From: Aurantiacibacter odishensis
GTDB taxonomy: Bacteria; Pseudomonadota; Alphaproteobacteria; Sphingomonadales; Sphingomonadaceae
Direction: 5' to 3'
Assembly: GCF_003605195.1 (NCBI RefSeq)
Contig: NZ_QYOS01000018.1
Coordinates: 1 to 64,000, forward strand
Length of the DNA: 64,000 nucleotides
The notes under the pieces were generated by a model, which did no database searches, was not told where the DNA came from, and saw only the letters and a list, made by a program, of their open reading frames with translations. A program made the translations under genes and the position numbers. Position 1 is the stretch's first letter, and every line of letters begins with the position of its first letter. Positions 1 to 64,000 of the stretch are shown here, one piece after another.

Positions 1-1272
1 GGCCTTGTTTCCGGCGCCTGTTTTGCGGATTTCGGTCACGAGGTCGTGTGCGTCGACAAGGATCAGTCGAAGATCGACGCGCTGCTGGCTGGCGAAATCC
101 CTATTTTCGAGCCTGGGCTGGACGAGCTGGTGGCGAAGAACGTGGAAGCCGGGCGGCTGGCGTTCACGCTGGACCTTGCCGAGGCGCTGCCGGGAACGGA
201 CGCGGTGTTCATTGCAGTGGGAACGCCCAGCCGCCGCGGGGATGGCCATGCGGACCTGTCCTATGTCTATGCCGCGGCCGAAGAGATGGCGCCGCTGCTG
301 CCGAAAGGCGTGGTGGTGGTCGACAAGTCGACGGTGCCGGTCGGCACGGGTGACGAGGTGGAGCGCATCATCCGCGAGACCGCGCCCGATCTCGAGTTCT
401 CCGTCGCCTCCAACCCCGAGTTCCTGCGCGAGGGCGCGGCAATCGACGACTTCAAGCGGCCCGACCGCGTAGTGATCGGTGTGAACGACGAGCACGCCGA
501 GACGGTGCTGGCGGAAATCTATCGCCCGCTCACCCGCAACGAGAGCCCGCTGGTGGTGATGAGCCGGCGCGGGGCGGAACTGACCAAGTATGCCGCCAAC
601 GCCTTCCTCGCCACCAAGATCGGCTTCATCAACGAGATCGCCGACCTGTGCGAGAAGGTGGGTGCGGACGTGCGCGATGTCGCGAAGGGCATCGGCCTCG
701 ACAGCCGCATCGGCAACCGTTTCCTGATGCCGGGGCCGGGCTATGGCGGCTCGTGCTTTCCCAAGGACACGCTGGCCCTGCTGAAGACCGGGCAGGATTA
801 CGAAAGCCCGCTGCGGATCGTGGAAAGCGTTGTCGCCAGCAACGACCAGCGCAAGCGCTCGATGGGGCGCAAGGTCATCAATGCCCTTGGCGGCGGCGAC
901 CAGCACGGCAGGACCGTGGCGGTGCTGGGGCTGACGTTCAAGGCGAACACCGACGACATGCGCGACAGCCCCGCGATCAGCGTGGTGCAGGCGTTGCAGG
1001 ATGCAGGGATCAGGGTGAAGGCCTACGATCCCGAAGGCATGGAGCAGGCGAAGAAGGTGATCGACAAGGTGACCTATTGCGAGGGGCCCTACGAAGCGAT
1101 GGACGGCGCCGACGCCGCCGTGATCGTGACCGAGTGGGACACCTTCCGCGCATTGGACCTGGAGCGCATGAAAGGCCTGCTGAAAACGCCCCTGCTGGTA
1201 GACCTCAGGAACCTCTACAGCCGCACCGACGTCGAACGCCACGGGTTCGAATACGTCGCCGTGGGGCGGTGA
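1..1272 (+). CDS. ugd: UDP-glucose 6-dehydrogenase, 5' end outside the window
   Basis: This enzyme oxidises UDP-glucose to UDP-glucuronate with two NAD+ in the cytoplasm and feeds exopolysaccharide synthesis. Frame 1 is open from base 1, reading GLVSGACFADFGHEVV, the second half of the N-terminal NAD-binding fold, so only about 10 residues with the start codon are missing. A GTG at 46 is internal and is not the start. The substrate-binding helix FINEIADLCEKVGADV and the catalytic-cysteine motif GYGGSCFPKD (near 742-770) are intact, and the C-terminal UDP-binding domain contains GLTFKANTDDMRDSP. The stop is at 1270-1272. It lies outside the island and belongs to the chromosomal backbone. Confidence 0.94.
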   Translation, partial: GLVSGACFADFGHEVVCVDKDQSKIDALLAGEIPIFEPGLDELVAKNVEAGRLAFTLDLAEALPGTDAVFIAVGTPSRRGDGHADLSYVYAAAEEMAPLLPKGVVVVDKSTVPVGTGDEVERIIRETAPDLEFSVASNPEFLREGAAIDDFKRPDRVVIGVNDEHAETVLAEIYRPLTRNESPLVVMSRRGAELTKYAANAFLATKIGFINEIADLCEKVGADVRDVAKGIGLDSRIGNRFLMPGPGYGGSCFPKDTLALLKTGQDYESPLRIVESVVASNDQRKRSMGRKVINALGGGDQHGRTVAVLGLTFKANTDDMRDSPAISVVQALQDAGIRVKAYDPEGMEQAKKVIDKVTYCEGPYEAMDGADAAVIVTEWDTFRALDLERMKGLLKTPLLVDLRNLYSRTDVERHGFEYVAVGR

Positions 1273-1464
1273 GCCGAATCGCTCGCTGCACGCGCTTTCT
1301 TTAAGCTATTGAGGCAGTTCGGGGGGCGGGCAGGTCGCCGGAATCCAGACAATCCAACCGCAACAGGTCCGCACCCTGCCATCTCTGCAGGAGGGGAAGC
1401 CCTCGTAAACTGGTTGGCAGAATACGATTTGCGTGATTTTCTGCCTTGTTGGCAGGTAAATTGG

Positions 1465-1493
1465 TTGACAGCCGCTGGCGAGGATCGCTATCG
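1465..1493 (+). promoter_or_regulatory. Probable promoter of tRNA-Leu
   Basis: A perfect -35 TTGACA (1465-1470) is followed after 17 bp by a weak -10 (CTATCG, 1488-1493), about 50 bp before the tRNA. Just upstream is a small inverted repeat CTGCC-N5-GGCAG (1441-1455). The rest of 1273-1542 shows no gene. Confidence 0.5.
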
Positions 1494-1542
1494 GCCCGCT
1501 CCTACCTTGCGGTGACAGCAACAGGCGCATCACCGCTCCGGT

Positions 1543-1629
1543 GCCCAGATGGCGGAATTGGTAGACGCACCGTCTTCAGGTGGCGGCGCTCGCAAGGGCG
1601 TGGAGGTTCGAGTCCTCTTCTGGGCACCA
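1543..1629 (+). tRNA. tRNA-Leu(CAG) with encoded CCA
   Basis: This is an 87-nt class II tRNA. The acceptor arm GCCCAGA pairs with TCTGGGC, followed by the discriminator A and CCA at 1627-1629. The anticodon stem CCGTC/GGCGG closes the loop TTCAGGT, giving anticodon CAG. There is a long variable arm, and the T-arm contains GGTTCGAGTCC. Its 3' end serves as the attachment site of the island that follows. Confidence 0.96.
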
Positions 1630-1643
1630 TTTACACATTCGCC
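1610..1643 (+). repeat. attL: left direct repeat of the tRNA-Leu island
   Basis: These 34 bases run from the T-arm of tRNA-Leu through CCA and 14 bases beyond. They recur in the same orientation at 32242-32274 with one G missing (CTGGG here, CTGG there). The integrase gene starts 170 bp downstream. This is the usual layout for a P4-type integrase: tRNA 3' end restored at the left, copy at the far end. Confidence 0.9.
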
Positions 1644-1733
1644 GACGTTCGTTCGCGATTTCAAAACCCACTGAAATCTGGTACAAAAACGCTAGTTTTG
1701 ATCGCTGGCGTTCATCAGCGTTCGTTTTCGATC

Positions 1734-1770
1734 TGGGGGCCTCGGGGGCCTTTTTTGCCCGAGGCCCCCA
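1734..1770 (+). terminator. Strong hairpin between attL and integrase
   Basis: A perfect 13-bp stem (TGGGGGCCTCGGG, 1734-1746, with 1758-1770) encloses GGCCTTTTTTG. The left strand can instead form a short GGCC/GGCC stem (1738-1741 with 1747-1750) directly followed by T6. It may stop tRNA read-through into the integrase gene. Use of the alternative fold is inference. Confidence 0.5.
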
Positions 1771-1814
1771 CGAAAACAGGCACGGAAAACGCCCGAAATG
1801 GAGGTGAGGCCCCC

Positions 1815-3008
1815 ATGGCGTTGACAGATTTGCAACTCAAACAAGCTGCCCCGCGCGAGCGCGACTGGAAGCTTTCCGACAGCGGCGGGCTCTACATCCT
1901 CGTTCGCCCCAACGGTTCGAAGCTCTGGCGCATGAAGTATCGCCAGCTCGGAAAGGAAAAGAAGCTTTCCTTCGGCAGATACCCTGAGGTCGGCCTAAAG
2001 GAGGCGAGGCTCCTGCGCGATGAGGCGCGGGTCGAGATTGCAAGGGGAGGGGATCCGGCAAGGCGCAAACGCGAAGAAAAGGTCGCTGCACTCATTCGGG
2101 CTGGCGATACCTTCGAGGCGGTCGCCTACGAGTACATCGCCAAGCGCGAGGCCGAAGGGCTGGCGATGGCCACCCTGGTCAAGAACAACTGGCTCGCAAG
2201 CGTGCTCAGCAAGTCGATCGGCCACCGGCCGGTTGCCGAGATCACCCCGCACGAGATGCTCCTAGTCCTCAAGCGGCACGAGCGCGAAGGGACCTACGAG
2301 AAGGCCAAGCGGTTACGCAGTTTTGCTTCGCGGGTCTTCCGTTATGCCGTGGCGACGCTGCGCGCAGAACACGATCCATGCGCTCCCTTGAGAGGCGCTC
2401 TCATCAATCCCAAGCCCAAGCACTATGCGGCGATCACTGACCCTGCCGAACTCGGCGGTCTCCTGCGAGCCATTGATCGCTATGAAGGCAACCACACGAC
2501 GATCTACGCTCTGAAGATTGCGCCTCATGTCTTCGTGCGTCCTGGCGAACTTCGCCATGCCGAATGGGACGAGATCGACTTTGCCGAGGCCGTCTGGCGG
2601 ATCCCGGCGGGCAAGATGAAGGCGCGCCGTCCGCACGCCGTGCCGCTCTCCACTCAGGTGCTGGAGTTGCTCCTGCAGCTTCGCGATCTCAATGGCGGCT
2701 CACGCTACGTCTTCCGGTCTCTTCATGCGAGAGGGCGACCGATGAGCGAGAATACCCTGACGGCAGCCTTGAGGCGCATGGGATACTCCGGGGACGAGAT
2801 GACGGCACATGGGCTGCGCGCGACGGCTTCGACCCTTCTCAACGAATCCGGACTATGGAGTCACGACGCCATTGAGCGTGCACTGGCCCACCAGGATCAG
2901 AATGTCGTGCGCGGGATCTATCACCGCGGCCAACACTGGGAGGAGCGTGTCAGGATGGCACAGTGGTGGAGTGAACACCTTGATGAACTGAGGATAAGCC
3001 AGTGTTGA
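1815..3008 (+). CDS. P4-type tyrosine integrase of the island
   Basis: This 397-residue site-specific recombinase should excise and insert the island at tRNA-Leu. The N-terminal DUF4102-type arm-binding domain (about 1-90, LSDSGGLYILVRPNGSKLW) is followed by a core-binding domain and a C-terminal catalytic domain. The catalytic set is complete: Arg242 (VRPGELR), His332 and Arg335 (HGLR), His359 and the nucleophile Tyr369 (GIYHRG). The open frame extends upstream through the tRNA, but the ATG at 1815 gives the family-typical start ALTDLQLKQ and lies after GGAGGTGAGG. Gene and site are adjacent and intact, so the island may still be mobile. Confidence 0.93.
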   Translation: MALTDLQLKQAAPRERDWKLSDSGGLYILVRPNGSKLWRMKYRQLGKEKKLSFGRYPEVGLKEARLLRDEARVEIARGGDPARRKREEKVAALIRAGDTFEAVAYEYIAKREAEGLAMATLVKNNWLASVLSKSIGHRPVAEITPHEMLLVLKRHEREGTYEKAKRLRSFASRVFRYAVATLRAEHDPCAPLRGALINPKPKHYAAITDPAELGGLLRAIDRYEGNHTTIYALKIAPHVFVRPGELRHAEWDEIDFAEAVWRIPAGKMKARRPHAVPLSTQVLELLLQLRDLNGGSRYVFRSLHARGRPMSENTLTAALRRMGYSGDEMTAHGLRATASTLLNESGLWSHDAIERALAHQDQNVVRGIYHRGQHWEERVRMAQWWSEHLDELRISQC

Positions 3009-3033
3009 CACGCTGAGAGCAGGAGAAGAGTTG

Positions 3034-3546
3034 ATGGATACAGATGAGAGCGAGAACGAGTTGCCCGTCCCCGCGGGTTTGAGCGCCTACTATGCAGCCA
3101 CCGAATTGCACATGGGACGTCTTCGCTGGTTCGCCGAGCATCTGCGGGCGACCGGAGGAAGAATTCACCCGCTGGTTTGTCAAACGATCCTCGAGCTAAT
3201 GGAGGGCGGGCATCCCTACTACACGTTGGAAGTTGTCCGACGATCAGATCTGCCGACCGCGACAAAGAATTCCCAGCTGGAGCTTTTCCGTGACGCCGAC
3301 ATGGCGTTGGCTGTAGCCCGCATTGGCGGCTTCAGACGAGGACCACATAAGGACGCTTGCCATAAAGTTGGAAAGGCAATGGGTTTGAGCTCCAAATACG
3401 TTCGGAAGAGAGTAGCACCCCACCGCGAGATGGCGTTGAAGGCCATTGAGCAGGAGCGGCTCCAAGAGATGTACGACAGAGGCGAAGTGGATTATTTGGG
3501 GCGCAAATTTGCCGCCAAAACGCTTTGCGACGAAGAAAAAAGCTGA
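3034..3546 (+). CDS. Hypothetical island protein
   Basis: This 170-residue soluble protein matches no family I recognise. It is preceded by a good ribosome site (AGGAGAAGAG). The TTG at 3031 directly before the ATG could also be used. The N-terminus is acidic (DTDESENELP). The C-terminal half is basic and helical, with a possible helix-turn-helix around GKAMGLSSKYVRKRVAPHRE, so a DNA-binding role is possible. It lies between integrase and the AlpA-like gene on the same strand, a place often held by satellite regulatory genes. Function is not claimed. Confidence 0.6.
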   Translation: MDTDESENELPVPAGLSAYYAATELHMGRLRWFAEHLRATGGRIHPLVCQTILELMEGGHPYYTLEVVRRSDLPTATKNSQLELFRDADMALAVARIGGFRRGPHKDACHKVGKAMGLSSKYVRKRVAPHREMALKAIEQERLQEMYDRGEVDYLGRKFAAKTLCDEEKS

Positions 3547-3587
3547 GTAACTGAGATCCCCTGTTCATCAATGACCGGGGAAGCTCA

Positions 3588-3767
3588 ATGCCGAATAGTC
3601 TCACACCTCTCGCTTATTCGATCACGGAAGCCTGTCAGGTTTCGTCGATCGGAAAGACCCGCCTTTACGATCTCATCAATGAGGGCCGTTTGAAGGTAAC
3701 GCGTATCGGGCGGCGCACTTTGGTGAATGCGGAATCGCTGCGCGCGCTTGTGGAAGGGAACGGGTAG
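3588..3767 (+). CDS. AlpA/excisionase-like helix-turn-helix protein
   Basis: This 59-residue protein carries a MerR/AlpA-type DNA-binding fold. YSITEACQVSSIGKTRLYDL forms the helix-turn-helix, and the wing LKVTRIGRRTLVNAESLRAL follows. Proteins of this kind activate excision or early transcription in P4-like and PICI elements. It starts 41 bp after the preceding gene and is followed by the unknown gene and the ATPase in the same direction, which suggests one early operon. The ATG at 3588 is the first in frame. Confidence 0.8.
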   Translation: MPNSLTPLAYSITEACQVSSIGKTRLYDLINEGRLKVTRIGRRTLVNAESLRALVEGNG

Positions 3768-3798
3768 CGGATCGGTAGTCTGGCGAAGGTTTGCGGTG

Positions 3799-4359
3799 AT
3801 GCCGACCTTGTTAGACATGGAGATGTCAGCGGCGTGCGAGGCTGTTGGTCTGCGGGAAATCAATCGCGTCGAAGCATGCGGTGTGCCCATGTCCGCAATC
3901 GCCAAGCTTGGACAATTTCAAGACCAGTTCGGCGTCGCGAGAATTGTCAACACAACCGAGAATTTCTTCGAGCCGGATCCGGAAGGTCGCCTGGCGATGA
4001 TCATGCCGGTGATCACGCCCCATACCGACTTCGGGGACACTGGAATCGTCGATCTGATTGCGTTTCAAACCTGTTGTCCGGCCCGGTTTCTTCGAAGGAC
4101 TGGCGACGGTTTTGCTCTTGGTATTGAACATTTGGACCAGGACCAGCCTGTGCGAGTAGTTTCGAACCCGCTTGCCTGGCTGGCGCTCGCCGGTGAGGCG
4201 ATGCTGATCCTCGATTGGGATGCGCCTCGTTTTTTCTGGAATGCGATTAGGCGAGGCCCAGGCTTAATCGTCGAGAGTGATTCAATACGGCGACGATTGC
4301 TGCGCAAGATGGATCGCAGCGTAGCATTTCCTCACATTGAAGTTCCATTAGATGCCTAG
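3799..4359 (+). CDS. Hypothetical protein preceding the ATPase
   Basis: This 186-residue protein matches no family I recognise. The ATG at 3799 has GAAGG ten bases upstream. An upstream GTG in the same frame (3727) would overlap the AlpA gene and is less likely. The start of the next gene overlaps its end by 8 bp (ATGCCTAG), which implies translational coupling with the ATPase. The middle holds LAMIMPVITPHTDFGDTGIVD and a WLALAGEAMLILDWDAPRFF stretch. A primase-like or replication accessory role is possible from context only. Confidence 0.6.
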   Translation: MPTLLDMEMSAACEAVGLREINRVEACGVPMSAIAKLGQFQDQFGVARIVNTTENFFEPDPEGRLAMIMPVITPHTDFGDTGIVDLIAFQTCCPARFLRRTGDGFALGIEHLDQDQPVRVVSNPLAWLALAGEAMLILDWDAPRFFWNAIRRGPGLIVESDSIRRRLLRKMDRSVAFPHIEVPLDA

Positions 4360-5875
4360 GTCGCTGCACCAGGAAGTCAGGTTCCGCGAGGGGCAACTTG
4401 CGCAGTTTGCGACCAAAGCTGAGCGCATGCTGCTCGATGCAAATGTTCCCTTCTTTGTGCGTGGTTCGACCCTGGTTCGACCAGTTAGCGACGAGCTTGC
4501 CGCATCTTACGGAAATACCACCAAGGTTCACCGGCTGGTTGAGGTCGAGATCAGAACCTTAATTGATCATCTCTCTCGCGCGACCAAATGGAAGCGATAC
4601 CATAAACAGCTTGGTACTTGGGTGCCGATAGACCCACCGCGCAAAGTCGCCGAGACAATTTTGGCCCGGGATGGTGAGTGGGGCTTTCCTCGGATCTCTG
4701 GGATCATCGGCACACCTACCTTGAGACCAGATGGAACGATCTTGTCTTCACCAGGCTACGACAAGCTTACAAGACTTTATCTTGCAGATCCCGTGATGAT
4801 GCCCTCGATACCGCTGCGGCCGAGCAAGCAACAAGCTGAGAGGGGGCTGAATTTACTAAATTCTCTCTTGGAGGAATTTCCTTTCGCAGATCGTGCAAGC
4901 CGGTCGGTCGCTCTGTCTGCGCTTATTACGCCGATCGTTCGCGGAGCGATTCCGGTAGCACCATTGCACACGATTTCAGCACCGGTCGCCGGATCCGGGA
5001 AGAGCTATATTGTCGACCTCGCATCGGTCATTAGCACTGGTCAACGCGCCCCCGTCCTTTCAGCTGGGAAACACGAAGACGAGACTGACAAGCGAGTTGC
5101 AGCTGCTTTGCTCGACGGCCATCCGGTCATATCAATTGATAACGTCAACGGAGACCTGGGTGGCGATCAACTCTGTCAAGCAGTCGAACGACCCATTGTC
5201 TCACTTCGCCCACTGGGCCGTTCGGAGCTTGTAAGAGTTGAAAGTTACGCCACCTGGTTCGCAACCGGCAATAACATTCAGCTGGTCGGCGATATGGTTC
5301 GTCGCACAATCCAGTGCAAATTAGATCCTCAGGTCGAAAGACCAGAATTAAGAGAGTTTGCTGCTGACCCGGTGCAAACGGTTCTGGCAGATCGAGGTCA
5401 ATTTATCGCTGCGGCGCTTACTGTCGTTAGGGCATACCAGGTTGCTGGCTGTCCTGAACCAATGCCGCCGCTTGGATCGTTTGAAGAGTGGAATAGGCTA
5501 GTACGTTCTACACTGGTTTGGCTAGGGCAAGACGACCCGCTCAAGACTATGAGTTCGGTGCGTAATCTGGATCCAGCAATCGCTGACCTTGGCGCATTGC
5601 TTCGTGCTTGGCACCGAGCGGCTGGAGACGATTGCAAGACCACTGGCGATGTAGTGACTTTGGCTCTTGATCTAAATCCGTTCGGTAATCGATGCCACGA
5701 AGATTTATACCAAGCGCTCCTTGCAATTTCGGAAGGGCGCAGAGGTGAGCCTGATCCGCGAAAGCTCGGTTATTATCTTAGGCGTGAAGAAGGCCGGATT
5801 GTCGATAACCTGCGATTTCAATCGATGTATGATGGTCATGCAAAGCAGAAGCTATGGTCTGTCCGGCGGGTATAG
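4352..5875 (+). CDS. Primase-associated (D5/P4 alpha-like) ATPase
   Basis: This 507-residue protein is probably the replication ATPase/helicase of the island. A P-loop APVAGSGKS lies at 210-218, a Walker B-like segment HPVISIDNVNG at 257-267, and a sensor-like ATWFATGNN further on. The N-terminal part (SLHQEVRFREGQLAQFATKAE) resembles the region linking primase and helicase in satellite proteins, but no TOPRIM or zinc-finger primase domain is visible, so it may work with a host primase. It overlaps its upstream neighbour by 8 bp. The stop codon falls inside the first cluster of 9-bp iterons, a natural place for an origin. Confidence 0.75.
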   Translation: MPRSLHQEVRFREGQLAQFATKAERMLLDANVPFFVRGSTLVRPVSDELAASYGNTTKVHRLVEVEIRTLIDHLSRATKWKRYHKQLGTWVPIDPPRKVAETILARDGEWGFPRISGIIGTPTLRPDGTILSSPGYDKLTRLYLADPVMMPSIPLRPSKQQAERGLNLLNSLLEEFPFADRASRSVALSALITPIVRGAIPVAPLHTISAPVAGSGKSYIVDLASVISTGQRAPVLSAGKHEDETDKRVAAALLDGHPVISIDNVNGDLGGDQLCQAVERPIVSLRPLGRSELVRVESYATWFATGNNIQLVGDMVRRTIQCKLDPQVERPELREFAADPVQTVLADRGQFIAAALTVVRAYQVAGCPEPMPPLGSFEEWNRLVRSTLVWLGQDDPLKTMSSVRNLDPAIADLGALLRAWHRAAGDDCKTTGDVVTLALDLNPFGNRCHEDLYQALLAISEGRRGEPDPRKLGYYLRREEGRIVDNLRFQSMYDGHAKQKLWSVRRV

Positions 5876-5962
5876 CGGGTTATGCGGGTAAGATTTTGCA
5901 CTGCTGCTCGGCATTATCTTTGGCCCGCACAAGGAGTCGAGAATCTTACCCGCATTACCCGC
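5866..5962. repeat. Facing 9-bp iteron clusters, candidate replication origin
   Basis: GCGGGT occurs at 5866, 5875 and 5884, exactly 9 bp apart. Its complement ACCCGC occurs at 5948 and 5957, also 9 bp apart. The arms 5875-5895 and 5942-5962 are inverted copies matching at 20 of 21 positions and flank a 46-bp centre. Phased iterons beside a replication ATPase suggest an origin of the satellite P4 type. An operator or hairpin role is the alternative. Confidence 0.55.
5919..5938 (+). repeat. Direct repeat copy 1 (TTTGGCCCGCACA-NN-GAGTC)
   Basis: These 20 bases match 7172-7191 at 18 positions in the same orientation, including 13 consecutive bases. The copies bracket the DUF2280 gene and the frameshifted gene. 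This copy lies in the loop between the two iteron clusters. Confidence 0.55.
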
Positions 5963-6008
5963 CCACAATAATCGCAAGCCTCCTGAAAACTTACCTCGGC
6001 CTTACCTG

Positions 6009-6512
6009 ATGACGAGAATTCCAGAACACGTAAAACGGAGATTGATCGAGCATCTCGCAGCCTACAGGACACCGGGTACGGTCGCCCAGATGATCCGCGC
6101 TGAGTTTGGTATTGATATGACGCCAAGGCACGTCAGGGCTTATGACCCCACGACCTATCAATTCGCTGCCGGAGAACGGTGGCGAGCATATTTTGAGGCT
6201 GCTCGCGCACGCTTTGACCGCGAGATTGCGGAGATCCCGATCTACTATCGGGCGTACCGCCTTCATGCCTTGGAGAAGATCAGGCAGCAGGCCATGGAGC
6301 AAGGAGATCTACGCCTAGCAATGAAGGTCTTGAAGCAGGCGGCTGAGGAGGTCGGCGATATTTTCGTCAATAGGGCAGTCCGGGCCAACAAGATTGATCA
6401 GCTACGAAGCTGGTCTGAGGATACCGCTGAGCCGAGCGAGAAGCCTCGCATCGTCGTACAGAGAGCCATTGGTGAGGTGATCAGAATGGACGCGAAAGAT
6501 TCCGGCGAATGA
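6009..6512 (+). CDS. DUF2280 protein, terminase small subunit-like
   Basis: This 167-residue protein belongs to DUF2280, a phage-associated family commonly encoded next to terminase genes. Family features are visible in order: HVKRRLIEHLAAYRTPGTVA, EFGIDMTPRHVRAYDPTT (a helix-turn-helix-like region), WRAYFEAARARFDREIAEIP, and KVLKQAAEEVGDIFVNR. Phage-inducible islands often carry their own small terminase to redirect packaging, so this gene supports a satellite origin. No large terminase or capsid genes are present. The packaging role is inferred from the neighbourhood of the family, not shown here. Confidence 0.8.
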   Translation: MTRIPEHVKRRLIEHLAAYRTPGTVAQMIRAEFGIDMTPRHVRAYDPTTYQFAAGERWRAYFEAARARFDREIAEIPIYYRAYRLHALEKIRQQAMEQGDLRLAMKVLKQAAEEVGDIFVNRAVRANKIDQLRSWSEDTAEPSEKPRIVVQRAIGEVIRMDAKDSGE

Positions 6513-6566
6513 CTGTCGGAACGGATCAGTCTCGATCTGTGGGGCTTTACTGAAAGGGAACTTGGG

Positions 6567-7081
6567 ATGACCGCTGCATACCAGCTCCCGCTCTTTGCGC
6601 AATTTCCACTCTCAGAGCTCTTCAGGATGCGTAAGGCGCGATTGCGGGAGACCCTCCTAACGGTCTCTTTGCCCATCAATCAGCGGGACTTGGTAGATAC
6701 CTTATGCATGAACCTAGAGCTGTATCCGATTGAGCTACGGACTGAGGATCTGCACATTGAAGTCGAACCAGCCGGCAAGATGGGGGAACTGGCGAGCAGG
6801 TTTATTGCTATACGCTCTCTGTTCCGTTCGTGGGCGACGCCGAGCTTTGGATGTTCCGCGCGGACGAGGAACATGATTGGCCCGATGGCGAACATTTTCG
6901 TCTCCGCTTGATCCTTGCGGTCCATGGAACCTCGATGGAAGAGGGTGAGCGCCTACTGCTGGAAAGGCTTGCGATCATCGAGACCATTATCAGCCGCCAG
7001 ACCAGGCAGATTGAAAGCTTCAACGCTGACCTGCCGACGATCGTCCACGATACCGTCCAAAATTATTGCGCGGTCCATTGA
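6567..7081 (+). pseudogene. Unknown island gene with a frameshift at a G tract
   Basis: Two overlapping open frames belong together. The first begins at the ATG 6567 after AAAGGGAAC and continues to 6911. The second carries the natural continuation (YTLSVPFVGDAELWMFRA, then RLILAVHGTSMEEGERLLLE) to the stop at 7079-7081. Adding one G to the G5 run at 6782-6786 joins them into a product of about 171 residues. It is either an inactivated gene or a sequencing slip. The family is unknown. The C-terminal half is helical (LAIIETIISRQTRQIE). It is the last plus-strand gene of the satellite-like module. Confidence 0.65.
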
Positions 7082-7113
7082 TTTACGATGCATCCAGACG
7101 CCGCAGTCGAAGT

Positions 7114-7129
7114 GGCCCCTAAGGGGGCC
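7114..7129 (+). terminator. Weak terminator-like hairpin
   Basis: GGCCCC (7114-7119) pairs with GGGGCC (7124-7129) over a TAAG loop, 33 bp after the last plus-strand stop and followed by TTCTAC rather than a full T run. Apart from this and the direct repeat, 7082-7372 holds nothing I can identify. Confidence 0.35.
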
Positions 7130-7171
7130 TTCTACATATGTGAATTCGATTACGCTTGTGGATCTGGGGTA

Positions 7172-7191
7172 TTTGGCCCGCACATCGAGTC
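7172..7191 (+). repeat. Direct repeat copy 2 (TTTGGCCCGCACA-NN-GAGTC)
   Basis: This is the second copy of the element at 5919-5938, 18 of 20 bases identical. It lies between the satellite-like genes and the convergent defence module, so it may mark the edge of a transferred cassette. Confidence 0.5.
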
Positions 7192-7372
7192 CCACTGAAG
7201 GAGACAAATCAGCGAGCAGCCGAGCGTCCTCTTCGATTTATCCTTTGCCATTTCCTCCCAAATAAATGCTGAAGTCGATTTCTGGCCTCGCGGATTAAAC
7301 TTCTATCCGAAACAAAGTGCCTTTAACCGGCCGACGGTGCAGAAGCGACGTATTGAAAATCCGATTATTCCT

Positions 7373-8893
7373 CTAAGCATCTAGCTGGCCGCACTCTTGC
7401 AACAGGCTCAATGCTGTCTCGATGCGATCCGGTGTGGGGTTCGGCCTACCGCCTGGATTGTAACCGTCAGCCAGCCGCCAGCCGCCCTCATCGATGAAAA
7501 TGCGCATTCGGAGGATGGTCTTGCCGTTGCTTCTCGCGTCCTGCAATCCTCGCCCAACACTCCAATAGGTATGCTGCGCAAACAGCCAGCCTTCGATCAT
7601 ATTTCCTATAAACGCTTTGGGCGTTAGGCTTTCCCAAGCGTGCCAATCTTTCGCCGCCCTGATTAGGGGCAGCCTGTCGCTTCTTTCAAATCCTTCAGCC
7701 TCAGATGGAGCTTCGGCAACACAAAAGCGCAGTGCCTTCATGGCTGCCAAGGGAAAGCCAACCTGATCATCGAGAGACTGCTCCAGTGAGTTGAGGTGAT
7801 CTATCGGATCTGACGAATAATCAAACGTGGAACACCATTCCTGCGCGGTGCCCTGCTCACTTACTGGACCAAGCTCTTCGATAAAATTCGATGCCAAACG
7901 GCGGGTCGAGAGTGGGCGATCAACTAGAGCTAGCTGTGTCCAGGTGAGGAGGCCTTCAAGTGCCAGGCGAAAAACTTGCCTTACCTGCATTCTGCGCCAG
8001 GCGATTGCATATGGCTTTAACTCGTCAGGGAAAGGAACTCCGGAGGGATCGCTCATAATCCGGCGAACCCGTTCTTCCTCATTGACGCTGTTTGTTCCGT
8101 AGGTTGCTGCGAACCGGACAAGCTGAAGGCCGCGCTTTCGTACTTCGCCACCATAGCCAGAGTTCACGCGCGTCCATGCAGCCTGTTTACCCTCGGGCGT
8201 CACGTCTTTCATTCTCCACATCTGCCCCCAGGCTTTGGCTTCTTCTCTCGTCACCGTGACCGCGCCAAACTCATTAAACGCCGGGTGAGGCAACGCGTCA
8301 GAGAAACTGGCTTCGAACTGTTGAAGGGCCAATTCTAGACCCGGATCAGCCTGTGGGTTGGCTTTGTAGGCGCCGCGTTGGTTGACGGTTGAGTCCTCCA
8401 AGTCCGCGAGGTCCGCAATCCAATTCATTGTCCGTAAGCTGGGCCCGTAATTCACAGCAGCGATAAGGCCGGTTGAATATCGCCGGACATTGCGAAATTT
8501 TTCCCAAGCCTCCCCACCAAAGGTATAGGTCTCGCTTTGAATCAGGCCCGCTAGCGCTTGACCGCCCGGCAAGTCGGTTTCGTCATCGATCAAGAACTGC
8601 GACCAAGCATAGATCGTCTCGATTCGGTCGACGAAGTCTCGAAGTTCGCCAACGCTTCTTGGTCCTAGTCGCTCATTCAAAACCCCAGCGCGACGCCAAG
8701 CCCAAGTCATCAGCAAATAGGGTCGAACATGACGAGCCACATTGTTCAGTCCAGGCAGCACTTGATCCATCATGTCGAAATTTATCTGCCTAAGTCCGAG
8801 CGGATCCACACCACCGATGTCGATCTTTGAGGGGTCGACAAGCCGTGCTGCCATCGCTGCGTCCGAAGCGGAGATCAATTCATCGAGGTTCAT
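7373..8893 (-). CDS. Unknown protein partnered with a PLD-type nuclease
   Basis: This 506-residue protein matches no family I can name with certainty. The ATG at 8893 (MNLDELISASD) lies 14 bp inside the upstream nuclease gene, so the two are translationally coupled. An earlier start at 8905 is less likely. The N-terminus has GVDPLGLRQINFDMMDQVLP followed by NNVARHVRPYLLMTWAWRR. This loosely recalls the opening of DUF6361-type proteins found near helicases and PLD nucleases, but I hold that resemblance only from memory. No membrane segment, P-loop or catalytic signature is evident. Context (restriction genes, nuclease partner, island) suggests a defence role, probably as sensor or regulator. 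Confidence 0.75.
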   Translation of the reverse strand: MNLDELISASDAAMAARLVDPSKIDIGGVDPLGLRQINFDMMDQVLPGLNNVARHVRPYLLMTWAWRRAGVLNERLGPRSVGELRDFVDRIETIYAWSQFLIDDETDLPGGQALAGLIQSETYTFGGEAWEKFRNVRRYSTGLIAAVNYGPSLRTMNWIADLADLEDSTVNQRGAYKANPQADPGLELALQQFEASFSDALPHPAFNEFGAVTVTREEAKAWGQMWRMKDVTPEGKQAAWTRVNSGYGGEVRKRGLQLVRFAATYGTNSVNEEERVRRIMSDPSGVPFPDELKPYAIAWRRMQVRQVFRLALEGLLTWTQLALVDRPLSTRRLASNFIEELGPVSEQGTAQEWCSTFDYSSDPIDHLNSLEQSLDDQVGFPLAAMKALRFCVAEAPSEAEGFERSDRLPLIRAAKDWHAWESLTPKAFIGNMIEGWLFAQHTYWSVGRGLQDARSNGKTILRMRIFIDEGGWRLADGYNPGGRPNPTPDRIETALSLLQECGQLDA

Positions 8894-11249
8894 GATCACT
8901 CCCAACCACAGCGATCAGGCGTCCACATCGACCATTAGTACATTTGGAGACGTCAAGGAGACGCAGGTCTTCTCTAGCAGATGTCGCCAAAACTATGTTG
9001 CAGCGCGGGCACGCGTCCGCAGGCTCTTCTAAAGTAAGTAGACGCTCTCTTCGCCCCGGATCGGAATGGAGCAATCGCAAACTGGACCAAAGATTGTGTT
9101 GTTCTAGAGCGGGCAGAGGCGGCAGTTCTTGCTCAGTCGGCGTCGAAAGGAGGACTTGTAGTTCTTCAGAGCAGGTTCTCGCATCTACAATCTTCTGCAG
9201 CGCGTCGGACCGCTTGATTTGCAGTGGAATGACGCTCGCCATTGCAGGAAGTCGCTGGGCATCCGCATTCTTCAAGCGATTGATCAATCCATGTCGAACA
9301 AGAAATCGGCGAGTGCTTTGGATTTGTTGTTCGTATGGTCGATTTGCGACTTGGAGAACAGCTAGTGCGACGAGGTCTTGGGCTAGTTCTTCGCTGATTT
9401 TCCCTCCGCAGCCTCGTTGGATCCGATCGACCCACTGTAGGACTTGCTCGGGCTCGGGACGTATTCGGTCGGTAAGGTAGTGGGCGAGCGCAAGCATAGC
9501 TTCAGCGTGCGCGCCAGAATGGCCCGAAGCCATTGCTGCCGAGAGTAACTTCCCAAAGGTTAGCAGCGTCTGCTCATTCTTTTGCTCGTCGCGGACGAGA
9601 TCCCCTTCAGCTCCCGCATCTAATTCGCCGCGATCCCGAGCGGCTTGAGCTTCTTCATTGAATGGTCCGCTGGTTGCGCGAAATGCATCCAACAATGCAC
9701 GCATTGCATATGAGAGGCCCGATTCCCGCTCCGCCCCCGTAAAGTGGTCGTCGTGCACGTTGTAGTTCGCCGCGAAGGCCGAAGCAGAGACAAGCTCAAC
9801 TTGAACTTCTTCAGGGCGCTTTGAGCCAAAGTCTGAGGTCGAGGATGCTCGAGGCAGGCGATCGGGATCTTCGTGAAACCAAGAAATTATCGCCGCAACG
9901 TCGGTCGGCGTTTCGGTCCCAGAGAGGATGGCCAAGATACGAGGACCAGTCTTGCCTGTGCGTTTGGCCAGGTCAGAAACAGCCTTAACTGACAAGAAAC
10001 CGCTCGCTTGAATGTCGCCGTTGCTGAGAGTGAGAATGATTCTTCCAGTTTGCCAGGCTTTGTCCGCCATCTCCAAACTGTGCTGCGCAAAAGAGCCGTC
10101 ATCGCCGACTGTTACGTTTCCAAGGTCAAGAGTCGTGCCTGCAATGCTACACCTCAGATTGCCATCAGCGAAAGGCCACCCGCCCATTACTTTCCCGACG
10201 ACGGCGGAGCCCTGGAGTTCAGCACCAAGCACTTTTGTCGCTTCTGCTCCGGCTTCGAGATCGTCTTGTTCGTCGAGCGCTTGTCTGGGGGGCGGCGAGC
10301 AGTCGGAAATGGACCAAACTTGGTCGCGACTTGGAAAAATTCGCAAGACCGCTGCTTCTGAATTCGGACCGAAGAGCCCGGCCCGAGTTGCGTTCGCGCT
10401 GCCCGAAAGTAGCAAGCGGCCCGATCGGCAAACTATCTCTACGCTCTTTGCGTGCAGCCGCCTTTGATCGCTCGCCCAAGCCTCGGAGATATGTCCAGCT
10501 CGAAGCGTCAAATCAGAATCGTGCGGCCAGTTGCTGCTCGAAACGCCTTGGACTTCGCCACCCTGGTGAACGTAACCCCATATATCTTCACAATTTAGCA
10601 GGTTTGCCAAATCTCTGACGCCTCGGCCATCGAGATCGTAAAAGGGCGCAGCAAAGCAAATGCGTGTCGCACCGCCGAGATTTTCTGCCTCCTCGTGCAA
10701 CTGGCCGACAATGGTTTGACCGGCATTATGGAGCAGACGCACCCGCCCATTGTCCGTCTTTCCGCTAATCGTTGCGCGTAACTCTTCTGCGAAAGTCATT
10801 ATCCGCTCAGGCGCAGCAATTTCCACGAGTTCGCCTGTCGCGAGAAGTTCAAGATAGTCGGCTAGGTCAGAGAATAGGCGCGGTGCGTTCCCTGTATGAA
10901 AATGTTCGAGAAGTTCCGCATTTCCTCCCCAGCCGCCGAAAGTCAGGTTACCTGAACCGACCAACAGATGAGCGTCTTCCTCGTCCAGAAAGGCCGAAAT
11001 CTTCGGATGAAATACCCCGGCATTTTGATGGACTGGTAGCAGCTCATATTCGCGACCAACCAGGCGAGCGCCTTGCTCAGCGAGAGCATGGGTAATGCCT
11101 TGTGTGTCGGCTAGGATCAGCGGATCCCTTCCTCCACCTCGCACGAAGGCATCCATCACCACTGCCTCGAAAAAGGATAGACTTAAGGCGTAGGTGGTGA
11201 ATAGTGAGCGCTTCCAGGCTGAAGCTCTGACGATATCAAGTGGTTGCAT
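8880..11249 (-). CDS. PLD-like nuclease with C-terminal zinc ribbon
   Basis: This 789-residue protein has a two-half phospholipase D fold. The first half has FHPKISAFLD (His81, Lys83) and GSGN; the second has LHAKSVEIV (His266, Lys268) and GSAN (near 283-286), so both HxK sites are intact. A long helical middle follows. The C-terminus has CPRC and a second cysteine pair in CTNGRCGRL, a zinc ribbon likely to bind nucleic acid or the partner. The ATG at 11249 has AAAGG eight bases upstream; an open frame extends to 11330. It overlaps the partner gene by 14 bp. PLD-family proteins of this layout act as nucleases in several defence systems, and here the role is inferred. Confidence 0.8.
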   Translation of the reverse strand: MQPLDIVRASAWKRSLFTTYALSLSFFEAVVMDAFVRGGGRDPLILADTQGITHALAEQGARLVGREYELLPVHQNAGVFHPKISAFLDEEDAHLLVGSGNLTFGGWGGNAELLEHFHTGNAPRLFSDLADYLELLATGELVEIAAPERIMTFAEELRATISGKTDNGRVRLLHNAGQTIVGQLHEEAENLGGATRICFAAPFYDLDGRGVRDLANLLNCEDIWGYVHQGGEVQGVSSSNWPHDSDLTLRAGHISEAWASDQRRLHAKSVEIVCRSGRLLLSGSANATRAGLFGPNSEAAVLRIFPSRDQVWSISDCSPPPRQALDEQDDLEAGAEATKVLGAELQGSAVVGKVMGGWPFADGNLRCSIAGTTLDLGNVTVGDDGSFAQHSLEMADKAWQTGRIILTLSNGDIQASGFLSVKAVSDLAKRTGKTGPRILAILSGTETPTDVAAIISWFHEDPDRLPRASSTSDFGSKRPEEVQVELVSASAFAANYNVHDDHFTGAERESGLSYAMRALLDAFRATSGPFNEEAQAARDRGELDAGAEGDLVRDEQKNEQTLLTFGKLLSAAMASGHSGAHAEAMLALAHYLTDRIRPEPEQVLQWVDRIQRGCGGKISEELAQDLVALAVLQVANRPYEQQIQSTRRFLVRHGLINRLKNADAQRLPAMASVIPLQIKRSDALQKIVDARTCSEELQVLLSTPTEQELPPLPALEQHNLWSSLRLLHSDPGRRERLLTLEEPADACPRCNIVLATSAREDLRLLDVSKCTNGRCGRLIAVVGSDHEPR

Positions 11250-11318
11250 CGTAGAGCCTTTTTGCATCATTTTGCTGAGCGCAAAAGTCGTTTCCGGTTT
11301 CTCTTTGTAGGACGATAG

Positions 11319-11332
11319 GCTTGGCGCCAAGC
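11319..11332. promoter_or_regulatory. 14-bp palindrome upstream of the PLD module
   Basis: GCTTGGCGCCAAGC is a perfect palindrome 70-83 bp upstream of the nuclease start and after the small ORF. It is a candidate operator for the two-gene module. No regulator gene is adjacent. Confidence 0.4.
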
Positions 11333-11390
11333 GGCGTTTGCGTCCTGACCCCGTATCGAGAATTTGGCTTCCTCAACGTACCTGAAGCCG

Positions 11391-11486
11391 TTACTCACGC
11401 TGGGCAGCCAGCCGTTCCTTGAGAGTGGTATCGAGCGGGGCAGACAGCGCGGACGCCACGTCCCCCGCCGTGCGGATTACACGCAT
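11391..11486 (-). CDS. Small leader ORF before the PLD module (31 aa)
   Basis: A 31-codon frame starts at the ATG 11486 behind AAAGGAATCCCACC, a plausible ribosome site, and reads MRVIRTAGDVASALSAPLD before TAA at 11391. It looks like the first residues of a longer protein, so it is either a remnant or a leader peptide. It lies between the hsdR terminator and the PLD nuclease on the same strand. Confidence 0.4.
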   Translation of the reverse strand: MRVIRTAGDVASALSAPLDTTLKERLAAQRE

Positions 11487-11503
11487 GGTGGGATTCCTTT
11501 CGG

Positions 11504-11539
11504 GCAAAGAAAAAGCCCCCGGATGTCATCCGAGGGCTT
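11504..11539 (-). terminator. Intrinsic terminator of the restriction operon
   Basis: On the minus strand a 13-bp stem (arms 11527-11539 and 11513-11525, with AAGCCCTCGGATG) is followed by TTTTTCTTTGC. It lies 57 bp after the hsdR stop and separates the restriction operon from the PLD module. Confidence 0.8.
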
Positions 11540-11595
11540 GCTGGGGGAGGGGGCTGCAAGTTTCGCCTCATAATAAATACCGGATTTTCCTCACT

Positions 11596-14500
11596 TCATG
11601 CGGCAGCTCGACCTTGCAGATCCTTCAGTACCTGCACAATGCGATGCACATCTGCCTGCGGGAACACGCCACTAACACCCTGATCGTCCAAGTCGGTGAA
11701 CGGGCTTTCGTAGAGGCGGCGTGGGTCCATCGCACCGCGTTCCGTCAAATAGTCGATGATCAGATTAATGAACTCGATCTGGTTCGCGTTGAGGTTCTTG
11801 CCCGCCACAAGCTCGCCAAACGCTTCCTTCGCAGCCTCGCGATCAAGGCCGATGAGTGAACGAATGAATAGGCCTAGGCCGCCCTCGTTCGTGATAACGG
11901 CGATGTCAGCGTCACTCGCCTCTGTTTCCTCGCGCAAGATGCGCTCCAGCTCGACCAAGTCCTGCGGGGTCAACTGCTCATTGCGGTAAAGTTTTTGGAT
12001 CGTGATGTGATCGGCATGGGTTTTGAGGAAGTGGCGCACCTTCATCAGGAAGCGCGGCTTGTCAGTCCCAATACCCGCATGTGGCAATTGGATGCGCGTC
12101 GCTTCGCCCATCTCGTCTTCGAAGTCGGTGTAGATGATCACTGCTTCATCGCCTTCGATCAGCTTCATCAGAGCACGGAGCCGGCGACGCATCTGCTCGA
12201 GCGTCCAAGCATCGATGTCGGTCCAGTAGTCAGGCGTCTGAACTTCGAGGATCAATTCCATCTGCGCTGCGACCATCGGGACATTCCCGAGACCTTCGAG
12301 CTTAGAGGCTAGCGCGAGCACTTTCTCCTGACACTGCGCGAACGACACATGATTCTGGAGAAGAGAAAGCTGCCCTCTTAGGATGATATAGTCGAACTGC
12401 TTTGCAGCGATGTCCGTATCTTCGAATGCCGACGGTAAACCGGCAATCTCGCCAATCAGCACCTCACGCTCATTCGGGCCGATCTCGTTCCATGCTTCGC
12501 GCATCTGAAACTTCTCAACCTCCTTGCGCTTGGCGCGGACAAGGAAATTATCGAGATTCATGGCGGCCACCTCATCGAAAAGGCGGTCGCGCGTGTCTAT
12601 GTCGAGCTGCGCCAGACCTTGCCCACGTTCTTCTTCGGGCAAGCCTGCCAGCTGCATGGCGAGCTCGATGCGTGTGGCAAACAGCTTCTCAGTAAGGGAA
12701 GCAGATTGCGTGCCTTCCTTCAGGTTCGGGTTCTGGTTGAAGAATTCGAAATTCTGGCAATAGTCGAAGATCAAGAACTCAGTTTTGTCGCGCCCAGGCC
12801 CGAACAGGTCTTCGCAAAGGCGTGTGCCGCGTCCGATCATCTGCCAGAATTTGGTCTTTGATCGCACGACCTTGAAAAAGACGAGATTGAGCACCTCGGG
12901 CACGTCGATGCCGGTGTCGAGCATGTCGACTGAAATGGCGATGTGCGGCGGTTTGTCGGCAATCGAGAAATCGTCGATCAGGGATTGCGGGTACTCAACC
13001 GAGTAGTCGATCACACGGGCGAATGAGCCCTTTAAATGCGGGTAGTTGGTATCAAATCGCTCCGCGATGAACTGCGCATGCTTGTGGTTCTTGGCGAAGA
13101 TGATCGTCTTGCCCAGCCGGTCGCCCTCGGCAACCTTGAGGCCGTTGACCATTAGATGCTCAAGTACCTTGTCGACGGTGTCCTCATTGAACAACCACTT
13201 GTTAAGCGCCGTCGGATCGACATCGTCCCTGGGAAGCTGGCCTTCCCATTCGAGAATATCCCACTTCTCCTTGTCCTCATCGGAGAGCTGGTCGTACTTG
13301 ATCCCCTCACACATGAAGCGCGTCGGTACCGATATCGGAGTAGGCGGAACAAGGAAGCCGTCACCCACTGCCTCTTCGAGATCATAGCTGTCAGTCGGTA
13401 CACCGCGCTCAAGCTCGAAAAGCGAGTAGGTGTCGCGGTCGATCTCATCGCGTGGGGTAGCGGTAAGCCCGACCAGCAAGCTGTCGAAATAGTCGAAAAT
13501 CGCACGGTATTTCCGATAGACGGAGCGGTGTGCCTCATCGATCACGATCAGATCGAAGTGCCCTGGGCCATAGCGCTTCCGGCCGTTCTGAATTTCGTCA
13601 ATCAGCCCCATCATCGTGGGGTAGGTGGCAACACAAACGCGCGCGCCATTGTGGTCGTTCTTCTTCGCGTCGTACTTCTCGATCAGGTTCGCGCTCGGGG
13701 TGGTTGGGATATGCGCCTTGAACGCGTTGTGCGCTTGCTTCACCAATGCGACGCGATCGGCCAGAAACAGTACGCGCTTGCACCAATTTGCGCGCATCAG
13801 CTGATCGACCAGCGCGATTACGGTGCGGGTCTTGCCCGAGCCCGTCGCCATCACCAGCAGTGCCTTGCGTTGTCGGTCCTTCTCGAAGGTCTCACCGATC
13901 CGGCGGATGGCGCGTGTCTGATAATAGCGCCCTGCGATGCTCTCATCAATCTTGGTGGTAGCAATGGACCGGCGCGCAGCCTTGCGCTGGCGCCACAGTC
14001 CCAGCTCGCCCTTCTTGTAGAAGCCGTGTACCTCGCGGGGCGGATAGGCCCCGTGATCCCACAGCCAATGCTTATAGCCATTGGTAAAGAAGATCAGCGG
14101 GCGCACGCCGAATTGTTGCTCCAGACAGTCGGCATAAAGCTTTGCTTGCTGCTGGCCTTCACGCGGATCGCGCTTGGTGCGCTTGGCTTCGATCACCGCC
14201 AGCGGCCTGCCGTCATCGCCCCACAGCACATAATCGACAAAGCCCTCGCCAGAGGTGCTGGGCATACCAGTGACCGGAAACTCGCGGTCGCGCGGCTGAT
14301 CGAGCGGCCAGCCAGCCTCGGCCAGTAGGCGGTCGATCCAGATGTCGCGGGTTTCGGCTTCGTTGTAATCGTGGGCGTCTTCGACCTTGGCATTCTCGGC
14401 CTTGATCGCCTCGATCTGCGCCTGAAGCCGTTTGATCTCCTCATCGAGCGCGGCGCGGTCTTCCTCGCTATTGATGCGGGCGGCCTGCTCTTCGGCAAGC

Positions 14501-15000
14501 GCCTTCGCTGCGTCCTCGCGCTCCTTGGCCATGGCCTGCAATTTCTTGAGGGTGGAGGCCTCCACCTGCACCGCACGCGGCAAGTCGGAGATGGAGAACT
14601 GTACAGCCGGGTGGGGCTTAACCCCGCGCGCATAGGTGCGCACCAGCCAATAGCAGAAATCAAAGAGCTGCTTCAGACTGTCGGTCGCGGACCTCTCCGG
14701 GATGGACCGCGTCTCATGCACCGCGACATTGCCCAGGTCCTTGATGATCCGCGCCTTGGTGACCAGCGGATTGCCGACCAAGGAGCGGAACGTGCCCTCA
14801 TGGATCAGCGCGGAAAGCGTTGTATCATAGGGCGAATGCAGATTGCGATCATGCTCGTACATCCACTTGACCGCGCTTTCGAGCGCGAGGCGGGAATGAA
14901 AGCAGCTTCCGCGTGGATCGGACAGGGCGAGTGTTTCCGCCTTCCTTGCTAAGCGAAAGACCTCGGCAAATTCAGCTCGGAGGAAGGCGAACTGGCTCAT
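11596..15000 (-). CDS. hsdR: Type I restriction enzyme, R subunit
   Basis: This 1134-residue subunit gives the enzyme its ATP-driven DNA translocation and cleavage. A DUF4145-like N-terminal domain (about 1-125) is followed by a coiled coil (about 150-208). The nuclease core has Asp256 and the EAK triplet 271-273 (PLAVIEAKRTKRD). The motor has Walker A MATGSGKT at 384-391, DEAH at 488-491, GLTATP, and the motif VI segment QMIGRGTRLCEDL. All key residues are present. Its ATG overlaps the stop of the Abi-like gene as ATGA, so it is the last gene of a coupled four-gene operon and is followed by an intrinsic terminator. Confidence 0.95.
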   Translation of the reverse strand: MSQFAFLRAEFAEVFRLARKAETLALSDPRGSCFHSRLALESAVKWMYEHDRNLHSPYDTTLSALIHEGTFRSLVGNPLVTKARIIKDLGNVAVHETRSIPERSATDSLKQLFDFCYWLVRTYARGVKPHPAVQFSISDLPRAVQVEASTLKKLQAMAKEREDAAKALAEEQAARINSEEDRAALDEEIKRLQAQIEAIKAENAKVEDAHDYNEAETRDIWIDRLLAEAGWPLDQPRDREFPVTGMPSTSGEGFVDYVLWGDDGRPLAVIEAKRTKRDPREGQQQAKLYADCLEQQFGVRPLIFFTNGYKHWLWDHGAYPPREVHGFYKKGELGLWRQRKAARRSIATTKIDESIAGRYYQTRAIRRIGETFEKDRQRKALLVMATGSGKTRTVIALVDQLMRANWCKRVLFLADRVALVKQAHNAFKAHIPTTPSANLIEKYDAKKNDHNGARVCVATYPTMMGLIDEIQNGRKRYGPGHFDLIVIDEAHRSVYRKYRAIFDYFDSLLVGLTATPRDEIDRDTYSLFELERGVPTDSYDLEEAVGDGFLVPPTPISVPTRFMCEGIKYDQLSDEDKEKWDILEWEGQLPRDDVDPTALNKWLFNEDTVDKVLEHLMVNGLKVAEGDRLGKTIIFAKNHKHAQFIAERFDTNYPHLKGSFARVIDYSVEYPQSLIDDFSIADKPPHIAISVDMLDTGIDVPEVLNLVFFKVVRSKTKFWQMIGRGTRLCEDLFGPGRDKTEFLIFDYCQNFEFFNQNPNLKEGTQSASLTEKLFATRIELAMQLAGLPEEERGQGLAQLDIDTRDRLFDEVAAMNLDNFLVRAKRKEVEKFQMREAWNEIGPNEREVLIGEIAGLPSAFEDTDIAAKQFDYIILRGQLSLLQNHVSFAQCQEKVLALASKLEGLGNVPMVAAQMELILEVQTPDYWTDIDAWTLEQMRRRLRALMKLIEGDEAVIIYTDFEDEMGEATRIQLPHAGIGTDKPRFLMKVRHFLKTHADHITIQKLYRNEQLTPQDLVELERILREETEASDADIAVITNEGGLGLFIRSLIGLDREAAKEAFGELVAGKNLNANQIEFINLIIDYLTERGAMDPRRLYESPFTDLDDQGVSGVFPQADVHRIVQVLKDLQGRAAA

Positions 15001-15947
15001 GCGGCCTCCCCGATTGAATAGATATCAACTGAGTTCAATTGGTCGGTCAGATATGGTGCAAACCCAAACAGGACGACACAAACCGAAACGAGATCGCGCA
15101 TCTCAATTTCCCGAAGCTTATTAGCGGGGGTCCCCCCGTGGCGTATGCCAGGATAATCGGAGGCGAAACCGTACAAGCCCTTGACGGAATCTTTCACTTT
15201 TTCGTGCGGCCAGGTCCCGACCTGATTGCAGATTGCTCCCAGGGTGTTGCCAGTGACGTTTGGTGCAAGGCTGCCAATAGCTTCCAGGAAATTGGTCTGC
15301 TTCGCAATGCAGGTCTTAATGCGGTTAGGCGTCTGTTCGATGGTTAGATCACGGAGAGCGTCTTCAAATTCGTGAAAGGCGTTTGCCAAGTGCGCATCAG
15401 CCTCTGCCGCAGACTTTAAATTGCTCACCATCCTAGCGAAGATTCCAGGCAGTGTAGGATGTATCGAAAATGGTCGACGAAGATCATATCGTAAGCTGTA
15501 TTTGTCGATGAAGGTTTGGACGAGAATGAAGTAGCGGTTGCTCAATCCGTCACCGCCTATGTCCCGAACTTTTTCATGCACCGCTGCTAGGGCTCTTAGA
15601 GCTTTACTCTCAGACGTGATGTGTAGCGGCAACTCAGTGCGCAGCCAGCGTCGAGCGTTTGTGTTACCCGACACGGCTTGCTCATAATGAGACCGAGCCG
15701 CATTGAATGCCTCAAGGGCGTCTTTGTAGGCCTCTTCTTCCGCAATTTCGGCAGGGTCAGTGAGGTTGCCGTCTTCATCGTATTGCGTTGGTTCTGCAGG
15801 CTCGGTGGGCGGAAGTGGCAACGGTATGACTGCATCATACAATTCTGAGAAAAGCTCGTTCGGCGCATCTTTATGTTTTGAGAGCTTTACGAAAACCTCT
15901 GACCATACCTTGTCCCATACATTTAGAAGTTCACCGCGCATGATCAC
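14997..15947 (-). CDS. Abi-like protein embedded in the restriction operon
   Basis: This protein of about 316 residues is encoded between hsdS and hsdR with 4-bp overlaps on both sides (GTGA at its start, ATGA at its end); an ATG two codons later (15941) could also start it. The N-terminal half is acidic and proline-rich (VIPLPLPPTEPAEP). The C-terminal third (ICNQVGTWPHEKVKDSVKGL, then LYGFASDYPGIRHGG) resembles the C-terminal domain of abortive-infection proteins with a HEPN-like helical fold. That resemblance is by eye. Full coupling suggests it is made in fixed ratio with the restriction subunits, perhaps as a back-up that shuts down the cell or a modulator of HsdR. Confidence 0.75.
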   Translation of the reverse strand: MIMRGELLNVWDKVWSEVFVKLSKHKDAPNELFSELYDAVIPLPLPPTEPAEPTQYDEDGNLTDPAEIAEEEAYKDALEAFNAARSHYEQAVSGNTNARRWLRTELPLHITSESKALRALAAVHEKVRDIGGDGLSNRYFILVQTFIDKYSLRYDLRRPFSIHPTLPGIFARMVSNLKSAAEADAHLANAFHEFEDALRDLTIEQTPNRIKTCIAKQTNFLEAIGSLAPNVTGNTLGAICNQVGTWPHEKVKDSVKGLYGFASDYPGIRHGGTPANKLREIEMRDLVSVCVVLFGFAPYLTDQLNSVDIYSIGEAA

Positions 15948-17068
15948 AGCCCTCCTAGGAAGGCGCTGTGTTGGAGCGATGCAAAGAGGTGATCCAATTG
16001 AGCTTTCGATCGCAAGAGACGCTCCCTCGTCTCACCAATTTTCGACATGGTCGCGCCAAATTTTTTTTGCACCTCAATTGGCGGCAGGAAGATTTTAAAT
16101 TTCTTTAAGGACGCACCTGACAAATTGGGCTGCGCCAGCCCATTGCTGTAAAAATCAATTTCCTTTTTTACGAGGCGACTTCCGAGGTAGCCGCGAAAAA
16201 ACTCATGATCGAGAGAGTCTGAAATTCTTATAATGATTAGAGAAGATGCAATCGCACCTGACATTCCATCAGGCACCAGAGCGAATTTTCCGAGGGACCC
16301 TCTCAAACAAAACAGGAAATCGCCACCAGCGAACTTCCCAGATCGTAGCATCTCGAATCTAGCATCAGAAATGTAAGATAGGTTGCTTCGCACCACCTCC
16401 CCGTTGGCATCCAGATCAGCGGCGCTAACGAACGGAATGCCCTTACTTAGAAGAGATTTTTTTCCAGGATAATTCTTACCTCGATCCCCATTCTCAAATT
16501 CACACACCTCAGAGAGTTCGGACCATCTTCCCTTCGATATATCAAGCTGAGCGAACGCCGCTTCACCAAATTGATTCAGGCGGTCGATCGCTCGCTGACG
16601 CTTGCGGCGCAGCTCGTCCGCTTGATCAAGGATCGCCGCAATCCGCTTCTGCTCATCGAGCGGGGGGACGGGAATTTCAATCTCATGAACCAAATTTCGG
16701 TTCAACGTCGGAACGCCCACTCCGCGCGTATATTGCTCAAGTCGCATCCAACGAAGCAGTCGCGACACCCATTTTGGTTCATTGCCGTGGAAGTCCTTCA
16801 CCCAGAGAGCCGTGTTCAGCGGCCAAAAGTTTTCTTCGACAAAATGGACATTTCCCAAGGAACCACTTCGACCAGTGACGACACCAGGTCCCTCAACTTT
16901 ATGGACGGAATGTGTTCCTACCGAGCCATTGGCGGCAAAAATCGGAACTACTCCGTCTTGTCGATCCTGCACCGGCAAGTCGAATCCACGTTGCAGCGTG
17001 GCAACGTCTCCCGCCGCTTTCATTGTCCACCCTTCAGGTAGCTGCCAATCTGCCGGAAGCGAGCTCAT
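15944..17068 (-). CDS. hsdS: Type I restriction enzyme, specificity subunit
   Basis: This 374-residue subunit has the usual two target-recognition domains, each followed by a helical spacer. The first ends with IPVPPLDEQKRIAAILDQAD, a conserved HsdS signature; the second ends with FLPPIEVQKKFGATMSKI. It would set the recognition sequence for both methylation and cleavage. The coding sequence is visibly richer in A and T than hsdM and hsdR, as is common when HsdS domains are exchanged. The ATG overlaps the hsdM stop (ATGA), and its own stop overlaps the start of the Abi-like gene. Confidence 0.93.
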   Translation of the reverse strand: MSSLPADWQLPEGWTMKAAGDVATLQRGFDLPVQDRQDGVVPIFAANGSVGTHSVHKVEGPGVVTGRSGSLGNVHFVEENFWPLNTALWVKDFHGNEPKWVSRLLRWMRLEQYTRGVGVPTLNRNLVHEIEIPVPPLDEQKRIAAILDQADELRRKRQRAIDRLNQFGEAAFAQLDISKGRWSELSEVCEFENGDRGKNYPGKKSLLSKGIPFVSAADLDANGEVVRSNLSYISDARFEMLRSGKFAGGDFLFCLRGSLGKFALVPDGMSGAIASSLIIIRISDSLDHEFFRGYLGSRLVKKEIDFYSNGLAQPNLSGASLKKFKIFLPPIEVQKKFGATMSKIGETRERLLRSKAQLDHLFASLQHSAFLGGL

Positions 17069-18606
17069 CGCAACAATGCCTCCAGGTTGGAGAGGCCATC
17101 GCCGATTTCCTGCTCCAACGTACGTAATTCCTTGATGATGTCGATGGGTTTCTCGTGTGTGACTTCTTCGTGTTCGACCTCCTTGTAGCGGTTGAGCGAA
17201 AGGTCGTAGGTGCCGGTTGCAGCGATCTCTTCCTTAGTAACGGTGAAACTCTGCGCTGTGCGCGGGTTCTCGCGCTCTTCGTCCTCCCGCTTGCGCCAGC
17301 GGATCAGCACATCTGGTAGGTTATTCTTGGCATGCTCACTTTCGGCCAACGTCTCGCGAGGGACTGGCCCTTGTTTCTCAGGTGGCACCAAGTCTGCGCG
17401 TTTATCATCCAGACTTAGGCCATCAGCTTGGAGATCATAGAACCAGACTTGATCCGTTCCGCCCACGCTGGTCTTGGTGAAGAACAGCACGGCGGTCGAC
17501 ACACCCGCATAAGGTTTGAACACACCTGAGGGCAGCTTCAGCACGCCTTCGAGCTTGTGCTTTTCAACCAGAAGCGTGCGCAGTTCCTGGTGCGCCTTGG
17601 AGGATCCGAACAGTATGCCGTCCGGCACAACCACTGCCGCGCGCCCGCCCGTCTTAAGTAAGCGCAGGAACAGGGCGAGGAATAGAAGCTCGGTCTTTTT
17701 GGTCTTTACGATCTGCTGGAGGTCCTTGGCGGTCGCATCGTAATCGAGCGATCCGGCGAAGGGCGGGTTGGCGAGGATCAGGCTGTACTTGCCCGCGTCC
17801 TTACCATGCTCTTCGGCTAAGCTGTCGCGGTAGCTTACATCAGGATTGTCCACCCCGTGCAGCGTCATGTTCATGCTGCCGATACGCAGCATGGTGGGGT
17901 CAAAATCAAACCCGTGGAACATGCCATTGTGGAAGTGGTACCGCAGCTTCTCGTCACGGAATATCTGCGGGTGATTGTCGCGGAGATACTCGCCCGCTGC
18001 GACCAAGAAGCCCGCCGTGCCGAGCGCAGGATCGCAGATCACGTCGTCGGGCATAGGCTGGGTCATTTCGACCATAAGACGGATGATGTGACGAGGCGTG
18101 CGGAACTGGCCGTTGGTGCCGGCGCTCGCGATTTTGCCGAGCATGTATTCGTAGAGATCGCCCTTCGTGTCGCGATCATCCATCGGGATTTTGTCGAGCA
18201 TGTCGACGGTCTTTGCGAGAAGTGCGGCGTTGCTGAAACCAAGCCGCGCGTCCTTCATGTGCTCGCCGTAGCTGGACCCTTCTTCGCCAAGCTCTCGAAG
18301 AAACGGGAAGACGCGCTCGGCCACTACATCCATCATCTCGCGCGCTTCGAAGTTCTTGAAACGCGACCAGCGAAGATCGGAATAGGGACGGCCCTGATCG
18401 TCGTTGCCTTCAGGAAAAATCCGTCGTTCCATAGGGATGCCGAGGTTCGCTGCCTTGTTCTCCTCAAGAGTATGCAAGTCATCGAGCCGTTTGATGAAGA
18501 GTAAATAGGTGATCTGCTCGATTACAGACAGCGGGTTGGAGACGCCCCCCGACCAGAAGGCATTCCAAATTTGATCGACTTGATTTCGGATTTCACCGGT
18601 GAGCAT
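17065..18606 (-). CDS. hsdM: Type I restriction enzyme, DNA methyltransferase subunit
   Basis: This 513-residue N6-adenine methyltransferase opens the operon. The N-terminal HsdM domain (VDQIWNAFWSGGVSNPLSVI) is followed by the SAM-binding motif I DPALGTAGF at 192-200 and the catalytic motif IV NPPF at 280-283. All are intact, so host DNA should be protected. The neighbours follow with ATGA overlaps in the order hsdM, hsdS, Abi-like, hsdR. The start at 18606 fits the family N-terminus; no clear promoter was identified upstream. About 200 bp upstream lies a tRNA-Met 3' fragment on the same strand. Confidence 0.95.
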   Translation of the reverse strand: MLTGEIRNQVDQIWNAFWSGGVSNPLSVIEQITYLLFIKRLDDLHTLEENKAANLGIPMERRIFPEGNDDQGRPYSDLRWSRFKNFEAREMMDVVAERVFPFLRELGEEGSSYGEHMKDARLGFSNAALLAKTVDMLDKIPMDDRDTKGDLYEYMLGKIASAGTNGQFRTPRHIIRLMVEMTQPMPDDVICDPALGTAGFLVAAGEYLRDNHPQIFRDEKLRYHFHNGMFHGFDFDPTMLRIGSMNMTLHGVDNPDVSYRDSLAEEHGKDAGKYSLILANPPFAGSLDYDATAKDLQQIVKTKKTELLFLALFLRLLKTGGRAAVVVPDGILFGSSKAHQELRTLLVEKHKLEGVLKLPSGVFKPYAGVSTAVLFFTKTSVGGTDQVWFYDLQADGLSLDDKRADLVPPEKQGPVPRETLAESEHAKNNLPDVLIRWRKREDEERENPRTAQSFTVTKEEIAATGTYDLSLNRYKEVEHEEVTHEKPIDIIKELRTLEQEIGDGLSNLEALLR

Positions 18607-18809
18607 TTATGTGGCTTTCGGTTGAGATGAAGTGATGCACCTTCATTCCGCCTTTTGCCACTGATTGCAAAGCACAATATGGGTTTGAATGGGGAGGAAT
18701 CAGGTCGCATGGGCCTTGATGCGAAACAGGTTTCTTAGCGGAACCCAAGATCTTCCCACAGCCGAAAGCTCTTTCAGCTGCAAAGCTAGCGATGTCCTAC
18801 TGAAAGAGG

Positions 18810-18855
18810 TGGTGCCGCTTACAGGACTCAAACCTGTGACCTTATCATTATGAAT
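18810..18855 (-). repeat. 3' half of an elongator tRNA-Met (attachment-site scar)
   Basis: On the minus strand the sequence reads TTCATAATGAT, then AAGGTCACAGGTTTGAGTCC, TGTAAGCGG and CACCA. This is the anticodon loop with CAT, a variable loop, an intact T-arm (ACAGG/CCTGT) and the acceptor 3' strand with CCA. The D-arm, 5' acceptor strand and 5' anticodon stem are missing; homology stops at the anticodon loop. Such fragments form when an island inserts into a tRNA gene. It cannot be a working tRNA. Confidence 0.75.
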
Positions 18856-19124
18856 GGAGAATCCGCTGAGGGGGCTTTTTCAGTGGCACAGGAGAATACC
18901 TGGATCAGAAAATCGAACCAGTCGAGTATCCAAACCTTAAATTTGGAGTCCGGCAGTAGGACCGATCTTCGCGGCCGAAATTGGGCCGAAAGCGGAACGT
19001 CGCCTTTTGATGGTCAGACACGAATAAGCGGACAAGCGCAGCTGAATATCCCCCTGCTCCGATCTCTCTCACAACAAGCATAGACCTCACGCAAACCAAC
19101 CCGCATTTGACACTTGCCGTCTTT

Positions 19125-19140
19125 ATGGTATCGGTCACAT
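19125..19140 (+). promoter_or_regulatory. LacI-type operator, site 1 (TonB receptor gene)
   Basis: ATGGTATCGGTCACAT ends 32 bp before the ATG of the TonB receptor. It is identical to site 2 (25405-25420, opposite strand) and closely related to sites 3 and 4. The half-symmetric form ATGnnAnCGnTnnCAT with a central CG is typical of LacI-family operators. Confidence 0.75.
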
Positions 19141-19172
19141 CCAGAACAGATAACGAAGTTTGGGAGGTTTGT

Positions 19173-22028
19173 ATGACAAGGGAAAAAATCGCATTTCGCG
19201 CGAATCGTTTGGCCGTGGGTGCGGTCACATCGGTTTCGTTAATGGCACTCGCTGCGCCGGCCCTCGCGCAGGATGAAGGTGCAGCCGCAAGCGACAATCA
19301 GGGCACGCCAATCGTCGTGACGGGTTCGCGCATTGCGCGCGACGGCACGAATGCTCCCACCCCAGTCACCATGGTGGGCGACGAGTTGCTCGAACAGCGC
19401 GCTGCCACCAATGTGGCCGATACGCTGAACGAACTTCCGCTTTTCCGCCCTCTCGTCACCCCTGCAACGCAGCAGGCCGTGGGCGGAAACGTTGGGGCAA
19501 GCGTACTTGACCTGCGCGGCCTTGGCGGCGAACGCACGCTGGTGCTGCTGGACGGCAAGCGCTTCGTCCCCTCGACACAGCGCGGCACCGTCGACATCAA
19601 CCTGATCCCTACCGCACTTGTATCCCGCACCGAGATCGTGACCGGCGGTGCATCCGCAGCCTACGGATCGGATGCTGTCGCTGGTGTGGTGAACTTCATT
19701 CTCGACCGGGACTTCGTCGGTCTGCGCGGCACGGCACAGTTCGGCATCGCCGAAGAGGGCGACAACGAGGAATACTTTGGTTCTCTCGCCTGGGGTACGG
19801 ACTTCGCGGACGGGCGCGGCCACTTCATGATCGCGGGCGAATACAACAAGAACGAGGGTATGGGCGATTGCTACACGCGTGACTGGTGCCCCAACGAAAT
19901 GCAATTGCCTGGCGGTGGGCCGGGATACGCCACGACCGTGCGAGACGGACCGGCGCAGCTGGGCTGGTGGGGGCCGGACGGTCTCGTATCCGGAGGCCCA
20001 GCTGGCGGCCCGTTCCAAGGAACGACGTTCAATCCTGATGGCACCCTCCGCCAGTTCGAGTATGGCGAGGCGCTGACCGGCGGTATCACACACATCCTCA
20101 ACCTTGGTGGCGAAGATTCGCTCTACAATGGGCTTCTCACCGACACGCTGCTGATCCCGGAAGTCGAACGCTACACAATCTACGCCCACGCATCCTACGA
20201 GCTCAGCGATACCATCAACGCGACGCTCGATGCGTCCTATGGCCGTGTGAATGGCCTCGTCAAAGGTTCGCCCCCGCGCGCGGCCTACACCATCCAGCGC
20301 GACAACGCGTTCCTTCCGGACGGCCTGGCCGACCTGATGGATGCAAACGATGTGGGATCGGTCAGCTTGTGGCGCGTCTACCAGCAGGAAGCGCCGTTCC
20401 CGGACGGTCATGGCAATGCCGTGGACGAGACACAGAACGAGACTTTCCGCATTGTCGCCGGACTTGAGGGATCGATCGGTACCAACTGGGACTGGGATGC
20501 CTATTACCAGTACGGCAACAACGATTTTCGTCAGGACTACCGCAACAACTACGTCAATTCGCGCGGCGTGCTCGCCGTCGATGCAGTGAACACGGAATCC
20601 GGCGTGCAGTGCCGCGTCAATGCGGACGGGAACGCAGCAAACGATGTTCCGGGCTGCGTGCCGCTGAATCCATTCGGGCGCGGAAACGTGTCGAGCGAAG
20701 CGGCAGCCTGGGTCTTCGCGGACGGTTTCCAGACAGCTGAAACGGATCAGCACGTGGTGGCCGCCAACATCCGCGGCGATCTTGTCGAGCTTCCGGGAGG
20801 GACACTGGCCATTGCAGGCGGCGGGGAATTCCGCAGCGATTCGATGACCGGCGATGCCGATCCGCTTTCCGCTGCCAATGCTTTCTGGTCGTTCAACGGC
20901 AAGGCAATCGAAGGGAAGATCGAAGTCGTCGAGGGTTATCTCGAAGCCGTGGCTCCGATCATTTCCGATGTGCCGGGCGTGAGCCTGCTCGAACTCAACG
21001 GTGCCATCCGGCAGACGCACTACAGCCGCTCCAGTCAGGCCGTGGGCGATTCCAGCGTCGATGCCACGACCTGGAAGCTTGGCGGCATTTACGAACCAGT
21101 GGACTGGCTTCGTTTCCGGGTCACCCGTAGCCGCGATATCCGTGCGCCCAACCTCACCGAACTGTTCGGTCCGGTCACGCTGGGCCGCACCACTGTGGTA
21201 GATCCGCGTGACGGCAGCCAGATCCAGATCAACGGCTTCCAGGGTGCCAACCCGCAGCTGACCCCCGAAAAGGCTGACACCTGGACGATCGGCGCGGTGC
21301 TCACGCCCGATATCAGCTTTGGCCGCCGCCTCAGCTTTTCGGTCGACTATTTCGATATCAGCATCGACGATGCCATCGGCTCGCTTGGCGCCCAGACCAT
21401 CGTGGATCTGTGCAACGCGGGCAACGACGCCCTGTGTGCCCAGGTGACGCGCAATTCCGACGGCCTGCTGACCGAAGTGCAGGACGTGCTGCTCAACATT
21501 GCGCAGCAGGATACCCGTGGTATCGATTTCGAACTCGCCTACAGCTCCAACGATGGCCCGATGGGTTCGGTGGATGCGCGCCTGCTGGCCACGCATTACC
21601 TCGAACTGACGGTCGGCGGCGTCGATCGCGTCGGCCAAACCGGCGCGCGTCCCGGCACGACGCCGGGCGTGCCGGACTGGCTGGTGGACGGCACGGTGCG
21701 CTGGAATCTGGATCGACTGACGGCGGGCCTGCACGCCCAGTATATCCCGGAAAGCATCTGGGAGACGCTGTTTGTCGGGCCGAGCCAGCCGGGCTTCGAT
21801 ATCGATGCGCCCAACAGCGTCAGCGACAACACCATCGATTCCGCCTTCGTGCTCGACTTCAACCTGGCCTACCAGGTCACCGACGAGGTGGAGGTGTTCG
21901 GGGTGATCAACAACGTGTTCGATTCCGACCCGCCGTACGCCGCATCGGCCCAGGGGGCTACCACGCAGGTGTATTACGATCCCATCGGTCGCTACTACAA
22001 GGTCGGCGTCCGGATCCGTCTGCCCTGA
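19173..22028 (+). CDS. TonB-dependent receptor of the catabolic block
   Basis: This 951-residue outer-membrane receptor should import a substrate too large or scarce for porins, driven by TonB-ExbBD. A signal peptide (1-32, cut after APALA) is followed by the TonB box PIVVTGSRI (46-54), a plug domain (about 60-190, LDLRGLGGERTLVLLDGKR) and a beta-barrel ending in GRYYKVGVRIRLP with a hydrophobic tail. The ATG at 19173 follows GGGAGG; an upstream frame lacks a signal peptide. A LacI-type operator shared with the sugar-acid transporter and dehydrogenase operons lies just upstream, so the ligand is probably a sugar acid or an oligosaccharide containing it. Confidence 0.93.
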   Translation: MTREKIAFRANRLAVGAVTSVSLMALAAPALAQDEGAAASDNQGTPIVVTGSRIARDGTNAPTPVTMVGDELLEQRAATNVADTLNELPLFRPLVTPATQQAVGGNVGASVLDLRGLGGERTLVLLDGKRFVPSTQRGTVDINLIPTALVSRTEIVTGGASAAYGSDAVAGVVNFILDRDFVGLRGTAQFGIAEEGDNEEYFGSLAWGTDFADGRGHFMIAGEYNKNEGMGDCYTRDWCPNEMQLPGGGPGYATTVRDGPAQLGWWGPDGLVSGGPAGGPFQGTTFNPDGTLRQFEYGEALTGGITHILNLGGEDSLYNGLLTDTLLIPEVERYTIYAHASYELSDTINATLDASYGRVNGLVKGSPPRAAYTIQRDNAFLPDGLADLMDANDVGSVSLWRVYQQEAPFPDGHGNAVDETQNETFRIVAGLEGSIGTNWDWDAYYQYGNNDFRQDYRNNYVNSRGVLAVDAVNTESGVQCRVNADGNAANDVPGCVPLNPFGRGNVSSEAAAWVFADGFQTAETDQHVVAANIRGDLVELPGGTLAIAGGGEFRSDSMTGDADPLSAANAFWSFNGKAIEGKIEVVEGYLEAVAPIISDVPGVSLLELNGAIRQTHYSRSSQAVGDSSVDATTWKLGGIYEPVDWLRFRVTRSRDIRAPNLTELFGPVTLGRTTVVDPRDGSQIQINGFQGANPQLTPEKADTWTIGAVLTPDISFGRRLSFSVDYFDISIDDAIGSLGAQTIVDLCNAGNDALCAQVTRNSDGLLTEVQDVLLNIAQQDTRGIDFELAYSSNDGPMGSVDARLLATHYLELTVGGVDRVGQTGARPGTTPGVPDWLVDGTVRWNLDRLTAGLHAQYIPESIWETLFVGPSQPGFDIDAPNSVSDNTIDSAFVLDFNLAYQVTDEVEVFGVINNVFDSDPPYAASAQGATTQVYYDPIGRYYKVGVRIRLP

Positions 22029-22067
22029 CTTAAAAAACCGCCAAGCCTGGCGGCGCTGCATTACCAG

Positions 22068-22115
22068 GGCCATCGCTCGTTGCTGTCGCAGCGGCGGGCG
22101 ATGGCCAAGTTTTTT
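22068..22115 (+). terminator. Intrinsic terminator after the TonB receptor gene
   Basis: The arms GGCCATCGC (22068-22076) and GCGATGGCC (22098-22106) are followed by AAGTTTTTT. A second stem CCGCCA/TGGCGG (22038-22053), preceded by A6, could act in the other direction. The next gene starts 15 bp after the T run, so this may work as a partial terminator that lowers its expression. Confidence 0.75.
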
Positions 22116-22129
22116 GAAGGAATACCAAG

Positions 22130-23074
22130 ATGGCCAAGAAGTCCCTTTCCGAACTGCTCGAATCCACCGATCATTGCATTGTCGCACCGTGCGTCTACGA
22201 CTGCGCCTCGATGCGCGCGGTGGAAATGGTCGGCTTCGAGGCAGCCATGCTTTCGGGCGGCGAAGTGTCTATCGCAATGAACGGGGTGATCGACTACGGC
22301 TTTTCCAACCTCACCGATATTGAGTGGATCTGCAGCCGCATCACCCAGACCAACGCCATCCCTCTGGCCGCGGATATCGAGGACGGATTCGGCGGTCCCC
22401 TGGCGGTCTATCGCAGCACCAAGCGCATGATCGCTGCGGGAGCCAAGGCGCTGCAACTTGAAGACAGCGGCGACATGGAAAACTCCACCAGCCTCCTCCC
22501 GCGGGAGAAGTATTACGAGAAGGTCCGCGCTGCGCTGGCGGCCATGGAAGGCAGCGACTGTTTCTTGATCGCGCGCACCAACGCCGATCCTGAAACGGAG
22601 ATGGACGAAGGATGCGAGCGTATGCGCGCCGCCGTCGAGATGGGCGCGAAGATGAGCACCGTGGTGCGCATCTCCACGATGGACCACGCCAAGATCGTTT
22701 CCGAGAAAGTGCCCGGTTGGAAGATGTTTCCCGATGTGCGCGACATCAACGGCAAGCCCGGCGTGACGGCGGAGGACATTTACCCGCTCGGCTTCAACTT
22801 CCTCACCATGCACTACACCCTGAAGGCGGCAATGGACGGAATGCTGGAACACGGCATTCACAACTACGCGCAGCAAGGTTGCCACTATACCTGCCAGAAG
22901 GAAGACGCGACCAAGATCATGGGCATGAGCGCCACGCCGCTGTTCGATCCGCATAGCTACATGGAACTGGAGAGCCGGTTTGGCGGCGACAAGAAGGATT
23001 TCACCATCGTGGGCAACGCGGTCGAGGATTTCCCGGAAGGCTTCGTGCGCTCGAAAATTGACGACCGACTCTGA
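22130..23074 (+). CDS. Isocitrate lyase/PEP mutase superfamily enzyme
   Basis: This 314-residue enzyme has the alpha/beta-barrel of the isocitrate lyase/PEP mutase superfamily, which breaks or forms C-C or P-C bonds next to a carboxylate. Visible family features are VYDCASMRA (near 22-30), the metal-site segment ADIEDGFGGP (81-90), ALQLEDSG (107-114) and FLIARTNADPE. The KKCGH loop of true isocitrate lyase is absent. 2-Methylisocitrate-lyase-like, oxaloacetate-decarboxylase-like or phosphonate activities are all possible. GAAGGA precedes the ATG. Its place downstream of the TonB receptor suggests a 2-hydroxy or keto acid substrate, but this is not settled. Confidence 0.85.
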   Translation: MAKKSLSELLESTDHCIVAPCVYDCASMRAVEMVGFEAAMLSGGEVSIAMNGVIDYGFSNLTDIEWICSRITQTNAIPLAADIEDGFGGPLAVYRSTKRMIAAGAKALQLEDSGDMENSTSLLPREKYYEKVRAALAAMEGSDCFLIARTNADPETEMDEGCERMRAAVEMGAKMSTVVRISTMDHAKIVSEKVPGWKMFPDVRDINGKPGVTAEDIYPLGFNFLTMHYTLKAAMDGMLEHGIHNYAQQGCHYTCQKEDATKIMGMSATPLFDPHSYMELESRFGGDKKDFTIVGNAVEDFPEGFVRSKIDDRL

Positions 23075-23100
23075 GCCGCAGCGTATGTAGCGATTTCAGA

Positions 23101-23130
23101 GGGGCGACGGAGCGATCCGCCGCCCCTTTT
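23101..23130 (+). terminator. Intrinsic terminator after the lyase gene
   Basis: GGGGCG-ACGG pairs with CCG-CGCCCC around an AGCGAT loop, followed by TTTT. It lies 27 bp after the stop codon. Confidence 0.75.
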
Positions 23131-23195
23131 CCGTTGGGGCCGCACGCGACTCGCATTGTGCCCTGAGCTGTCATCACCCATCTTGTGCGGACCTG

Positions 23196-24011
23196 ATGAC
23201 TTATTTGCCTTTTCTCCTTGTCGCCCTGCTCGTTGTCGGTGCCCTTTTGCTTCGGCGCGTCCTGCGGCAGCGCAAGCGCGAGCGACTGCTGGCAACACCG
23301 CTCACTCCCGACCAGCGCGTGATGCTGGAAAGGCTCGTACCGATGGTCCGGCAACTGCCGCAATCGCTGCGCCCTAAACTTGAGGGCAAGATCAACCTTT
23401 TCCTCGATCAGGTCACGTTCCACGGCAACCAGGGACTGGAGGTGAAGGAGGAAATGCGGCTCTCGATCGCCGCGCAGGCCTGCCTCCTCGTGGTCAACAG
23501 TCCGGTATGGTACGAAACCATCAGGACCGTGCTGATCTATCCTGCTGCCTTCTACACCCGCCGCCCCACCCACGATGGCTTCGTAGTCCACGAAAGCGAT
23601 GCAACGATGGCCGGCGAAAGCTGGACGCGCGGACCTATCGTGCTGTCATGGGACCATGCGCTGCAAGGCGGGCTCAACCCGGATGACGGCCACAACGTCG
23701 TCATCCACGAATTCGCGCACCAGCTGGACAGCCTTACGGGCCACACCAACGGCATACCGATCCTGCGAAAGGGGCAGGACTACAGGGGTTGGGAAAAGGC
23801 GATGCTGGATGCGTACCATTCGCACCTGGAGCGTCTGGAAAGCGGGCAAGGCACCCTGATCGATCCCTACGGAGCGATCAACCACCAGGAATTCTTTGCC
23901 GAAGCCACAGTGGCCTTCTTCGAGAAACCCCGCGTCCTGCGCCGGGATGAACCGGCGCTCTATGCCGAACTGGCGGAACTGTTCGCTCTCGATCCCGCGG
24001 AATGGAATTGA
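23196..24011 (+). CDS. mtfA: MtfA-like zinc peptidase (M90 family)
   Basis: This 271-residue protein is a metallopeptidase of the MtfA/M90 family. An N-terminal membrane segment (about 3-19) is followed by a basic stretch and a soluble domain. The zinc motif HEFAH is at 171-175 and a further acidic motif EFFAEAT at 232-238. In Escherichia coli MtfA binds the regulator Mlc and so affects sugar uptake. Whether this homologue touches the LacI-type regulator nearby is unknown. It sits between the lyase gene and the convergent MFS gene and has no copy of the shared operator. Confidence 0.85.
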   Translation: MTYLPFLLVALLVVGALLLRRVLRQRKRERLLATPLTPDQRVMLERLVPMVRQLPQSLRPKLEGKINLFLDQVTFHGNQGLEVKEEMRLSIAAQACLLVVNSPVWYETIRTVLIYPAAFYTRRPTHDGFVVHESDATMAGESWTRGPIVLSWDHALQGGLNPDDGHNVVIHEFAHQLDSLTGHTNGIPILRKGQDYRGWEKAMLDAYHSHLERLESGQGTLIDPYGAINHQEFFAEATVAFFEKPRVLRRDEPALYAELAELFALDPAEWN

Positions 24012-24042
24012 ACCGGGCGCCGCCTTCCCTGTTTCGCGTGTC

Positions 24043-25383
24043 CTAGCCCTGCATTTCCTCGTGGAACCGGCGATAAGGCTTCATCGCTAGCAGCAACATG
24101 ACCACCATGATCGGTGCCGCGCAGCCGATCACGACGCTCATCGAGTAGCGGATCTGGGAGGGGTCCTGGAAGACGAAGTCGGTCATGATGCCGATAACAG
24201 TCGGCCCCACGCCCAGCCCTACCAGCGTGGTGAAAGTGACGTAGACCGCGCTGATCTGCGCACGGGCCCGGTTTGGCACGATCAGTTGCAGCGATGTTGC
24301 CGCGCAGGGGAAGGGCATGTTTCCGAAGAACAGCGTTACGCCCAGCAGCGCCAAAGCCATATATGGCGAAGGCATCAGCGGTGCGAGCACACCAGAAATG
24401 CCCGCGACGGCAAAGCCCGCGCAGGCGACCTTCAAGGGCGCATCGCGGTGCCCCTTAGCGGCGAGCCAGTCGCTGGCGAAGCCTGCCGCCATGACGCCGG
24501 TCATGCCGAAGACGATGAGGACGAGACCGAAGCCCCAGCCGATCTGCTCCGCATTCCAGCCGTAGGTGCGCTGCAACAGCGCGGGAGTCCAGATTGCGAT
24601 CGAATAGGCGACCAGCAGAACCATGGCGAAGCCGATGAACATGGGCACGAGGGCGCGCCACATCCGGCCAATGAGACGCGCGGTGTCCTTCGCCGAAAGC
24701 TGGTCCACCTGCGGGCCGCGCCGCGCGGGTTCGCGGATGAGAAGGAACAGGGGAACCAGCAGCACACCGGGCGCGCCGATCAGGATGAAGGCCGCCTGCC
24801 ACGGCTCCAGGCCTGCAAGCCATCCGCTTTCCAGCATTTCCGAGCCGGTCAGCGCGGTCAGCAGGCTGCCGCCGCCAATGAAGGCGAGGCCCTGTCCGAC
24901 AGGCGCGCTCATCAGGAACCCGGAAACGGGACGGCCCAGCTTGTCTGGCGGAAAATGATCGGAGAGCATGGAAAGGCCCGCGGGCGTCAGGCTCGCCTCT
25001 CCCACGGCGACACCGATGCGGGTGAGAAACAGTTGCCAGTAAGTCTTCGCCAGGCCCGAGGCCATGGCGAACAGGCTCCAGAACAGCAGGCAGATCGCGA
25101 TCAGCCACTTTCGGTTGGTATTGTCTGCCGCGCGGCCCAAGGGGATGCACGCGATGACGTAGAAGATGCCGAAAGCCACGGACTGCAAGGCGCCGAAGGC
25201 GGTGTCGTTCAATCCGAACTCCGCCTTGATGGGCTCCACCATCAGGTTGATGACCGTGCGATCGAACTGTGAGACGACAGAGGCGAGTGCCAGCAGGGCG
25301 ACCAGCAGCCATCCCCGCGATGGCTTGGGCCAAGCGCTCTCATCAGCCGCGCGGACATTGTCGGCAGGAATTGTGGTGGCCAT
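24043..25383 (-). CDS. MFS transporter for a sugar acid (predicted)
   Basis: This 446-residue inner-membrane protein has about 12 membrane segments and major-facilitator signatures: the N-terminal SQFDRTVINLMVEPIKAEFG, then GRAADNTNRKWLIAI for loop 2-3. It resembles the spinster/hexuronate-type carriers. The gene follows gluconokinase by 77 bp on the same strand but has its own LacI-type operator 22 bp upstream of the ATG (site 2), so it can be induced on its own. Together with the outer-membrane receptor it would complete uptake of the substrate. The exact substrate is not readable from sequence. Confidence 0.88.
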   Translation of the reverse strand: MATTIPADNVRAADESAWPKPSRGWLLVALLALASVVSQFDRTVINLMVEPIKAEFGLNDTAFGALQSVAFGIFYVIACIPLGRAADNTNRKWLIAICLLFWSLFAMASGLAKTYWQLFLTRIGVAVGEASLTPAGLSMLSDHFPPDKLGRPVSGFLMSAPVGQGLAFIGGGSLLTALTGSEMLESGWLAGLEPWQAAFILIGAPGVLLVPLFLLIREPARRGPQVDQLSAKDTARLIGRMWRALVPMFIGFAMVLLVAYSIAIWTPALLQRTYGWNAEQIGWGFGLVLIVFGMTGVMAAGFASDWLAAKGHRDAPLKVACAGFAVAGISGVLAPLMPSPYMALALLGVTLFFGNMPFPCAATSLQLIVPNRARAQISAVYVTFTTLVGLGVGPTVIGIMTDFVFQDPSQIRYSMSVVIGCAAPIMVVMLLLAMKPYRRFHEEMQG

Positions 25384-25404
25384 TTTCGGTAATCTCCCTC
25401 TCCG

Positions 25405-25420
25405 ATGTGACCGATACCAT
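25405..25420 (-). promoter_or_regulatory. LacI-type operator, site 2 (MFS gene)
   Basis: On the minus strand the sequence is ATGGTATCGGTCACAT, all 16 bases identical to site 1, and the following C also matches. It lies 22 bp before the MFS start codon, where bound repressor would block initiation. Confidence 0.75.
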
Positions 25421-25459
25421 CGGCACTTGCCGGGGGCAAGCAGTGTGGCTTGGCGGCGC

Positions 25460-25972
25460 CTAGTTTCCGGTGGTCAGGTAGGCCGCAACGGCCTCGGCGA
25501 ATTGTTCTGGCGGCAGTGTCCCGTCGAGAACCATGCAGGCCTCGTCCGAGGCAGGTGGTTCGAACGTGTCCAGCTGGCTTTGCAGCATGGCGGGCGGCAT
25601 GAAGTGGCCGGTGCGCTTCTCCATGCGGCGCTGCAACTCCTGCCTGCCGACCTGTGGCAGGACGAAAAGCAACGGCAGGCCCGATGCTTCACTCATTCGC
25701 TCCCGATAAACGCGCTTCAGGGCTGAGCATGCGGCAACAGCCTGGCCCGACGAAAGCGCGTGAGCGATCGAATCCAGGAAAGGCGCGCGATCCTCGTCGG
25801 TAAGGGGCTCCCCGCGTGCCATCTTTGCGACATTTGCACGCGGATGGTGGTCGTCGCCTTCCACAAAACTCCACTTCAGCCGCTCGGCGAGAGCGCGACC
25901 AAGGGTGGACTTGCCGTTCCCGCTGGGACCGATCACGACCACCCCCCGATAGCGGGGCTTACTCTTTGCCAA
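25460..25972 (-). CDS. gntK: Gluconokinase
   Basis: This 170-residue enzyme phosphorylates D-gluconate to 6-phosphogluconate, the entry to the Entner-Doudoroff and pentose phosphate routes. The P-loop GPSGNGKS lies at 15-22, followed by the family signature FVEGDDHHPRANVAKMARG and LTDEDRAPFLDSI. Length is normal for the GntK/IdnK family. The ATG lies 14 bp inside the end of the upstream dehydrogenase gene. It is the convergence point of the pathway encoded here. Confidence 0.95.
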   Translation of the reverse strand: MAKSKPRYRGVVVIGPSGNGKSTLGRALAERLKWSFVEGDDHHPRANVAKMARGEPLTDEDRAPFLDSIAHALSSGQAVAACSALKRVYRERMSEASGLPLLFVLPQVGRQELQRRMEKRTGHFMPPAMLQSQLDTFEPPASDEACMVLDGTLPPEQFAEAVAAYLTTGN

Positions 25973-26834
25973 GATCGAACAGCTTCATGTATTCGGCACT
26001 GTCGGCAGGGCCCAGACCGCCTGCCACCAGCATCCGGTGCAACTCGGAGACGAGGCCCGTTACAGGCATTGCCGTGCGGGTGGCGAAGGACGATGCCTGC
26101 ACCGTCTCAAGATCCTTCAGCATATTGTCGATCCGGCCCGTAGGCGTGAAGTCGCGCTTGGCCATCTTGGCCATGAATTCCTGCATGATTGCGGAATCAG
26201 CGCGGCCCCCGGCCAGCGCATCGGGGATCAGGGCAGCATCGATGCCCTGGCTCTCGGCGAACTTCACGGCCTCTGCCACGATCATGAAATGCCCCGCGCA
26301 CAGGATCTGGTTCACGAGCTTTACCGTCTGCCCGGCACCTGCATCGCCAAGGTGCGTGCGCCGCGCGGAAAGCAGCGCCAATACAGGCTCTGCTCGCGCC
26401 ACGTCTTCCGGGCGGCCGCCGATCATCAGGGTCATGCGGCCCTCGCGGGCGGCAGGCGCACCGCCCGACAGGGGAGCATCAACCCAGCCCATGCCGCAGC
26501 GCTCGCGCAATTTCCCGGCCATGCTTGCCGTGCGTCCGGGGTCGATGCTCGACATGTCGATCAGGAGAGAATCGCTCCCGCCGCTTTCCGCCACCCCGCC
26601 ATCGCCGAACACGGCCTGTTCCACGATATCGGCGGAGTTCAGGCTGACGAAGACGAACTCCGCCTCGCTTGCAGCCTGCGCGGGAGATGCTGCACGAATG
26701 CCGCCTCGCCCGGCAAGATCTCCGCCCGCATCTTGCGAGACATCGAAGAACGACAACGTGCAGCCCTCGTCGAGCAAGCGGGAGCCAATGGCCGAACCCA
26801 TCACGCCGGCGCCGATCATGGCGACTTTTGTCAT
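25959..26834 (-). CDS. Beta-hydroxyacid dehydrogenase (HIBADH/GarR family)
   Basis: This 291-residue NAD(P)-dependent enzyme belongs to the family of 3-hydroxyisobutyrate, tartronate-semialdehyde and 6-phosphogluconate dehydrogenases. The Rossmann motif GAGVMG is at 8-13, the substrate loop VDAPLSGG at 118-125, and the catalytic lysine at 172 (GAGQTVKLVNQ). Its start overlaps the LacI gene (ATGA). In a gluconate operon it could act on a C3 or C6 hydroxy acid. The substrate cannot be told from sequence. Confidence 0.9.
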   Translation of the reverse strand: MTKVAMIGAGVMGSAIGSRLLDEGCTLSFFDVSQDAGGDLAGRGGIRAASPAQAASEAEFVFVSLNSADIVEQAVFGDGGVAESGGSDSLLIDMSSIDPGRTASMAGKLRERCGMGWVDAPLSGGAPAAREGRMTLMIGGRPEDVARAEPVLALLSARRTHLGDAGAGQTVKLVNQILCAGHFMIVAEAVKFAESQGIDAALIPDALAGGRADSAIMQEFMAKMAKRDFTPTGRIDNMLKDLETVQASSFATRTAMPVTGLVSELHRMLVAGGLGPADSAEYMKLFDLGKE

Positions 26835-27910
26835 GCTTTTCTCACCGATTCCCGTTCCACCACGGAGAGGCCGACATCGACCCTACCGGGACGCGCATTG
26901 CCATCCTCGCCCAGTAAAGCGAGCAGAGTCGCACCGGTACGCCGGCCAAGCTCGTTGAAATCCACATGGATGGTCGTGAGGGGTGGATTGACGATGCGCC
27001 CGATCTCGAAGTCGCCGAAGCCAATTAGCGAAAGCTGATCCGGAATGCTCACGCCCATGCGCTGGCACTGCATCATCGCACCCACCGCGGAAAGATCGGA
27101 CACCGCGAACACGGCTTGGCAATCGGGCGACTTTTCCAGCAATCTACCAATCGCAGCGGCACCGTGATCGTAGCTGAGCGGAGCCTCCCCGTAGCGCAGC
27201 ACCGCATCGGCAGACAGCCCTGCAAGGCGCAATTCATCTTCGAAGCCGCGCATACGTTCTTCACCGCGATGGTCGCGCACTTCACCTTCTACGGTACCGC
27301 CGATGGCACCGATCCGAGTGTGGCCCTTGTCGATCAGATAGCGCGCCGCAGTGCGACCAACCTCATGGTTCGAAAAGCCGATGACGTGGCCGATAGGGCG
27401 GCTCGGAAGGTCGGCAATCTCGATGATCGGCACGTCTGCTGCCAGCAGCAACTTGCTGGCCGCCGGACTGTGGGTCGCGCCGGTCATCACGATGGCTTCA
27501 GGTCGGCGGGCGAGCAGATTACGCAACTGCCGTTCCTCTTCCACCATGTCGTATTCGGTGTAGGCGATCAGGAGGTGGAAATTGGCGTCGCGCAGAGCCT
27601 CTGTCAGGCCGTGGGCAACTGCGGCGAAGTTGGCGTTGGTGAGCGTCGGCAGCATCAACGCGATGAAACCCGTCTTGCGACTGGAAAGGCTCCCTGCCGT
27701 GCGATCGGGCACATAGCCCAGCGCGGCGATAGCCTTCGCCACTTTCTCGCGAGTGGCGGGCAGCACCAGTTCGGGATCGCTGATAGCGCGAGACACAGTC
27801 ATGCGCGAAACCCCGGCGAGCTGGGATACATCGCGGATCGTGGGCCGCCCCGTTGAACGCGGGCCAGCTTTCTTCACCCGATCTGCTTCAGCCATTGAAA
27901 TCAGCCCCAT
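26831..27910 (-). CDS. LacI-family repressor of the catabolic block
   Basis: This 359-residue regulator has an N-terminal helix-turn-helix and hinge (24-80, TIRDVSQLAGVSRMTVSRAI) and a periplasmic-binding-protein-like sugar domain. It resembles the GntR/IdnR gluconate repressors. It is the third gene of the idnD operon, so it is autoregulated through site 3. Four 16-bp operators of LacI type precede the TonB receptor, the MFS gene and the idnD and idnO operons, and this is the only LacI gene in the window. The link between protein and sites is inference. A start at residue 6 is also possible. Confidence 0.92.
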   Translation of the reverse strand: MGLISMAEADRVKKAGPRSTGRPTIRDVSQLAGVSRMTVSRAISDPELVLPATREKVAKAIAALGYVPDRTAGSLSSRKTGFIALMLPTLTNANFAAVAHGLTEALRDANFHLLIAYTEYDMVEEERQLRNLLARRPEAIVMTGATHSPAASKLLLAADVPIIEIADLPSRPIGHVIGFSNHEVGRTAARYLIDKGHTRIGAIGGTVEGEVRDHRGEERMRGFEDELRLAGLSADAVLRYGEAPLSYDHGAAAIGRLLEKSPDCQAVFAVSDLSAVGAMMQCQRMGVSIPDQLSLIGFGDFEIGRIVNPPLTTIHVDFNELGRRTGATLLALLGEDGNARPGRVDVGLSVVERESVRKA

Positions 27911-27921
27911 GCTTCAGACTT

Positions 27922-28257
27922 TCAGCCTTTTGCCGAAAGTCGGTTCTTGCCGCTGATAACATGATAGAAGCGTCCGTCGAACATCTCGAGCAATTCCATC
28001 GTGCAGGCGCGCGCTGCATCGCGGGCAGGAGAGGTGATAGCCTCCTGCATTTTCTCCCGATCCGGGTAGTCCACCTCCTGTATCATGACGACGGGACGCT
28101 CTGTGTCGTCGCAGTCCTCGATGCGGAACATTCGCACTGCCAGCGCATGGGGGAACGCCTGCCACAACGGGGCAAGACGGCTCTCGACCTCTTCGAAGAA
28201 GCGGTCCTCCATGCCGGGCTTGATACGACCTTCGAAAATCGCGCGGCGTGTGATCAT
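27922..28257 (-). CDS. Small dimeric-barrel-like protein of the idnD operon
   Basis: This 111-residue protein reads like a ferredoxin-like alpha/beta-barrel (FEGRIKPGMEDRFFEEVESR, then HALAVRMFRIEDC), a fold shared by EthD-like, antibiotic-monooxygenase-like and sugar-mutarotase proteins. It is fixed in the operon: its ATG overlaps the idnD stop (ATGA) and the LacI gene follows 11 bp after its stop. A role as mutarotase or lactone-handling protein would fit a sugar-acid pathway. I cannot assign it to a family. Confidence 0.75.
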   Translation of the reverse strand: MITRRAIFEGRIKPGMEDRFFEEVESRLAPLWQAFPHALAVRMFRIEDCDDTERPVVMIQEVDYPDREKMQEAITSPARDAARACTMELLEMFDGRFYHVISGKNRLSAKG

Positions 28258-29309
28258 GCCGCCCCTCCCGCGATCGCGAGGTGCAGTTTGACCACGCGGC
28301 TGCGATCTCCGGCAAGAGCAAAGGCCTCTACGGCATCTTCCAACGCATATGTTCCCGACAGGATCGGCGATACGTCGATCTTCCCGCTGGTGATGAGCTG
28401 AGCAGCAAGGCGGAATTCGTCGTGAGCGCGGAAAGCGCCGACCAGCTCGATCTCGCGCGTCTGCACCGGGTTGATCGGGATCGCCACCTCGCCAGGCGGC
28501 ATCATGCCCAGTTGCACGATGCGTCCTCCGCGCCGCATCACCGGGAAAAGCGAAGCTAGCGCCGCCGGCGAGCCGGACGCCTCGAGAGCCACGTCGAAAT
28601 GGCTATCGTCGTCGGAGAAAGCGGCGAGCCCGTCGGGATCGCTCGCCACGTTGACGACCGCATCGACGCCGATCTCCTTCTTCGCCACGCGTAGCGCTGC
28701 GTCCTCGATATCCGTGGCGACGACGAAGGCCGCACCTGCGTGGATGGCCGACAATGCAGTCAGGAGACCAATCGGGCCGGACCCCGTCACGATCACGCGC
28801 TTGCCGCGAAGGTCGCCTGCACGGGTGACGGCGTGAAGGCCGACGGACAGCGGCTCTGCCACGGACAGCGCGAGCAGATCCGTATCCTGCGGAACCGGGA
28901 TGACCTGGTCCTGTCGCAATACGATCCGGCGAGCGAAGCCGCCTTGCACGTGCGGAAAGCGTCCTGCACTGCCGAGGAATTTCATGTCGAGGCAAAGGTT
29001 GGACCGACCTGCGCGGCAATAGCGGCAGGACAGGCAAGGTTTGCTGGGATCGAGCGCGGCCTTCATTCCCGGCTCCAGCGCCGTGACCGAAGATCCGACG
29101 GCCGCCACCGTTCCCGATATCTCGTGCCCAAGGACCATCGGTTCGCGGATCGAAAAGTCGCCCACGCCCCCACGGTGATAGTAATGAAGGTCCGAGCCGC
29201 AGATGCCGCCGTAAGCTACACTCACCAGGACCTCGTCAGGGGCAAGCTCACCCGGATCGAATTCCTCAACGCGCAAATCGCGTGCGCCATGACAAACGGC
29301 TGCCAGCAT
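28254..29309 (-). CDS. idnD: L-idonate 5-dehydrogenase-like zinc dehydrogenase
   Basis: This 351-residue medium-chain dehydrogenase should oxidise L-idonate to 5-ketogluconate with NAD(P)+. Catalytic zinc ligands Cys37 (GGICGSDLHYY), His62-Glu63 and Glu152 are present. The structural zinc cysteines are 92, 95, 98 and 106 (CLSCRYCRAGRSNLC). The Rossmann motif GSGPIG lies at 176-181. Sorbitol and threonine dehydrogenases share this fold, but the gluconokinase, LacI and gluconate 5-dehydrogenase neighbours favour idonate. It is the first gene of a six-gene minus-strand cluster, with operator site 3 25 bp upstream. Confidence 0.88.
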   Translation of the reverse strand: MLAAVCHGARDLRVEEFDPGELAPDEVLVSVAYGGICGSDLHYYHRGGVGDFSIREPMVLGHEISGTVAAVGSSVTALEPGMKAALDPSKPCLSCRYCRAGRSNLCLDMKFLGSAGRFPHVQGGFARRIVLRQDQVIPVPQDTDLLALSVAEPLSVGLHAVTRAGDLRGKRVIVTGSGPIGLLTALSAIHAGAAFVVATDIEDAALRVAKKEIGVDAVVNVASDPDGLAAFSDDDSHFDVALEASGSPAALASLFPVMRRGGRIVQLGMMPPGEVAIPINPVQTREIELVGAFRAHDEFRLAAQLITSGKIDVSPILSGTYALEDAVEAFALAGDRSRVVKLHLAIAGGAA

Positions 29310-29333
29310 ACCTTAGTATCCTCTCAAACAATT

Positions 29334-29349
29334 ATGGGACCGATATCAT
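29334..29349 (-). promoter_or_regulatory. LacI-type operator, site 3 (idnD operon)
   Basis: On the minus strand it reads ATGATATCGGTCCCAT, 14 of 16 bases identical to sites 1 and 2, 25 bp before the idnD start. The spacing to the start codon is nearly that of site 2. Confidence 0.7.
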
Positions 29350-29456
29350 CGAAAAGTGATTAGGGCAAACTCCTCTTCGGATTTCTGGCCAGTTGAGTCC
29401 ATCTTCCGATACGATTTCGTGCGCTCTGCCGCAGGGCTCGCAAATCGGCGGTTGTA

Positions 29457-29472
29457 ATGTGACCGGTCCCTT
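29457..29472 (+). promoter_or_regulatory. LacI-type operator, site 4 (idnO operon)
   Basis: ATGTGACCGGTCCCTT matches the reverse complement of sites 1 and 2 at 13 of 16 bases. It contains the perfect core GACCGGTC and lies 33 bp before the expected idnO start. Sites 3 and 4 stand 107 bp apart between divergent operons, so DNA looping by a tetrameric repressor is possible. Confidence 0.65.
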
Positions 29473-29505
29473 TCTATGCATGGGAAAAATAGGAGGGGAC
29501 GGTTC

Positions 29506-30263
29506 ATACTCTTTTTGATCTAACGGGACGCACGGCACTGATCACAGGCTCGTCGCAGGGAATCGGGCGTTCGCTGGCCGAAGCGCTCGCTGGTGCCGGC
29601 GCACACGTGGTGCTCAATGGACGCAATTCCGAAAGCCTTTCGCAGGCTGCTCGTGAACTCGCGGAAACGGGTGCGTCGGTCAGCAGCGCAGCATTCGACG
29701 TAACCGATGCCGATGCCGTGGCAGACGCCGTGGCAGAGATAGAAGCCGAGAGCGCGATCGACATTCTCGTCAATAACGCCGGCATCCAGAGGCGCGGCCC
29801 GTTGCAGGATTTCGAGGACGGCGACTGGCGCGAACTCATGTCGACCAACGTCGACGGTGTCTATTACGCGAGCAAGCACGTCGCCCGGCATATGCTGGAG
29901 CGGGGACGCGGCAAGGTCATCAACATCGCCAGCGTGCAAAGCGAACTCGCACGGCCCGGCATCGCACCCTATACGGCGGCAAAAGGCGCCGTGCGGAACT
30001 TTACCCGCGGCATGTGTGCGGACTGGGCTGCCTCTGGGCTCCAGATCAATGCCATCGCGCCCGGATATTTCGACACGCCGCTCAACGCGGCGCTCGTCGC
30101 CGATCCCGAATTCGACGCCTGGATCCGCAAGCGAACGCCAGCAGGCCGCTGGGGAGATCTGAAGGATCTGCACGGCATCGCCATTTTCCTCGCATCATCC
30201 GCATCCGACTTCGTCAACGGACAGACGATTTATGTCGATGGCGGCATAACCACAGTGATCTGA
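29506..30263 (+). CDS. idnO: Gluconate 5-dehydrogenase-like SDR with damaged start codon
   Basis: This short-chain dehydrogenase of about 252 residues should reduce 5-ketogluconate to D-gluconate. It has the cofactor motif TGSSQGIG, NNAG, and the catalytic Ser with YTAAK. The frame (TLFDLTGRTALITGSSQGIG) is open back to TAG at 29490-29492 but has no ATG, GTG or TTG until 29607, inside the Rossmann fold. A fine ribosome site AGGAGG (29491-29496) is followed by ATACTC at 29506, where ATGACTC would give the usual M-T-L-F-D-L. One G appears deleted, either a real lesion or a base-calling error. The next gene starts 2 bp after the stop. Confidence 0.85.
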
Positions 30264-30265
30264 TC

Positions 30266-31213
30266 ATGGCGCAAGACAAGCCCGCTGCCGTGCAGCTTTG
30301 CCGCTTTTCCGACTATCTCGAAAACGCACTGGCAGAGCGATTGCGCCTCTTCCGCTGGTTCGATGAGGACGATGCAAGCCGCGCCGCATTCCTCGATGGC
30401 ATGGGAAAGGAATGCCATCTTGTTGTCACCGGCGGACACATAGGCTGCGCCAACGATCTCATCGACAGCCTGCCGTCGCTGAAACTGATCGCCATAAACG
30501 GGGTCGGTTTCGACAAGGTCGATCTCCCCCACGCCTCTGCACGCGGAGTGGCTGTCAGCAATACGCCAGACGTGCTGACCGATGATGTCGCGGACCTGGC
30601 GCTCGGTCTCGTGATTGCCCTGAAGCGCGGCATCGCCAGCGGCGATGTTCATGTTCGCGCCGGAAAATGGGCAGACGGAGAATTGCCACTTGGCCGCAAG
30701 GTGACAGGATCACGCTTCGGTGTGCTTGGCCTTGGCCGCATCGGGCACGCCATCGCTGATCGTTGCGCCCCCATGGGAGAAGTGGGCTACTGGTCTCGCA
30801 CGGCGAAAGACGTTCCCTTCCATTATTGTTCGACAGTGCATGAACTGGCGCGATGGAGCGACGTGCTGATCGTTGCGTGTGCAGCCACGCCTGAGACTCA
30901 AAAAGTGGTCGATGGTGCCCTGCTGGAGAGGCTTGGCCGCGAAGGGGTGCTGGTGAATGTCGCTCGCGGATCCGTGGTCGACGAACAGGCGGTTATTGCG
31001 GCGCTGGAATCCAGACAAATTGCTGGCGCTGCCCTGGACGTGTTCGAGAAGGAGCCGCAGGTTCCCGAAGCCCTGCGGCACAGCGAGAACACCGTGTTGA
31101 CCCCGCACGTTGGCAGTGCAACGGTGGAAACACGCAAGGCGATGGCGGACCTCGTCATCGCCAATGTGGACGCTGTTCTTGCGGGTGATCCGCCCTGCAC
31201 GCCCGTCGCGTGA
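30266..31213 (+). CDS. D-2-hydroxyacid dehydrogenase (2-ketogluconate reductase-like)
   Basis: This 315-residue enzyme of the D-isomer 2-hydroxyacid dehydrogenase family resembles GhrB/TkrA, which reduce 2-ketogluconate, hydroxypyruvate and glyoxylate. The Rossmann motif GLGRIG is at 155-160; the catalytic Arg ([10 protein letters not shown]), Glu (FEKEP) and His (TPHVGSAT) are intact. The ATG at 30266 follows the idnO stop by 2 bp, and the end overlaps the next gene as GTGA. With idnO it would bring both keto-gluconates to gluconate. Confidence 0.9.
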
Positions 31214-31950
31214 ACGGCGTCGCCGTAATCACCGGCGCTGGCAGCGGGATCGGCCGCGCCAGCGCTCTCGGGCTATCGCAGGCCGGTTGGCGCGTTGTTC
31301 TGGCAGGTCGCAGGCCCGAGCCGCTCGCAGATCTGGCCTCATCCATCGGCAAGTCCGCACTCGCCCTTCCAACCGACGTGGCCGACAGCGCGTCTGTCGA
31401 TGGCCTTTTTGCTGAGACGGTCGAGCGGTTTGGCCGGGTCGACCTGTTGTTCAATAATGCCGGCCTGTCACTGCCAGCCACGCGGATAGACTCGGTGGGC
31501 GACGAGGACTGGGACCGGCTTGTCGAGGTCAATCTCTCGGGCGCATTCCGCTGTCTGCGCGCCGCCTTCCGCGTCATGCGAGACCAGTCGCCGCAAGGCG
31601 GACGCATCATCAACAACGGCTCGATCTCGGCGCATGCCCCAAGACTTCATTCAGCCGCCTACACGGCCACGAAGCACGCGATCACCGGCCTTACCCGCTC
31701 CGCCTCGCTGGACGGACGCGAACTCAACATCGCCTGCGGTCAGATCGATATAGGCAACGCCGCAACCGATATGGCCAGCGGAGCGGTCGATGGGATGCTG
31801 CAGGCTGACGGCTCGATCCGCGCCGAGCCGGTGATGAACGTGGACGATGTCGCCCGCGCTGTAGTTCATATGGCCGAGCTTCCGCTCGAGGCGAATGTGC
31901 AGTTCATGACCATTATGGCGACTACGATGCCGTTCGTTGGGCGCGGCTAG
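31210..31950 (+). CDS. Short-chain dehydrogenase/reductase
   Basis: This 246-residue SDR has cofactor motif TGAGSGIG near the N-terminus, NNAG, catalytic Ser (GSISAHAP) and YTATKHA. The start is GTG within the overlap GTGA with the preceding stop, so it is coupled to the 2-hydroxyacid dehydrogenase. It closely follows the pattern of sugar-alcohol or sugar-acid oxidoreductases, but the substrate is unknown. It is the last gene before the island end. Confidence 0.88.
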
Positions 31951-32221
31951 GTAGAATGTCCGATCTCGGGGCCAAGTGAAGTTTCTAGGTCGGGAATAAG
32001 AACGCGGAACTGCCATTCAGTCGAAACTCAACGAACGTCGGCTTTTTGACCAAGGCGCCAGCATCTCGAATGACTGAAATTAGGGCGCAAAGAAGACATC
32101 AGAAGCGCGATTCGCGAGCGCATCTTTGCCAGCCGGGACTCGTATCCGTTTCAGCTCTAGGGCAAAGGGGCCTCTATCGGGGCTTCACCTATATGGAGAT
32201 CGAACGAATACATATTTAACA

Positions 32222-32237
32222 GATCTATAGATAGATC
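32222..32237. repeat. Palindrome beside attR
   Basis: GATCTAT-AG-ATAGATC lies 4 bp before the attR core. It may be an arm site bound by integrase or AlpA-like protein during excision. No equivalent was seen at attL. Confidence 0.4.
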
Positions 32238-32241
32238 CCGT

Positions 32242-32274
32242 GAGTCCTCTTCTGGCACCATTTACACATTCGCC
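32242..32274 (+). repeat. attR: right direct repeat of the tRNA-Leu island
   Basis: These 33 bases repeat the tRNA-Leu 3' end (from GAGTCCTCTTCTGG through CACCATTTACACATTCGCC) with one G fewer than attL. The 30.6 kb between the copies is the island. Sequence identity stops right after this core on both sides. Confidence 0.9.
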
Positions 32275-32290
32275 AGAGCAGGCGAATGTG
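32265..32290 (+). terminator. Hairpin spanning the attR edge
   Basis: CACATTCGCC and GGCGAATGTG form a perfect 10-bp stem with a 6-base loop. At attL only the left arm is present. This suggests the full hairpin is the original downstream flank, perhaps the terminator, of tRNA-Leu before the island entered. Confidence 0.55.
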
Positions 32291-32397
32291 CAGAAAACTT
32301 CGCCAACGGAGATTTTATCGGTCGCCTTTGTACGCTGCTGTGCGCGATCTGGCGCTGACGACAAGCGAATTTGGGGGTCAAGTGAGTGTTGCATTGC

Positions 32398-32952
32398 TTA
32401 ACGTGTGATGCTCGCCTCGGCCATCATCGCGTCGATCTCGTCCGACCACCATTGCATCATTGCTACGCGCCCGTCCGCAATATGCCGTGCGGTTGTAGAT
32501 TGCGCGGACGGATTCGAGTCTTGGTGGGCTAAAGCTCGTTCGATCGCGTCTGCATTCCTTTTGCCGCTCTCGTTCAAAAGCGAGCTCGCTGTTGAACCAT
32601 AGCTGTGAGCGATCATCCTACCGCCGTAGCCGGGGCGCCGCAGAGCACCGTTGATTGCATTCTCCGAAGGCGGCTTTTTGGAATTGTCGCTGGGAAATAC
32701 ATACTCGCTGTATGCAGCGGTATCTTGCATCGACCGGATCGTTTCCAGTGCCTGACGCGATAGGGGAACCCGATGCTCCCGCCGCACCTTCATCTGCTCG
32801 GCTGGTATAATCCAACAGGCATCATCGAGATTAACGTCAGCCCATCGCATGGTGCGCAGTTCGCCTGTCGCTCGCATGGATTTCTCCGACCAACATATAG
32901 CCTTTGCAGGTCTGGATGGATGGCACCATAACCGGATCAGGCGCTTGACCAC
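32398..32952 (-). pseudogene. Decayed P4-type integrase remnant
   Basis: Only the catalytic half of a second integrase remains (TGELRTMRWADVNLDDACWI, later SSLLNESGKRNADAIERALAHQD), clearly homologous to the one at 1815-3008. The first catalytic Arg position is altered (ATGEL for RPGEL) and HGLR has become HSYG. After HQDSN the protein continues in another frame (VRAIYNRTAY), which holds the nucleophilic Tyr, codon at 32495-32497. The original frame returns near RVAMMQWW, so two compensating frameshifts are present. It cannot be active. It marks an older integration at the same tRNA. Confidence 0.85.
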
Positions 32953-32955
32953 GCC

Positions 32956-33342
32956 CTAGCCCACGGGCGTCATGCCCTCGGGATGCCAGGTGAACTCCGC
33001 GCGCAGTCCATCCGGATCGGGAACGAACAGCGCTCTGGCACCATGCAAATCCTGAACCGGCTGTGCGTCGAGACCTGCTGCGATCAATGCGGTGCGCAAC
33101 CTATCGACCGCCTCGGCACAATCCATCGAGAGCCCCCAGTGGTTCACCCCTGCACCATAACGCTCATAAGGCCCCGTCTCCGGGTTCGCAGTCATGAACT
33201 GGAGATAGAATCCCTCGCCATCGGTCCAGATGCCGTTCTTGACCTTTTGAAAGCCGACGAGAGGCAGGAGGGTCTCGTAGTGATGGTCTGCCGCCTCTCG
33301 ATCCCGCGAGGCGATAGTAAGATGATCCAGTTTAGCAGGCAC
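32956..33342 (-). CDS. VOC-family (glyoxalase/dioxygenase-fold) protein
   Basis: This 128-residue protein of the vicinal oxygen chelate superfamily opens with LDHLTIASRD and contains GVNHWGLSMD and FVPDPDGLRAEFTWHP. Metal-ligand positions are plausible (His near the N-terminus, His in VNHW, Glu in AEF). The start GTG at 33342 has AAGGA nine bases upstream and gives the family-typical N-terminus; the longer frame to 33417 has none. Members detoxify or modify small molecules. It lies in the same direction as the azoreductase gene. Confidence 0.8.
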   Translation of the reverse strand: MPAKLDHLTIASRDREAADHHYETLLPLVGFQKVKNGIWTDGEGFYLQFMTANPETGPYERYGAGVNHWGLSMDCAEAVDRLRTALIAAGLDAQPVQDLHGARALFVPDPDGLRAEFTWHPEGMTPVG

Positions 33343-33379
33343 TTTAAGCGGTCCTTCCAGTAAGTAATCTGCTCGTGAG

Positions 33380-34054
33380 CTATGCTGCCGACTTTCGGGG
33401 AGCCGAAAGCGGTGCACACGCGCCTGTCAGCGTGTCGATCAGCGGGTCGATCGCTGCATAGGCAGCATCGCGCGAAGCCTGGAAGCGTTCATCGCCGAAC
33501 TCCTGGTACTCTATTCCGACGTGGTGGAACGCTTCGACGCCAAGATAGCGCGAAGCCGTGCGCACGTGCGGAGTCAGGCTGTCGCGTCCTTCGTTGAGGC
33601 CTCCGGGAGCGAATCCGAATTCGCCCCAGGATGTGAGCAGGACGAGAGTCTTGCCCGCGAACACCGGTTCGAGTGGTGCATCGCCGCGGGCAAGATCGAA
33701 GGTGAACGTCTTGTCGACCCTCACGACCTGGTCGAACCACGCCTTGAGCGCCGCTGGCATGCCGTAGTTGTACATCGGCGTTGCCATGACGAGAATATCC
33801 GCACTTGCGACCTCCGCGATCAGTTCATCGGATAGCGCAAGCAGTGCTTCCTGGCTGGATGATCGCTCTGTCGCGAACGCCGCTGCGATCCAGTCCTCGG
33901 TGATGAACGGAGGCGGGTTGCTTCCGACGTCGCGCAGGACGATCTCATCATGAGGCCTTCGCGCCTGCCAGCCTTGCAGGAAGTTGTCCGCCAGAGCTCG
34001 TGTCAAGGAGCGCGAGGTGCGGGCGCTGGCATCGATGCGTAGCAGTCTGGTCAT
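33380..34054 (-). CDS. azoR: FMN-dependent NADH-azoreductase/quinone reductase
   Basis: This 224-residue flavodoxin-like enzyme reduces quinones and azo compounds with NADH in the cytoplasm. It begins MTRLLRIDASARTSRSLT, the FMN phosphate loop, and has ATPMYNYGMPAALKAWFDQV, the signature of AzoR, and later LLTSWGEFGF. The ATG at 34054 is behind AGGAGA; a longer frame to 34144 has no comparable site. Together with the flavoprotein and thiol genes upstream it suggests redox stress handling. Confidence 0.9.
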   Translation of the reverse strand: MTRLLRIDASARTSRSLTRALADNFLQGWQARRPHDEIVLRDVGSNPPPFITEDWIAAAFATERSSSQEALLALSDELIAEVASADILVMATPMYNYGMPAALKAWFDQVVRVDKTFTFDLARGDAPLEPVFAGKTLVLLTSWGEFGFAPGGLNEGRDSLTPHVRTASRYLGVEAFHHVGIEYQEFGDERFQASRDAAYAAIDPLIDTLTGACAPLSAPRKSAA

Positions 34055-34125
34055 TTTTGCTATCTCCTGAAATGATGGTTGGAAGCTTGAAACACTGGGG
34101 AACTCGCGGGCCGTTTGCCCAGCAT

Positions 34126-35607
34126 TCATGCCCCTGGCCCGCAATCGATGCAGCGCATCGGCGGGTTGGGGGCAAAGCCCAAGGCGTGGTGGGCTGTTCT
34201 GAAAGCCGTTCGCACGCCTTCCTCGAGCACCGGATGATAGAACGGCATCTGCAGGATCTGCTCGACCGTCATTCCGGTCTGAATGGTCCAGGCCAGCAGG
34301 TGGGCAATGTGTTCGGCCGATGGCCCGACCATTTCGGCACCAAGGAACAATCCGGTCTTGTGTTCTGCGTAGACCCTCAGCAAACCCTTGTTGTTGCCCA
34401 TCACGCGTGCTCTTCCCTGATCTTCGAAGGAAACTTCGCCGGTGACGAACGCACGCTCGGATCGAGCCATCAGGGCTGCGTAGCTCAATCCGACGATTGC
34501 TATCTGGGGGTCTGAAAAAACGATCCCGATCGGCGCTCGGCGAGCGCGACGATAGGAATGCGGGAAGCGCGCGGCGTTCTCTCCGGCGAGCCGCCCCTCG
34601 TCCGCCGCCTCGTGCAACAATGGCAGGTCCGGGGCGGCATCTCCGGCAATGAAGATGTGGCTTTGGCCAGCGCGGCCCGACAGCGGATCATATTCGGGCA
34701 CGCCTGTCACACTTCGGCGCAAGGTGGTGTTCTCCAACCCGATCCTGTCGAGATTAGGGGCCCGCCCGGTGGCTGCGATGAGGTAATCGAAGCGCTCTTG
34801 CTGCTCCGGCTCGTCACCCCAGCGCACGATCACGCCCTCACCTTCGCGTGTGATCCGGGTTTTCGCATGCCAGATGGCCGAGAACTCGGCGGAGAAAGCA
34901 TTGGCCGCATATTCGCGGACAAGCGGATCGGTGAGCGGGCCTACGTTATCGTTCCTGGCGAACAGACGCACGCGAACGCCTAGCCTGTGCAATGCCTGGC
35001 CCAGTTCCAGCCCGATCACACCAGCCCCGAATACGGCGACGGAGCCGGGCAGGTCTGTCCAGTTGAACACATCGTCGTTGACGATCAGGCGCTCTCCTGC
35101 GCTGAACAGTTCCTGGGGGATCGAGGGCCGCGAACCCGTTGCGATCACGATGCTTCGCGCAGTGATTTTCCGCCCGCTGCTGAGGCGAAGGGTATGATCA
35201 TCTTCGAAACGGGCATACTCCCTGATCACTTCGCCTTTCTCGAAGCCGAGGACAGCCTGCTCGACAAATCCGACAAAGCGGTCCCGCTCGCTCCGCACGC
35301 GAGACATGACGGCCTTGCCGTCGATCGACGGTTCGCCGTAACGAACGCCGAACTGAGGTGCCTTGCTTCCGGCATGGGCTGCTTCGGCGGCAGCGATCAG
35401 CAGCTTGGAGGGCATGCAGCCCACCCGCGCGCATGTAGTGCCTAGCGGGCCGCCATCAATCAGCGCGATGCTATCCGTATATTGCGAAGCCTCGCGATAG
35501 GCGGACATGCCGGCCGTACCCGCTCCGATGATCGCGACATCGAAATCGAATACCGCTTCTGCAGGGGTTGGCGATGAGCCGTTTGTGCGTGCAATCTGTG
35601 TGGTCAC
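34126..35607 (-). CDS. Dihydrolipoamide dehydrogenase-like flavoprotein disulfide reductase
   Basis: This protein of about 493 residues belongs to the class I pyridine nucleotide-disulfide oxidoreductases. The FAD motif GAGTAG (28-33) and the redox pair Cys59/Cys64 (TTCARVGCMPSK) are present, as are the NAD motif (VFGAGVIGLELGQAL) and HPVLEEG near the C-terminus. No lipoyl domain or pyruvate dehydrogenase genes are near, so it is not simply the E3 of a complex; it more resembles soluble E3 paralogues linked to AhpD-type peroxidases. The AhpD-like gene lies directly upstream. The start GTG at 35607 has AGGA nine bases before it; an upstream ATG is possible. Confidence 0.85.
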   Translation of the reverse strand: MTTQIARTNGSSPTPAEAVFDFDVAIIGAGTAGMSAYREASQYTDSIALIDGGPLGTTCARVGCMPSKLLIAAAEAAHAGSKAPQFGVRYGEPSIDGKAVMSRVRSERDRFVGFVEQAVLGFEKGEVIREYARFEDDHTLRLSSGRKITARSIVIATGSRPSIPQELFSAGERLIVNDDVFNWTDLPGSVAVFGAGVIGLELGQALHRLGVRVRLFARNDNVGPLTDPLVREYAANAFSAEFSAIWHAKTRITREGEGVIVRWGDEPEQQERFDYLIAATGRAPNLDRIGLENTTLRRSVTGVPEYDPLSGRAGQSHIFIAGDAAPDLPLLHEAADEGRLAGENAARFPHSYRRARRAPIGIVFSDPQIAIVGLSYAALMARSERAFVTGEVSFEDQGRARVMGNNKGLLRVYAEHKTGLFLGAEMVGPSAEHIAHLLAWTIQTGMTVEQILQMPFYHPVLEEGVRTAFRTAHHALGFAPNPPMRCIDCGPGA

Positions 35608-35640
35608 TGGCGTGGTCCTGTGAGTAATCGTTGGGGCGGC

Positions 35641-35672
35641 GGGACTGCCGGAGCGAAGACTCCGGCAGTCCC
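35641..35672 (-). terminator. Hairpin between AhpD-like and flavoprotein genes
   Basis: A perfect 13-bp stem (GGGACTGCCGGAG with its complement) closes a 6-base loop and has no T run. It lies between two genes of the same direction and may stabilise or partly end the transcript. Confidence 0.55.
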
Positions 35673-35721
35673 CGGCCATCGGTCCGGGTCCGAAATCGGC
35701 ATCCGCGGGCGCTCGCGTGGG

Positions 35722-36288
35722 TCAGGCCACTTCAGCGAGATCGGCAGTCCAGGCGTTGGCAGCGAAAGCGGGATCCAGTTCGGTCTCGGCGACATGGTTC
35801 GTGTAGTTCGACAGGACCTTGAGCGCGGTTCCGAGAATGACCTCGAGCATGTTCTGCCGGGTGTAACCCGCGCCAAGAAACGCTTCGATGTCCGCAGGCT
35901 GAGGCCAACCGCGCGTTTCATTGATGACAGCGGCGAACGTGCGAAGCGCTTCAAGCTTCGTATCGGCAATCGGCGTGTTTGTGCGCAAGGCGTCGATCAC
36001 GTCTGCGGGGACACCCGCTCCCTGGGAAATCGAGGTGTGAGCAGCCATGCAATAATGGCAGCCGTTGAGCCTGTTGTTGGTCATCAGGATGATCTGGCGC
36101 TCTGTTTCAGAGAGGTCCGTTTTCTCGAAGATGCCCGCGAGGATCATGTAACCCTCGAGGATTGCGGGTGCTTCCGCCATGGTGCCCAGCAGATTTGGCA
36201 CGAAGCCATAGGCGCCTTTCGCGGCATTCAGGAACGGCTGCGAACCTTCCGGGGCGGTTGCGAGATTGTGAACGGTAAAGGATGTCAT
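35722..36288 (-). CDS. Carboxymuconolactone decarboxylase family, AhpD-like peroxidase
   Basis: This 188-residue protein of the AhpD/CMD family carries the redox motif CHYCMAAH (CxxC followed by His), typical of alkylhydroperoxidases that draw electrons from lipoamide and its dehydrogenase. It starts with MTSFTVHNLATAPEGSQP, and the ATG at 36288 follows AAGG. The E3-like gene immediately downstream is the natural electron donor, so the two may form a peroxidase pair. That pairing is inference from family knowledge. Confidence 0.88.
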   Translation of the reverse strand: MTSFTVHNLATAPEGSQPFLNAAKGAYGFVPNLLGTMAEAPAILEGYMILAGIFEKTDLSETERQIILMTNNRLNGCHYCMAAHTSISQGAGVPADVIDALRTNTPIADTKLEALRTFAAVINETRGWPQPADIEAFLGAGYTRQNMLEVILGTALKVLSNYTNHVAETELDPAFAANAWTADLAEVA

Positions 36289-36346
36289 GAGGGGCCTTCC
36301 TTGATCTTGTGCGAGGGGATGGAGGAGCCGCAATCGGGCTCGGGAA

Positions 36347-36382
36347 CCGGGCGGCAGGCGAGGATGGGAACCAGCCGCCCGG
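36347..36382 (-). terminator. Hairpin between YHS and AhpD-like genes
   Basis: CCGGGCGGC (36347-36355) pairs with GCCGCCCGG (36374-36382) in the gap between two minus-strand genes. There is no T run. Confidence 0.45.
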
Positions 36383-36389
36383 AACTGGA

Positions 36390-36875
36390 TCAGAGGTCTT
36401 CGACCCTTGCGTGGATGATGGTCGGCCACTTTTCGTCAGCCGTCCGCAGGGTGTTTTCCTTGTCGGCCAGATAGCGCTCGAAGATCGTGGCGTTGACGAA
36501 CAGGTAGAGCTTGCCGTCGACGATATCGGCATAGCGCGGATCGCCATCCAGCTTCTTTCCCAGTGCCACCGCATAGGCGCAGTAGCCGCCATACTGCGGC
36601 ATGTAGCGTTCCGGATCTGCGCTGAAGCGCTCGGCCGTCATCTCGGATGCGAAGTAGTAGGCAACGCCGTCATGGACCACGGCATGTTCGGCGGCGCCAG
36701 GGGCCACGGCGTTCATCGTGCTCAGCACCACGGTATCGACGCCGTGGACGCCAAGGCCGGCGCCATCGAGCGTGTAGCCGCTGGTGACATTGTATTCGTC
36801 GGCGGCCAGTGCCGGATTGAAGAAACCACAGGCGACACTGGATACCAAGGCGACGGAAAAGACAATTCCACGCAT
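36390..36875 (-). CDS. Exported YHS-domain protein
   Basis: This 161-residue protein has a signal peptide (1-24, cut after PALA) and a YHS-type domain: HDGVAYYFASEMTAERFSAD then PERYMPQYGGYCAYAVALGK, the segment that in related proteins can bind metal. It should act in the periplasm. Proteins of this type are often annotated as twin-domain YHS proteins of metal or redox handling. It lies between hairpins in the gap regions of the minus-strand redox cluster. Confidence 0.85.
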   Translation of the reverse strand: MRGIVFSVALVSSVACGFFNPALAADEYNVTSGYTLDGAGLGVHGVDTVVLSTMNAVAPGAAEHAVVHDGVAYYFASEMTAERFSADPERYMPQYGGYCAYAVALGKKLDGDPRYADIVDGKLYLFVNATIFERYLADKENTLRTADEKWPTIIHARVEDL

Positions 36876-36915
36876 TTTCGTTCTCCTAAAGAATGGCCCG
36901 ACCTTGAGAGTGGGG

Positions 36916-37007
36916 GACGGCGGCAGGCATTGCGCGGTGCGGGGGACTGGTTGCGCGCCTGCCGCCGTCGGCTCGACCGGAGTGGGATCGGGGTGCTTCG
37001 GTCGAGC
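36916..37007 (-). terminator. Two tandem hairpins after the isochorismatase-like gene
   Basis: GACGGCGGCAGGC (36916-36928) pairs with 36957-36969 over 13 bp, and GCTCGACCG (36971-36979) pairs with CGGTCGAGC (36999-37007). Both lie between the isochorismatase-like stop and the YHS start. They may end most transcripts or protect the upstream message. Confidence 0.5.
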
Positions 37008-37022
37008 GGGGGCGGGATTGGC

Positions 37023-37844
37023 CTACCGCGCTGCGTAAGCCTGGCGGATCGCGGCCACGGTGTTCCGGGTGTTATCGATTGCGCTGGCGATCATGCGGTA
37101 ATTGACAAGTGATGCGGCATAACCGTCGTAATGCTCGGTAATCGCACCGGCCGTGGCATCCGTGACAACCATCACCTCGAAGCCCGCCTCGATCAGCGAT
37201 CGCATGTGCGATTCCGTACAGAGGTTCGACGACATGCCTCCGAGGATGACCTTGGAGATGCCTGCCTTGCGAAGCTGTAGCGCGAGGTCGTTACTGTCTG
37301 GCCCATAGATCTTGTGCGGACTTGTCACGACTGTGCGTCCGTTGTTGATATGGGGCTTGTACTGTTCCAGCCAGTCGGCTCCCGAGCCTTCGAACCCTTC
37401 AAGGGTCAGGGCATGGGGACGATCGAACATGCCGAGGGCATGCATCAGCGTTTCCAGCGCCCCTTCGAACTGCCAGCGATGGTCATGCTCGTAGTAATAG
37501 TGGGGAGATACGAAAACCGGCATGCCGGTTTCGTCCGCCACTTCGAAGAGCGCGCCGAGGTTCTCGACGGTGCGGTTTGCTGTGATGCTCTGGCCCACCA
37601 CGCCCCAGGTCACGCCTTCGGGCGAGAGGAAATCGTTCTGGGGATCGGTGATGACGATTGCCGTTGTGGCCGGATCGATCTCGAAGCCGGGCATCGGCAG
37701 TCCGTCATTGACGGGCGGCTGGTGAGCCGTTGCAGCACGGGATTGTTCCTGCGCCGACAGACTCGCGGTCGTCGTGCCGATTGTTGCGATCGAAGCCACC
37801 AACGCAATGGTCAGCTTCCGCGAAGTTGATGGGAGACGGTTCAT
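37023..37844 (-). CDS. Exported isochorismatase-family cysteine hydrolase
   Basis: This 273-residue hydrolase of the isochorismatase fold has an N-terminal signal sequence (1-31) followed by the catalytic Asp (VITDPQNDFLSPEG), a Lys region and the nucleophile Cys (ILGGMSSNLCTESH). All three members of the triad are recognisable. Export is uncommon in this mostly cytoplasmic family. The substrate is unknown; nicotinamide, carbamates and amides are family options. It is divergent from the AraC gene, with about 190 bp between them that should hold both promoters. Confidence 0.87.
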   Translation of the reverse strand: MNRLPSTSRKLTIALVASIATIGTTTASLSAQEQSRAATAHQPPVNDGLPMPGFEIDPATTAIVITDPQNDFLSPEGVTWGVVGQSITANRTVENLGALFEVADETGMPVFVSPHYYYEHDHRWQFEGALETLMHALGMFDRPHALTLEGFEGSGADWLEQYKPHINNGRTVVTSPHKIYGPDSNDLALQLRKAGISKVILGGMSSNLCTESHMRSLIEAGFEVMVVTDATAGAITEHYDGYAASLVNYRMIASAIDNTRNTVAAIRQAYAAR

Positions 37845-38038
37845 GTTTTTTCCTCAGCAAGCGTTTCAACCTGCCAACTCGTCTTGGGTGAGGTGTCCGG
37901 ACCAGCTGATAGAACAGTGTGGCTCGTCGGAAGTCGCCGTTGAGTTGACGCTTGCTGGAATACGACTCCGGTCCTCGCGAATATTGATCGCACCTGCCAA
38001 AAATTTGACCTGAGGTGCCAAAGTTCGCGAAAGCGGCT

Positions 38039-39094
38039 ATGCGAGTTATCGGTTCGACAACGGGAAGGCAGGCAGGGGGCCAATTGGTAGAGGTTTCTGC
38101 GCTTTTCGCTCGCAAGGCGATTGCCCAGGCGAAGCCGGCCACGGTCGAGCGTGCGCTGGCGCATGCGGGCATAGCGCACGAAGCGCTCTCCGATCCTGCG
38201 AACCGGGTACAGGTTGAGCAGCACCACTTGCTGTTCGAAGCGCTGGCCAGCGATGAACGACCGAAAATCAGCTTCCACATGCGCACATCGGCATCGATGC
38301 GCTGCGAGGATTTCGGGCCATTGGGCCTGACGATCAAATCGGCTCCAACGCTGCGCCGCTCGTTCGAGCGGCTTGATCGCTATGCGAGGCTGTACAATCC
38401 CTATTCTGCCTTCGCATTGGCGGACGAGGGCTCCGAATGCTGGTGGATCAATCACCGGGCAGCCCCTGATAACGACGGGGGCAGGCTTTCGAACGAAGCT
38501 GCGCTCGGCACTTTTGTTTCCCTTTGGCGCGATGCGAATGGCGAGGAGTTCACGCCCAAACGGGTCCAGTTCACGCACCCGCCGGTGGGCGATGTGAAGC
38601 CGCTTGAGGGGCATTTTCGGTGTCCCGTGATTCATGGTGCCGACGTCGATGCGATCATCATGCACCAGCAGGATGTCGATCGGCCGAACCGCGTCGGCGA
38701 CCAGCATATCTGGAACTTCTTGCGTCAGCATCTGGAAGAGATCCTCCGCACGACTGAGCCCGACCGGATTGACCGGGAGGTGGTCATGCAGGTCGCGAAC
38801 ACCCTCAGCGATGGTGTTCCCAAGCTCGAGGATGTGGCATGCCATCTCGGGATTGGCAGCCGCACGCTGCAGCGCCGCCTGGCAGAGCTCGGGCAAAACT
38901 ACCAGTCGCTGGTCGACGAGGCTCGGCGGGAAGTGGCGCTCAAGCTGGTCAGCCAGGGGCGCCATTCGCTTGTCCAGGTCGCCTTCCTGACCGGATTCTC
39001 CGAGCAAAGCTCCTTTACCCGCGCTTTCAAACGTTGGTCGGGGACGACCCCGAGAACTTATCGTGGCCAAACCGGAAGCGCTATTCACAGCTAG
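38039..39094 (+). CDS. AraC-family regulator
   Basis: This regulator of about 351 residues has an arabinose-binding-type N-terminal domain (SALFARKAIAQAKPATVERA) and a C-terminal double helix-turn-helix (KLEDVACHLGIGSRTLQRRL and LVQVAFLTGFSEQSSFTRAF). It is divergent from the exported hydrolase and likely controls that redox cluster. An in-frame GTG at 38015 could add 8 residues; neither start has a strong ribosome site. Its end overlaps a convergent small gene by 14 bp. Confidence 0.9.
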   Translation: MRVIGSTTGRQAGGQLVEVSALFARKAIAQAKPATVERALAHAGIAHEALSDPANRVQVEQHHLLFEALASDERPKISFHMRTSASMRCEDFGPLGLTIKSAPTLRRSFERLDRYARLYNPYSAFALADEGSECWWINHRAAPDNDGGRLSNEAALGTFVSLWRDANGEEFTPKRVQFTHPPVGDVKPLEGHFRCPVIHGADVDAIIMHQQDVDRPNRVGDQHIWNFLRQHLEEILRTTEPDRIDREVVMQVANTLSDGVPKLEDVACHLGIGSRTLQRRLAELGQNYQSLVDEARREVALKLVSQGRHSLVQVAFLTGFSEQSSFTRAFKRWSGTTPRTYRGQTGSAIHS

Positions 39095-39338
39095 CGTCCT
39101 TCCTCCCGGCGCGCGGAGCTTGCCGGTTCGATGAAGCGGGCCGGCTCGCGGCGAAGAGTGGCCAGACAGACCAGCCGAATGTTGCAAGAAAGAACAGTGC
39201 TTGCGCGCTGATCGCAAACGATCCGTCGAGCAGCGAGAAGGCCCCGCCACCCCACAAAAGGATCGGCAACCAGGTCAACCAATAGCGCTTCGCCCAGGAG
39301 GTATCCTCCCTGAGCAAGCAATCGAAACAAAGGCGCAT
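39081..39338 (-). CDS. Small two-span membrane protein
   Basis: This 85-residue protein has two hydrophobic stretches (YWLTWLPILLWGGGAFSLLD and LFFLATFGWSVWPLFAA) joined by a short loop, and a basic tail. No family is recognised. Its 3' end overlaps the convergent AraC gene by 14 bp. A second frame over the same DNA (39091-39330) lacks the clean hydrophobic pattern and was not accepted. Confidence 0.5.
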   Translation of the reverse strand: MRLCFDCLLREDTSWAKRYWLTWLPILLWGGGAFSLLDGSFAISAQALFFLATFGWSVWPLFAASRPASSNRQAPRAGRKDASCE

Positions 39339-39384
39339 GAGGCTAATTCCTTGGCATAAGCAAATGCGCGCGGTCGCCCGCGGC

Positions 39385-39849
39385 CTAGAGGCCGAGCTCG
39401 CTCAGGCCCGGATGATCGTCAGGACGCCGCCCGAGGGGCCAGCGGAAAAGCCGATCAGCTTCTGCAATGGGATGTTCGTTGATGCTTGCGTGGCGGTTCT
39501 GCATCAAGCCGTCGTCGGCAAATTCCCAGTTCTCGTTGCCGTAGGCGCGAAACCAGTTCCCGCTGTCGTCGCGATACTCGTACGCATAGCGGACCGCGAT
39601 GCGGTTGCCGCTGAAGGCCCAGAGTTCCTTGATCAGACGGTAATCGAGTTCCTTCGCCCATTTCCGCTCAAGAAATTGGCGCGCCTCGTCGCGGCCTTGG
39701 GGAAATTCAGCGCGATTTCGCCATCTGGTATCTTCCGTGTATGCGAGCGCCACCTTGGCAGGGTCGCGGCTGTTCCAGCCATCTTCGGCCAGCCGGACTT
39801 TTTCGCGGGCGGATGCTTCGTCGAATGGAGGCAGCGGAGGTCGTGACAT
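39385..39849 (-). CDS. NTF2-like protein, DUF1348 family
   Basis: This 154-residue protein of the SnoaL/NTF2-like fold matches DUF1348: [53 protein letters not shown] and [20 protein letters not shown]. Members are small cone-shaped proteins of unknown catalytic role, often encoded with oxidoreductases. It follows the unknown 81-residue gene by 3 bp, which in turn is coupled to a PNPOx-like gene, so all three form one operon. Confidence 0.88.
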
Positions 39850-39852
39850 GAT

Positions 39853-40098
39853 TCAATCCTTCGTTTGACGGGTTGGGATAGGCGTTGGGATGCAATCCTC
39901 GCAGGAGGCTTCTGCAAACAGAGCCATTCCTGCCGTGTCCGATGGCACATCGGCGGACCGGCCATCGGCCGAAAGCTGGAACACGAAGAACAAAGCCACC
40001 GGGTAGAGGACCGCAGGCAGGCGATTGCTGCTGGCGGACGGGGCGTAATCGAGCGCCAGTTCTTCGGCCGCGGACATGGGGATCAGGCTGAAATTCAT
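39853..40098 (-). CDS. Hypothetical 81-residue protein
   Basis: This frame is coupled to the upstream PNPOx-like gene by an ATGA overlap. It has one hydrophobic segment (LPAVLYPVALFFVFQLS) and no recognised domain. Tight spacing on both sides supports translation; the sequence itself is not otherwise informative. Confidence 0.45.
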   Translation of the reverse strand: MNFSLIPMSAAEELALDYAPSASSNRLPAVLYPVALFFVFQLSADGRSADVPSDTAGMALFAEASCEDCIPTPIPTRQTKD

Positions 40099-41126
40099 AC
40101 CTCGCTGTCCACCGCTGCGCCGCTCTGCCCAAGACCTCCCTGGCGGGGCTGACGGGTAGCCTGCTCCCAGGACCCCGTCCTCAGCGATTTGGCCGAGAAA
40201 GCATTCTCACGCATTGTCCATCGCAATGCCGAAGCCCCCCGGCGCAACACCAAGCGATCTGGCCGGAAAGTCCAGAGTCTCTCGGCGCCTTCGAAGGCGG
40301 CAATTTCCGGCGAGTCCGTGATGACCGTGGCAATGCCGGCGAGTTGCAGGAGATCGCCCGTTTCGAAGTCGATAAACAGCAATCCGGCGCGCGGGTTCAC
40401 CACGAAATTACCAAGCGTGTTGAAGTGAAAATTCCCGGAGAAATCCGGAATGGTCAGCAGGCCGTTGTCGTCAATCCTGACGAAGCCAGGCTTGCCGCCC
40501 CTGTGCGAAACGTCGACTTCTCTCTCGTCAACGCGCTCCGCGTAGGATGCGACGAAGAACGTATCGGCAGCCGAGATGATCTCGCGGGCCTCGTCCGTCA
40601 GCCCGGTTGCCACCTCGGCAGGTTTCAACGCAGGCTGATCCCGGTCGCGAGCAAAATCGAAGTCGCGCAATTGGATATATTGCGGGCAATTGCCAAAGGC
40701 ATGACCGACCTCAACTGACAGAAGACCATCCGCCGGGCTCATGATCCTCCCGTTCATACGATTGCGCCGACGTGTGCCGAGATCGATCCCCAACAGGCCG
40801 ATTGCTCCGTGGGCATGGACCCCGGATGCCGCGGGATCGGCGGCGTCCAGCTTCGCATTGATCGTCAACGAAGTGGGCGAAGGCGAACTGACGAACCCAG
40901 GCTGGCCTGTGAAGATCGTTGGCCAGACATCACCTAGGTCATCGACGGTTGCCGCAACGATGAACGGCAATCGCGCAAAGAATTCGCGATGCTGATCCGG
41001 CATGAAATCGCGCACCACCTTTGCGCCGACGCGCTCGATCCGTTCAGCCATACCGACCGAACGCTGCAAGGCAATCTCGCCTTCGTGGAACAGCCTACGC
41101 GTGGGTTTGTCGATCAAGTTCGTCAT
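40095..41126 (-). CDS. Pyridoxamine 5'-phosphate oxidase-fold protein
   Basis: This 343-residue protein has a split-barrel flavin-binding fold in its C-terminal half (DTFFVASYAERVDEREVDVS, GNFHFNTLGNFVVNPRAGLL) and a related N-terminal barrel (FFARLPFIVAATVDDLGDVW). Such two-barrel proteins are FMN-linked oxidoreductases of mostly unknown substrate. The ATG at 41126 (MTNLIDKPTRRLFHEGE) is favoured; the frame extends further upstream without family features. It is the first gene of the group 41126-39385. Confidence 0.82.
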   Translation of the reverse strand: MTNLIDKPTRRLFHEGEIALQRSVGMAERIERVGAKVVRDFMPDQHREFFARLPFIVAATVDDLGDVWPTIFTGQPGFVSSPSPTSLTINAKLDAADPAASGVHAHGAIGLLGIDLGTRRRNRMNGRIMSPADGLLSVEVGHAFGNCPQYIQLRDFDFARDRDQPALKPAEVATGLTDEAREIISAADTFFVASYAERVDEREVDVSHRGGKPGFVRIDDNGLLTIPDFSGNFHFNTLGNFVVNPRAGLLFIDFETGDLLQLAGIATVITDSPEIAAFEGAERLWTFRPDRLVLRRGASALRWTMRENAFSAKSLRTGSWEQATRQPRQGGLGQSGAAVDSEV

Positions 41127-41205
41127 GATCAGAGGTCCGAATGCAAGAATTGCGAGGCAGCGATGCGGGAGAGGGGGGATACGAACCGCTGCCTCACGAG
41201 GGGCG

Positions 41206-41826
41206 TCAGGCTGCTGCCGCAAGCCCGACCGGGGTCGGTTGGAACGGTATGAAACCCGGCAGTGCTTCGATGCGTACAAGCCAGGCATTGACCTTGGGAT
41301 AGCCGGAAAGTTCGACATTTCCCTCCGGTGCGCGCGCGATGTAGCTGTAGAGGGCGACATCGGCGACGGATGGCTTCGGTCCTCCGGCGATCCAGTCGCG
41401 GCCTTCAAGTTCAGCGTCGATCACGGTGAGCACCGCGTGTGCGCGGGCTATCACTTCGTCCGGGTCGAGAGCTGCTCCGAAAACCGTGATCAGCCGCGCT
41501 GCCGCCGGTCCGAATGCGACCTGACCGGCTGCAACCGACAACCACCGCTGCACCGCTGCTGCCTCCGCTGGCGTCTCCGGCAGCCAGTCCGTTCGGTCGT
41601 ATTTCTTCGCCGCATAGACCAGGATCGCATTGGAATCGGCGACAACGGTATCGCCATCGACCAGTACCGGTACCTGACCGAACCGGTTAAGCTTCAAGTA
41701 GCCAGGCTGCTTGTGTTCGCCGGCAGCTAGGTCGAGATCAATCACTTCGACCTCAGCGTTGATAAGCGAAAGGAAAAGCCGCGCCCGATGGGCATGGCCG
41801 GAGAGTGGGAAGTGGTAGAGTTTCAC
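41206..41826 (-). CDS. Glutathione S-transferase
   Basis: This 206-residue enzyme has an N-terminal thioredoxin-like domain ([20 protein letters not shown], then [20 protein letters not shown] with the cis-Pro and Ser for glutathione) and an all-helical C-terminal domain. It conjugates or reduces electrophiles with glutathione. It is divergent from the LysR gene, and a dyad related to the putative LysR sites lies between them. A glutaredoxin gene 3.5 kb downstream shares that dyad. Confidence 0.92.
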
Positions 41827-41923
41827 TGGGGTCGCTCCTGATTGAATGAACGCCGGCTCATCCGACTGCCTTCATCTGGAGCAATGCAGTTGCTGTAAGA
41901 ACCGGGATAATTCTGAATTCACT

Positions 41924-41940
41924 ATTTCGAAAAATGAAAT
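41924..41940. promoter_or_regulatory. Candidate LysR site A (ATTTC-N7-GAAAT)
   Basis: ATTTC-GAAAAAT-GAAAT lies between the divergent GST and LysR genes and has the T-N11-A layout of LysR boxes. It is a variant of the dyads at 42910 and 45215. A smaller palindrome AATTC-T-GAATT is adjacent at 41909-41919. Confidence 0.5.
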
Positions 41941-42006
41941 TATGATTCATTTTCTCGGCAACCTTGCAGATGGACTTCGTCGTCCAATTGCTGATGGAGA
42001 GAGAGT

Positions 42007-42903
42007 TTGGACCGGATTCATGCCATGCGCGTGCTTGTGCAGATCGCGGATACCGGGAGCTTTGCGGAGACTGCGCGCCAGCTCAACATGAGCCCTCCAG
42101 GAGTAAGTCGCGCTGTTGCAGGGCTGGAGGATCTGGTGGGCGCTCGCTTGCTCACGCGCACCACGCGGTCGGTCAAACTTACCGAGGTCGGCGCCCGATA
42201 TGTCGAAGACTGCAGACAGATTCTTGCAGCGGTCGAGGAAGCCGAGGCGGCTGCATCAGGTTCCTTCGCCAAGCCAACCGGCAATCTTACGATCACCGCA
42301 TCGGTGATGTTCGGACAGATCTACATATTGCCGATCGTTACCGAGTTCTTGGATACCTATCCCGAGGTAACGGGCCGCCTGGTGTTTCTGGATCGTGTCA
42401 CGAACCTGATCGACGAAGGCATGGATGTGGCCATCCGGATCGGTCATCTACCGGATTCCAGCTATAGCGCGATAAAGGTGGGATCGGTCCGACGCGTGAT
42501 TTGCGGAGCCCCGGATTACTTCACCCGTCAGGGTGTCCCCGCAAGGCCGACTGATCTGTCGTCGCACCGGATCATTGCGGCCACCAGCGCCTGGACATCG
42601 GTCGACTGGAAATTCGGGCGAGAGGAAAAGGAAAACGTGCGGGTTTCGCCTGGCCTGTTCTGCAACTCCAATCCTGCGGCCATCGAGGCGGCGCGATCGG
42701 GTTGGGGCCTCACAAGAGTTCTTTCCTATCAAGTTGGGCCTGATCTTGTCGCGGGCACGCTGCAAACCGTCCTGGAGGAGTACGAGGAGCAACCCTTGCC
42801 GGTGCATATCGTCCATCCGGAGGGCAGAAACGCATCCGCGAAGGTCCGGGCCTTCGTCGACTTCGCGGCTGAACGTTTGCGGGCGAACCGCTTCATCAAC
42901 TGA
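42007..42903 (+). CDS. LysR-family regulator
   Basis: This 298-residue regulator has an N-terminal winged helix (MRVLVQIADTGSFAETARQL, then MSPPGVSRAVAGLEDLVGAR) and a LysR substrate-binding domain. The start is TTG at 42007, behind GGAGAGAG; an ATG at codon 7 is inside the first helix. It is divergent from the GST gene. Three dyads near it suggest it controls the GST, the outer-membrane protein and the glutaredoxin; this is inference. Confidence 0.92.
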   Translation: MDRIHAMRVLVQIADTGSFAETARQLNMSPPGVSRAVAGLEDLVGARLLTRTTRSVKLTEVGARYVEDCRQILAAVEEAEAAASGSFAKPTGNLTITASVMFGQIYILPIVTEFLDTYPEVTGRLVFLDRVTNLIDEGMDVAIRIGHLPDSSYSAIKVGSVRRVICGAPDYFTRQGVPARPTDLSSHRIIAATSAWTSVDWKFGREEKENVRVSPGLFCNSNPAAIEAARSGWGLTRVLSYQVGPDLVAGTLQTVLEEYEEQPLPVHIVHPEGRNASAKVRAFVDFAAERLRANRFIN

Positions 42904-42909
42904 TGTGTA

Positions 42910-42926
42910 ATTCCGATTTGTGGAAT
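42910..42926. promoter_or_regulatory. Candidate LysR site B (ATTCC-N7-GGAAT)
   Basis: ATTCC-GATTTGT-GGAAT lies between the LysR stop and the outer-membrane protein start. The same dyad with the same spacing is found at 45215-45231. Confidence 0.55.
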
Positions 42927-43018
42927 AATCTCTTTCGAGAAAGCAAGATTATCACAAAATCCGGTTGAGCCTATCTCCCCGTCCGACCCCGCCTCTGGGG
43001 CAGGACATGGAGATAAAA

Positions 43019-43627
43019 ATGAAAACAAAATTGCTACTCACCGCTCTCGCTACCTTTGCGGGATTTGCTGCAACGCCTTCCCAGGCAGAGGACTTCGACG
43101 GTCCCTACATTGGTGTTCAGGCAGGCTGGAACCGGGCAGAAGTGGCTAATGCCACGATCGAATCCCAGCCGGTCGACGCTGAAGCCTCTCGCGATGCCTT
43201 GGTGCTCGGTGGCTACGTTGGCTACAACTACAAGATCAACGATCGCCTTGTAATCGGCGCGGAAGCCGGTTTCAGCGGCGCTTTCGATGACGAAATCCGT
43301 GCACAGTCGGATGGGGCTGCGATCACTATCGATCCCCGTTACAGCTTCGATCTGACGGCTCGTGCAGGTTACCTCGTGAATGACAAGACGCTGATCTATG
43401 TTCGCGGCGGCTATGCCAATTCACGGGTCCGCACAGCGCTCGTCACAGACGACGCTACCACGCGTGTATCCGACAATCTGGACGGATGGCTTGTTGGCGG
43501 CGGTGTCGAGCGCGCCCTGACCGACAACGTGAGCGCTCGCCTGGAATACCGTTACACCGACTTTGGCAATAATGGCGGTCAGTTTGACCAGCACCAGGCC
43601 CTCGTTGGCATCAGCTACAACTTTTGA
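43019..43627 (+). CDS. Outer-membrane beta-barrel protein (OmpA/opacity-like)
   Basis: This 202-residue protein has a signal peptide (1-23, cut after SQA) and an eight-strand barrel pattern: DGPYIGVQAGWNRAEV, LGGYVGYNYKINDRLVIGAE, YSFDLTARAGYLVNDKTLIY, ARLEYRYTDFG, and a C-terminal HQALVGISYNF ending in Phe as required for outer-membrane insertion. The ATG at 43019 follows GGAG by six bases. Candidate LysR site B is about 90 bp upstream. Confidence 0.9.
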   Translation: MKTKLLLTALATFAGFAATPSQAEDFDGPYIGVQAGWNRAEVANATIESQPVDAEASRDALVLGGYVGYNYKINDRLVIGAEAGFSGAFDDEIRAQSDGAAITIDPRYSFDLTARAGYLVNDKTLIYVRGGYANSRVRTALVTDDATTRVSDNLDGWLVGGGVERALTDNVSARLEYRYTDFGNNGGQFDQHQALVGISYNF

Positions 43628-43690
43628 ACCGCAGACGGATGCCGCTGCCTGCTAGTCAGGCGGCGGCAACCTGTGGTGCTGGAATACGTC

Positions 43691-43894
43691 ATGTACTGGG
43701 TCCAATCGAAATTTGCCGGATCTTCCCTGGATGCGACCTTGCTGAAGCTTCAGCCGATCGTGACTGCATCCTTCGCCAGCGGCTCCCTGACCGCGGCACT
43801 GTTGAACCTTACCGCAGTGGCGGCAGTGTCGGCAGTCAGGCAAGGCATGCCGCGCCTTTTCAGTCCCGACACCAGGCAGCCTCGCGATGGCTGA
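43691..43894 (+). CDS. Possible small protein of about 67 residues
   Basis: An open frame with ATG at 43691 (GTG at 43673 is an alternative) reads MYWVQSKFAGSSLDATLLKL and TASFASGSLTAALLNLTAVA. It ends 8 bp inside the next gene, which would fit coupling. There is no family match and no strong ribosome site, so it may be chance. Confidence 0.3.
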   Translation: MYWVQSKFAGSSLDATLLKLQPIVTASFASGSLTAALLNLTAVAAVSAVRQGMPRLFSPDTRQPRDG

Positions 43895-44225
43895 TCCCGA
43901 ATACGACAGGATCCTTAGCCAGCTCAGATTGGCGATGGTCAGCGATTGCGGCTGTGAGGACAGGCTTTCAAGCGCCCAGGATGCGGCTCGCGGTGCCGGG
44001 CTGTCTGCCGCAGAGATCGATGCTGCCTTGGGCGAGCGAAGTTTCGATGTACGAACCTCGGCCGTTCTGGCCGTTGCCTGCGCACTCAAGAACGGTGATC
44101 TGCAAGCTTACGACATGGCCGAGAAGCAAGCCCTCGCGTGCGGATTGACCGGCGATGAGCTGGAATTCTTCATGACATTTGCTCTTCGGTTTCGCGAGAT
44201 CCCGAAGGATTCAATCGGCGCCTGA
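43887..44225 (+). CDS. Small helical protein, weakly AhpD-like
   Basis: This 112-residue protein is all-helical. The segment TSAVLAVACALKNGDLQAYD, then KQALACGLTGDELEFFM, recalls the CMD/AhpD helix pair, but the CxxC is absent; the only cysteine pair (DCGCED) sits near the N-terminus. Function is unknown. It precedes the DUF983 gene by about 50 bp. Confidence 0.6.
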   Translation: MADPEYDRILSQLRLAMVSDCGCEDRLSSAQDAARGAGLSAAEIDAALGERSFDVRTSAVLAVACALKNGDLQAYDMAEKQALACGLTGDELEFFMTFALRFREIPKDSIGA

Positions 44226-44277
44226 CCCTTTCTTGATGGCCAGAGCCCGAAACCTCCAATCGAAAGGAGCAGTCCCT

Positions 44278-44712
44278 ATGACCAAGCCAAACAAAGACAA
44301 AGGCAGGTGGATATTAAGGTCTGGCTGGAAGGGGCTTTGTCCCCGTTGCGGGAAGGGAGCCATGTTCACCTCGTGGCTGAAGATGAGTGAGACGTGTACG
44401 GTTTGCAAGCTGGACTACAGTTTCGCTTCGCCGGACGACGGACCAGCATTCTTCTCGCTTTGTTTCGTCGCTTTTCCGCTGATGTTTCTCGTGGTCTGGA
44501 TTCACGTCACTTTCGAGACGTCAGTGACCGTGATGCTGTTGATTGCCGCGCCGCTGATGGCCTTCGGCTGCGTCTTGCCGCTGCGGCCAATCAAGGGGTG
44601 GCTTGTCGCATCCCAATATGTGAATCGATCTGTGGAAGCAGGGACGGAGAAACTCTGGGCGCAGATGAAAGAACGCGAAAAGGCGACAGAGCACGAGACG
44701 GAGAAGAAGTGA
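44278..44712 (+). CDS. DUF983 membrane protein with zinc-finger-like motif
   Basis: This 144-residue protein matches DUF983: an N-terminal CPRCGKGAMF and CTVCKLDY form a four-cysteine metal site, followed by two membrane segments (FFSLCFVAFPLMFLVVWIHV and VMLLIAAPLMAFGCVLPL). In alphaproteobacteria such genes often lie near cytochrome oxidase genes, which are not present here. The ATG at 44278 has GGAG nine bases upstream; the longer frame from 44179 overlaps the previous gene. Confidence 0.88.
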   Translation: MTKPNKDKGRWILRSGWKGLCPRCGKGAMFTSWLKMSETCTVCKLDYSFASPDDGPAFFSLCFVAFPLMFLVVWIHVTFETSVTVMLLIAAPLMAFGCVLPLRPIKGWLVASQYVNRSVEAGTEKLWAQMKEREKATEHETEKK

Positions 44713-44799
44713 ACTCGCGCTGAGAACTTTGTACTAGACCCGGAGCGCTTTGGCATTGCGAGCGTACCTGACTTGCCGCCGCGAGCGGCTTCGACGAAT

Positions 44800-45027
44800 T
44801 CAGCGGGTCTGCGTAACCGCATCTCGCTCAGCCTTGCGCAAAGCGGCGGCGAGTCGTGCTGCTTGATCCTTTCCTAGAACTGTCGTTCCGGGGCCCAGTA
44901 CGTCATCGTGAGCGGCGATCCGGGCTGCTTGCAGAGCGCGAGCTTCCAGGATCGCAGGCGTCATCAACGTCGTTGTGAGAACGAAGCCCGCGAAGGCCGC
45001 CAGCAGTGCATCCTTGTGTCCTTGCAT
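44800..45027 (-). CDS. Small membrane-anchored protein
   Basis: This 75-residue protein has one N-terminal hydrophobic segment (LLAAFAGFVLTTTLMTPAIL) and a charged helical tail (LGKDQAARLAAALRKAERDA). GGAG lies ten bases before the ATG. No family is recognised. It is single on the minus strand. Confidence 0.55.
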   Translation of the reverse strand: MQGHKDALLAAFAGFVLTTTLMTPAILEARALQAARIAAHDDVLGPGTTVLGKDQAARLAAALRKAERDAVTQTR

Positions 45028-45349
45028 GATTTTATCACTCCGTTCGTGGCGTGAGCTGGTCCGCTTGGCGCGCAGTCAAACTCACTATTCCCGGAACATC
45101 TAAGTCATGCAGGATGCGATATTAACGCTGAAATATATAATAAGTCTATTTCAAGAAACGTATCAATGAAGAAGGATGGTCGGGTTAGGATGACCCATGC
45201 AAGATCGGATTATTATTCCTCTTATCGGAATAGAGTGTTTACAATTTCCTGAATTATCATCTGGAGGCGAATTAATAGATTGATCGTCAGCAACCATCGG
45301 GCGTCGGCAACACTACCTTCGCCTTTGCGAGCCCAGATTGGAAGAAATC
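45028..45349. other. AT-rich regulatory gap before glutaredoxin
   Basis: These 322 bp contain no gene. They are richer in A and T than their surroundings and hold candidate LysR site C (45215-45231), the start region of the small minus-strand gene and the probable grxC promoter. Confidence 0.6.
45215..45231. promoter_or_regulatory. Candidate LysR site C (ATTCC-N7-GGAAT)
   Basis: ATTCC-TCTTATC-GGAAT has arms and spacing identical to site B. It lies 119 bp before the glutaredoxin start. Confidence 0.55.
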
Positions 45350-45625
45350 ATGCCGAAGATTGAAATCTATACCAAGGACTATTGCCCCTACTGTGCCCTT
45401 GCAAAGTCCATCCTGAAGGAACACCGGCTGAGCTATGTCGAGCATAGCCTAACGGAAGATCCCACCCTGTTCGGACCAATGGTCAACAGGTCGGACGGGA
45501 GGCGCACGGTGCCGCAGATTTTCATAGATGGCGTCGGCATTGGCGGAGCTGACGAACTGTCGATGCTGGATGAGCGAGGTGAACTCGCAATACGGAATGG
45601 ATCTGCCGCCGCTCAGGCTGCCTAG
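45350..45625 (+). CDS. grxC: Glutaredoxin 3
   Basis: This 91-residue dithiol glutaredoxin has the active site CPYC at 12-15 and the glutathione-binding segment TVPQIFIDGVGIGGADEL. It reduces protein disulfides with glutathione. The ATG at 45350 follows GGAAGAAATC; four codons upstream in the same frame are probably untranslated. Its upstream dyad links it to the LysR gene and GST. Confidence 0.93.
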   Translation: MPKIEIYTKDYCPYCALAKSILKEHRLSYVEHSLTEDPTLFGPMVNRSDGRRTVPQIFIDGVGIGGADELSMLDERGELAIRNGSAAAQAA

Positions 45626-45773
45626 CGAAACGGACTTTGCGTCCGACGTCGGAATGGAAAAGGCGGACATGGAATTGAGCGCCTGCTAACGACAACACCC
45701 CGATAGAGCGGGATGCGAAGTAATCATCAGCAGGAGGGGAACTGCGAGATATGGCTTCGCCGAGGGGGCTGTC

Positions 45774-46673
45774 ATGGTAACGTCCGAAACGATCATCGAT
45801 TTTGTTGTTCCGGTTGCGGTCTTCGTGATGATGCTCGCACTTGGCCTGGGCTTGAAGTTCTCCGACTTCCGATCCGCCCTCAGACGTCCGAAGTCATTGT
45901 TCCTGGGGGTTGCATGCCAGATCGTCCTCGTGCCCCTTGTCGGCTTTCTTTTCGTCTCGGTCCTGCAAGTTGATCCGAACCTGGCCCTTGGCATCGTAAT
46001 CCTGACGCTTTGCCCCGGCGCCGCGATGAGCAACCTGCTAACGCGGATCGCTGGCGGCGACGTAGCGCTGTCCGTGTCCCTGACTGCGGTCAGCAACCTG
46101 CTTAGTGCCGCGACCCTTCCGGCGCTGTCCTTGCTTGCGGCGAGCCATTTCCTTGGCACCACAACGCCCGGCATTGAATTCGGATCTCTTGCGTTACGCG
46201 TGGTGGCGGTCGCGACGGTCCCGGTGCTGCTGGGAATGCTTATTCGACATCTGGCGCCTCACCTTGTCGACCAGCACGAGCCGGTCATCTTCCGCGCCTG
46301 CTTTGCCGTGTTCATTGCAATAATCGGCTGGTCTTTCGTCGAAGTGCTGGAGACCTTGCAATCGGGTCTGATCCTGATCGGGTGGCAGCTTGCGCTCTTG
46401 ACCTTCGTTCTCCTCGCCCTCGGGTTCGCGGTAGCGCAGGCGTTTGGTCTGTCCGCTCCTCAACGGGCGACAATCGCAATCGAAACGGGTGTCCAGAACG
46501 GTGGGCTCGGGCTTGCGGTGGGTGCTTTACTGTGGGGCGATGCAGCCGGCTTCCCAATACTTGCAACGCCCTCGGTCATATATGCCGCACTGACCTATAT
46601 AATGACCTTCCCCGTCGTCATCCTGCTCTCTCGCGCTTTCCCAGGATTGAGGACGACCGCGAAGGGTAAATGA
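45774..46673 (+). CDS. Bile acid:sodium symporter family (BASS) transporter
   Basis: This 299-residue inner-membrane protein has about nine to ten membrane segments and the BASS signatures LTLCPGAAMSNLLTRIAGGD and ETGVQNGGLGLAVGALLWGD. Bacterial members import organic anions with sodium, such as pantoate, keto acids or bile acids. The substrate is not known here. It ends 46 bp before the convergent tRNA-Thr. Confidence 0.9.
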   Translation: MVTSETIIDFVVPVAVFVMMLALGLGLKFSDFRSALRRPKSLFLGVACQIVLVPLVGFLFVSVLQVDPNLALGIVILTLCPGAAMSNLLTRIAGGDVALSVSLTAVSNLLSAATLPALSLLAASHFLGTTTPGIEFGSLALRVVAVATVPVLLGMLIRHLAPHLVDQHEPVIFRACFAVFIAIIGWSFVEVLETLQSGLILIGWQLALLTFVLLALGFAVAQAFGLSAPQRATIAIETGVQNGGLGLAVGALLWGDAAGFPILATPSVIYAALTYIMTFPVVILLSRAFPGLRTTAKGK

Positions 46674-46719
46674 ATCACACATACTCTGGAACTGGAGTTT
46701 CGGCGGTAACGCCAAGCGA

Positions 46720-46795
46720 TGGTGCCGGTTAGAGGATTCGAACCCCTGGCCTGATGATTACAAATCAACTGCTCTACCAACTGAGCTAAACCGGC
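46720..46795 (-). tRNA. tRNA-Thr(TGT) with encoded CCA
   Basis: The 76-nt cloverleaf has acceptor GCCGGTT with AACCGGC, discriminator A and CCA. The anticodon loop TTTGTAA gives TGT. The anticodon stem GTTGA/TCATC has one T-T mismatch, so it is slightly weaker than usual. The T-arm GGTTCGAATCC is normal. Confidence 0.95.
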
Positions 46796-46921
46796 TTGCC
46801 ATGCGGGCGGGGCTCCTTTGGTCCAAAGCAGTAGGGAAGGCAAGTGGGTGTGCGAAGGTGGCGTTTGAAACCGCTTGGCGATTATGCTTCTATCGTGACG
46901 GGACGTAACCTGGAGCAGCGA

Positions 46922-47290
46922 ATGGATTCCCGTACCCAGGAACAGTTGATTTTCGAGGCGCACCGCAAGTCTGCGGGCGCCAGCTACCTGCTGTGGTTCT
47001 TCCTTGGTTTTCTTGGTGCGCACCGCTTTTACCTCGGACGGACCGGCACGGGCATTGCCCAGTTGCTGATGTGCCTTTCCATCGTGGGGATCATCCCGCT
47101 AGCGTTCTGGTGGCTGATCGATGCCTTCCAGATCCCGGAGATGGTTCGCGAGGAGAACATGAAGACGATCCGCGAGCTCAGCGGGTACCGCGAAGGCCAG
47201 AGCGGCTCACGCATCTCTGCACCACAGTACGAACCACCGCGTCCGCTGGATCCGCGGGTCGAGGAGATCCGGGAATTGCGCCGCCGCTGA
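46922..47290 (+). CDS. TM2-domain membrane protein
   Basis: This 122-residue protein contains the TM2 signature: a first membrane segment SYLLWFFLGFLGAHRFYLGR, then TGIAQLLMCLSIVGIIPLAF with the conserved WWLIDAF. A charged cytoplasmic tail follows. The role of TM2 proteins in bacteria is unknown. The ATG at 46922 gives the usual length. Confidence 0.88.
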   Translation: MDSRTQEQLIFEAHRKSAGASYLLWFFLGFLGAHRFYLGRTGTGIAQLLMCLSIVGIIPLAFWWLIDAFQIPEMVREENMKTIRELSGYREGQSGSRISAPQYEPPRPLDPRVEEIRELRRR

Positions 47291-47307
47291 CTGGTTCGCT
47301 CGGCTCG

Positions 47308-48174
47308 TCATGGCACGCCGAAAGTCCAGCCCTCGGTTCTCGCGATCTTCGGCGTAAGGCTTTCCGGAGACCAGAGTGCGGCGTCATGGCCTCTCGTGCG
47401 CAACCACGCGGCAGTAACCAGCGCGTCGCTCGCGTGATCGTCGATTGCGCCGCTACCCACGACGGGTGGACTCCCCAGGTTTCGAAGGGCGGTATTCAGT
47501 TCATCGATCGTGCGCATCTTTGCACGGGCGGCTGTGCGCCCCGCCGTGATGGCCGCGAGAGTCGTGTAGATCTCCACGATTACCGGGCCGACAGCGGGCA
47601 GCGGATCGACGGGCCAGACGGGGACTTCCCCGCGCAAGGCATGAAGCATCCGCATCCCGGTGAGGCTGGACTTGCCCACTTGCGCCGCACCGACGAGATT
47701 GAAGTTTGAGTAAGGTTTGCAGCCTTGTTTCGCCTGCTCGATTTCCGTCACGCGGAAGCGACCGCGTCCGCCGCCGAACAGGTCGCCTTCGCGCCCGCCG
47801 TGGCGGCGGAAATGCCGGCTTGCCTCCGGGTGGTCGACGAAGCTCCCGGCTGCCAGGTGCTCGTCATCCTCGGCGATGCTGTCAATCAGCGCCCAGAGCG
47901 ACTTGGCATCCTCAGGGCTTTCCTCCCAGCCGGGGAAGAAGGCACCCGCGTCGAGAAACGGCAGCGATATGCCAAGGTCCAGGCCCACCAGCGTATCGGC
48001 TGGCAGTTCCTCTCGCAGCAAGTGGAGGACGTCCGACCTGCTCCAGCCTTTCCCGCGCTCCACCAATACCGGCGGTCCGCCGCCCGCGTCAGCAATGGCA
48101 ATCGCGATGCCCTTGTGCCGCGCGCCCGTCGCGCCCGACCAGTCTATCGCGACGTAGTGCGAAAAGCGGTTCAA
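47308..48174 (-). CDS. DUF429-like protein with RNase H-type fold (predicted)
   Basis: This protein of about 288 residues starts HYVAIDWSGATGARHKGIAI, resembling the first strand pair of RNase H-fold nucleases with Asp, and has later acidic positions LVGLDLGIS and GAIDDHASDALVTAAWL. It is often encoded next to rarA. The likely start is TTG at 48174, overlapping the rarA stop as TTGA; an ATG at 48201 inside rarA is the alternative. A link to DNA processing is suggested by fold and neighbour only. Confidence 0.75.
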   Translation of the reverse strand: MNRFSHYVAIDWSGATGARHKGIAIAIADAGGGPPVLVERGKGWSRSDVLHLLREELPADTLVGLDLGISLPFLDAGAFFPGWEESPEDAKSLWALIDSIAEDDEHLAAGSFVDHPEASRHFRRHGGREGDLFGGGRGRFRVTEIEQAKQGCKPYSNFNLVGAAQVGKSSLTGMRMLHALRGEVPVWPVDPLPAVGPVIVEIYTTLAAITAGRTAARAKMRTIDELNTALRNLGSPPVVGSGAIDDHASDALVTAAWLRTRGHDAALWSPESLTPKIARTEGWTFGVP

Positions 48175-49484
48175 CCTCGCTCCGCCCGCAGCTTGTCCCA
48201 ATAGTCAAGCCGCTTCCGGATCTCGCGCTCGAACCCGCGTTCGACCGGCTCGTAGTAAGTCTGGGCGTCCATGTCGTCCGGCCAGTAATTGTCGCCCGAG
48301 AAGCCTTCCTCAGCGTTGTGATCGTAGGTGTAGCCCTTGCCGTAGCCGACGTCCTTCATCAGCTTGGTCGGAGCGTTCACGATATTCATCGGCGGCATAA
48401 GGCTGCCGGTCTCCTTCGCGCTTCGGAAGGCGGCTTTCTGGGCCTTGTAGACGGCGTTCGATTTGGGCGCGGTGGCGAGGTAGAGGCACGCCTGGACCAG
48501 TGCGAGTTCGCCTTCAGGACTGCCGAGAAACTGGTAGGCGTCCTTTGCCGCCATGCATTGCGTCAGCGCCTGTGGATCGGCGAGGCCGATGTCTTCTACC
48601 GCCATGCGGATCAGCCGCCGCGCGACGAACAGCGGTTCCTCACCCGCCACCAGCATCCGGGCCATGTAATAGAGCGAAGCCTGCGGATCCGACCCGCGCA
48701 CGGCCTTGTGCAGGGCGGAGATGAGGTTGTAGTGCCCCTCCCGGTCCTTGTCGTAAACCGCCACGCGGCGCTGGAGAAACTGGCCGAGCGCCGCGGGGTC
48801 CAACGGATCGCCGATCTTCGCCGCATAGAGCGTTTCGGCCTGGTTGAGCAGGAATCGCCCATCGCCATCGGCGGAGGCGATCAGCGCCTCGCGCGCTTCT
48901 GCGGTCACGGGGAGGGGGCCTTCCAGTTCCTCCGCGCGGTCCAGCAACTTGCCAAGTGCTTCGGCATCGAGGCGGTGCAGGATCAGCACCTGCGCGCGGC
49001 TCAGCAAGGCGGCGTTGAGTTCGAAGCTGGGGTTCTCCGTCGTCGCACCCACCAGGGTGACGAGGCCACGTTCAACGAAGGGAAGGAAGCCATCCTGCTG
49101 CGCGCGGTTGAACCGGTGGATTTCGTCCACGAACAACAGCGTGCGCTGGCCAGCCTTCTGGGCCTGCTCGGCGGCGGCAAAGGCCTTCTTGAGGTCGGCA
49201 ACGCCCGAGAACACGGCGCTCACGGCCTCGTACCGCATACCCACCTCGTCGGCGAGCAGGCGGGCGATGCTGGTCTTGCCGGTTCCGGGCGGGCCCCACA
49301 ACACCATGCTGGAGAGCCTGCCAGCGGCTACCATTCGACCGATGGCGCCATCGCTGCCGGTCAGGTGTTCCTGTCCGATCACCTCGGCGAGGCTGCGTGG
49401 GCGCAGTCGATCGGCCAGCGGGGCATCCTCGCGCACCTCTTCGGTGGGTTTCTGGGGGGCATCGTCGGCAAACAGGTCGGCCAT
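48171..49484 (-). CDS. rarA: Replication-associated recombination protein A
   Basis: This 437-residue AAA+ ATPase (RarA/MgsA, related to WRNIP1) acts at stalled replication forks. Walker A GPPGTGKT lies at 64-71, Walker B FVDEIHRFNR follows, and GATTENPSFELNAALLSR is the sensor region. The C-terminal tetramerisation domain contains YNLISALHKAVRGSDPQASL. All are intact. A GTG two codons upstream (49490) could also be the start. Backbone gene. Confidence 0.95.
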   Translation of the reverse strand: MADLFADDAPQKPTEEVREDAPLADRLRPRSLAEVIGQEHLTGSDGAIGRMVAAGRLSSMVLWGPPGTGKTSIARLLADEVGMRYEAVSAVFSGVADLKKAFAAAEQAQKAGQRTLLFVDEIHRFNRAQQDGFLPFVERGLVTLVGATTENPSFELNAALLSRAQVLILHRLDAEALGKLLDRAEELEGPLPVTAEAREALIASADGDGRFLLNQAETLYAAKIGDPLDPAALGQFLQRRVAVYDKDREGHYNLISALHKAVRGSDPQASLYYMARMLVAGEEPLFVARRLIRMAVEDIGLADPQALTQCMAAKDAYQFLGSPEGELALVQACLYLATAPKSNAVYKAQKAAFRSAKETGSLMPPMNIVNAPTKLMKDVGYGKGYTYDHNAEEGFSGDNYWPDDMDAQTYYEPVERGFEREIRKRLDYWDKLRAERG

Positions 49485-49563
49485 GGGCACTATGTAGCGG
49501 CTTGGCTCGCCGGAGGTAGGGCAGGGCGGGAATTTTTCCGCATGCCTCTTGTTACGATAGGTC

Positions 49564-49577
49564 TAAGATATATCTTA
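49564..49577. promoter_or_regulatory. Palindromic PadR operator (predicted)
   Basis: TAAGATATATCTTA is a perfect 14-bp palindrome 29 bp before the PadR gene. Between them is a second dyad, CCAGT-N7-ACTGG (49581-49597). PadR-family proteins commonly bind such AT-rich palindromes in their own promoters. Confidence 0.65.
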
Positions 49578-49606
49578 AGGCCAGTGGGACGTACTGGAGA
49601 GTTGCA

Positions 49607-50509
49607 ATGAGCAAGGATAGCAGGAAGCCGCGCAAGTCGCAGGCAGCCGGAAAGTCGGCAAAGAGCTCGGCATCGCGGCCGCGCCGCGCACGCCGCGAGG
49701 AAGAGATCGTCGAGCCTGAAGACCTCGAACCGGTCGAGGGCGATATCGAGGACCACCCCGAGGGCGAGGATTTCGAAGTCGAGGTTGAGATCGAAATGGA
49801 CGATGACGATGGCGACTGGGAAGAGGGCGGCCCGCGCCGCTATCGCCGCCGCCATCGGCATCGGTACAACGCGGAGGACGTGCTCGGCATGGCCGGCATT
49901 TTCGGCAGGGACGGACCGCTTGGCCCCGATGGCCCGTTCGGCCGGGGCGGAGTGTTCGGCAAAGACGGTGTGTTCGGCCCTGGTGGGCTGTTCGCGCAAA
50001 GCGGTGGTCGCAAGCGCTCCCGCTCGCACCAAGGTGAGGGACAGCGTCGCCGCCGCCTGTTCGGGCCGGGTGAATTGCGTCTTGTGCTGCTGGCCATGCT
50101 GGCAGAGGAACCGCGCCACGGTTACGAACTGATCAAGGCGCTGGAGGACATGACTGCTGGCTCTTATTCACCCAGCCCCGGCACGATCTACCCGACCTTG
50201 CAGATGCTGGCGGATGAGGGCGCGATTGCCGAGCAGGACAGCGAGGACGCGAAGAAGCTGTTCCAGGCGACGGAGAGCGGCCTTGCCGAACTGGAAGACC
50301 GCAAGGACGAGATCGAGGAACTGTGGGACCGGCTTGGTCGCAAGCGCGAGAAGGCGCGTCCCAAGGGTTCCTCCGAACTGTTCCGTGCGATGGGCAACCT
50401 TGCACAGGTCATCCGTAACAAGGCTGCCGACGGCAAGCTGAAGGACCTCGACAAGGAACAGGTTGTCGACCTGATCGACGAACTGGCGCGCAAGATCGAG
50501 CGTCTGTAA
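49607..50509 (+). CDS. PadR-family regulator with long low-complexity N-terminus
   Basis: This 300-residue protein has a PadR winged helix at about 150-235 (LFGPGELRLVLLAMLAEEPR, then HGYELIKAL and SPGTIYPTLQMLADEGAI) and a helical dimerisation tail. Unusually, the first 150 residues are low complexity: a basic stretch (1-30), an acidic stretch (31-72), a His/Arg cluster (77-87) and six FG-x-G-type repeats (99-130, such as GPDGPFGRGGVFGKDG). The extension may bind nucleic acid or metal. It probably represses itself through the palindrome upstream. Confidence 0.9.
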   Translation: MSKDSRKPRKSQAAGKSAKSSASRPRRARREEEIVEPEDLEPVEGDIEDHPEGEDFEVEVEIEMDDDDGDWEEGGPRRYRRRHRHRYNAEDVLGMAGIFGRDGPLGPDGPFGRGGVFGKDGVFGPGGLFAQSGGRKRSRSHQGEGQRRRRLFGPGELRLVLLAMLAEEPRHGYELIKALEDMTAGSYSPSPGTIYPTLQMLADEGAIAEQDSEDAKKLFQATESGLAELEDRKDEIEELWDRLGRKREKARPKGSSELFRAMGNLAQVIRNKAADGKLKDLDKEQVVDLIDELARKIERL

Positions 50510-50524
50510 CTTTTGATGCCAATT

Positions 50525-50565
50525 CCCTGTTTCGCGCAAGCGTGTTAGACTTGCGCGAAACAGGG
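50525..50565 (+). repeat. Perfect 16-bp stem hairpin before a membrane-protein gene
   Basis: CCCTGTTTCGCGCAAG (50525-50540) pairs fully with 50550-50565 over a 9-base loop. There is no T run. The right arm merges into the ribosome site GGGGAGG of the next gene, so the hairpin may end the PadR transcript or control translation. TTCCCTGTTTCGCG recurs at 24025-24038. Confidence 0.6.
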
Positions 50566-50574
50566 GAGGCAACA

Positions 50575-51012
50575 ATGGCCATCATGGAACGTCCCGCCAC
50601 GCCGTGGCACCTGTGGGTGATCGGCATCCTGGCGCTGTTGTGGAACGCCTTCGGCGCTTACGACTACCTGATGACGCAGACGCGCAACGAGGCCTACATG
50701 TCGGCCTTCACTCCGCAGCAGCTCGAATATTTCTACAGCTTCCCCGCGTGGATGGAGGCGTTCTGGGCGATCGGCGTCTGGAGCGCATTCCTCGGTGCGG
50801 TCCTGCTGGTGCTGCGCAGCCGCTTTGCCTTTCACGCGTTCGTGCTGGGCTTGATCGGGCTGGCGGGTTCGTCCGTCTATCAGTTCACCAACCCGGCACC
50901 GGACGGCGTTCTCGACGGAACGGGCCTGATCATGACATTCGTGATCTGGGCCAGCCAAATCCTGCTTGCCCTTTATGCCCTGACAATGATGCGCCGCGGC
51001 GTGCTGCGCTGA
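50575..51012 (+). CDS. Conserved-looking four-span membrane protein
   Basis: This 145-residue inner-membrane protein has about four hydrophobic segments (LWVIGILALLWNAFGAYDYL, FWAIGVWSAFLGAVLLVL, AFVLGLIGLAGSSVYQFT, IMTFVIWASQILLALYAL). No family name is known to me. The ATG at 50575 follows GGGGAGG by seven bases; the longer frame includes the hairpin. Confidence 0.75.
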   Translation: MAIMERPATPWHLWVIGILALLWNAFGAYDYLMTQTRNEAYMSAFTPQQLEYFYSFPAWMEAFWAIGVWSAFLGAVLLVLRSRFAFHAFVLGLIGLAGSSVYQFTNPAPDGVLDGTGLIMTFVIWASQILLALYALTMMRRGVLR

Positions 51013-51021
51013 TCCCGCGTC

Positions 51022-52170
51022 CTATTTGCCGCGCGCTGCAATCAGCCGCAGGTAGGTATCGGCCACGGACCCGTTGATCGTATCCCAATCGAAAGCATCG
51101 GCGCGCCGGGCACCTGCTTCCCCATGTGCGCGGCGCAATTCCGGATCACTGGCGTAGGCGGCGAGGGCATCGGCATAGGCCGAGACGTCGCGCGGAGGCA
51201 CGAGATGTCCGGTTTCTCCCTCGATCACGAGGCTGGAGGCGCCAGTGGCATCGGCGGCCACCACGGGCACGCCGCAGGCCATCGCCTCCAGCGTGACATT
51301 GCCGAATGTCTCTGTGACAGAAGGGTTGAGCAGCACATCCATGCTGGCGACGGCGCGGCCAAGATCCTCGCCCTGCTGGAAGCCAACGAATTTCGCTTCC
51401 GGCACTTTCTCGGCGAAGAATTCCTTTGCCGGACCTTCCCCGATCACCAGCACTTGGTGAGGCACGCCTCGCTTGCGCAGTTCCACCATCGTCTCGGCAA
51501 AGATGTCGATGCCCTTTTCCAGGACAAGCCGCCCGAGAAAGCCGACTGCCATGTCATCATCGCCGATGCCTAGCGAACGACGCCATTCAACATCGCGGCG
51601 GGCGGGGGTGAAGATGTGCCGATCGACCCCGCGCGACCAAGTGCCGATATCGTGGTGCATCCCCTGTTCGCGCAGCTCCTCGATCATGCTGGCAGACGGC
51701 GCGACGATGGCATCGCAGCGGTGATAGAACCGGCGCAGCAGGGCGACGAAGACAGGCTCGATGAAGCCGAAGCCGTAGTAGCGCGGATAGGTCTCGAACC
51801 GGGTGTGCACGCTGGCGAGCACCGGCTTGTCATGCGCCCGCGCCCAGGTGGCGGCGCGATGGCCCGAAACGTCGGGACTGGAGATGTGCACGATGTGCGG
51901 ATCGAACTCAGCAAGGTTGGCCTTGATCTCTTTGCTGAGCCCGGTCGAGAACTGGTATTCCCCGCGCCCCGGAATAGGCACGGAAGGGAGGCTGACGAGT
52001 TCTCCGGCGGGTTCGAACGCGGGGGTATCGGTGGTGGGCGAATAGACGCGCACATCGGCGCCCTGTCGCAGCAGGTAATCGACAAGCCGGTTCAAAGCCT
52101 GGTTCGCGCCGTCGCGGACGTAGTTGTAGTTTCCGCTGAACAGCGCGACGCGAAGTTCACTCACATCCAT
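51022..52170 (-). CDS. GT4-type glycosyltransferase
   Basis: This 382-residue enzyme has the two Rossmann domains of glycosyltransferase family 4. Visible are HTRFETYPRYYGFGF, FLGRLVLEKGIDIFAE and the donor-binding ETFGNVTLEAMACGVPVVAA with the spaced glutamates. It resembles mannosyl- and glucosyl-transferases that modify phosphatidylinositol-type or diacylglycerol lipids. The ATG at 52170 has AAGGG upstream and leaves room for a promoter; the frame to 52290 would reach into the sdpR operator. Confidence 0.9.
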   Translation of the reverse strand: MDVSELRVALFSGNYNYVRDGANQALNRLVDYLLRQGADVRVYSPTTDTPAFEPAGELVSLPSVPIPGRGEYQFSTGLSKEIKANLAEFDPHIVHISSPDVSGHRAATWARAHDKPVLASVHTRFETYPRYYGFGFIEPVFVALLRRFYHRCDAIVAPSASMIEELREQGMHHDIGTWSRGVDRHIFTPARRDVEWRRSLGIGDDDMAVGFLGRLVLEKGIDIFAETMVELRKRGVPHQVLVIGEGPAKEFFAEKVPEAKFVGFQQGEDLGRAVASMDVLLNPSVTETFGNVTLEAMACGVPVVAADATGASSLVIEGETGHLVPPRDVSAYADALAAYASDPELRRAHGEAGARRADAFDWDTINGSVADTYLRLIAARGK

Positions 52171-52269
52171 CGCACTGCCCTTAGGCGAGCCATTGCGGCT
52201 TGGCGAGAGGTAAGGGGAGTAACCGTCTGCTTGGCGCTGATGCGAATAATCCATCAGCCGATCGATCGC

Positions 52270-52304
52270 TTGACAGAAGGTATTTAGCATATTAGCTAAA
52301 TACC
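52270..52304 (+). promoter_or_regulatory. sdpR promoter overlapped by its operator
   Basis: TTGACA (52270-52275) and TAGCTA (52293-52298) are separated by 17 bp. A dyad GGTATTTAGC-N6-GCTAAATACC (52279-52304) with perfect 10-bp arms covers the spacer and the -10, and ends 4 bp before the ATG of the ArsR-type gene. Autorepression is the clear expectation, and the transcript would be almost leaderless. Confidence 0.75.
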
Positions 52305-52308
52305 AATC

Positions 52309-52611
52309 ATGACTACCGTCTTCGATGCCCTATCGCACCCAATCCGCCGCGAAGTGCTGCAACTGCTGAAAGCCGGCAGCATGAACGCGGGTGACTTGGC
52401 AAACCATTTTCCCGTTTCCAAACCCACGATGTCAGGGCACTTCGCCAAGCTGAAGGCAGCCGGCCTGGTGCTGTCGGAAAATCGGGGCGGGCAGGTGATC
52501 TACTCGCTCAACATGTCCACGCTGGAAGAAGCGCTGCACGGCTTCATGGGACGCATGGGGATGCTGGGGGAGGACGAGGACGCCGCCAATCCCAAGGAGC
52601 AGATGCCGTGA
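52309..52611 (+). CDS. ArsR-type autorepressor of the SdpR group
   Basis: This 100-residue winged-helix protein (VFDALSHPIRREVLQLLKAG, then HFPVSKPTMSGHFAKLKAAG) lacks the metal-binding cysteines of ArsR and pairs with an SdpI-like gene, as in the SdpR-SdpI system. It is preceded by a promoter-operator overlap and overlaps the next gene by 4 bp (GTGA). Confidence 0.92.
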   Translation: MTTVFDALSHPIRREVLQLLKAGSMNAGDLANHFPVSKPTMSGHFAKLKAAGLVLSENRGGQVIYSLNMSTLEEALHGFMGRMGMLGEDEDAANPKEQMP

Positions 52612-53264
52612 ACACACGCCCGCTGATCGTCGCTTCGATTGCCGTCATGGCAGCAATGCTGGTTTTCGCCTTTCTGACGCACAACCGGCTGCCCGAAGGC
52701 GCACAGCTGCCGATTCACTGGAATGCAGCGGGGGAAGCGGACGACTGGGCGCCCGCGCTCATCGCCTTGCTACTGCCGGTGGGAATGCTGGCTTTTACCA
52801 CCGCACTGTTTGCGATCCTCCCTTCGCTGGAGCCGCTGCAGAAAAAGCTGGAAGCGAGCGCACCGGTGCTTCGCGCGGTCTGGGGCGGAATGATTTTGCT
52901 CAGCCTGGTGCTGGCGGCGATCATCGGGCTTCCGGCCTGGGGCGTCGCGCTTTCGATCAATGCCTTGGTTCTGGGCATGGGGTTTCTGCTCTTGCTGGTC
53001 GGTAATGCGCTGCCAAAGAGCCGGCCCGGCTTCTTCGTCGGCATCCGCACACCCTGGGCCATCACCGATACCGACAACTGGATTGCCACCCATCGCCTGG
53101 GCGGCAAGCTGATGATGGCGGCAGGTGCACTCAACATTCTCGCAGCCGTGCTGCAGGTTCAGGCGGAAGCGCTGGCGATTATCCTGGTCGCCTCGATCGC
53201 AATGGCGACTGTCATTCCTGTGGCTTACAGCTGGTGGTTCTGGCGCTCGCGCAAGGCGGCCTGA
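52608..53264 (+). CDS. SdpI-family membrane protein
   Basis: This 218-residue protein has six predicted membrane segments, an N-terminal DUF1648-type motif (LPEGAQLPIHWNAAGEADDW) and the SdpI signature (FFVGIRTPWAITDTDNWIAT, HRLGGKLMMAAG). In Bacillus subtilis SdpI gives immunity to the SdpC toxin and, when occupied, sequesters SdpR. No SdpC-like toxin is near, so here it may sense an envelope signal. It starts within the stop of the regulator gene. Confidence 0.9.
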   Translation: MNTRPLIVASIAVMAAMLVFAFLTHNRLPEGAQLPIHWNAAGEADDWAPALIALLLPVGMLAFTTALFAILPSLEPLQKKLEASAPVLRAVWGGMILLSLVLAAIIGLPAWGVALSINALVLGMGFLLLLVGNALPKSRPGFFVGIRTPWAITDTDNWIATHRLGGKLMMAAGALNILAAVLQVQAEALAIILVASIAMATVIPVAYSWWFWRSRKAA

Positions 53265-53301
53265 CTGGAACGCACTCCCGCGCGCCCGCGTTGAGGCGGG
53301 G

Positions 53302-54057
53302 ATGGAGAGCGGTGAAATCCTTGTAACTGCGATCATGGTGGCAGGATTTGTCACCGTGCACCTGCAAGTGCATCGCCTGCGCTTCCTCGACGTGACCCCG
53401 CGAAGCCGCTGGCTTTCCTTCGCCGGCGGTGTCGCCGTGGCCTACGTGTTCCTCCACGTGCTGCCCGATATCGGCATGCACAGCCGCGAGTTCTCAGACG
53501 AACTGGGCGTTTCGCCCACGGCTGCCGAAAGCGCGGTCTATTCGCTGGCCCTTGCCGGGCTTGTCGTGTTCTACGGGCTGGAACGCGCGGTGAAGCTGAG
53601 CCGGGAGAAAGCGCGCGCCGCCGGGGAAGGGGATCGGATGCAGGACGATGTCCTGTACTTGCACCTCGTCACTTACGGTTCGTTCAATGCGCTGGTCGGC
53701 TACTTGCTGCTGCACCGGGAGGAAGGGGGCGGCTGGGCACTGGCATTGTTCTTCGTGGCCATGGCGCTGCACTTCCTCACTGCCGATTTCGGAATGCGGC
53801 AGGATCACCGTGAAGCATATGACCGGCTGGCCCGGTGGATCATCAGCGCCGCTGTCGTCAGCGGCTGGGTGCTCGGCATCTTCATTGCGCTGCCCCCGGT
53901 ATTGATTGGCGGCCTGTTCGCCTTCCTTGCAGGCGGGATCATCCTCAACGTGCTGAAAGAGGAATTGCCGGAGGAGCGGCAAAGCTATTTCCTGCCCTTC
54001 CTGCTCGGCGTGATGCTCTACGCAGGTCTGATCATGGCAGAGCGCCACTGGGTCTGA
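53302..54057 (+). CDS. Multi-span membrane protein, weakly ZIP-like
   Basis: This 251-residue protein has about seven hydrophobic segments, including SFAGGVAVAYVFLHVLPDIG and ALFFVAMALHFLTADFGM with histidines inside the membrane. These recall ZIP-type metal transporters, but the match is weak. The ATG at 53302 follows GAGG. It comes 37 bp after the SdpI gene, so it may share that operon. Confidence 0.7.
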   Translation: MESGEILVTAIMVAGFVTVHLQVHRLRFLDVTPRSRWLSFAGGVAVAYVFLHVLPDIGMHSREFSDELGVSPTAAESAVYSLALAGLVVFYGLERAVKLSREKARAAGEGDRMQDDVLYLHLVTYGSFNALVGYLLLHREEGGGWALALFFVAMALHFLTADFGMRQDHREAYDRLARWIISAAVVSGWVLGIFIALPPVLIGGLFAFLAGGIILNVLKEELPEERQSYFLPFLLGVMLYAGLIMAERHWV

Positions 54058-54099
54058 CCGGAACGGGAACCGGGAAGCCGAACCGGGGGTAATTCCAGC

Positions 54100-54486
54100 A
54101 TGCGCGCCTGCCTTTCCCTGCTGCCGATTTCACTCGCCCTGATCGGCTGCGCGCCGGGCGCAGCCGAGGATGGGGAGGTTGCCGAGGACGCGGCTCTGAG
54201 AACCACCACGCATATCATCCCGCGCGAATTCCGTGGCCGCTGGGCAGAGGTGCCTGCCGCCTGCCTGGTGCCGAGTTCGAGGCGCTACGAGATCGCGGCC
54301 GGACGCATCGATACGGCCAGTTTCGGAGGAGAGGTGGAGAGCGTCGAGGTGGGGGAAGAGGGCGCGGTTGCCCGCCTCGCACTGGATCAGGGGGAGGTGC
54401 CGTTTTCAATGACGCTGGTGGACACGAACACGATGCAGGCAAGCTATGGCGACCGATCCCCCTTCATCCTGCGAATGTGCCGCTAG
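54100..54486 (+). CDS. Small lipoprotein
   Basis: This 128-residue protein has a signal peptide ending in the lipobox LIGC (Cys17) and a short acidic linker. A compact domain follows (TTHIIPREFRGRWAEVPAAC, then RRYEIAAGRIDTASFGG). The domain has no name I know. It should be anchored in the envelope. It follows the previous gene by 42 bp. Confidence 0.7.
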   Translation: MRACLSLLPISLALIGCAPGAAEDGEVAEDAALRTTTHIIPREFRGRWAEVPAACLVPSSRRYEIAAGRIDTASFGGEVESVEVGEEGAVARLALDQGEVPFSMTLVDTNTMQASYGDRSPFILRMCR

Positions 54487-54510
54487 GCAACCAGGGCAGC
54501 ATCATCGCCG

Positions 54511-54543
54511 CCGCTCATCCCCCGGCTGGCGGGGGATGAGCGG
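54511..54543. terminator. Bidirectional hairpin between convergent genes
   Basis: CCGCTCATCCCCC (54511-54523) pairs with GGGGGATGAGCGG (54531-54543), a perfect 13-bp stem. There is no T run. It lies between the lipoprotein gene and typA, which converge. Confidence 0.6.
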
Positions 54544-54554
54544 CAGGACGATGT

Positions 54555-56396
54555 TCAAGAGTCCTGTGAGGCGCGCTTGGCGCGCTTGCGCTCGTGCGGG
54601 TCCAGGTGGACCTTGCGCAGGCGGATGCTCTGCGGGGTGACTTCCACAATCTCGTCGTCGCCGATGTAGGCGATTGCCTGCTCCAGCGTCATCTTGCGCG
54701 GCGGGGTCAGGCGGATGCCTTCGTCCTTGCCGCTGGCGCGGAAGTTGGTGAGCTGCTTGGACTTCAGCGGGTTGACCTCGAGGTCTTCGGGCTTGGCGTT
54801 CTCGCCGATGATCATGCCCTGGTACAGCTTCTCGCCGGGGCTGACGAACAGCACGCCGCGTTCCTCGATGGTGTTGAGCGCGTAGGCCATCGCCTCGCCC
54901 TGTTCCATCGAGATCAGCACGCCGTTCTGGCGCCCTGCAATCTTGCCCTTGTGCGGGCCGTAGCTGTCGAACAGGCGGTTCATGATACCCGTGCCGCGCG
55001 TGTCGGACAGGAATTCACCGTGATAGCCGATCAGGCCGCGGCTGGGGGCGATGAAGGTCAGGCGGGTCTTGCCGCCGCCGCTGGGGCGCATCTCGGTCAT
55101 CTCGGCCTTGCGCTGCGCCATCTTCTCGACAACCGTGCCGGAAAATTCGTCGTCCACGTCGACCACAACGGTCTCGTAGGGCTCCAGCTTCTGGCCGTTC
55201 TCTTCGCGATAAAGCACGCGCGGGCGGCTGATGGAGAGTTCGAAGCCTTCGCGGCGCATGGTCTCGATCAGCACGCCAAGCTGCAGTTCGCCGCGACCGG
55301 CGACTTCGAAGGCATCCTTGCCGGAGCTTTCCGTAACACGAATGGCGACATTGCCTTCGGCTTCGCGCTCCAGGCGTTCGCGGATCACGCGGCTCTGCAC
55401 CTTGTCGCCTTCACGGCCGGCATAGGGGCTGTCGTTGACGGCAAAGGTCATGGAGAGGGTGGGCGGATCGATCGGCGAGGCATGGATCGGCGTGGAAACA
55501 TGCGGAGCGGCCAGCGTGTTCGACACGGTGGCATCCGTCAGGCCAGCGATGGCGACGATGTCGCCAGCCTTCGCGTGCAGCACGGGTTCGCGGTCCAGAC
55601 CGTTGTAGGCGAACACCTTGGTGGCGCGGCCCACTTCCACGACCTTGCCGTTCACGTCCAGCGCGCGGATCGGCATGCCGGTTTCGAGGCGGCCGCTCTC
55701 GATGCGGCCCGTCAGGATACGGCCGAGGAACGCGTCACGATCCAGCAGCGTCGCCAGCATGGCGAAGTCGCCATCGGGATCGAGATCGGGCTCGGGAACG
55801 TGGTTCACGATGAGGTTGAACAGCGGCAGCAGGTCGCCCTCGCGCGCTTCGGGGTCTTCGCTGGCATAGCCCGAGCGGCCAGAGGCGTAGAGCACGGGGA
55901 AATCGAGCTGCTCGTCATCCGCATCGAGGTTCACGAACAGGTCGAACACTTCGTCGAGCACTTCGTTGGCGCGCGCATCGCTGCGGTCGATCTTGTTGAC
56001 GACCACGATGGGCTTGAGGCCCAGGCCCAGCGCCTTGCCGGTCACGAATTTCGTCTGCGGCATCGGGCCTTCGGCGGCGTCCACCAGCAGGATGACCCCA
56101 TCGACCATGCTCAGGATGCGCTCCACCTCGGCGCCGAAGTCGGCGTGGCCGGGCGTATCGACGATGTTGATGCGGTAGGAATGCTGGCCACCCTCGGGCT
56201 TCCATTCCACGCTGGTCGGCTTCGCCAGGATGGTGATGCCGCGTTCCTGTTCCAGTTCGTTGGAATCCATGGCGCGTTCCTCGACGCGCTGGTTCTCGCG
56301 GAAGGTGCCGGACTGGCGGAAGAGCTGGTCGACGAGCGTGGTCTTGCCATGGTCGACGTGGGCGATGATCGCCACGTTGCGAAGGGGGGCGGACAT
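54555..56396 (-). CDS. typA: Ribosome-binding GTPase TypA/BipA
   Basis: This 613-residue translational GTPase aids ribosome assembly and stress growth. G1 AHVDHGKTT is at 12-20, followed by the switch [16 protein letters not shown]3 DTPGH and G4 NKIDR. Domain V and the TypA-specific C-terminus ([20 protein letters not shown]) complete it at normal length. Backbone gene. Confidence 0.97.
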
Positions 56397-56691
56397 GATT
56401 TTTGCTTTCTGATTGGGCAGGCGGCAATTGCTGCAACTGCGAATTGGCGCGCCGATAGCCTATGACGGCCTTCGCCGCAAGCTCATGCAGGGCCCTTCGC
56501 TTTACGTATACGTCAGGCATCTCCATGTTGCGGAAATGTAACACAGCCCGTTTCTTCCGTAATCGGTTTGTAGAGTACCGATTGTGCGATGCTTTTCAGG
56601 CCTCTATTCAGGGGCGACCAATAGAGGTCGCTTGAAACCGGTGCACAGCCAAACGGCGGGATCGGTTTTCGAGGGAGAGATGGAGAAATCA

Positions 56692-59424
56692 ATGACAACG
56701 AAGACTGCCCGCATTGCGGGTTTTTCGCGCAAGTGCCTGTGCGGTGCTGCCGCCATTGCCCTGCTCGCGCCGGCTGCCGCCATGGCGCAGGACGAGGCCG
56801 ATACCGGACAGGACATCTATCCCGACGAAGCTGGCGAGGACAGCAACCAGGGCAACAGCATCATCGTAACCGCCTCCAAGCGCGAACAGACGCTGCAGGA
56901 AGTGCCGGTTGCCGTGTCCGTCACCAGCGGCGAAACGCTGGAGCGTGACCAGATCCGCGACATCCGTGACCTGCAGACGGTGGTTCCCTCGCTGACGGTC
57001 GGCCAGCGCCAGTCCTCGGCCAACACCGGCTTCTTCATCCGTGGCTTCGGCAACGGTGCTAACAACGCCGGCATCGAACCTTCGGTCGGCGTATTCATCG
57101 ACGGCGTCTATCGCAGCCGCACCGCCTCCTCCATCTCCGACCTTCCCAACGTGCAGCGCGTCGAAGTGCTGCGCGGTCCGCAGTCGACCCTGTTCGGCAA
57201 GAACGCCTCTGCCGGCGTGATCTCTGTCACCACCGAAGAGCCGCAGTTCGACGTCGGCGGCTCGTTCGAAGCGACATACGGCAACTATGACGCCCGGGTC
57301 CTGCGTGGCTATCTCACGGGCCCGATCACCGATGAAGTTGCTTTCAGCATTGCCGGCGGCTTGAACAAGCGTGACGGTTTCTTCGAAGATCTGGGTACCG
57401 GCAGCGACGCAAACAATCGTGACCGCTGGTACGGCCGTGCGCAGGTGTTGGTCGACAACGGCTCCGACATCCGCCTGCGCTTCATTGCTGACATCGACAA
57501 GATCGATGAAATCTGCTGCGGCGTGGTGAACGTGCAGAACGGTCCCACGACGGCGGCCGTGCTCGGCGTTGGCGGCAACGTGACCGATCCGAACGATCCT
57601 TTCGCCGATGTTATCTACAGCAACTTCGATTCGACCAACGATATCGAGAACCGTGGCTTTTCCGCCCAGCTCGACTGGGATGTGGGTGATTTCACCTTCA
57701 CCTCGATCACTGCCACCCGCAAGACGGAAGCCGTGACATTCCAGGATTCGGACTTCACCAGCGCCGATTTGATCTTCCCGAACTCGCAGGATCTTGAGAT
57801 CGACACCTTCACGCAGGAATTCCGCATCGCGGGTTCAATCGGCGATCGGGTCGATCTGCTGTTGGGTGCATTCTACATCAACGAGGACGTGACGCAGGCG
57901 AATCAGCTGCTCTACGGCGCTGACTTCCGCAACTACGCGAACTTGGTCGTGGCGAATCTTTCGGGCGGCGCGTTCTCGTTGTTCCCGACCCCGGCCGCTC
58001 CGAACGCAACCCCGCTGGAACAGGTGTTCAGCCAGGCTTTCAGCACCAATTACGTCGGAACCTTCTTCAACCAGGGCCAGGGCTTCACTGAAGCCTATAC
58101 GCTGGATTCAGAGGCGTACTCGCTGTTTGGCCAGGTCGATTTCGAGATCGTCGACGGTCTCGTCCTGACTCTGGGCGGCAACTACACCGACGATACCAAG
58201 CAGTTCACGCAGGACGCCAACTCGACCGACGTGTTCTCGGCGATCGACTTCGACGCTCCGCAACTGGCGCCGTTCCGCCAGCAGGTGCTGTTCCAGGGCG
58301 CACTGGCGCAGGGCGTGGGTGATGCGCTGATGCTGGGCCGTGCAGCGACAGCTGCGGAGATCGGTGCCTTTGCCGCCAACAACATGGCGGCCTTCGGCCA
58401 GATTCAGGCCGGGGCCCAGGCCTTTGCCGCGGGCAACGTCAACAACCCGCTGGCAAACCCGCTGAACCCGCTGCGTGCGCTGCAGTTCCTGCCGCCGTTC
58501 CTGGGCGTTCCCAACGCCGTGGAAGATGGCCGGATCAACGATGACAACTTCAGCTATTCGGCACGCCTTGCCTACGATCTCACGCCCGACGTGAACATCT
58601 ACGCGAGCTACGCCACTGGCTTCAAGGCAAGCTCGGTCAACCTGTCGCGCGACGCGCGGCCGTCGCTCGCCGATCGTGCTGCGATCGAGGCGGCCGGGCT
58701 CGACCGTCCGAACCAGACCTACGGCTCGCGCTTTGCAGGCCCGGAGGACTCAAAGGTAATGGAAGTCGGCATCAAGGCCAACTTCGACACCTTCTCTGCT
58801 AACCTGACGGTGTTCGACCAGGAGATCGAGGGCTTCCAGTCCAACATCTTCACCGGTTCTGGCTTCGTGCTGGCGAACGCCGGCAGCCAGTCGACATGGG
58901 GCGTGGAATTCGAAAGCACCTTCTACCCCACCCGTTCGCTGACGCTGAACGCGGCAGTCACCTACCTCGACCCGACCTTCGACAGCTTCGAGCAGTCGGC
59001 GCAGGGCGATATCTCGGGCACCCGGCCCTCCGGTATCCCGGAATGGACGGTTATTGTGGGTGCGCAGTATGAAGCCGAGGTCGGCAACGGCCTGCTGATC
59101 CCGCGCGTGAACTACTTCTGGTCCTCCGAAACGCAGCTCGTCGAAGGGCTGCCTGCCTTCGCGGTGCGCGGACCGGATGGCACCATCGTCAACGGCCAGC
59201 CGGCCATCGATGCGGGCCTGCCGTTCACCTCACAGATCGACAACCTGACAGCGTCGCTGACCTACGAATGCGATTGTGGCCTGTCGCTGTCCGTCTGGGG
59301 CCGCAACCTGACCGACGACCGTAACCTGGGCACCGTGTTCGACACGCCCGCCCAGCCGCGCAGCGTAGCGGGTTATCCCAACGACCCGCGCACCTACGGT
59401 GTCACTGGTCGCTTCCGCTTCTAA
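56692..59424 (+). CDS. TonB-dependent receptor (backbone)
   Basis: This 910-residue receptor has a signal peptide (1-32, cut after AMA), a TonB-box region SIIVTASKREQTLQEVPVAV (56-75), a plug domain (FFIRGFGNGANNAG, VFIDGVYRSRTASS) and a barrel ending in PRTYGVTGRFRF with Phe. It belongs to the FecA/FyuA-like group common in sphingomonads. The barrel has an insertion rich in alanine and leucine (GDALMLGRAATAAEIGAFAA). The ATG at 56692 follows GGAG; the ATG four codons upstream is equally possible. Confidence 0.93.
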   Translation: MTTKTARIAGFSRKCLCGAAAIALLAPAAAMAQDEADTGQDIYPDEAGEDSNQGNSIIVTASKREQTLQEVPVAVSVTSGETLERDQIRDIRDLQTVVPSLTVGQRQSSANTGFFIRGFGNGANNAGIEPSVGVFIDGVYRSRTASSISDLPNVQRVEVLRGPQSTLFGKNASAGVISVTTEEPQFDVGGSFEATYGNYDARVLRGYLTGPITDEVAFSIAGGLNKRDGFFEDLGTGSDANNRDRWYGRAQVLVDNGSDIRLRFIADIDKIDEICCGVVNVQNGPTTAAVLGVGGNVTDPNDPFADVIYSNFDSTNDIENRGFSAQLDWDVGDFTFTSITATRKTEAVTFQDSDFTSADLIFPNSQDLEIDTFTQEFRIAGSIGDRVDLLLGAFYINEDVTQANQLLYGADFRNYANLVVANLSGGAFSLFPTPAAPNATPLEQVFSQAFSTNYVGTFFNQGQGFTEAYTLDSEAYSLFGQVDFEIVDGLVLTLGGNYTDDTKQFTQDANSTDVFSAIDFDAPQLAPFRQQVLFQGALAQGVGDALMLGRAATAAEIGAFAANNMAAFGQIQAGAQAFAAGNVNNPLANPLNPLRALQFLPPFLGVPNAVEDGRINDDNFSYSARLAYDLTPDVNIYASYATGFKASSVNLSRDARPSLADRAAIEAAGLDRPNQTYGSRFAGPEDSKVMEVGIKANFDTFSANLTVFDQEIEGFQSNIFTGSGFVLANAGSQSTWGVEFESTFYPTRSLTLNAAVTYLDPTFDSFEQSAQGDISGTRPSGIPEWTVIVGAQYEAEVGNGLLIPRVNYFWSSETQLVEGLPAFAVRGPDGTIVNGQPAIDAGLPFTSQIDNLTASLTYECDCGLSLSVWGRNLTDDRNLGTVFDTPAQPRSVAGYPNDPRTYGVTGRFRF

Positions 59425-59448
59425 ATCAAGCGTTTGCAAGGAAAATGG

Positions 59449-59476
59449 AAAGGGGGCCCGGCGCGGCCCCCTTTTT
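59449..59476 (+). terminator. Intrinsic terminator after the TonB receptor gene
   Basis: AAAGGGGGCC (59449-59458) pairs with GGCCCCCTTT (59465-59474) and a T5 run, 25 bp after the stop codon. Confidence 0.85.
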
Positions 59477-59539
59477 GTTGCGCGATCCGGATTTTCGTGT
59501 TCGATATGGGATGGCGGGCAACGACAGGGGGGATTCGCT

Positions 59540-60391
59540 ATGTCGCTCAGTATCGGCGGTATTATCTCGCAGACTTTCAGCGTTACCAAGCAGCGGATCG
59601 GTTCGCTTCTTGGCATCTATGCCATCTATTTCGTGCTGCAAATCATGCTGATGTTCGTCATGTTGGGCGCTGTCGGCTCAAGTTTCATGATGGCCGGAGC
59701 GATGGAAAGCCCCATGGCCATGGGCGCCGGCGCCTTGCTGACGATGATCCTCGCCTATATTGCCTATTTCCTGATCTACATGGCGCAGGGTGCCTCGCTG
59801 GTTCACAACGCCTCGCCCGTGCATGACACCACGCTGGGCGATTCCTTCATGGAAGGCCTGCGCAAGATTCCTACGCTGTTCGGCCTCGCCCTGCTGCTGA
59901 TGGTAGCTTACATCGCGGCGGTCCTCGTGCTTGCGATTGTCGGCGCGATCTTCTCGCTTGCCGGGGATGCCGGATCGGTGCTGTTCCTGATCGCCGTGTT
60001 CCTGGGCATGATCTACGTGGCCTGCCGCCTGGCGCTGATCATGCCGGTGATCGCCGTCGACGGCGTGCGCAACCCGATAACCGCCGTCACGCGCAGCTGG
60101 AACCTGACGAGCGGACACGTCGGCAAGATCTTCGTAGTCATACTGCTGTTTTCGGCCATCGTGGTCGGCGCCATCCTGGCGATGTTTGCCTTGATGGGGG
60201 GAAGCATGATGGGTTTTGCCGCAGGTGGAAGCATCGATGCCGCGGCTCCCGCAATGGGTGCCACGATGATCGTCTTCTTCCTTGGCTTCCTGTTGCTGAT
60301 GGTCCTTCTGGCGCTGCTTTCGGCGGCTTTCATGGCCGTGCTGCACGCGTCGCTGGCAGGGCCCGAGGCAGTGGCCGATACCTTCGCCTGA
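59540..60391 (+). CDS. Glycerophosphoryl-diester-phosphodiesterase-type membrane domain protein
   Basis: This 283-residue protein has six or seven hydrophobic segments and no soluble catalytic domain. GIISQTFSVTKQRIGSLLGI at the start and CRLALIMPVIAVDGVRNPIT with AVTRSWNLTSGHVGKIFVV match the pattern of DUF975/GDPD-membrane-domain proteins. The ATG at 59540 follows GGGGGG by seven bases. It is convergent with the ABC permease gene, 17 bp apart. Confidence 0.75.
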   Translation: MSLSIGGIISQTFSVTKQRIGSLLGIYAIYFVLQIMLMFVMLGAVGSSFMMAGAMESPMAMGAGALLTMILAYIAYFLIYMAQGASLVHNASPVHDTTLGDSFMEGLRKIPTLFGLALLLMVAYIAAVLVLAIVGAIFSLAGDAGSVLFLIAVFLGMIYVACRLALIMPVIAVDGVRNPITAVTRSWNLTSGHVGKIFVVILLFSAIVVGAILAMFALMGGSMMGFAAGGSIDAAAPAMGATMIVFFLGFLLLMVLLALLSAAFMAVLHASLAGPEAVADTFA

Positions 60392-60408
60392 GCCGAAGGG
60401 CGTAGGCG

Positions 60409-62916
60409 CTACAGCGAACGCAACGTCTGCGCCGGGCGGGCGCGCAGCAGCGGCAAAGATGCGCCAAGCGCAAAGGCCAGCACCAGCACCAGCCCGCCGC
60501 CAAGCACCGCGAAGATCTCGGTCCAGTCGGGCAGCCAGTCGAATTCGAACATCTGCACGATCACCAGCCAGGCGACGCCCGTGCCCAAGGCCAGCGCAAC
60601 GCCGGCCAGCACGAGAACAAGCAGACCGAACTCGGCGAGCTGCAAGGCAAGCAACTGGCCCCGGCTTGCACCCAGAACACGCAGGATGACGGTGTCGTAG
60701 ATGCGCGCGGCACGCGCTGCGGCAATCGCGCCAAGCAGCACGGCAATCCCCGCCAGCACCGCCACAGAGGCCGCTGCAAGGATGGCAAGACTGACCTGGT
60801 CGAGGATGGTACGCGCCTCGGTCAGCAGCGGACCGACCTCGATCACGCTGGACGAAGGAAACGCCTGGACAGTCTCGCGCAACAGGCCGCTCGCCTGTGT
60901 ACCCTCTGGCAATTCAATCGTGGCGGCAAGGTTATGAGGTGCGGATTCGAACGTGTTGGCGGAAAAGACCCAGACGTTATTGAAGCCGAGGCTTTCCCAG
61001 TCGATGCGCCGCGTATTTGCAACGCGCGCGGTAAATTCCACGCCCAGCACGTTCACCGTGATCATGTCGCCGATGGCGATACCGGCGGCGGTCGCCAGTT
61101 CCTCATCGACAGAGACGAGCGGTTCTCCGTCATAGCCTTCGTCCCACCAACCGCCGCTGGTGATCACGTTGCCATCGGGCAGCGTGTCCGAATAGGTCAG
61201 GCCGCGTTCTCCGCGAAGGCCCCAGGTGCCTTCGCGCTCTTCCATGTCGGCCACGCGGATCATGTCATCTTCAGGGCCAAAGGATACGATCGAACCGCGC
61301 AGGGTCGGCACGGTGTCCACGGCGGCATCGGGGGAGATGTCGCTCACGATGGCGCGGAATTGCTCCACCCCGTCGCGCGGCACGTCGAGCACGAAGTAGT
61401 CCGGCGCGCGTTCGGGCACCGACCGCTGGATATTGCCGTCCAGGCTGCTCTGCACCCCTGCAAGCAGCACGAATGCGGCAAGGCCGAAACCCAGCGCCGT
61501 CACGAGAGAGCCTGTCGCGGCGCCGGGCCGGTGCATGTTGGCGATGGCAGCGCGCACAATCGGGTGCGACGGGCGCGGCATCCGTGCCGCTGCCCAGCGA
61601 ATTGCGCGGCCAAGCAAGGCGAGGAAGCCGAGGATCGCGGCAGCGCCTGCCAGAAACATGGCCGAGAGCAGCGGGTCGTTGGAGCCGATAACCGCCAACG
61701 CCACGATACCGACGATGCCAATGCCGACAGGCAGCGCGGCCCCGCGCCACTGCTGAGCCAGCGGAGAGACCCGCGCGCGCATCAGCGCCATGGCCGGAAA
61801 ATTGCGCGCCCGCGTCAGCGGCGGAGCGGCGAAAACAAGCGCCACTAACAGCCCGAATAGCGCCGCGCGCAGCAGCGCCAGCAGATCGAAAACGAAACTG
61901 GTGGTGACGGGCAGAAGCGAACCCAGCGCACTCGCCAGCAGCGGCGTGACTAGCACGCCCGCCAGCAATCCGGCGGCAGCGCCAACGCTGGCAGCAATGC
62001 CGATTTCCAGCGCATAGATGCGGGCAATATCGCCCGAGGTCGCGCCGAGGATCTTCAGCGTGGCGATCGAATTGCGTCGGGCCTCGAGGTAAGAATTCAC
62101 TCCCCCGCCGATGCCGATCCCGGCGATTACAAGCGCCGCCAGTCCGACCAGCGTCAGGAATTCGCCCATGCGGCTGACGAACCTGTCCGCTCCGGGAGAG
62201 GCGCGGTTGCGGGTGCGGAAATCGAACGGGCTGTCGGGAAAGGCTTCCTGCATGGCTTCCGTGACCTCGTCCGGGTCCTGGTTGCCATCGAATGCGACGC
62301 GCGTCTTGGTCTGGAACATGGCTCCGGGCGCGACGAGACCTGCTGCCTCAGGCAATTCGAGTGGCACGATCACAGTCTGGCCAAGGGCGAAGCCCTCGGA
62401 AAGCCGGTCAGGTTCCTCGGCAATGATGCCCGCGATCATCACCTGCTCGGTGCCCAGCGTAATGGTGTCGCCGGTTGCCACGTCCAGCCGCTCCGCAGCG
62501 CCGGGGGCGAGGTAGGCTTGCCCGGCCACAGGAGCACCGCTGCTGGAACCATCTTCCAGCAGCAGTTCGCCATACATCGGGTAGTTCGGCGAAACGGCCT
62601 TGAGCTCGACCGGAACTGCAGCATCTGGCGTGGTCGCCATGGCCTGCAGCCTGTAGCCGGGGGAGACTTCTCCCAGCCCGTCCAGATAGGCCATTTCCTC
62701 GGCGCTGGGCATGCGCTGCCACAGCTCCACTTCCATGTCGCCGCCAAGGATCGCCTGGCCCTGGCTATCGAGTTCGCCCTGTATGGCGGAGGTCAGACTG
62801 CCGATGGCCGCCAGCGCGCCCACGCCAAGAAAGAGACAGACGAGCAGCAGCCTGAGGCCGCGAAAGCCGCTGGCAAGATCGCGCCGCGCGATGGTCCATG
62901 CCGTGCGCCAGTCCAT
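60409..62916 (-). CDS. FtsX-like ABC transporter permease (YbbP-like)
   Basis: This 835-residue permease has an N-terminal membrane segment (near 20-40), a large periplasmic domain and a first FtsX core (NSYLEARRNSIATLKILGAT). A second periplasmic region and a second FtsX core with RIYDTVILRVLGASRGQLLA follow. This duplicated layout is that of YbbP-type permeases. The ATG at 62916 follows the ATPase stop by 5 bp. It forms one transporter with that ATPase and is thought to act on envelope lipids or peptides. Confidence 0.92.
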   Translation of the reverse strand: MDWRTAWTIARRDLASGFRGLRLLLVCLFLGVGALAAIGSLTSAIQGELDSQGQAILGGDMEVELWQRMPSAEEMAYLDGLGEVSPGYRLQAMATTPDAAVPVELKAVSPNYPMYGELLLEDGSSSGAPVAGQAYLAPGAAERLDVATGDTITLGTEQVMIAGIIAEEPDRLSEGFALGQTVIVPLELPEAAGLVAPGAMFQTKTRVAFDGNQDPDEVTEAMQEAFPDSPFDFRTRNRASPGADRFVSRMGEFLTLVGLAALVIAGIGIGGGVNSYLEARRNSIATLKILGATSGDIARIYALEIGIAASVGAAAGLLAGVLVTPLLASALGSLLPVTTSFVFDLLALLRAALFGLLVALVFAAPPLTRARNFPAMALMRARVSPLAQQWRGAALPVGIGIVGIVALAVIGSNDPLLSAMFLAGAAAILGFLALLGRAIRWAAARMPRPSHPIVRAAIANMHRPGAATGSLVTALGFGLAAFVLLAGVQSSLDGNIQRSVPERAPDYFVLDVPRDGVEQFRAIVSDISPDAAVDTVPTLRGSIVSFGPEDDMIRVADMEEREGTWGLRGERGLTYSDTLPDGNVITSGGWWDEGYDGEPLVSVDEELATAAGIAIGDMITVNVLGVEFTARVANTRRIDWESLGFNNVWVFSANTFESAPHNLAATIELPEGTQASGLLRETVQAFPSSSVIEVGPLLTEARTILDQVSLAILAAASVAVLAGIAVLLGAIAAARAARIYDTVILRVLGASRGQLLALQLAEFGLLVLVLAGVALALGTGVAWLVIVQMFEFDWLPDWTEIFAVLGGGLVLVLAFALGASLPLLRARPAQTLRSL

Positions 62917-62921
62917 GCGCG

Positions 62922-63623
62922 TCAGGCCGCTTTCGTATCGGAAGCGATCCGGCCATCGCCCAGCGTCACCACCCGGTCGCACATTTCGGCAAGGTGGCGG
63001 TCGTGCGTGATGATAACCAGCGTCGCGCCGGTTTCCCTGCGACGGCGGAACAGCACGTCGACAACGCTGTCACCCGTGCTGGCATCGAGGTTGCCCGTCG
63101 GCTCGTCGGCAAAGATCAGCGGAGGGCGCGGGGCGATGGCACGGGCGATCGCCACGCGCTGCTGCTCGCCGCCCGAAAGCTGCGCCGGGTAATGTGTGAG
63201 GCGGTGGCCAAGGCCGACCGATACCAGTTCCTCCGCCGCGCGATCCCACGCGGCCTTATCGCCCGACAGTTCCATCGGGGTGGCCACATTTTCCACTGCG
63301 GTCATGGTGGGAAGGAGGTGGAAGGCCTGCAGAACGATGCCGATACGGCCCCGGCGGGCGAGGGCAAGCGCGTCCTCGTCCAGCGCGGTGAAATCCTCGC
63401 CTGCCACTGTCAGAAAGCCCGACGTGGCCCGCTCCAGCCCCGATAACACCGCCATCAGCGAGCTTTTGCCGCTGCCGGAAGGGCCGAGAAGAGCGAGCGT
63501 TTCGCCGGGCATCACGTCGAGGTCTATTCCGCGAAGGATCTCTACGGCCGCCTCGCCGTCACCAAGGGTAAGGCGCAGGTCTTTGGCAGCGATGACGGGT
63601 TTGGCAGTGTCAGGACTTGTCAC
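62922..63623 (-). CDS. ABC transporter ATPase (YbbA/LolD-like)
   Basis: This 233-residue ATPase has Walker A GPSGSGKS at 47-54, the Q-loop IVLQAFHLLP, the signature LSGGEQQR at 149-156, Walker B FADEP at 171-175 and the switch His in ITHDRHLAE. It drives the adjacent FtsX-like permease. It is divergent from the arylesterase gene, 27 bp apart, an arrangement also known from the tesA-ybbA-ybbP locus of other proteobacteria. Confidence 0.95.
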   Translation of the reverse strand: MTSPDTAKPVIAAKDLRLTLGDGEAAVEILRGIDLDVMPGETLALLGPSGSGKSSLMAVLSGLERATSGFLTVAGEDFTALDEDALALARRGRIGIVLQAFHLLPTMTAVENVATPMELSGDKAAWDRAAEELVSVGLGHRLTHYPAQLSGGEQQRVAIARAIAPRPPLIFADEPTGNLDASTGDSVVDVLFRRRRETGATLVIITHDRHLAEMCDRVVTLGDGRIASDTKAA

Positions 63624-63650
63624 TGGGCGGCGATGGCATAGCTATGGGGT

Positions 63651-64000
63651 ATGAGCAAGCCAGTCCTAAGTCGGTGGCATAGCGCCATCCGCGCTTCGTC
63701 GATCATCGCCCCTCTCGCGCTGGCGCTCGCCGCCTGCGGATCGGAGGCACCAGCCCCCACCACCGAGGCTCCAGAAGCGAGCGAAGTCCATGCCGAGGAC
63801 ACGTTGCCCATGATGGGGCCGGAACGCGTAATCCTGGGTTTCGGCAACAGCCTGATGGCGGGTTACAATGTCGAGGAAGAGCAGGGCTATCCCGAAGTGC
63901 TCGAACGCGCACTGCGCGGGCGTGGCATCAATGCCAACGTGATCGACGCGGGCGTATCTGGCGATACCACGGCGGCGGGCCGTCAGCGCATCGCTTTCGT
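63651..64000 (+). CDS. Arylesterase/TesA-like SGNH lipoprotein, 3' end outside the window
   Basis: The first 116 codons are visible. A signal peptide with lipobox LAAC (Cys near 27) is followed by a Pro/Ala/Glu linker and the SGNH block I VILGFGNSLMAGYNVEEEQG, in which the usual GDS serine motif reads GNS. DAGVSGDTTAAG is block II. It should be a periplasmic or outer-membrane lipid-anchored esterase of the TesA group. The gene runs off the end of the window. Confidence 0.88.
   Translation, partial: MSKPVLSRWHSAIRASSIIAPLALALAACGSEAPAPTTEAPEASEVHAEDTLPMMGPERVILGFGNSLMAGYNVEEEQGYPEVLERALRGRGINANVIDAGVSGDTTAAGRQRIAF

Follow-up and report, generated by a model that had tools for sequence, protein, structure and literature searches.

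The question raised by this locus is whether two adjacent genes beside a restriction operon make up a new two-gene defence module, as proposed by the first-pass annotation, or belong to a system that already has a name. The genes were examined within a window of 64,000 nucleotides of the Aurantiacibacter odishensis genome (contig NZ_QYOS01000018.1, positions 1 to 64,000), where both were found to be open on the minus strand. The first (8880..11249) encodes a ZacB-like nuclease of predicted PLD/Tdp1 fold, 789 amino acids long when read from its ATG, its listed ORF beginning at a TTG at 11330. The second (7373..8893) encodes a partner of 506 amino acids, probably a remote ZacA/DUF6361-like protein. 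Because the partner ATG (8893) precedes the stop codon of the PLD gene (8880-8882), the genes overlap by 14 bp (8880..8893), as had been claimed. A perfect palindrome of 14 bp, GCTTGGCGCCAAGC, is present 5’ of the pair (11319..11332), 83 bp ahead of the PLD ATG, but it is not among the conserved features of the module; palindromes of at least 12 bp were found upstream in only 5 of 29 relatives, with a sequence different from that of the window, and occur in approximately 6% of shuffled 250-bp stretches. This lack of conservation rules out a conserved operator. A terminator-like hairpin belonging to the upstream hsd operon was seen on the minus strand (11513..11539), in the stretch that separates this operon from the pair.

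In a search of 199 family genomes, matches to the PLD protein were found at eight places in seven genomes (that of the window counted), three of these seven being of the close clade. A partner-type gene adjoins the PLD gene at all eight places, with the partner of one (L023) in two open pieces. Matches to the partner were found in five of the 199 genomes, namely four pairs and a C-terminal fragment in genome G111, situated near what by eye appear to be transposase and integrase pieces. When named genomes were scanned with the alignment of the close clade, 30 loci were obtained, which by their record titles belong to Sphingomonadales, Rhodobacterales, Hyphomicrobiales, other Alphaproteobacteria and two Acidobacteriota. 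The PLD gene lies directly upstream of the partner in 29 of these 30 loci, the remaining one (L045) being cut off by a contig end. As some loci are near copies (L037/L038/L058 and L055/L056), a set of 28 loci was defined by removing L038, L058 and L056 and adding the window. The gap between the two genes ranged from -37 to +9 bp in 28 of 29 loci and was +72 bp in one, with start codons chosen by script. Pairwise distances of the PLD proteins and of the partners correlated closely (r = 0.98, 26 members). No other gene cluster near the pair was present in more than 6 of the 28 loci, and clusters of four to six were mostly drawn from the same few loci. The two genes are a unit inherited together, and the rare pairing that would have spoken against the annotation was not borne out.

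The PLD protein is predicted to possess a Tdp1-like catalytic domain over residues 1-330 (10260..11249, minus strand). Its first half-site, H81-x-K83 followed by GSGN (N101) and E112, lies at 10914..11009, and its second, H266-x-K268 followed by GSAN (N286) and E298, at 10356..10454, both on the minus strand. Each of these named residues was conserved in 30 of 30 alignment rows, window included; the two intact half-sites of the annotation were thus correct in presence and numbering. Four cysteines near the C-terminus, C747, C750, C770 and C775 (8925..9011, minus strand), were identified from the alignment as a probable zinc ribbon. C747 was conserved in all 30 rows, C750 in 23 and C775 in 24, with a histidine in five of the six rows lacking cysteine at the last position. 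The cluster that had been reported is therefore present, although C770 itself is not conserved, the cysteine of most relatives being found at the column of G773 of the window. With Pfam, only a below-threshold match to PLDc_2 was obtained (9.8e-5). Comparison of the predicted structure gave Tdp1 as the best structural match, well ahead of other PLD proteins. A sequence search of solved structures returned BfiI at an E-value of 0.56, with its HxK-SxN-NxE aligned to the second half-site, and two spliceosomal chains at 0.84-0.85.

The partner of the window had been described as belonging to no known family, and indeed no match to it was found in Pfam or PADLOC. A fold search gave no reliable structural match among the families it covered, nor a clear assignment to the winged-helix (wHTH) fold, and a sequence search of solved structures returned three epimerase chains at 0.1-1.6. 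A signature, DPLGLRQINF (residues 30-39; 8777..8806, minus strand), was shared by 31 of 31 sequences and aligns with the N-terminal motif of ZacA, itself a Pfam DUF6361 protein (7.2e-81). Seven of 27 close-relative partners matched ZacA (best 2e-5), as did one of two partners from more distant pairs, the cousins (0.0014). Against ZacA, a seven-sequence family profile aligned over 48 N-terminal columns (E 1e-4, prob 57.7), while a 27-member window-clade profile gave only an E-value of 0.029 (prob 1.7). A profile of four distant cousins, with the window left out, retrieved the window partner at 3.5e-5 and, in a search of 385 genomes, two genuine Zac loci at approximately 6e-4. Seven of the 385 genomes were matched by it, with three further two-gene pairs among the matches. 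Genome G502 was matched by the same profile at 6.6e-4. Profiles of close-clade and cousin partners aligned over 426 columns (E 8.8e-13), and the two clearly form one family. The partner is probably a remote homologue of ZacA.

The assignment of the PLD protein is firmer. In PADLOC it matched ZacB at an E-value of 4.1e-11, on the PLD core only, ahead of weaker matches to PDC-M27B, DrmC and PbeA, all of them over short PLD stretches. Comparison of the PLD-family profile to the ZacB profile covered 205 columns (E 2.8e-12, prob 97.6), firmly indicating a ZacB homologue. This homology, together with the matches of partner relatives to ZacA, rules out a pair unrelated to any named system. PADLOC’s Zac, consisting of ZacA, ZacB and a helicase, is what we take to be the Azaca of Millman et al. 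2022. Azaca appears in a table of one review (PMC12926258) among systems with mechanism unknown. A defence literature search for ZacA, ZacB and ZacC gave no paper among the matches listed, the name Zac does not occur in the available text of two PADLOC papers, and the term DUF6361 was found in no paper of the literature searched.

Zac places a DUF6361-type protein next to a PLD protein, as the pair probably does too; the PLD core is common to both, and the N-terminal partner motif is probably shared. ZacA loci were found in 3 of 299 genomes searched, and in a Zac locus ZacA (~390 aa), ZacB (~620 aa) and a helicase (~1050 aa) follow in a row. All five Zac loci examined have the helicase beside ZacB, while the pair has no such fixed gene. 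The proteins of the pair are also larger (partner ~500 aa, PLD ~785 aa), and the PLD protein of the window carries the C-terminal cysteine cluster. Three layouts were identified: ZacA, ZacB, helicase in Zac; partner then PLD in the cousins (L022, L024-L026, L070-L072); and PLD then partner in all 29 readable loci of the window clade. When a tree was built from residues 1-420 of the PLD proteins, the window clade formed one group (99/97), including a plasmid copy (L081) that shares its gene order, separate from the cousins and from ZacB (100/98), with several long branches. The pair corresponds to the AB part of a named system, with another gene order and without a ZacC-type helicase, a mapping that speaks against the annotation only by half. 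What stands of the proposed new module is a co-inherited pair with an intact PLD nuclease, carried on mobile DNA and often found among defence genes; the statement that it has no known family and no named counterpart was incomplete. The pair is real and conserved, its role is probably defensive, and it is a Zac/Azaca-related variant without the Zac helicase rather than a categorically new system.

On one side of the pair, outside the module, lies the type I restriction-modification operon of the annotation (11596..18606, minus strand), found with Pfam and PADLOC to consist of HsdM, HsdS, a 316-aa gene and HsdR. On the other, phage-type genes and an integrase linked to a tRNA-Leu were identified; the tRNA-Leu (1543-1629) and integrase (1815-3008) form the left edge of a mobile island (1543..3008, plus strand). 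The 3’ end of the tRNA-Leu (1610-1643) is repeated at 32242-32274 with 33 of 34 bases, which is consistent with an integrated element of approximately 30.6 kb. The G+C content is 54-56% over 3009-18606 and approximately 61% beyond. Relatives were found on seven plasmid records, three of them conjugative, including pLA4. A phage-borne module was ruled out, as no relative was found in phages at an E-value of 1e-3, none was encoded by the 83 IMG/VR stretches that fit the peptide patterns, and PHROG gave no match at 0.01.

At a threshold of 1e-15, 98 flanking proteins (hand-chosen from 148, up to two per side for most loci and three for the window) matched 204 PADLOC families, compared to 12 for 98 control genes (of 111 called in seven stretches of the own genome), a contrast that is rough because the sets comprise 43,309 and 32,976 residues and one helicase can match many families. 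Twenty neighbours selected by hand, none more than three genes away from the pair, were also scanned singly. These included DruE/DpdE/DrmMI, i.e. ARMADA-like, genes (L031), Zorya A, B and D (L047), Mokosh-like (L046), HEAT-ARM_XIII (L048), HsdS (L053), TIR-pAgo (L059), PDC-M26B (L041), PD-T4-6/mad6-like (L045) and UvrD helicases that are possibly generic (L039, L040), with six of the 20 giving no match (two each from L052 and L055, one from L043 and one of two from L048). Defence-type neighbours were seen in at least 11 of the 28 loci with the HsdR of the window counted, or at least 9 of 28 minus the UvrD cases.

We lean, if only slightly, towards a mobile two-gene defence module that acts as one complex, in which the PLD nuclease is aimed by its DUF6361/ZacA-like partner. 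The two HxK-SxN-E half-sites would form one active site working without metal or ATP, as in other PLD enzymes, within a protein that is also predicted to have a beta domain, a helical region and the C-terminal zinc ribbon. The partner, a diverged helical protein, would be a probable DNA binder that sets where or when the nuclease cuts, and the pair would degrade or nick invading DNA. Since no methyltransferase is fixed beside the pair, self and non-self would be told apart not by a host mark but through DNA ends, replication intermediates or modified DNA. As described in the accessible part of PMC12278908, Hachiman offers a two-protein precedent in which the partner restrains the nuclease until damaged DNA is encountered, although the sensor there is a helicase, absent from this module. 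A more specific and rather speculative version is a stand-alone, ATP-independent immune nuclease using Tdp1-type phosphohistidine chemistry, which its DUF6361-like partner would aim at DNA ends and at 3’-blocked or protein-linked phage replication intermediates. Such a pair might be the minimal core on which Zac and PDC-M27, with their helicases, were built, or might itself have lost its helicase.

A toxin-antitoxin-like or abortive pair, in which the PLD protein would be a lethal nuclease restrained by its partner until infection, is unlikely. The strict pairing and the overlapping or abutting genes would suit it, as would a Rhizobium plasmid PLD protein (annotated at 606 aa, with one matched half-site) that keeps its partner. 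However, typical antitoxins are small and fast-evolving, while here both proteins are large and well conserved, as seen in the invariant partner motif, and the partner matches no Pfam family.

Improbable, too, is a host DNA-end repair module, performing Tdp1-like removal of 3’ adducts and located on islands by chance. The ranking of Tdp1 above other PLD folds points in this direction, as do SbcCD-like genes (Pfam on the L055 copies only), which in 3 of 28 loci are no more than three genes away and which, in the gene calls of L054 and L055, overlap with the start of the PLD gene. The patchy spread within the family, the relatives in Acidobacteriota and on plasmids, the defence neighbours and the ZacB homology argue against it. 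Tdp1 itself is a eukaryotic repair enzyme, and the PLD protein of the window differs from it in having additional beta, helical and zinc regions and in always being paired with a partner.

The helicases near the pair bear on a third alternative, an accessory role in larger systems such as ARMADA rather than a system in its own right. The ARMADA layout, in the accessible text of PMC12458937, comprises a YprA helicase, a BrxHII-like helicase and a PglX-like methyltransferase. A ZacC profile, built from four ZacC proteins and one PDC-M27 helicase, matched all five Zac loci, although four of these (three from the ZacA search and one other) had themselves supplied sequences to it. Beyond Zac it matched the BrxHII-like gene in both L031 and L041 and one gene flanking L074, with no other match among the loci searched, the window flanks and the seven cousins included; it is not a general helicase detector, as ZorD (L047) and HsdR were missed. 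In a wider search with nine helicase queries, a helicase-type gene lay no more than three genes from the pair in 10 of the 28 loci: HsdR in the window, YprA with a BrxHII-like protein in L031 and L041, ZorD in L047, UvrD-type in L039, L040 and L044, and strawberry-notch-type in L032, L035 and L043. Anywhere in the available flanking DNA the count was 13 of 28, with none seen in 15; these counts are lower bounds because eight of the 28 loci have less than 1.6 kb on one side. Two of the seven cousins (L024, L071) have a nearby helicase. As the neighbouring helicases differ in kind, none being of ZacC type, and many lie on the opposite strand, the module has no helicase of its own, though that of a neighbour may assist it. 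An accessory cassette borrowing such helicases is consequently very doubtful: a sister pair in L031 does lie directly upstream of an ARMADA-like operon on the same strand, with the same layout in L041, but ARMADA-like genes are present in only 2 of 28 loci.

DISARM, PDC-M27 and ARMADA were rejected as the identity of the module or are mere neighbours. For DISARM, the comparison with DrmC suggested by the annotation gave a match of the PLD core (E 2.4e-4, PADLOC), but DrmC is part of a multi-gene system with a helicase and a methyltransferase, absent from this module, and neither DrmA nor DrmB was found beside the PLD gene of the window (hsd flank with Pfam and PADLOC; other flank with Pfam and PHROGs, one gene also with PADLOC). 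In the one locus examined (L082), the PADLOC candidate PDC-M27 resembles the pair in that a protein bearing a ‘DPLG’ motif is encoded together with a PLD protein whose core matches that of the window, and with a helicase-like protein. It differs by this large helicase-like gene, and the profile containing the M27 helicase had no match beside the pair. M27A, a single sequence, gave no supported homology to the window partner profile (hhalign E 0.27), and no paper on PDC-M27 was found in the literature searched. BfiI, NgoAVII-R and SauUSI are PLD nucleases of restriction systems from the same superfamily. In BfiI and NgoAVII-R the nuclease is joined to a B3-like DNA-binding domain, and in SauUSI to a helicase, while DNA binding in the module of the window would sit in a separate protein.

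The pair is of interest for the Zac family because ZacA-like and ZacB-like genes occur here, and are inherited together, with no ZacC helicase tied to them; what DUF6361 does, and what the helicase does, thereby becomes directly testable. A Tdp1-like nuclease acting in bacterial immunity is also suggested by the pair.

The 3' end of a tRNA-Leu was found to be duplicated in the window as a 34-bp direct repeat (positions 1610-1643 and 32242-32274), with 33 of the 34 bases identical between the copies, and these repeats are probably the attachment sites of an integrated element of 30.6 kb. By eye, an integrase-like fragment (32398-32877) was identified just past the right-hand copy, and TonB-type and metabolic-looking genes are also carried on the putative element. 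A gene of 507 aa in the region 3799-5875 (plus strand) matched profiles of the phage primase/polymerase type by their C-terminal part only, while the 186-aa gene preceding it was without a match; because of these two results, the replication gene may be reduced or split.

Within the Type I restriction-modification operon that neighbours the pair, a gene encoding 316 aa (14997-15947, minus strand) lies between hsdS and hsdR. Its product matched the PADLOC candidate PDC-S32 (1.6e-8), with no Pfam family found above the cut-off. HsdR (11596-15000, minus strand) was identified to possess a DUF4145 domain at its N-terminus (residues 21-108).

Copies of the pair were also observed on plasmids. On the conjugative plasmid pLA4, the homologue of the partner (L080, 8013-9506) is annotated as a 'septum formation inhibitor-activating ATPase', a designation for which the window partner gave no match in searches that included Pfam. 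The copy on a Rhizobium plasmid (L081, 6180-9656) encodes a PLD protein of 606 aa as annotated, of which a single half-site was matched, with the partner adjoining. In genome G111, the partner is present solely as a C-terminal fragment (L027, 8454-8654) alongside transposase- and integrase-like pieces, and is apparently a decayed copy.

SbcCD-like genes, namely a metallophosphatase and an AAA_27 ATPase (assigned with Pfam for the L055 copies only), were found no more than three genes from the pair in three of the 28 loci of the window clade (L054, 2937-7635; L055, 2937-7635; L043, 16275-21010). In L055, the second of these overlaps the PLD gene by 4 bp as called. Two Zac loci (L073, 9260-15318; L074, 9259-15263) possess two additional large genes upstream of ZacA, which, from the start of their sequences only, look like a UvrD-type helicase/nuclease pair. 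In the cousin locus L024 (8812-16353), where the partner precedes the PLD gene, two genes, one encoding 1062 aa and the other UvrD-like, immediately precede the partner in the same orientation. The gap to the partner is 49 bp in the gene calls, and these four genes possibly constitute a single operon.
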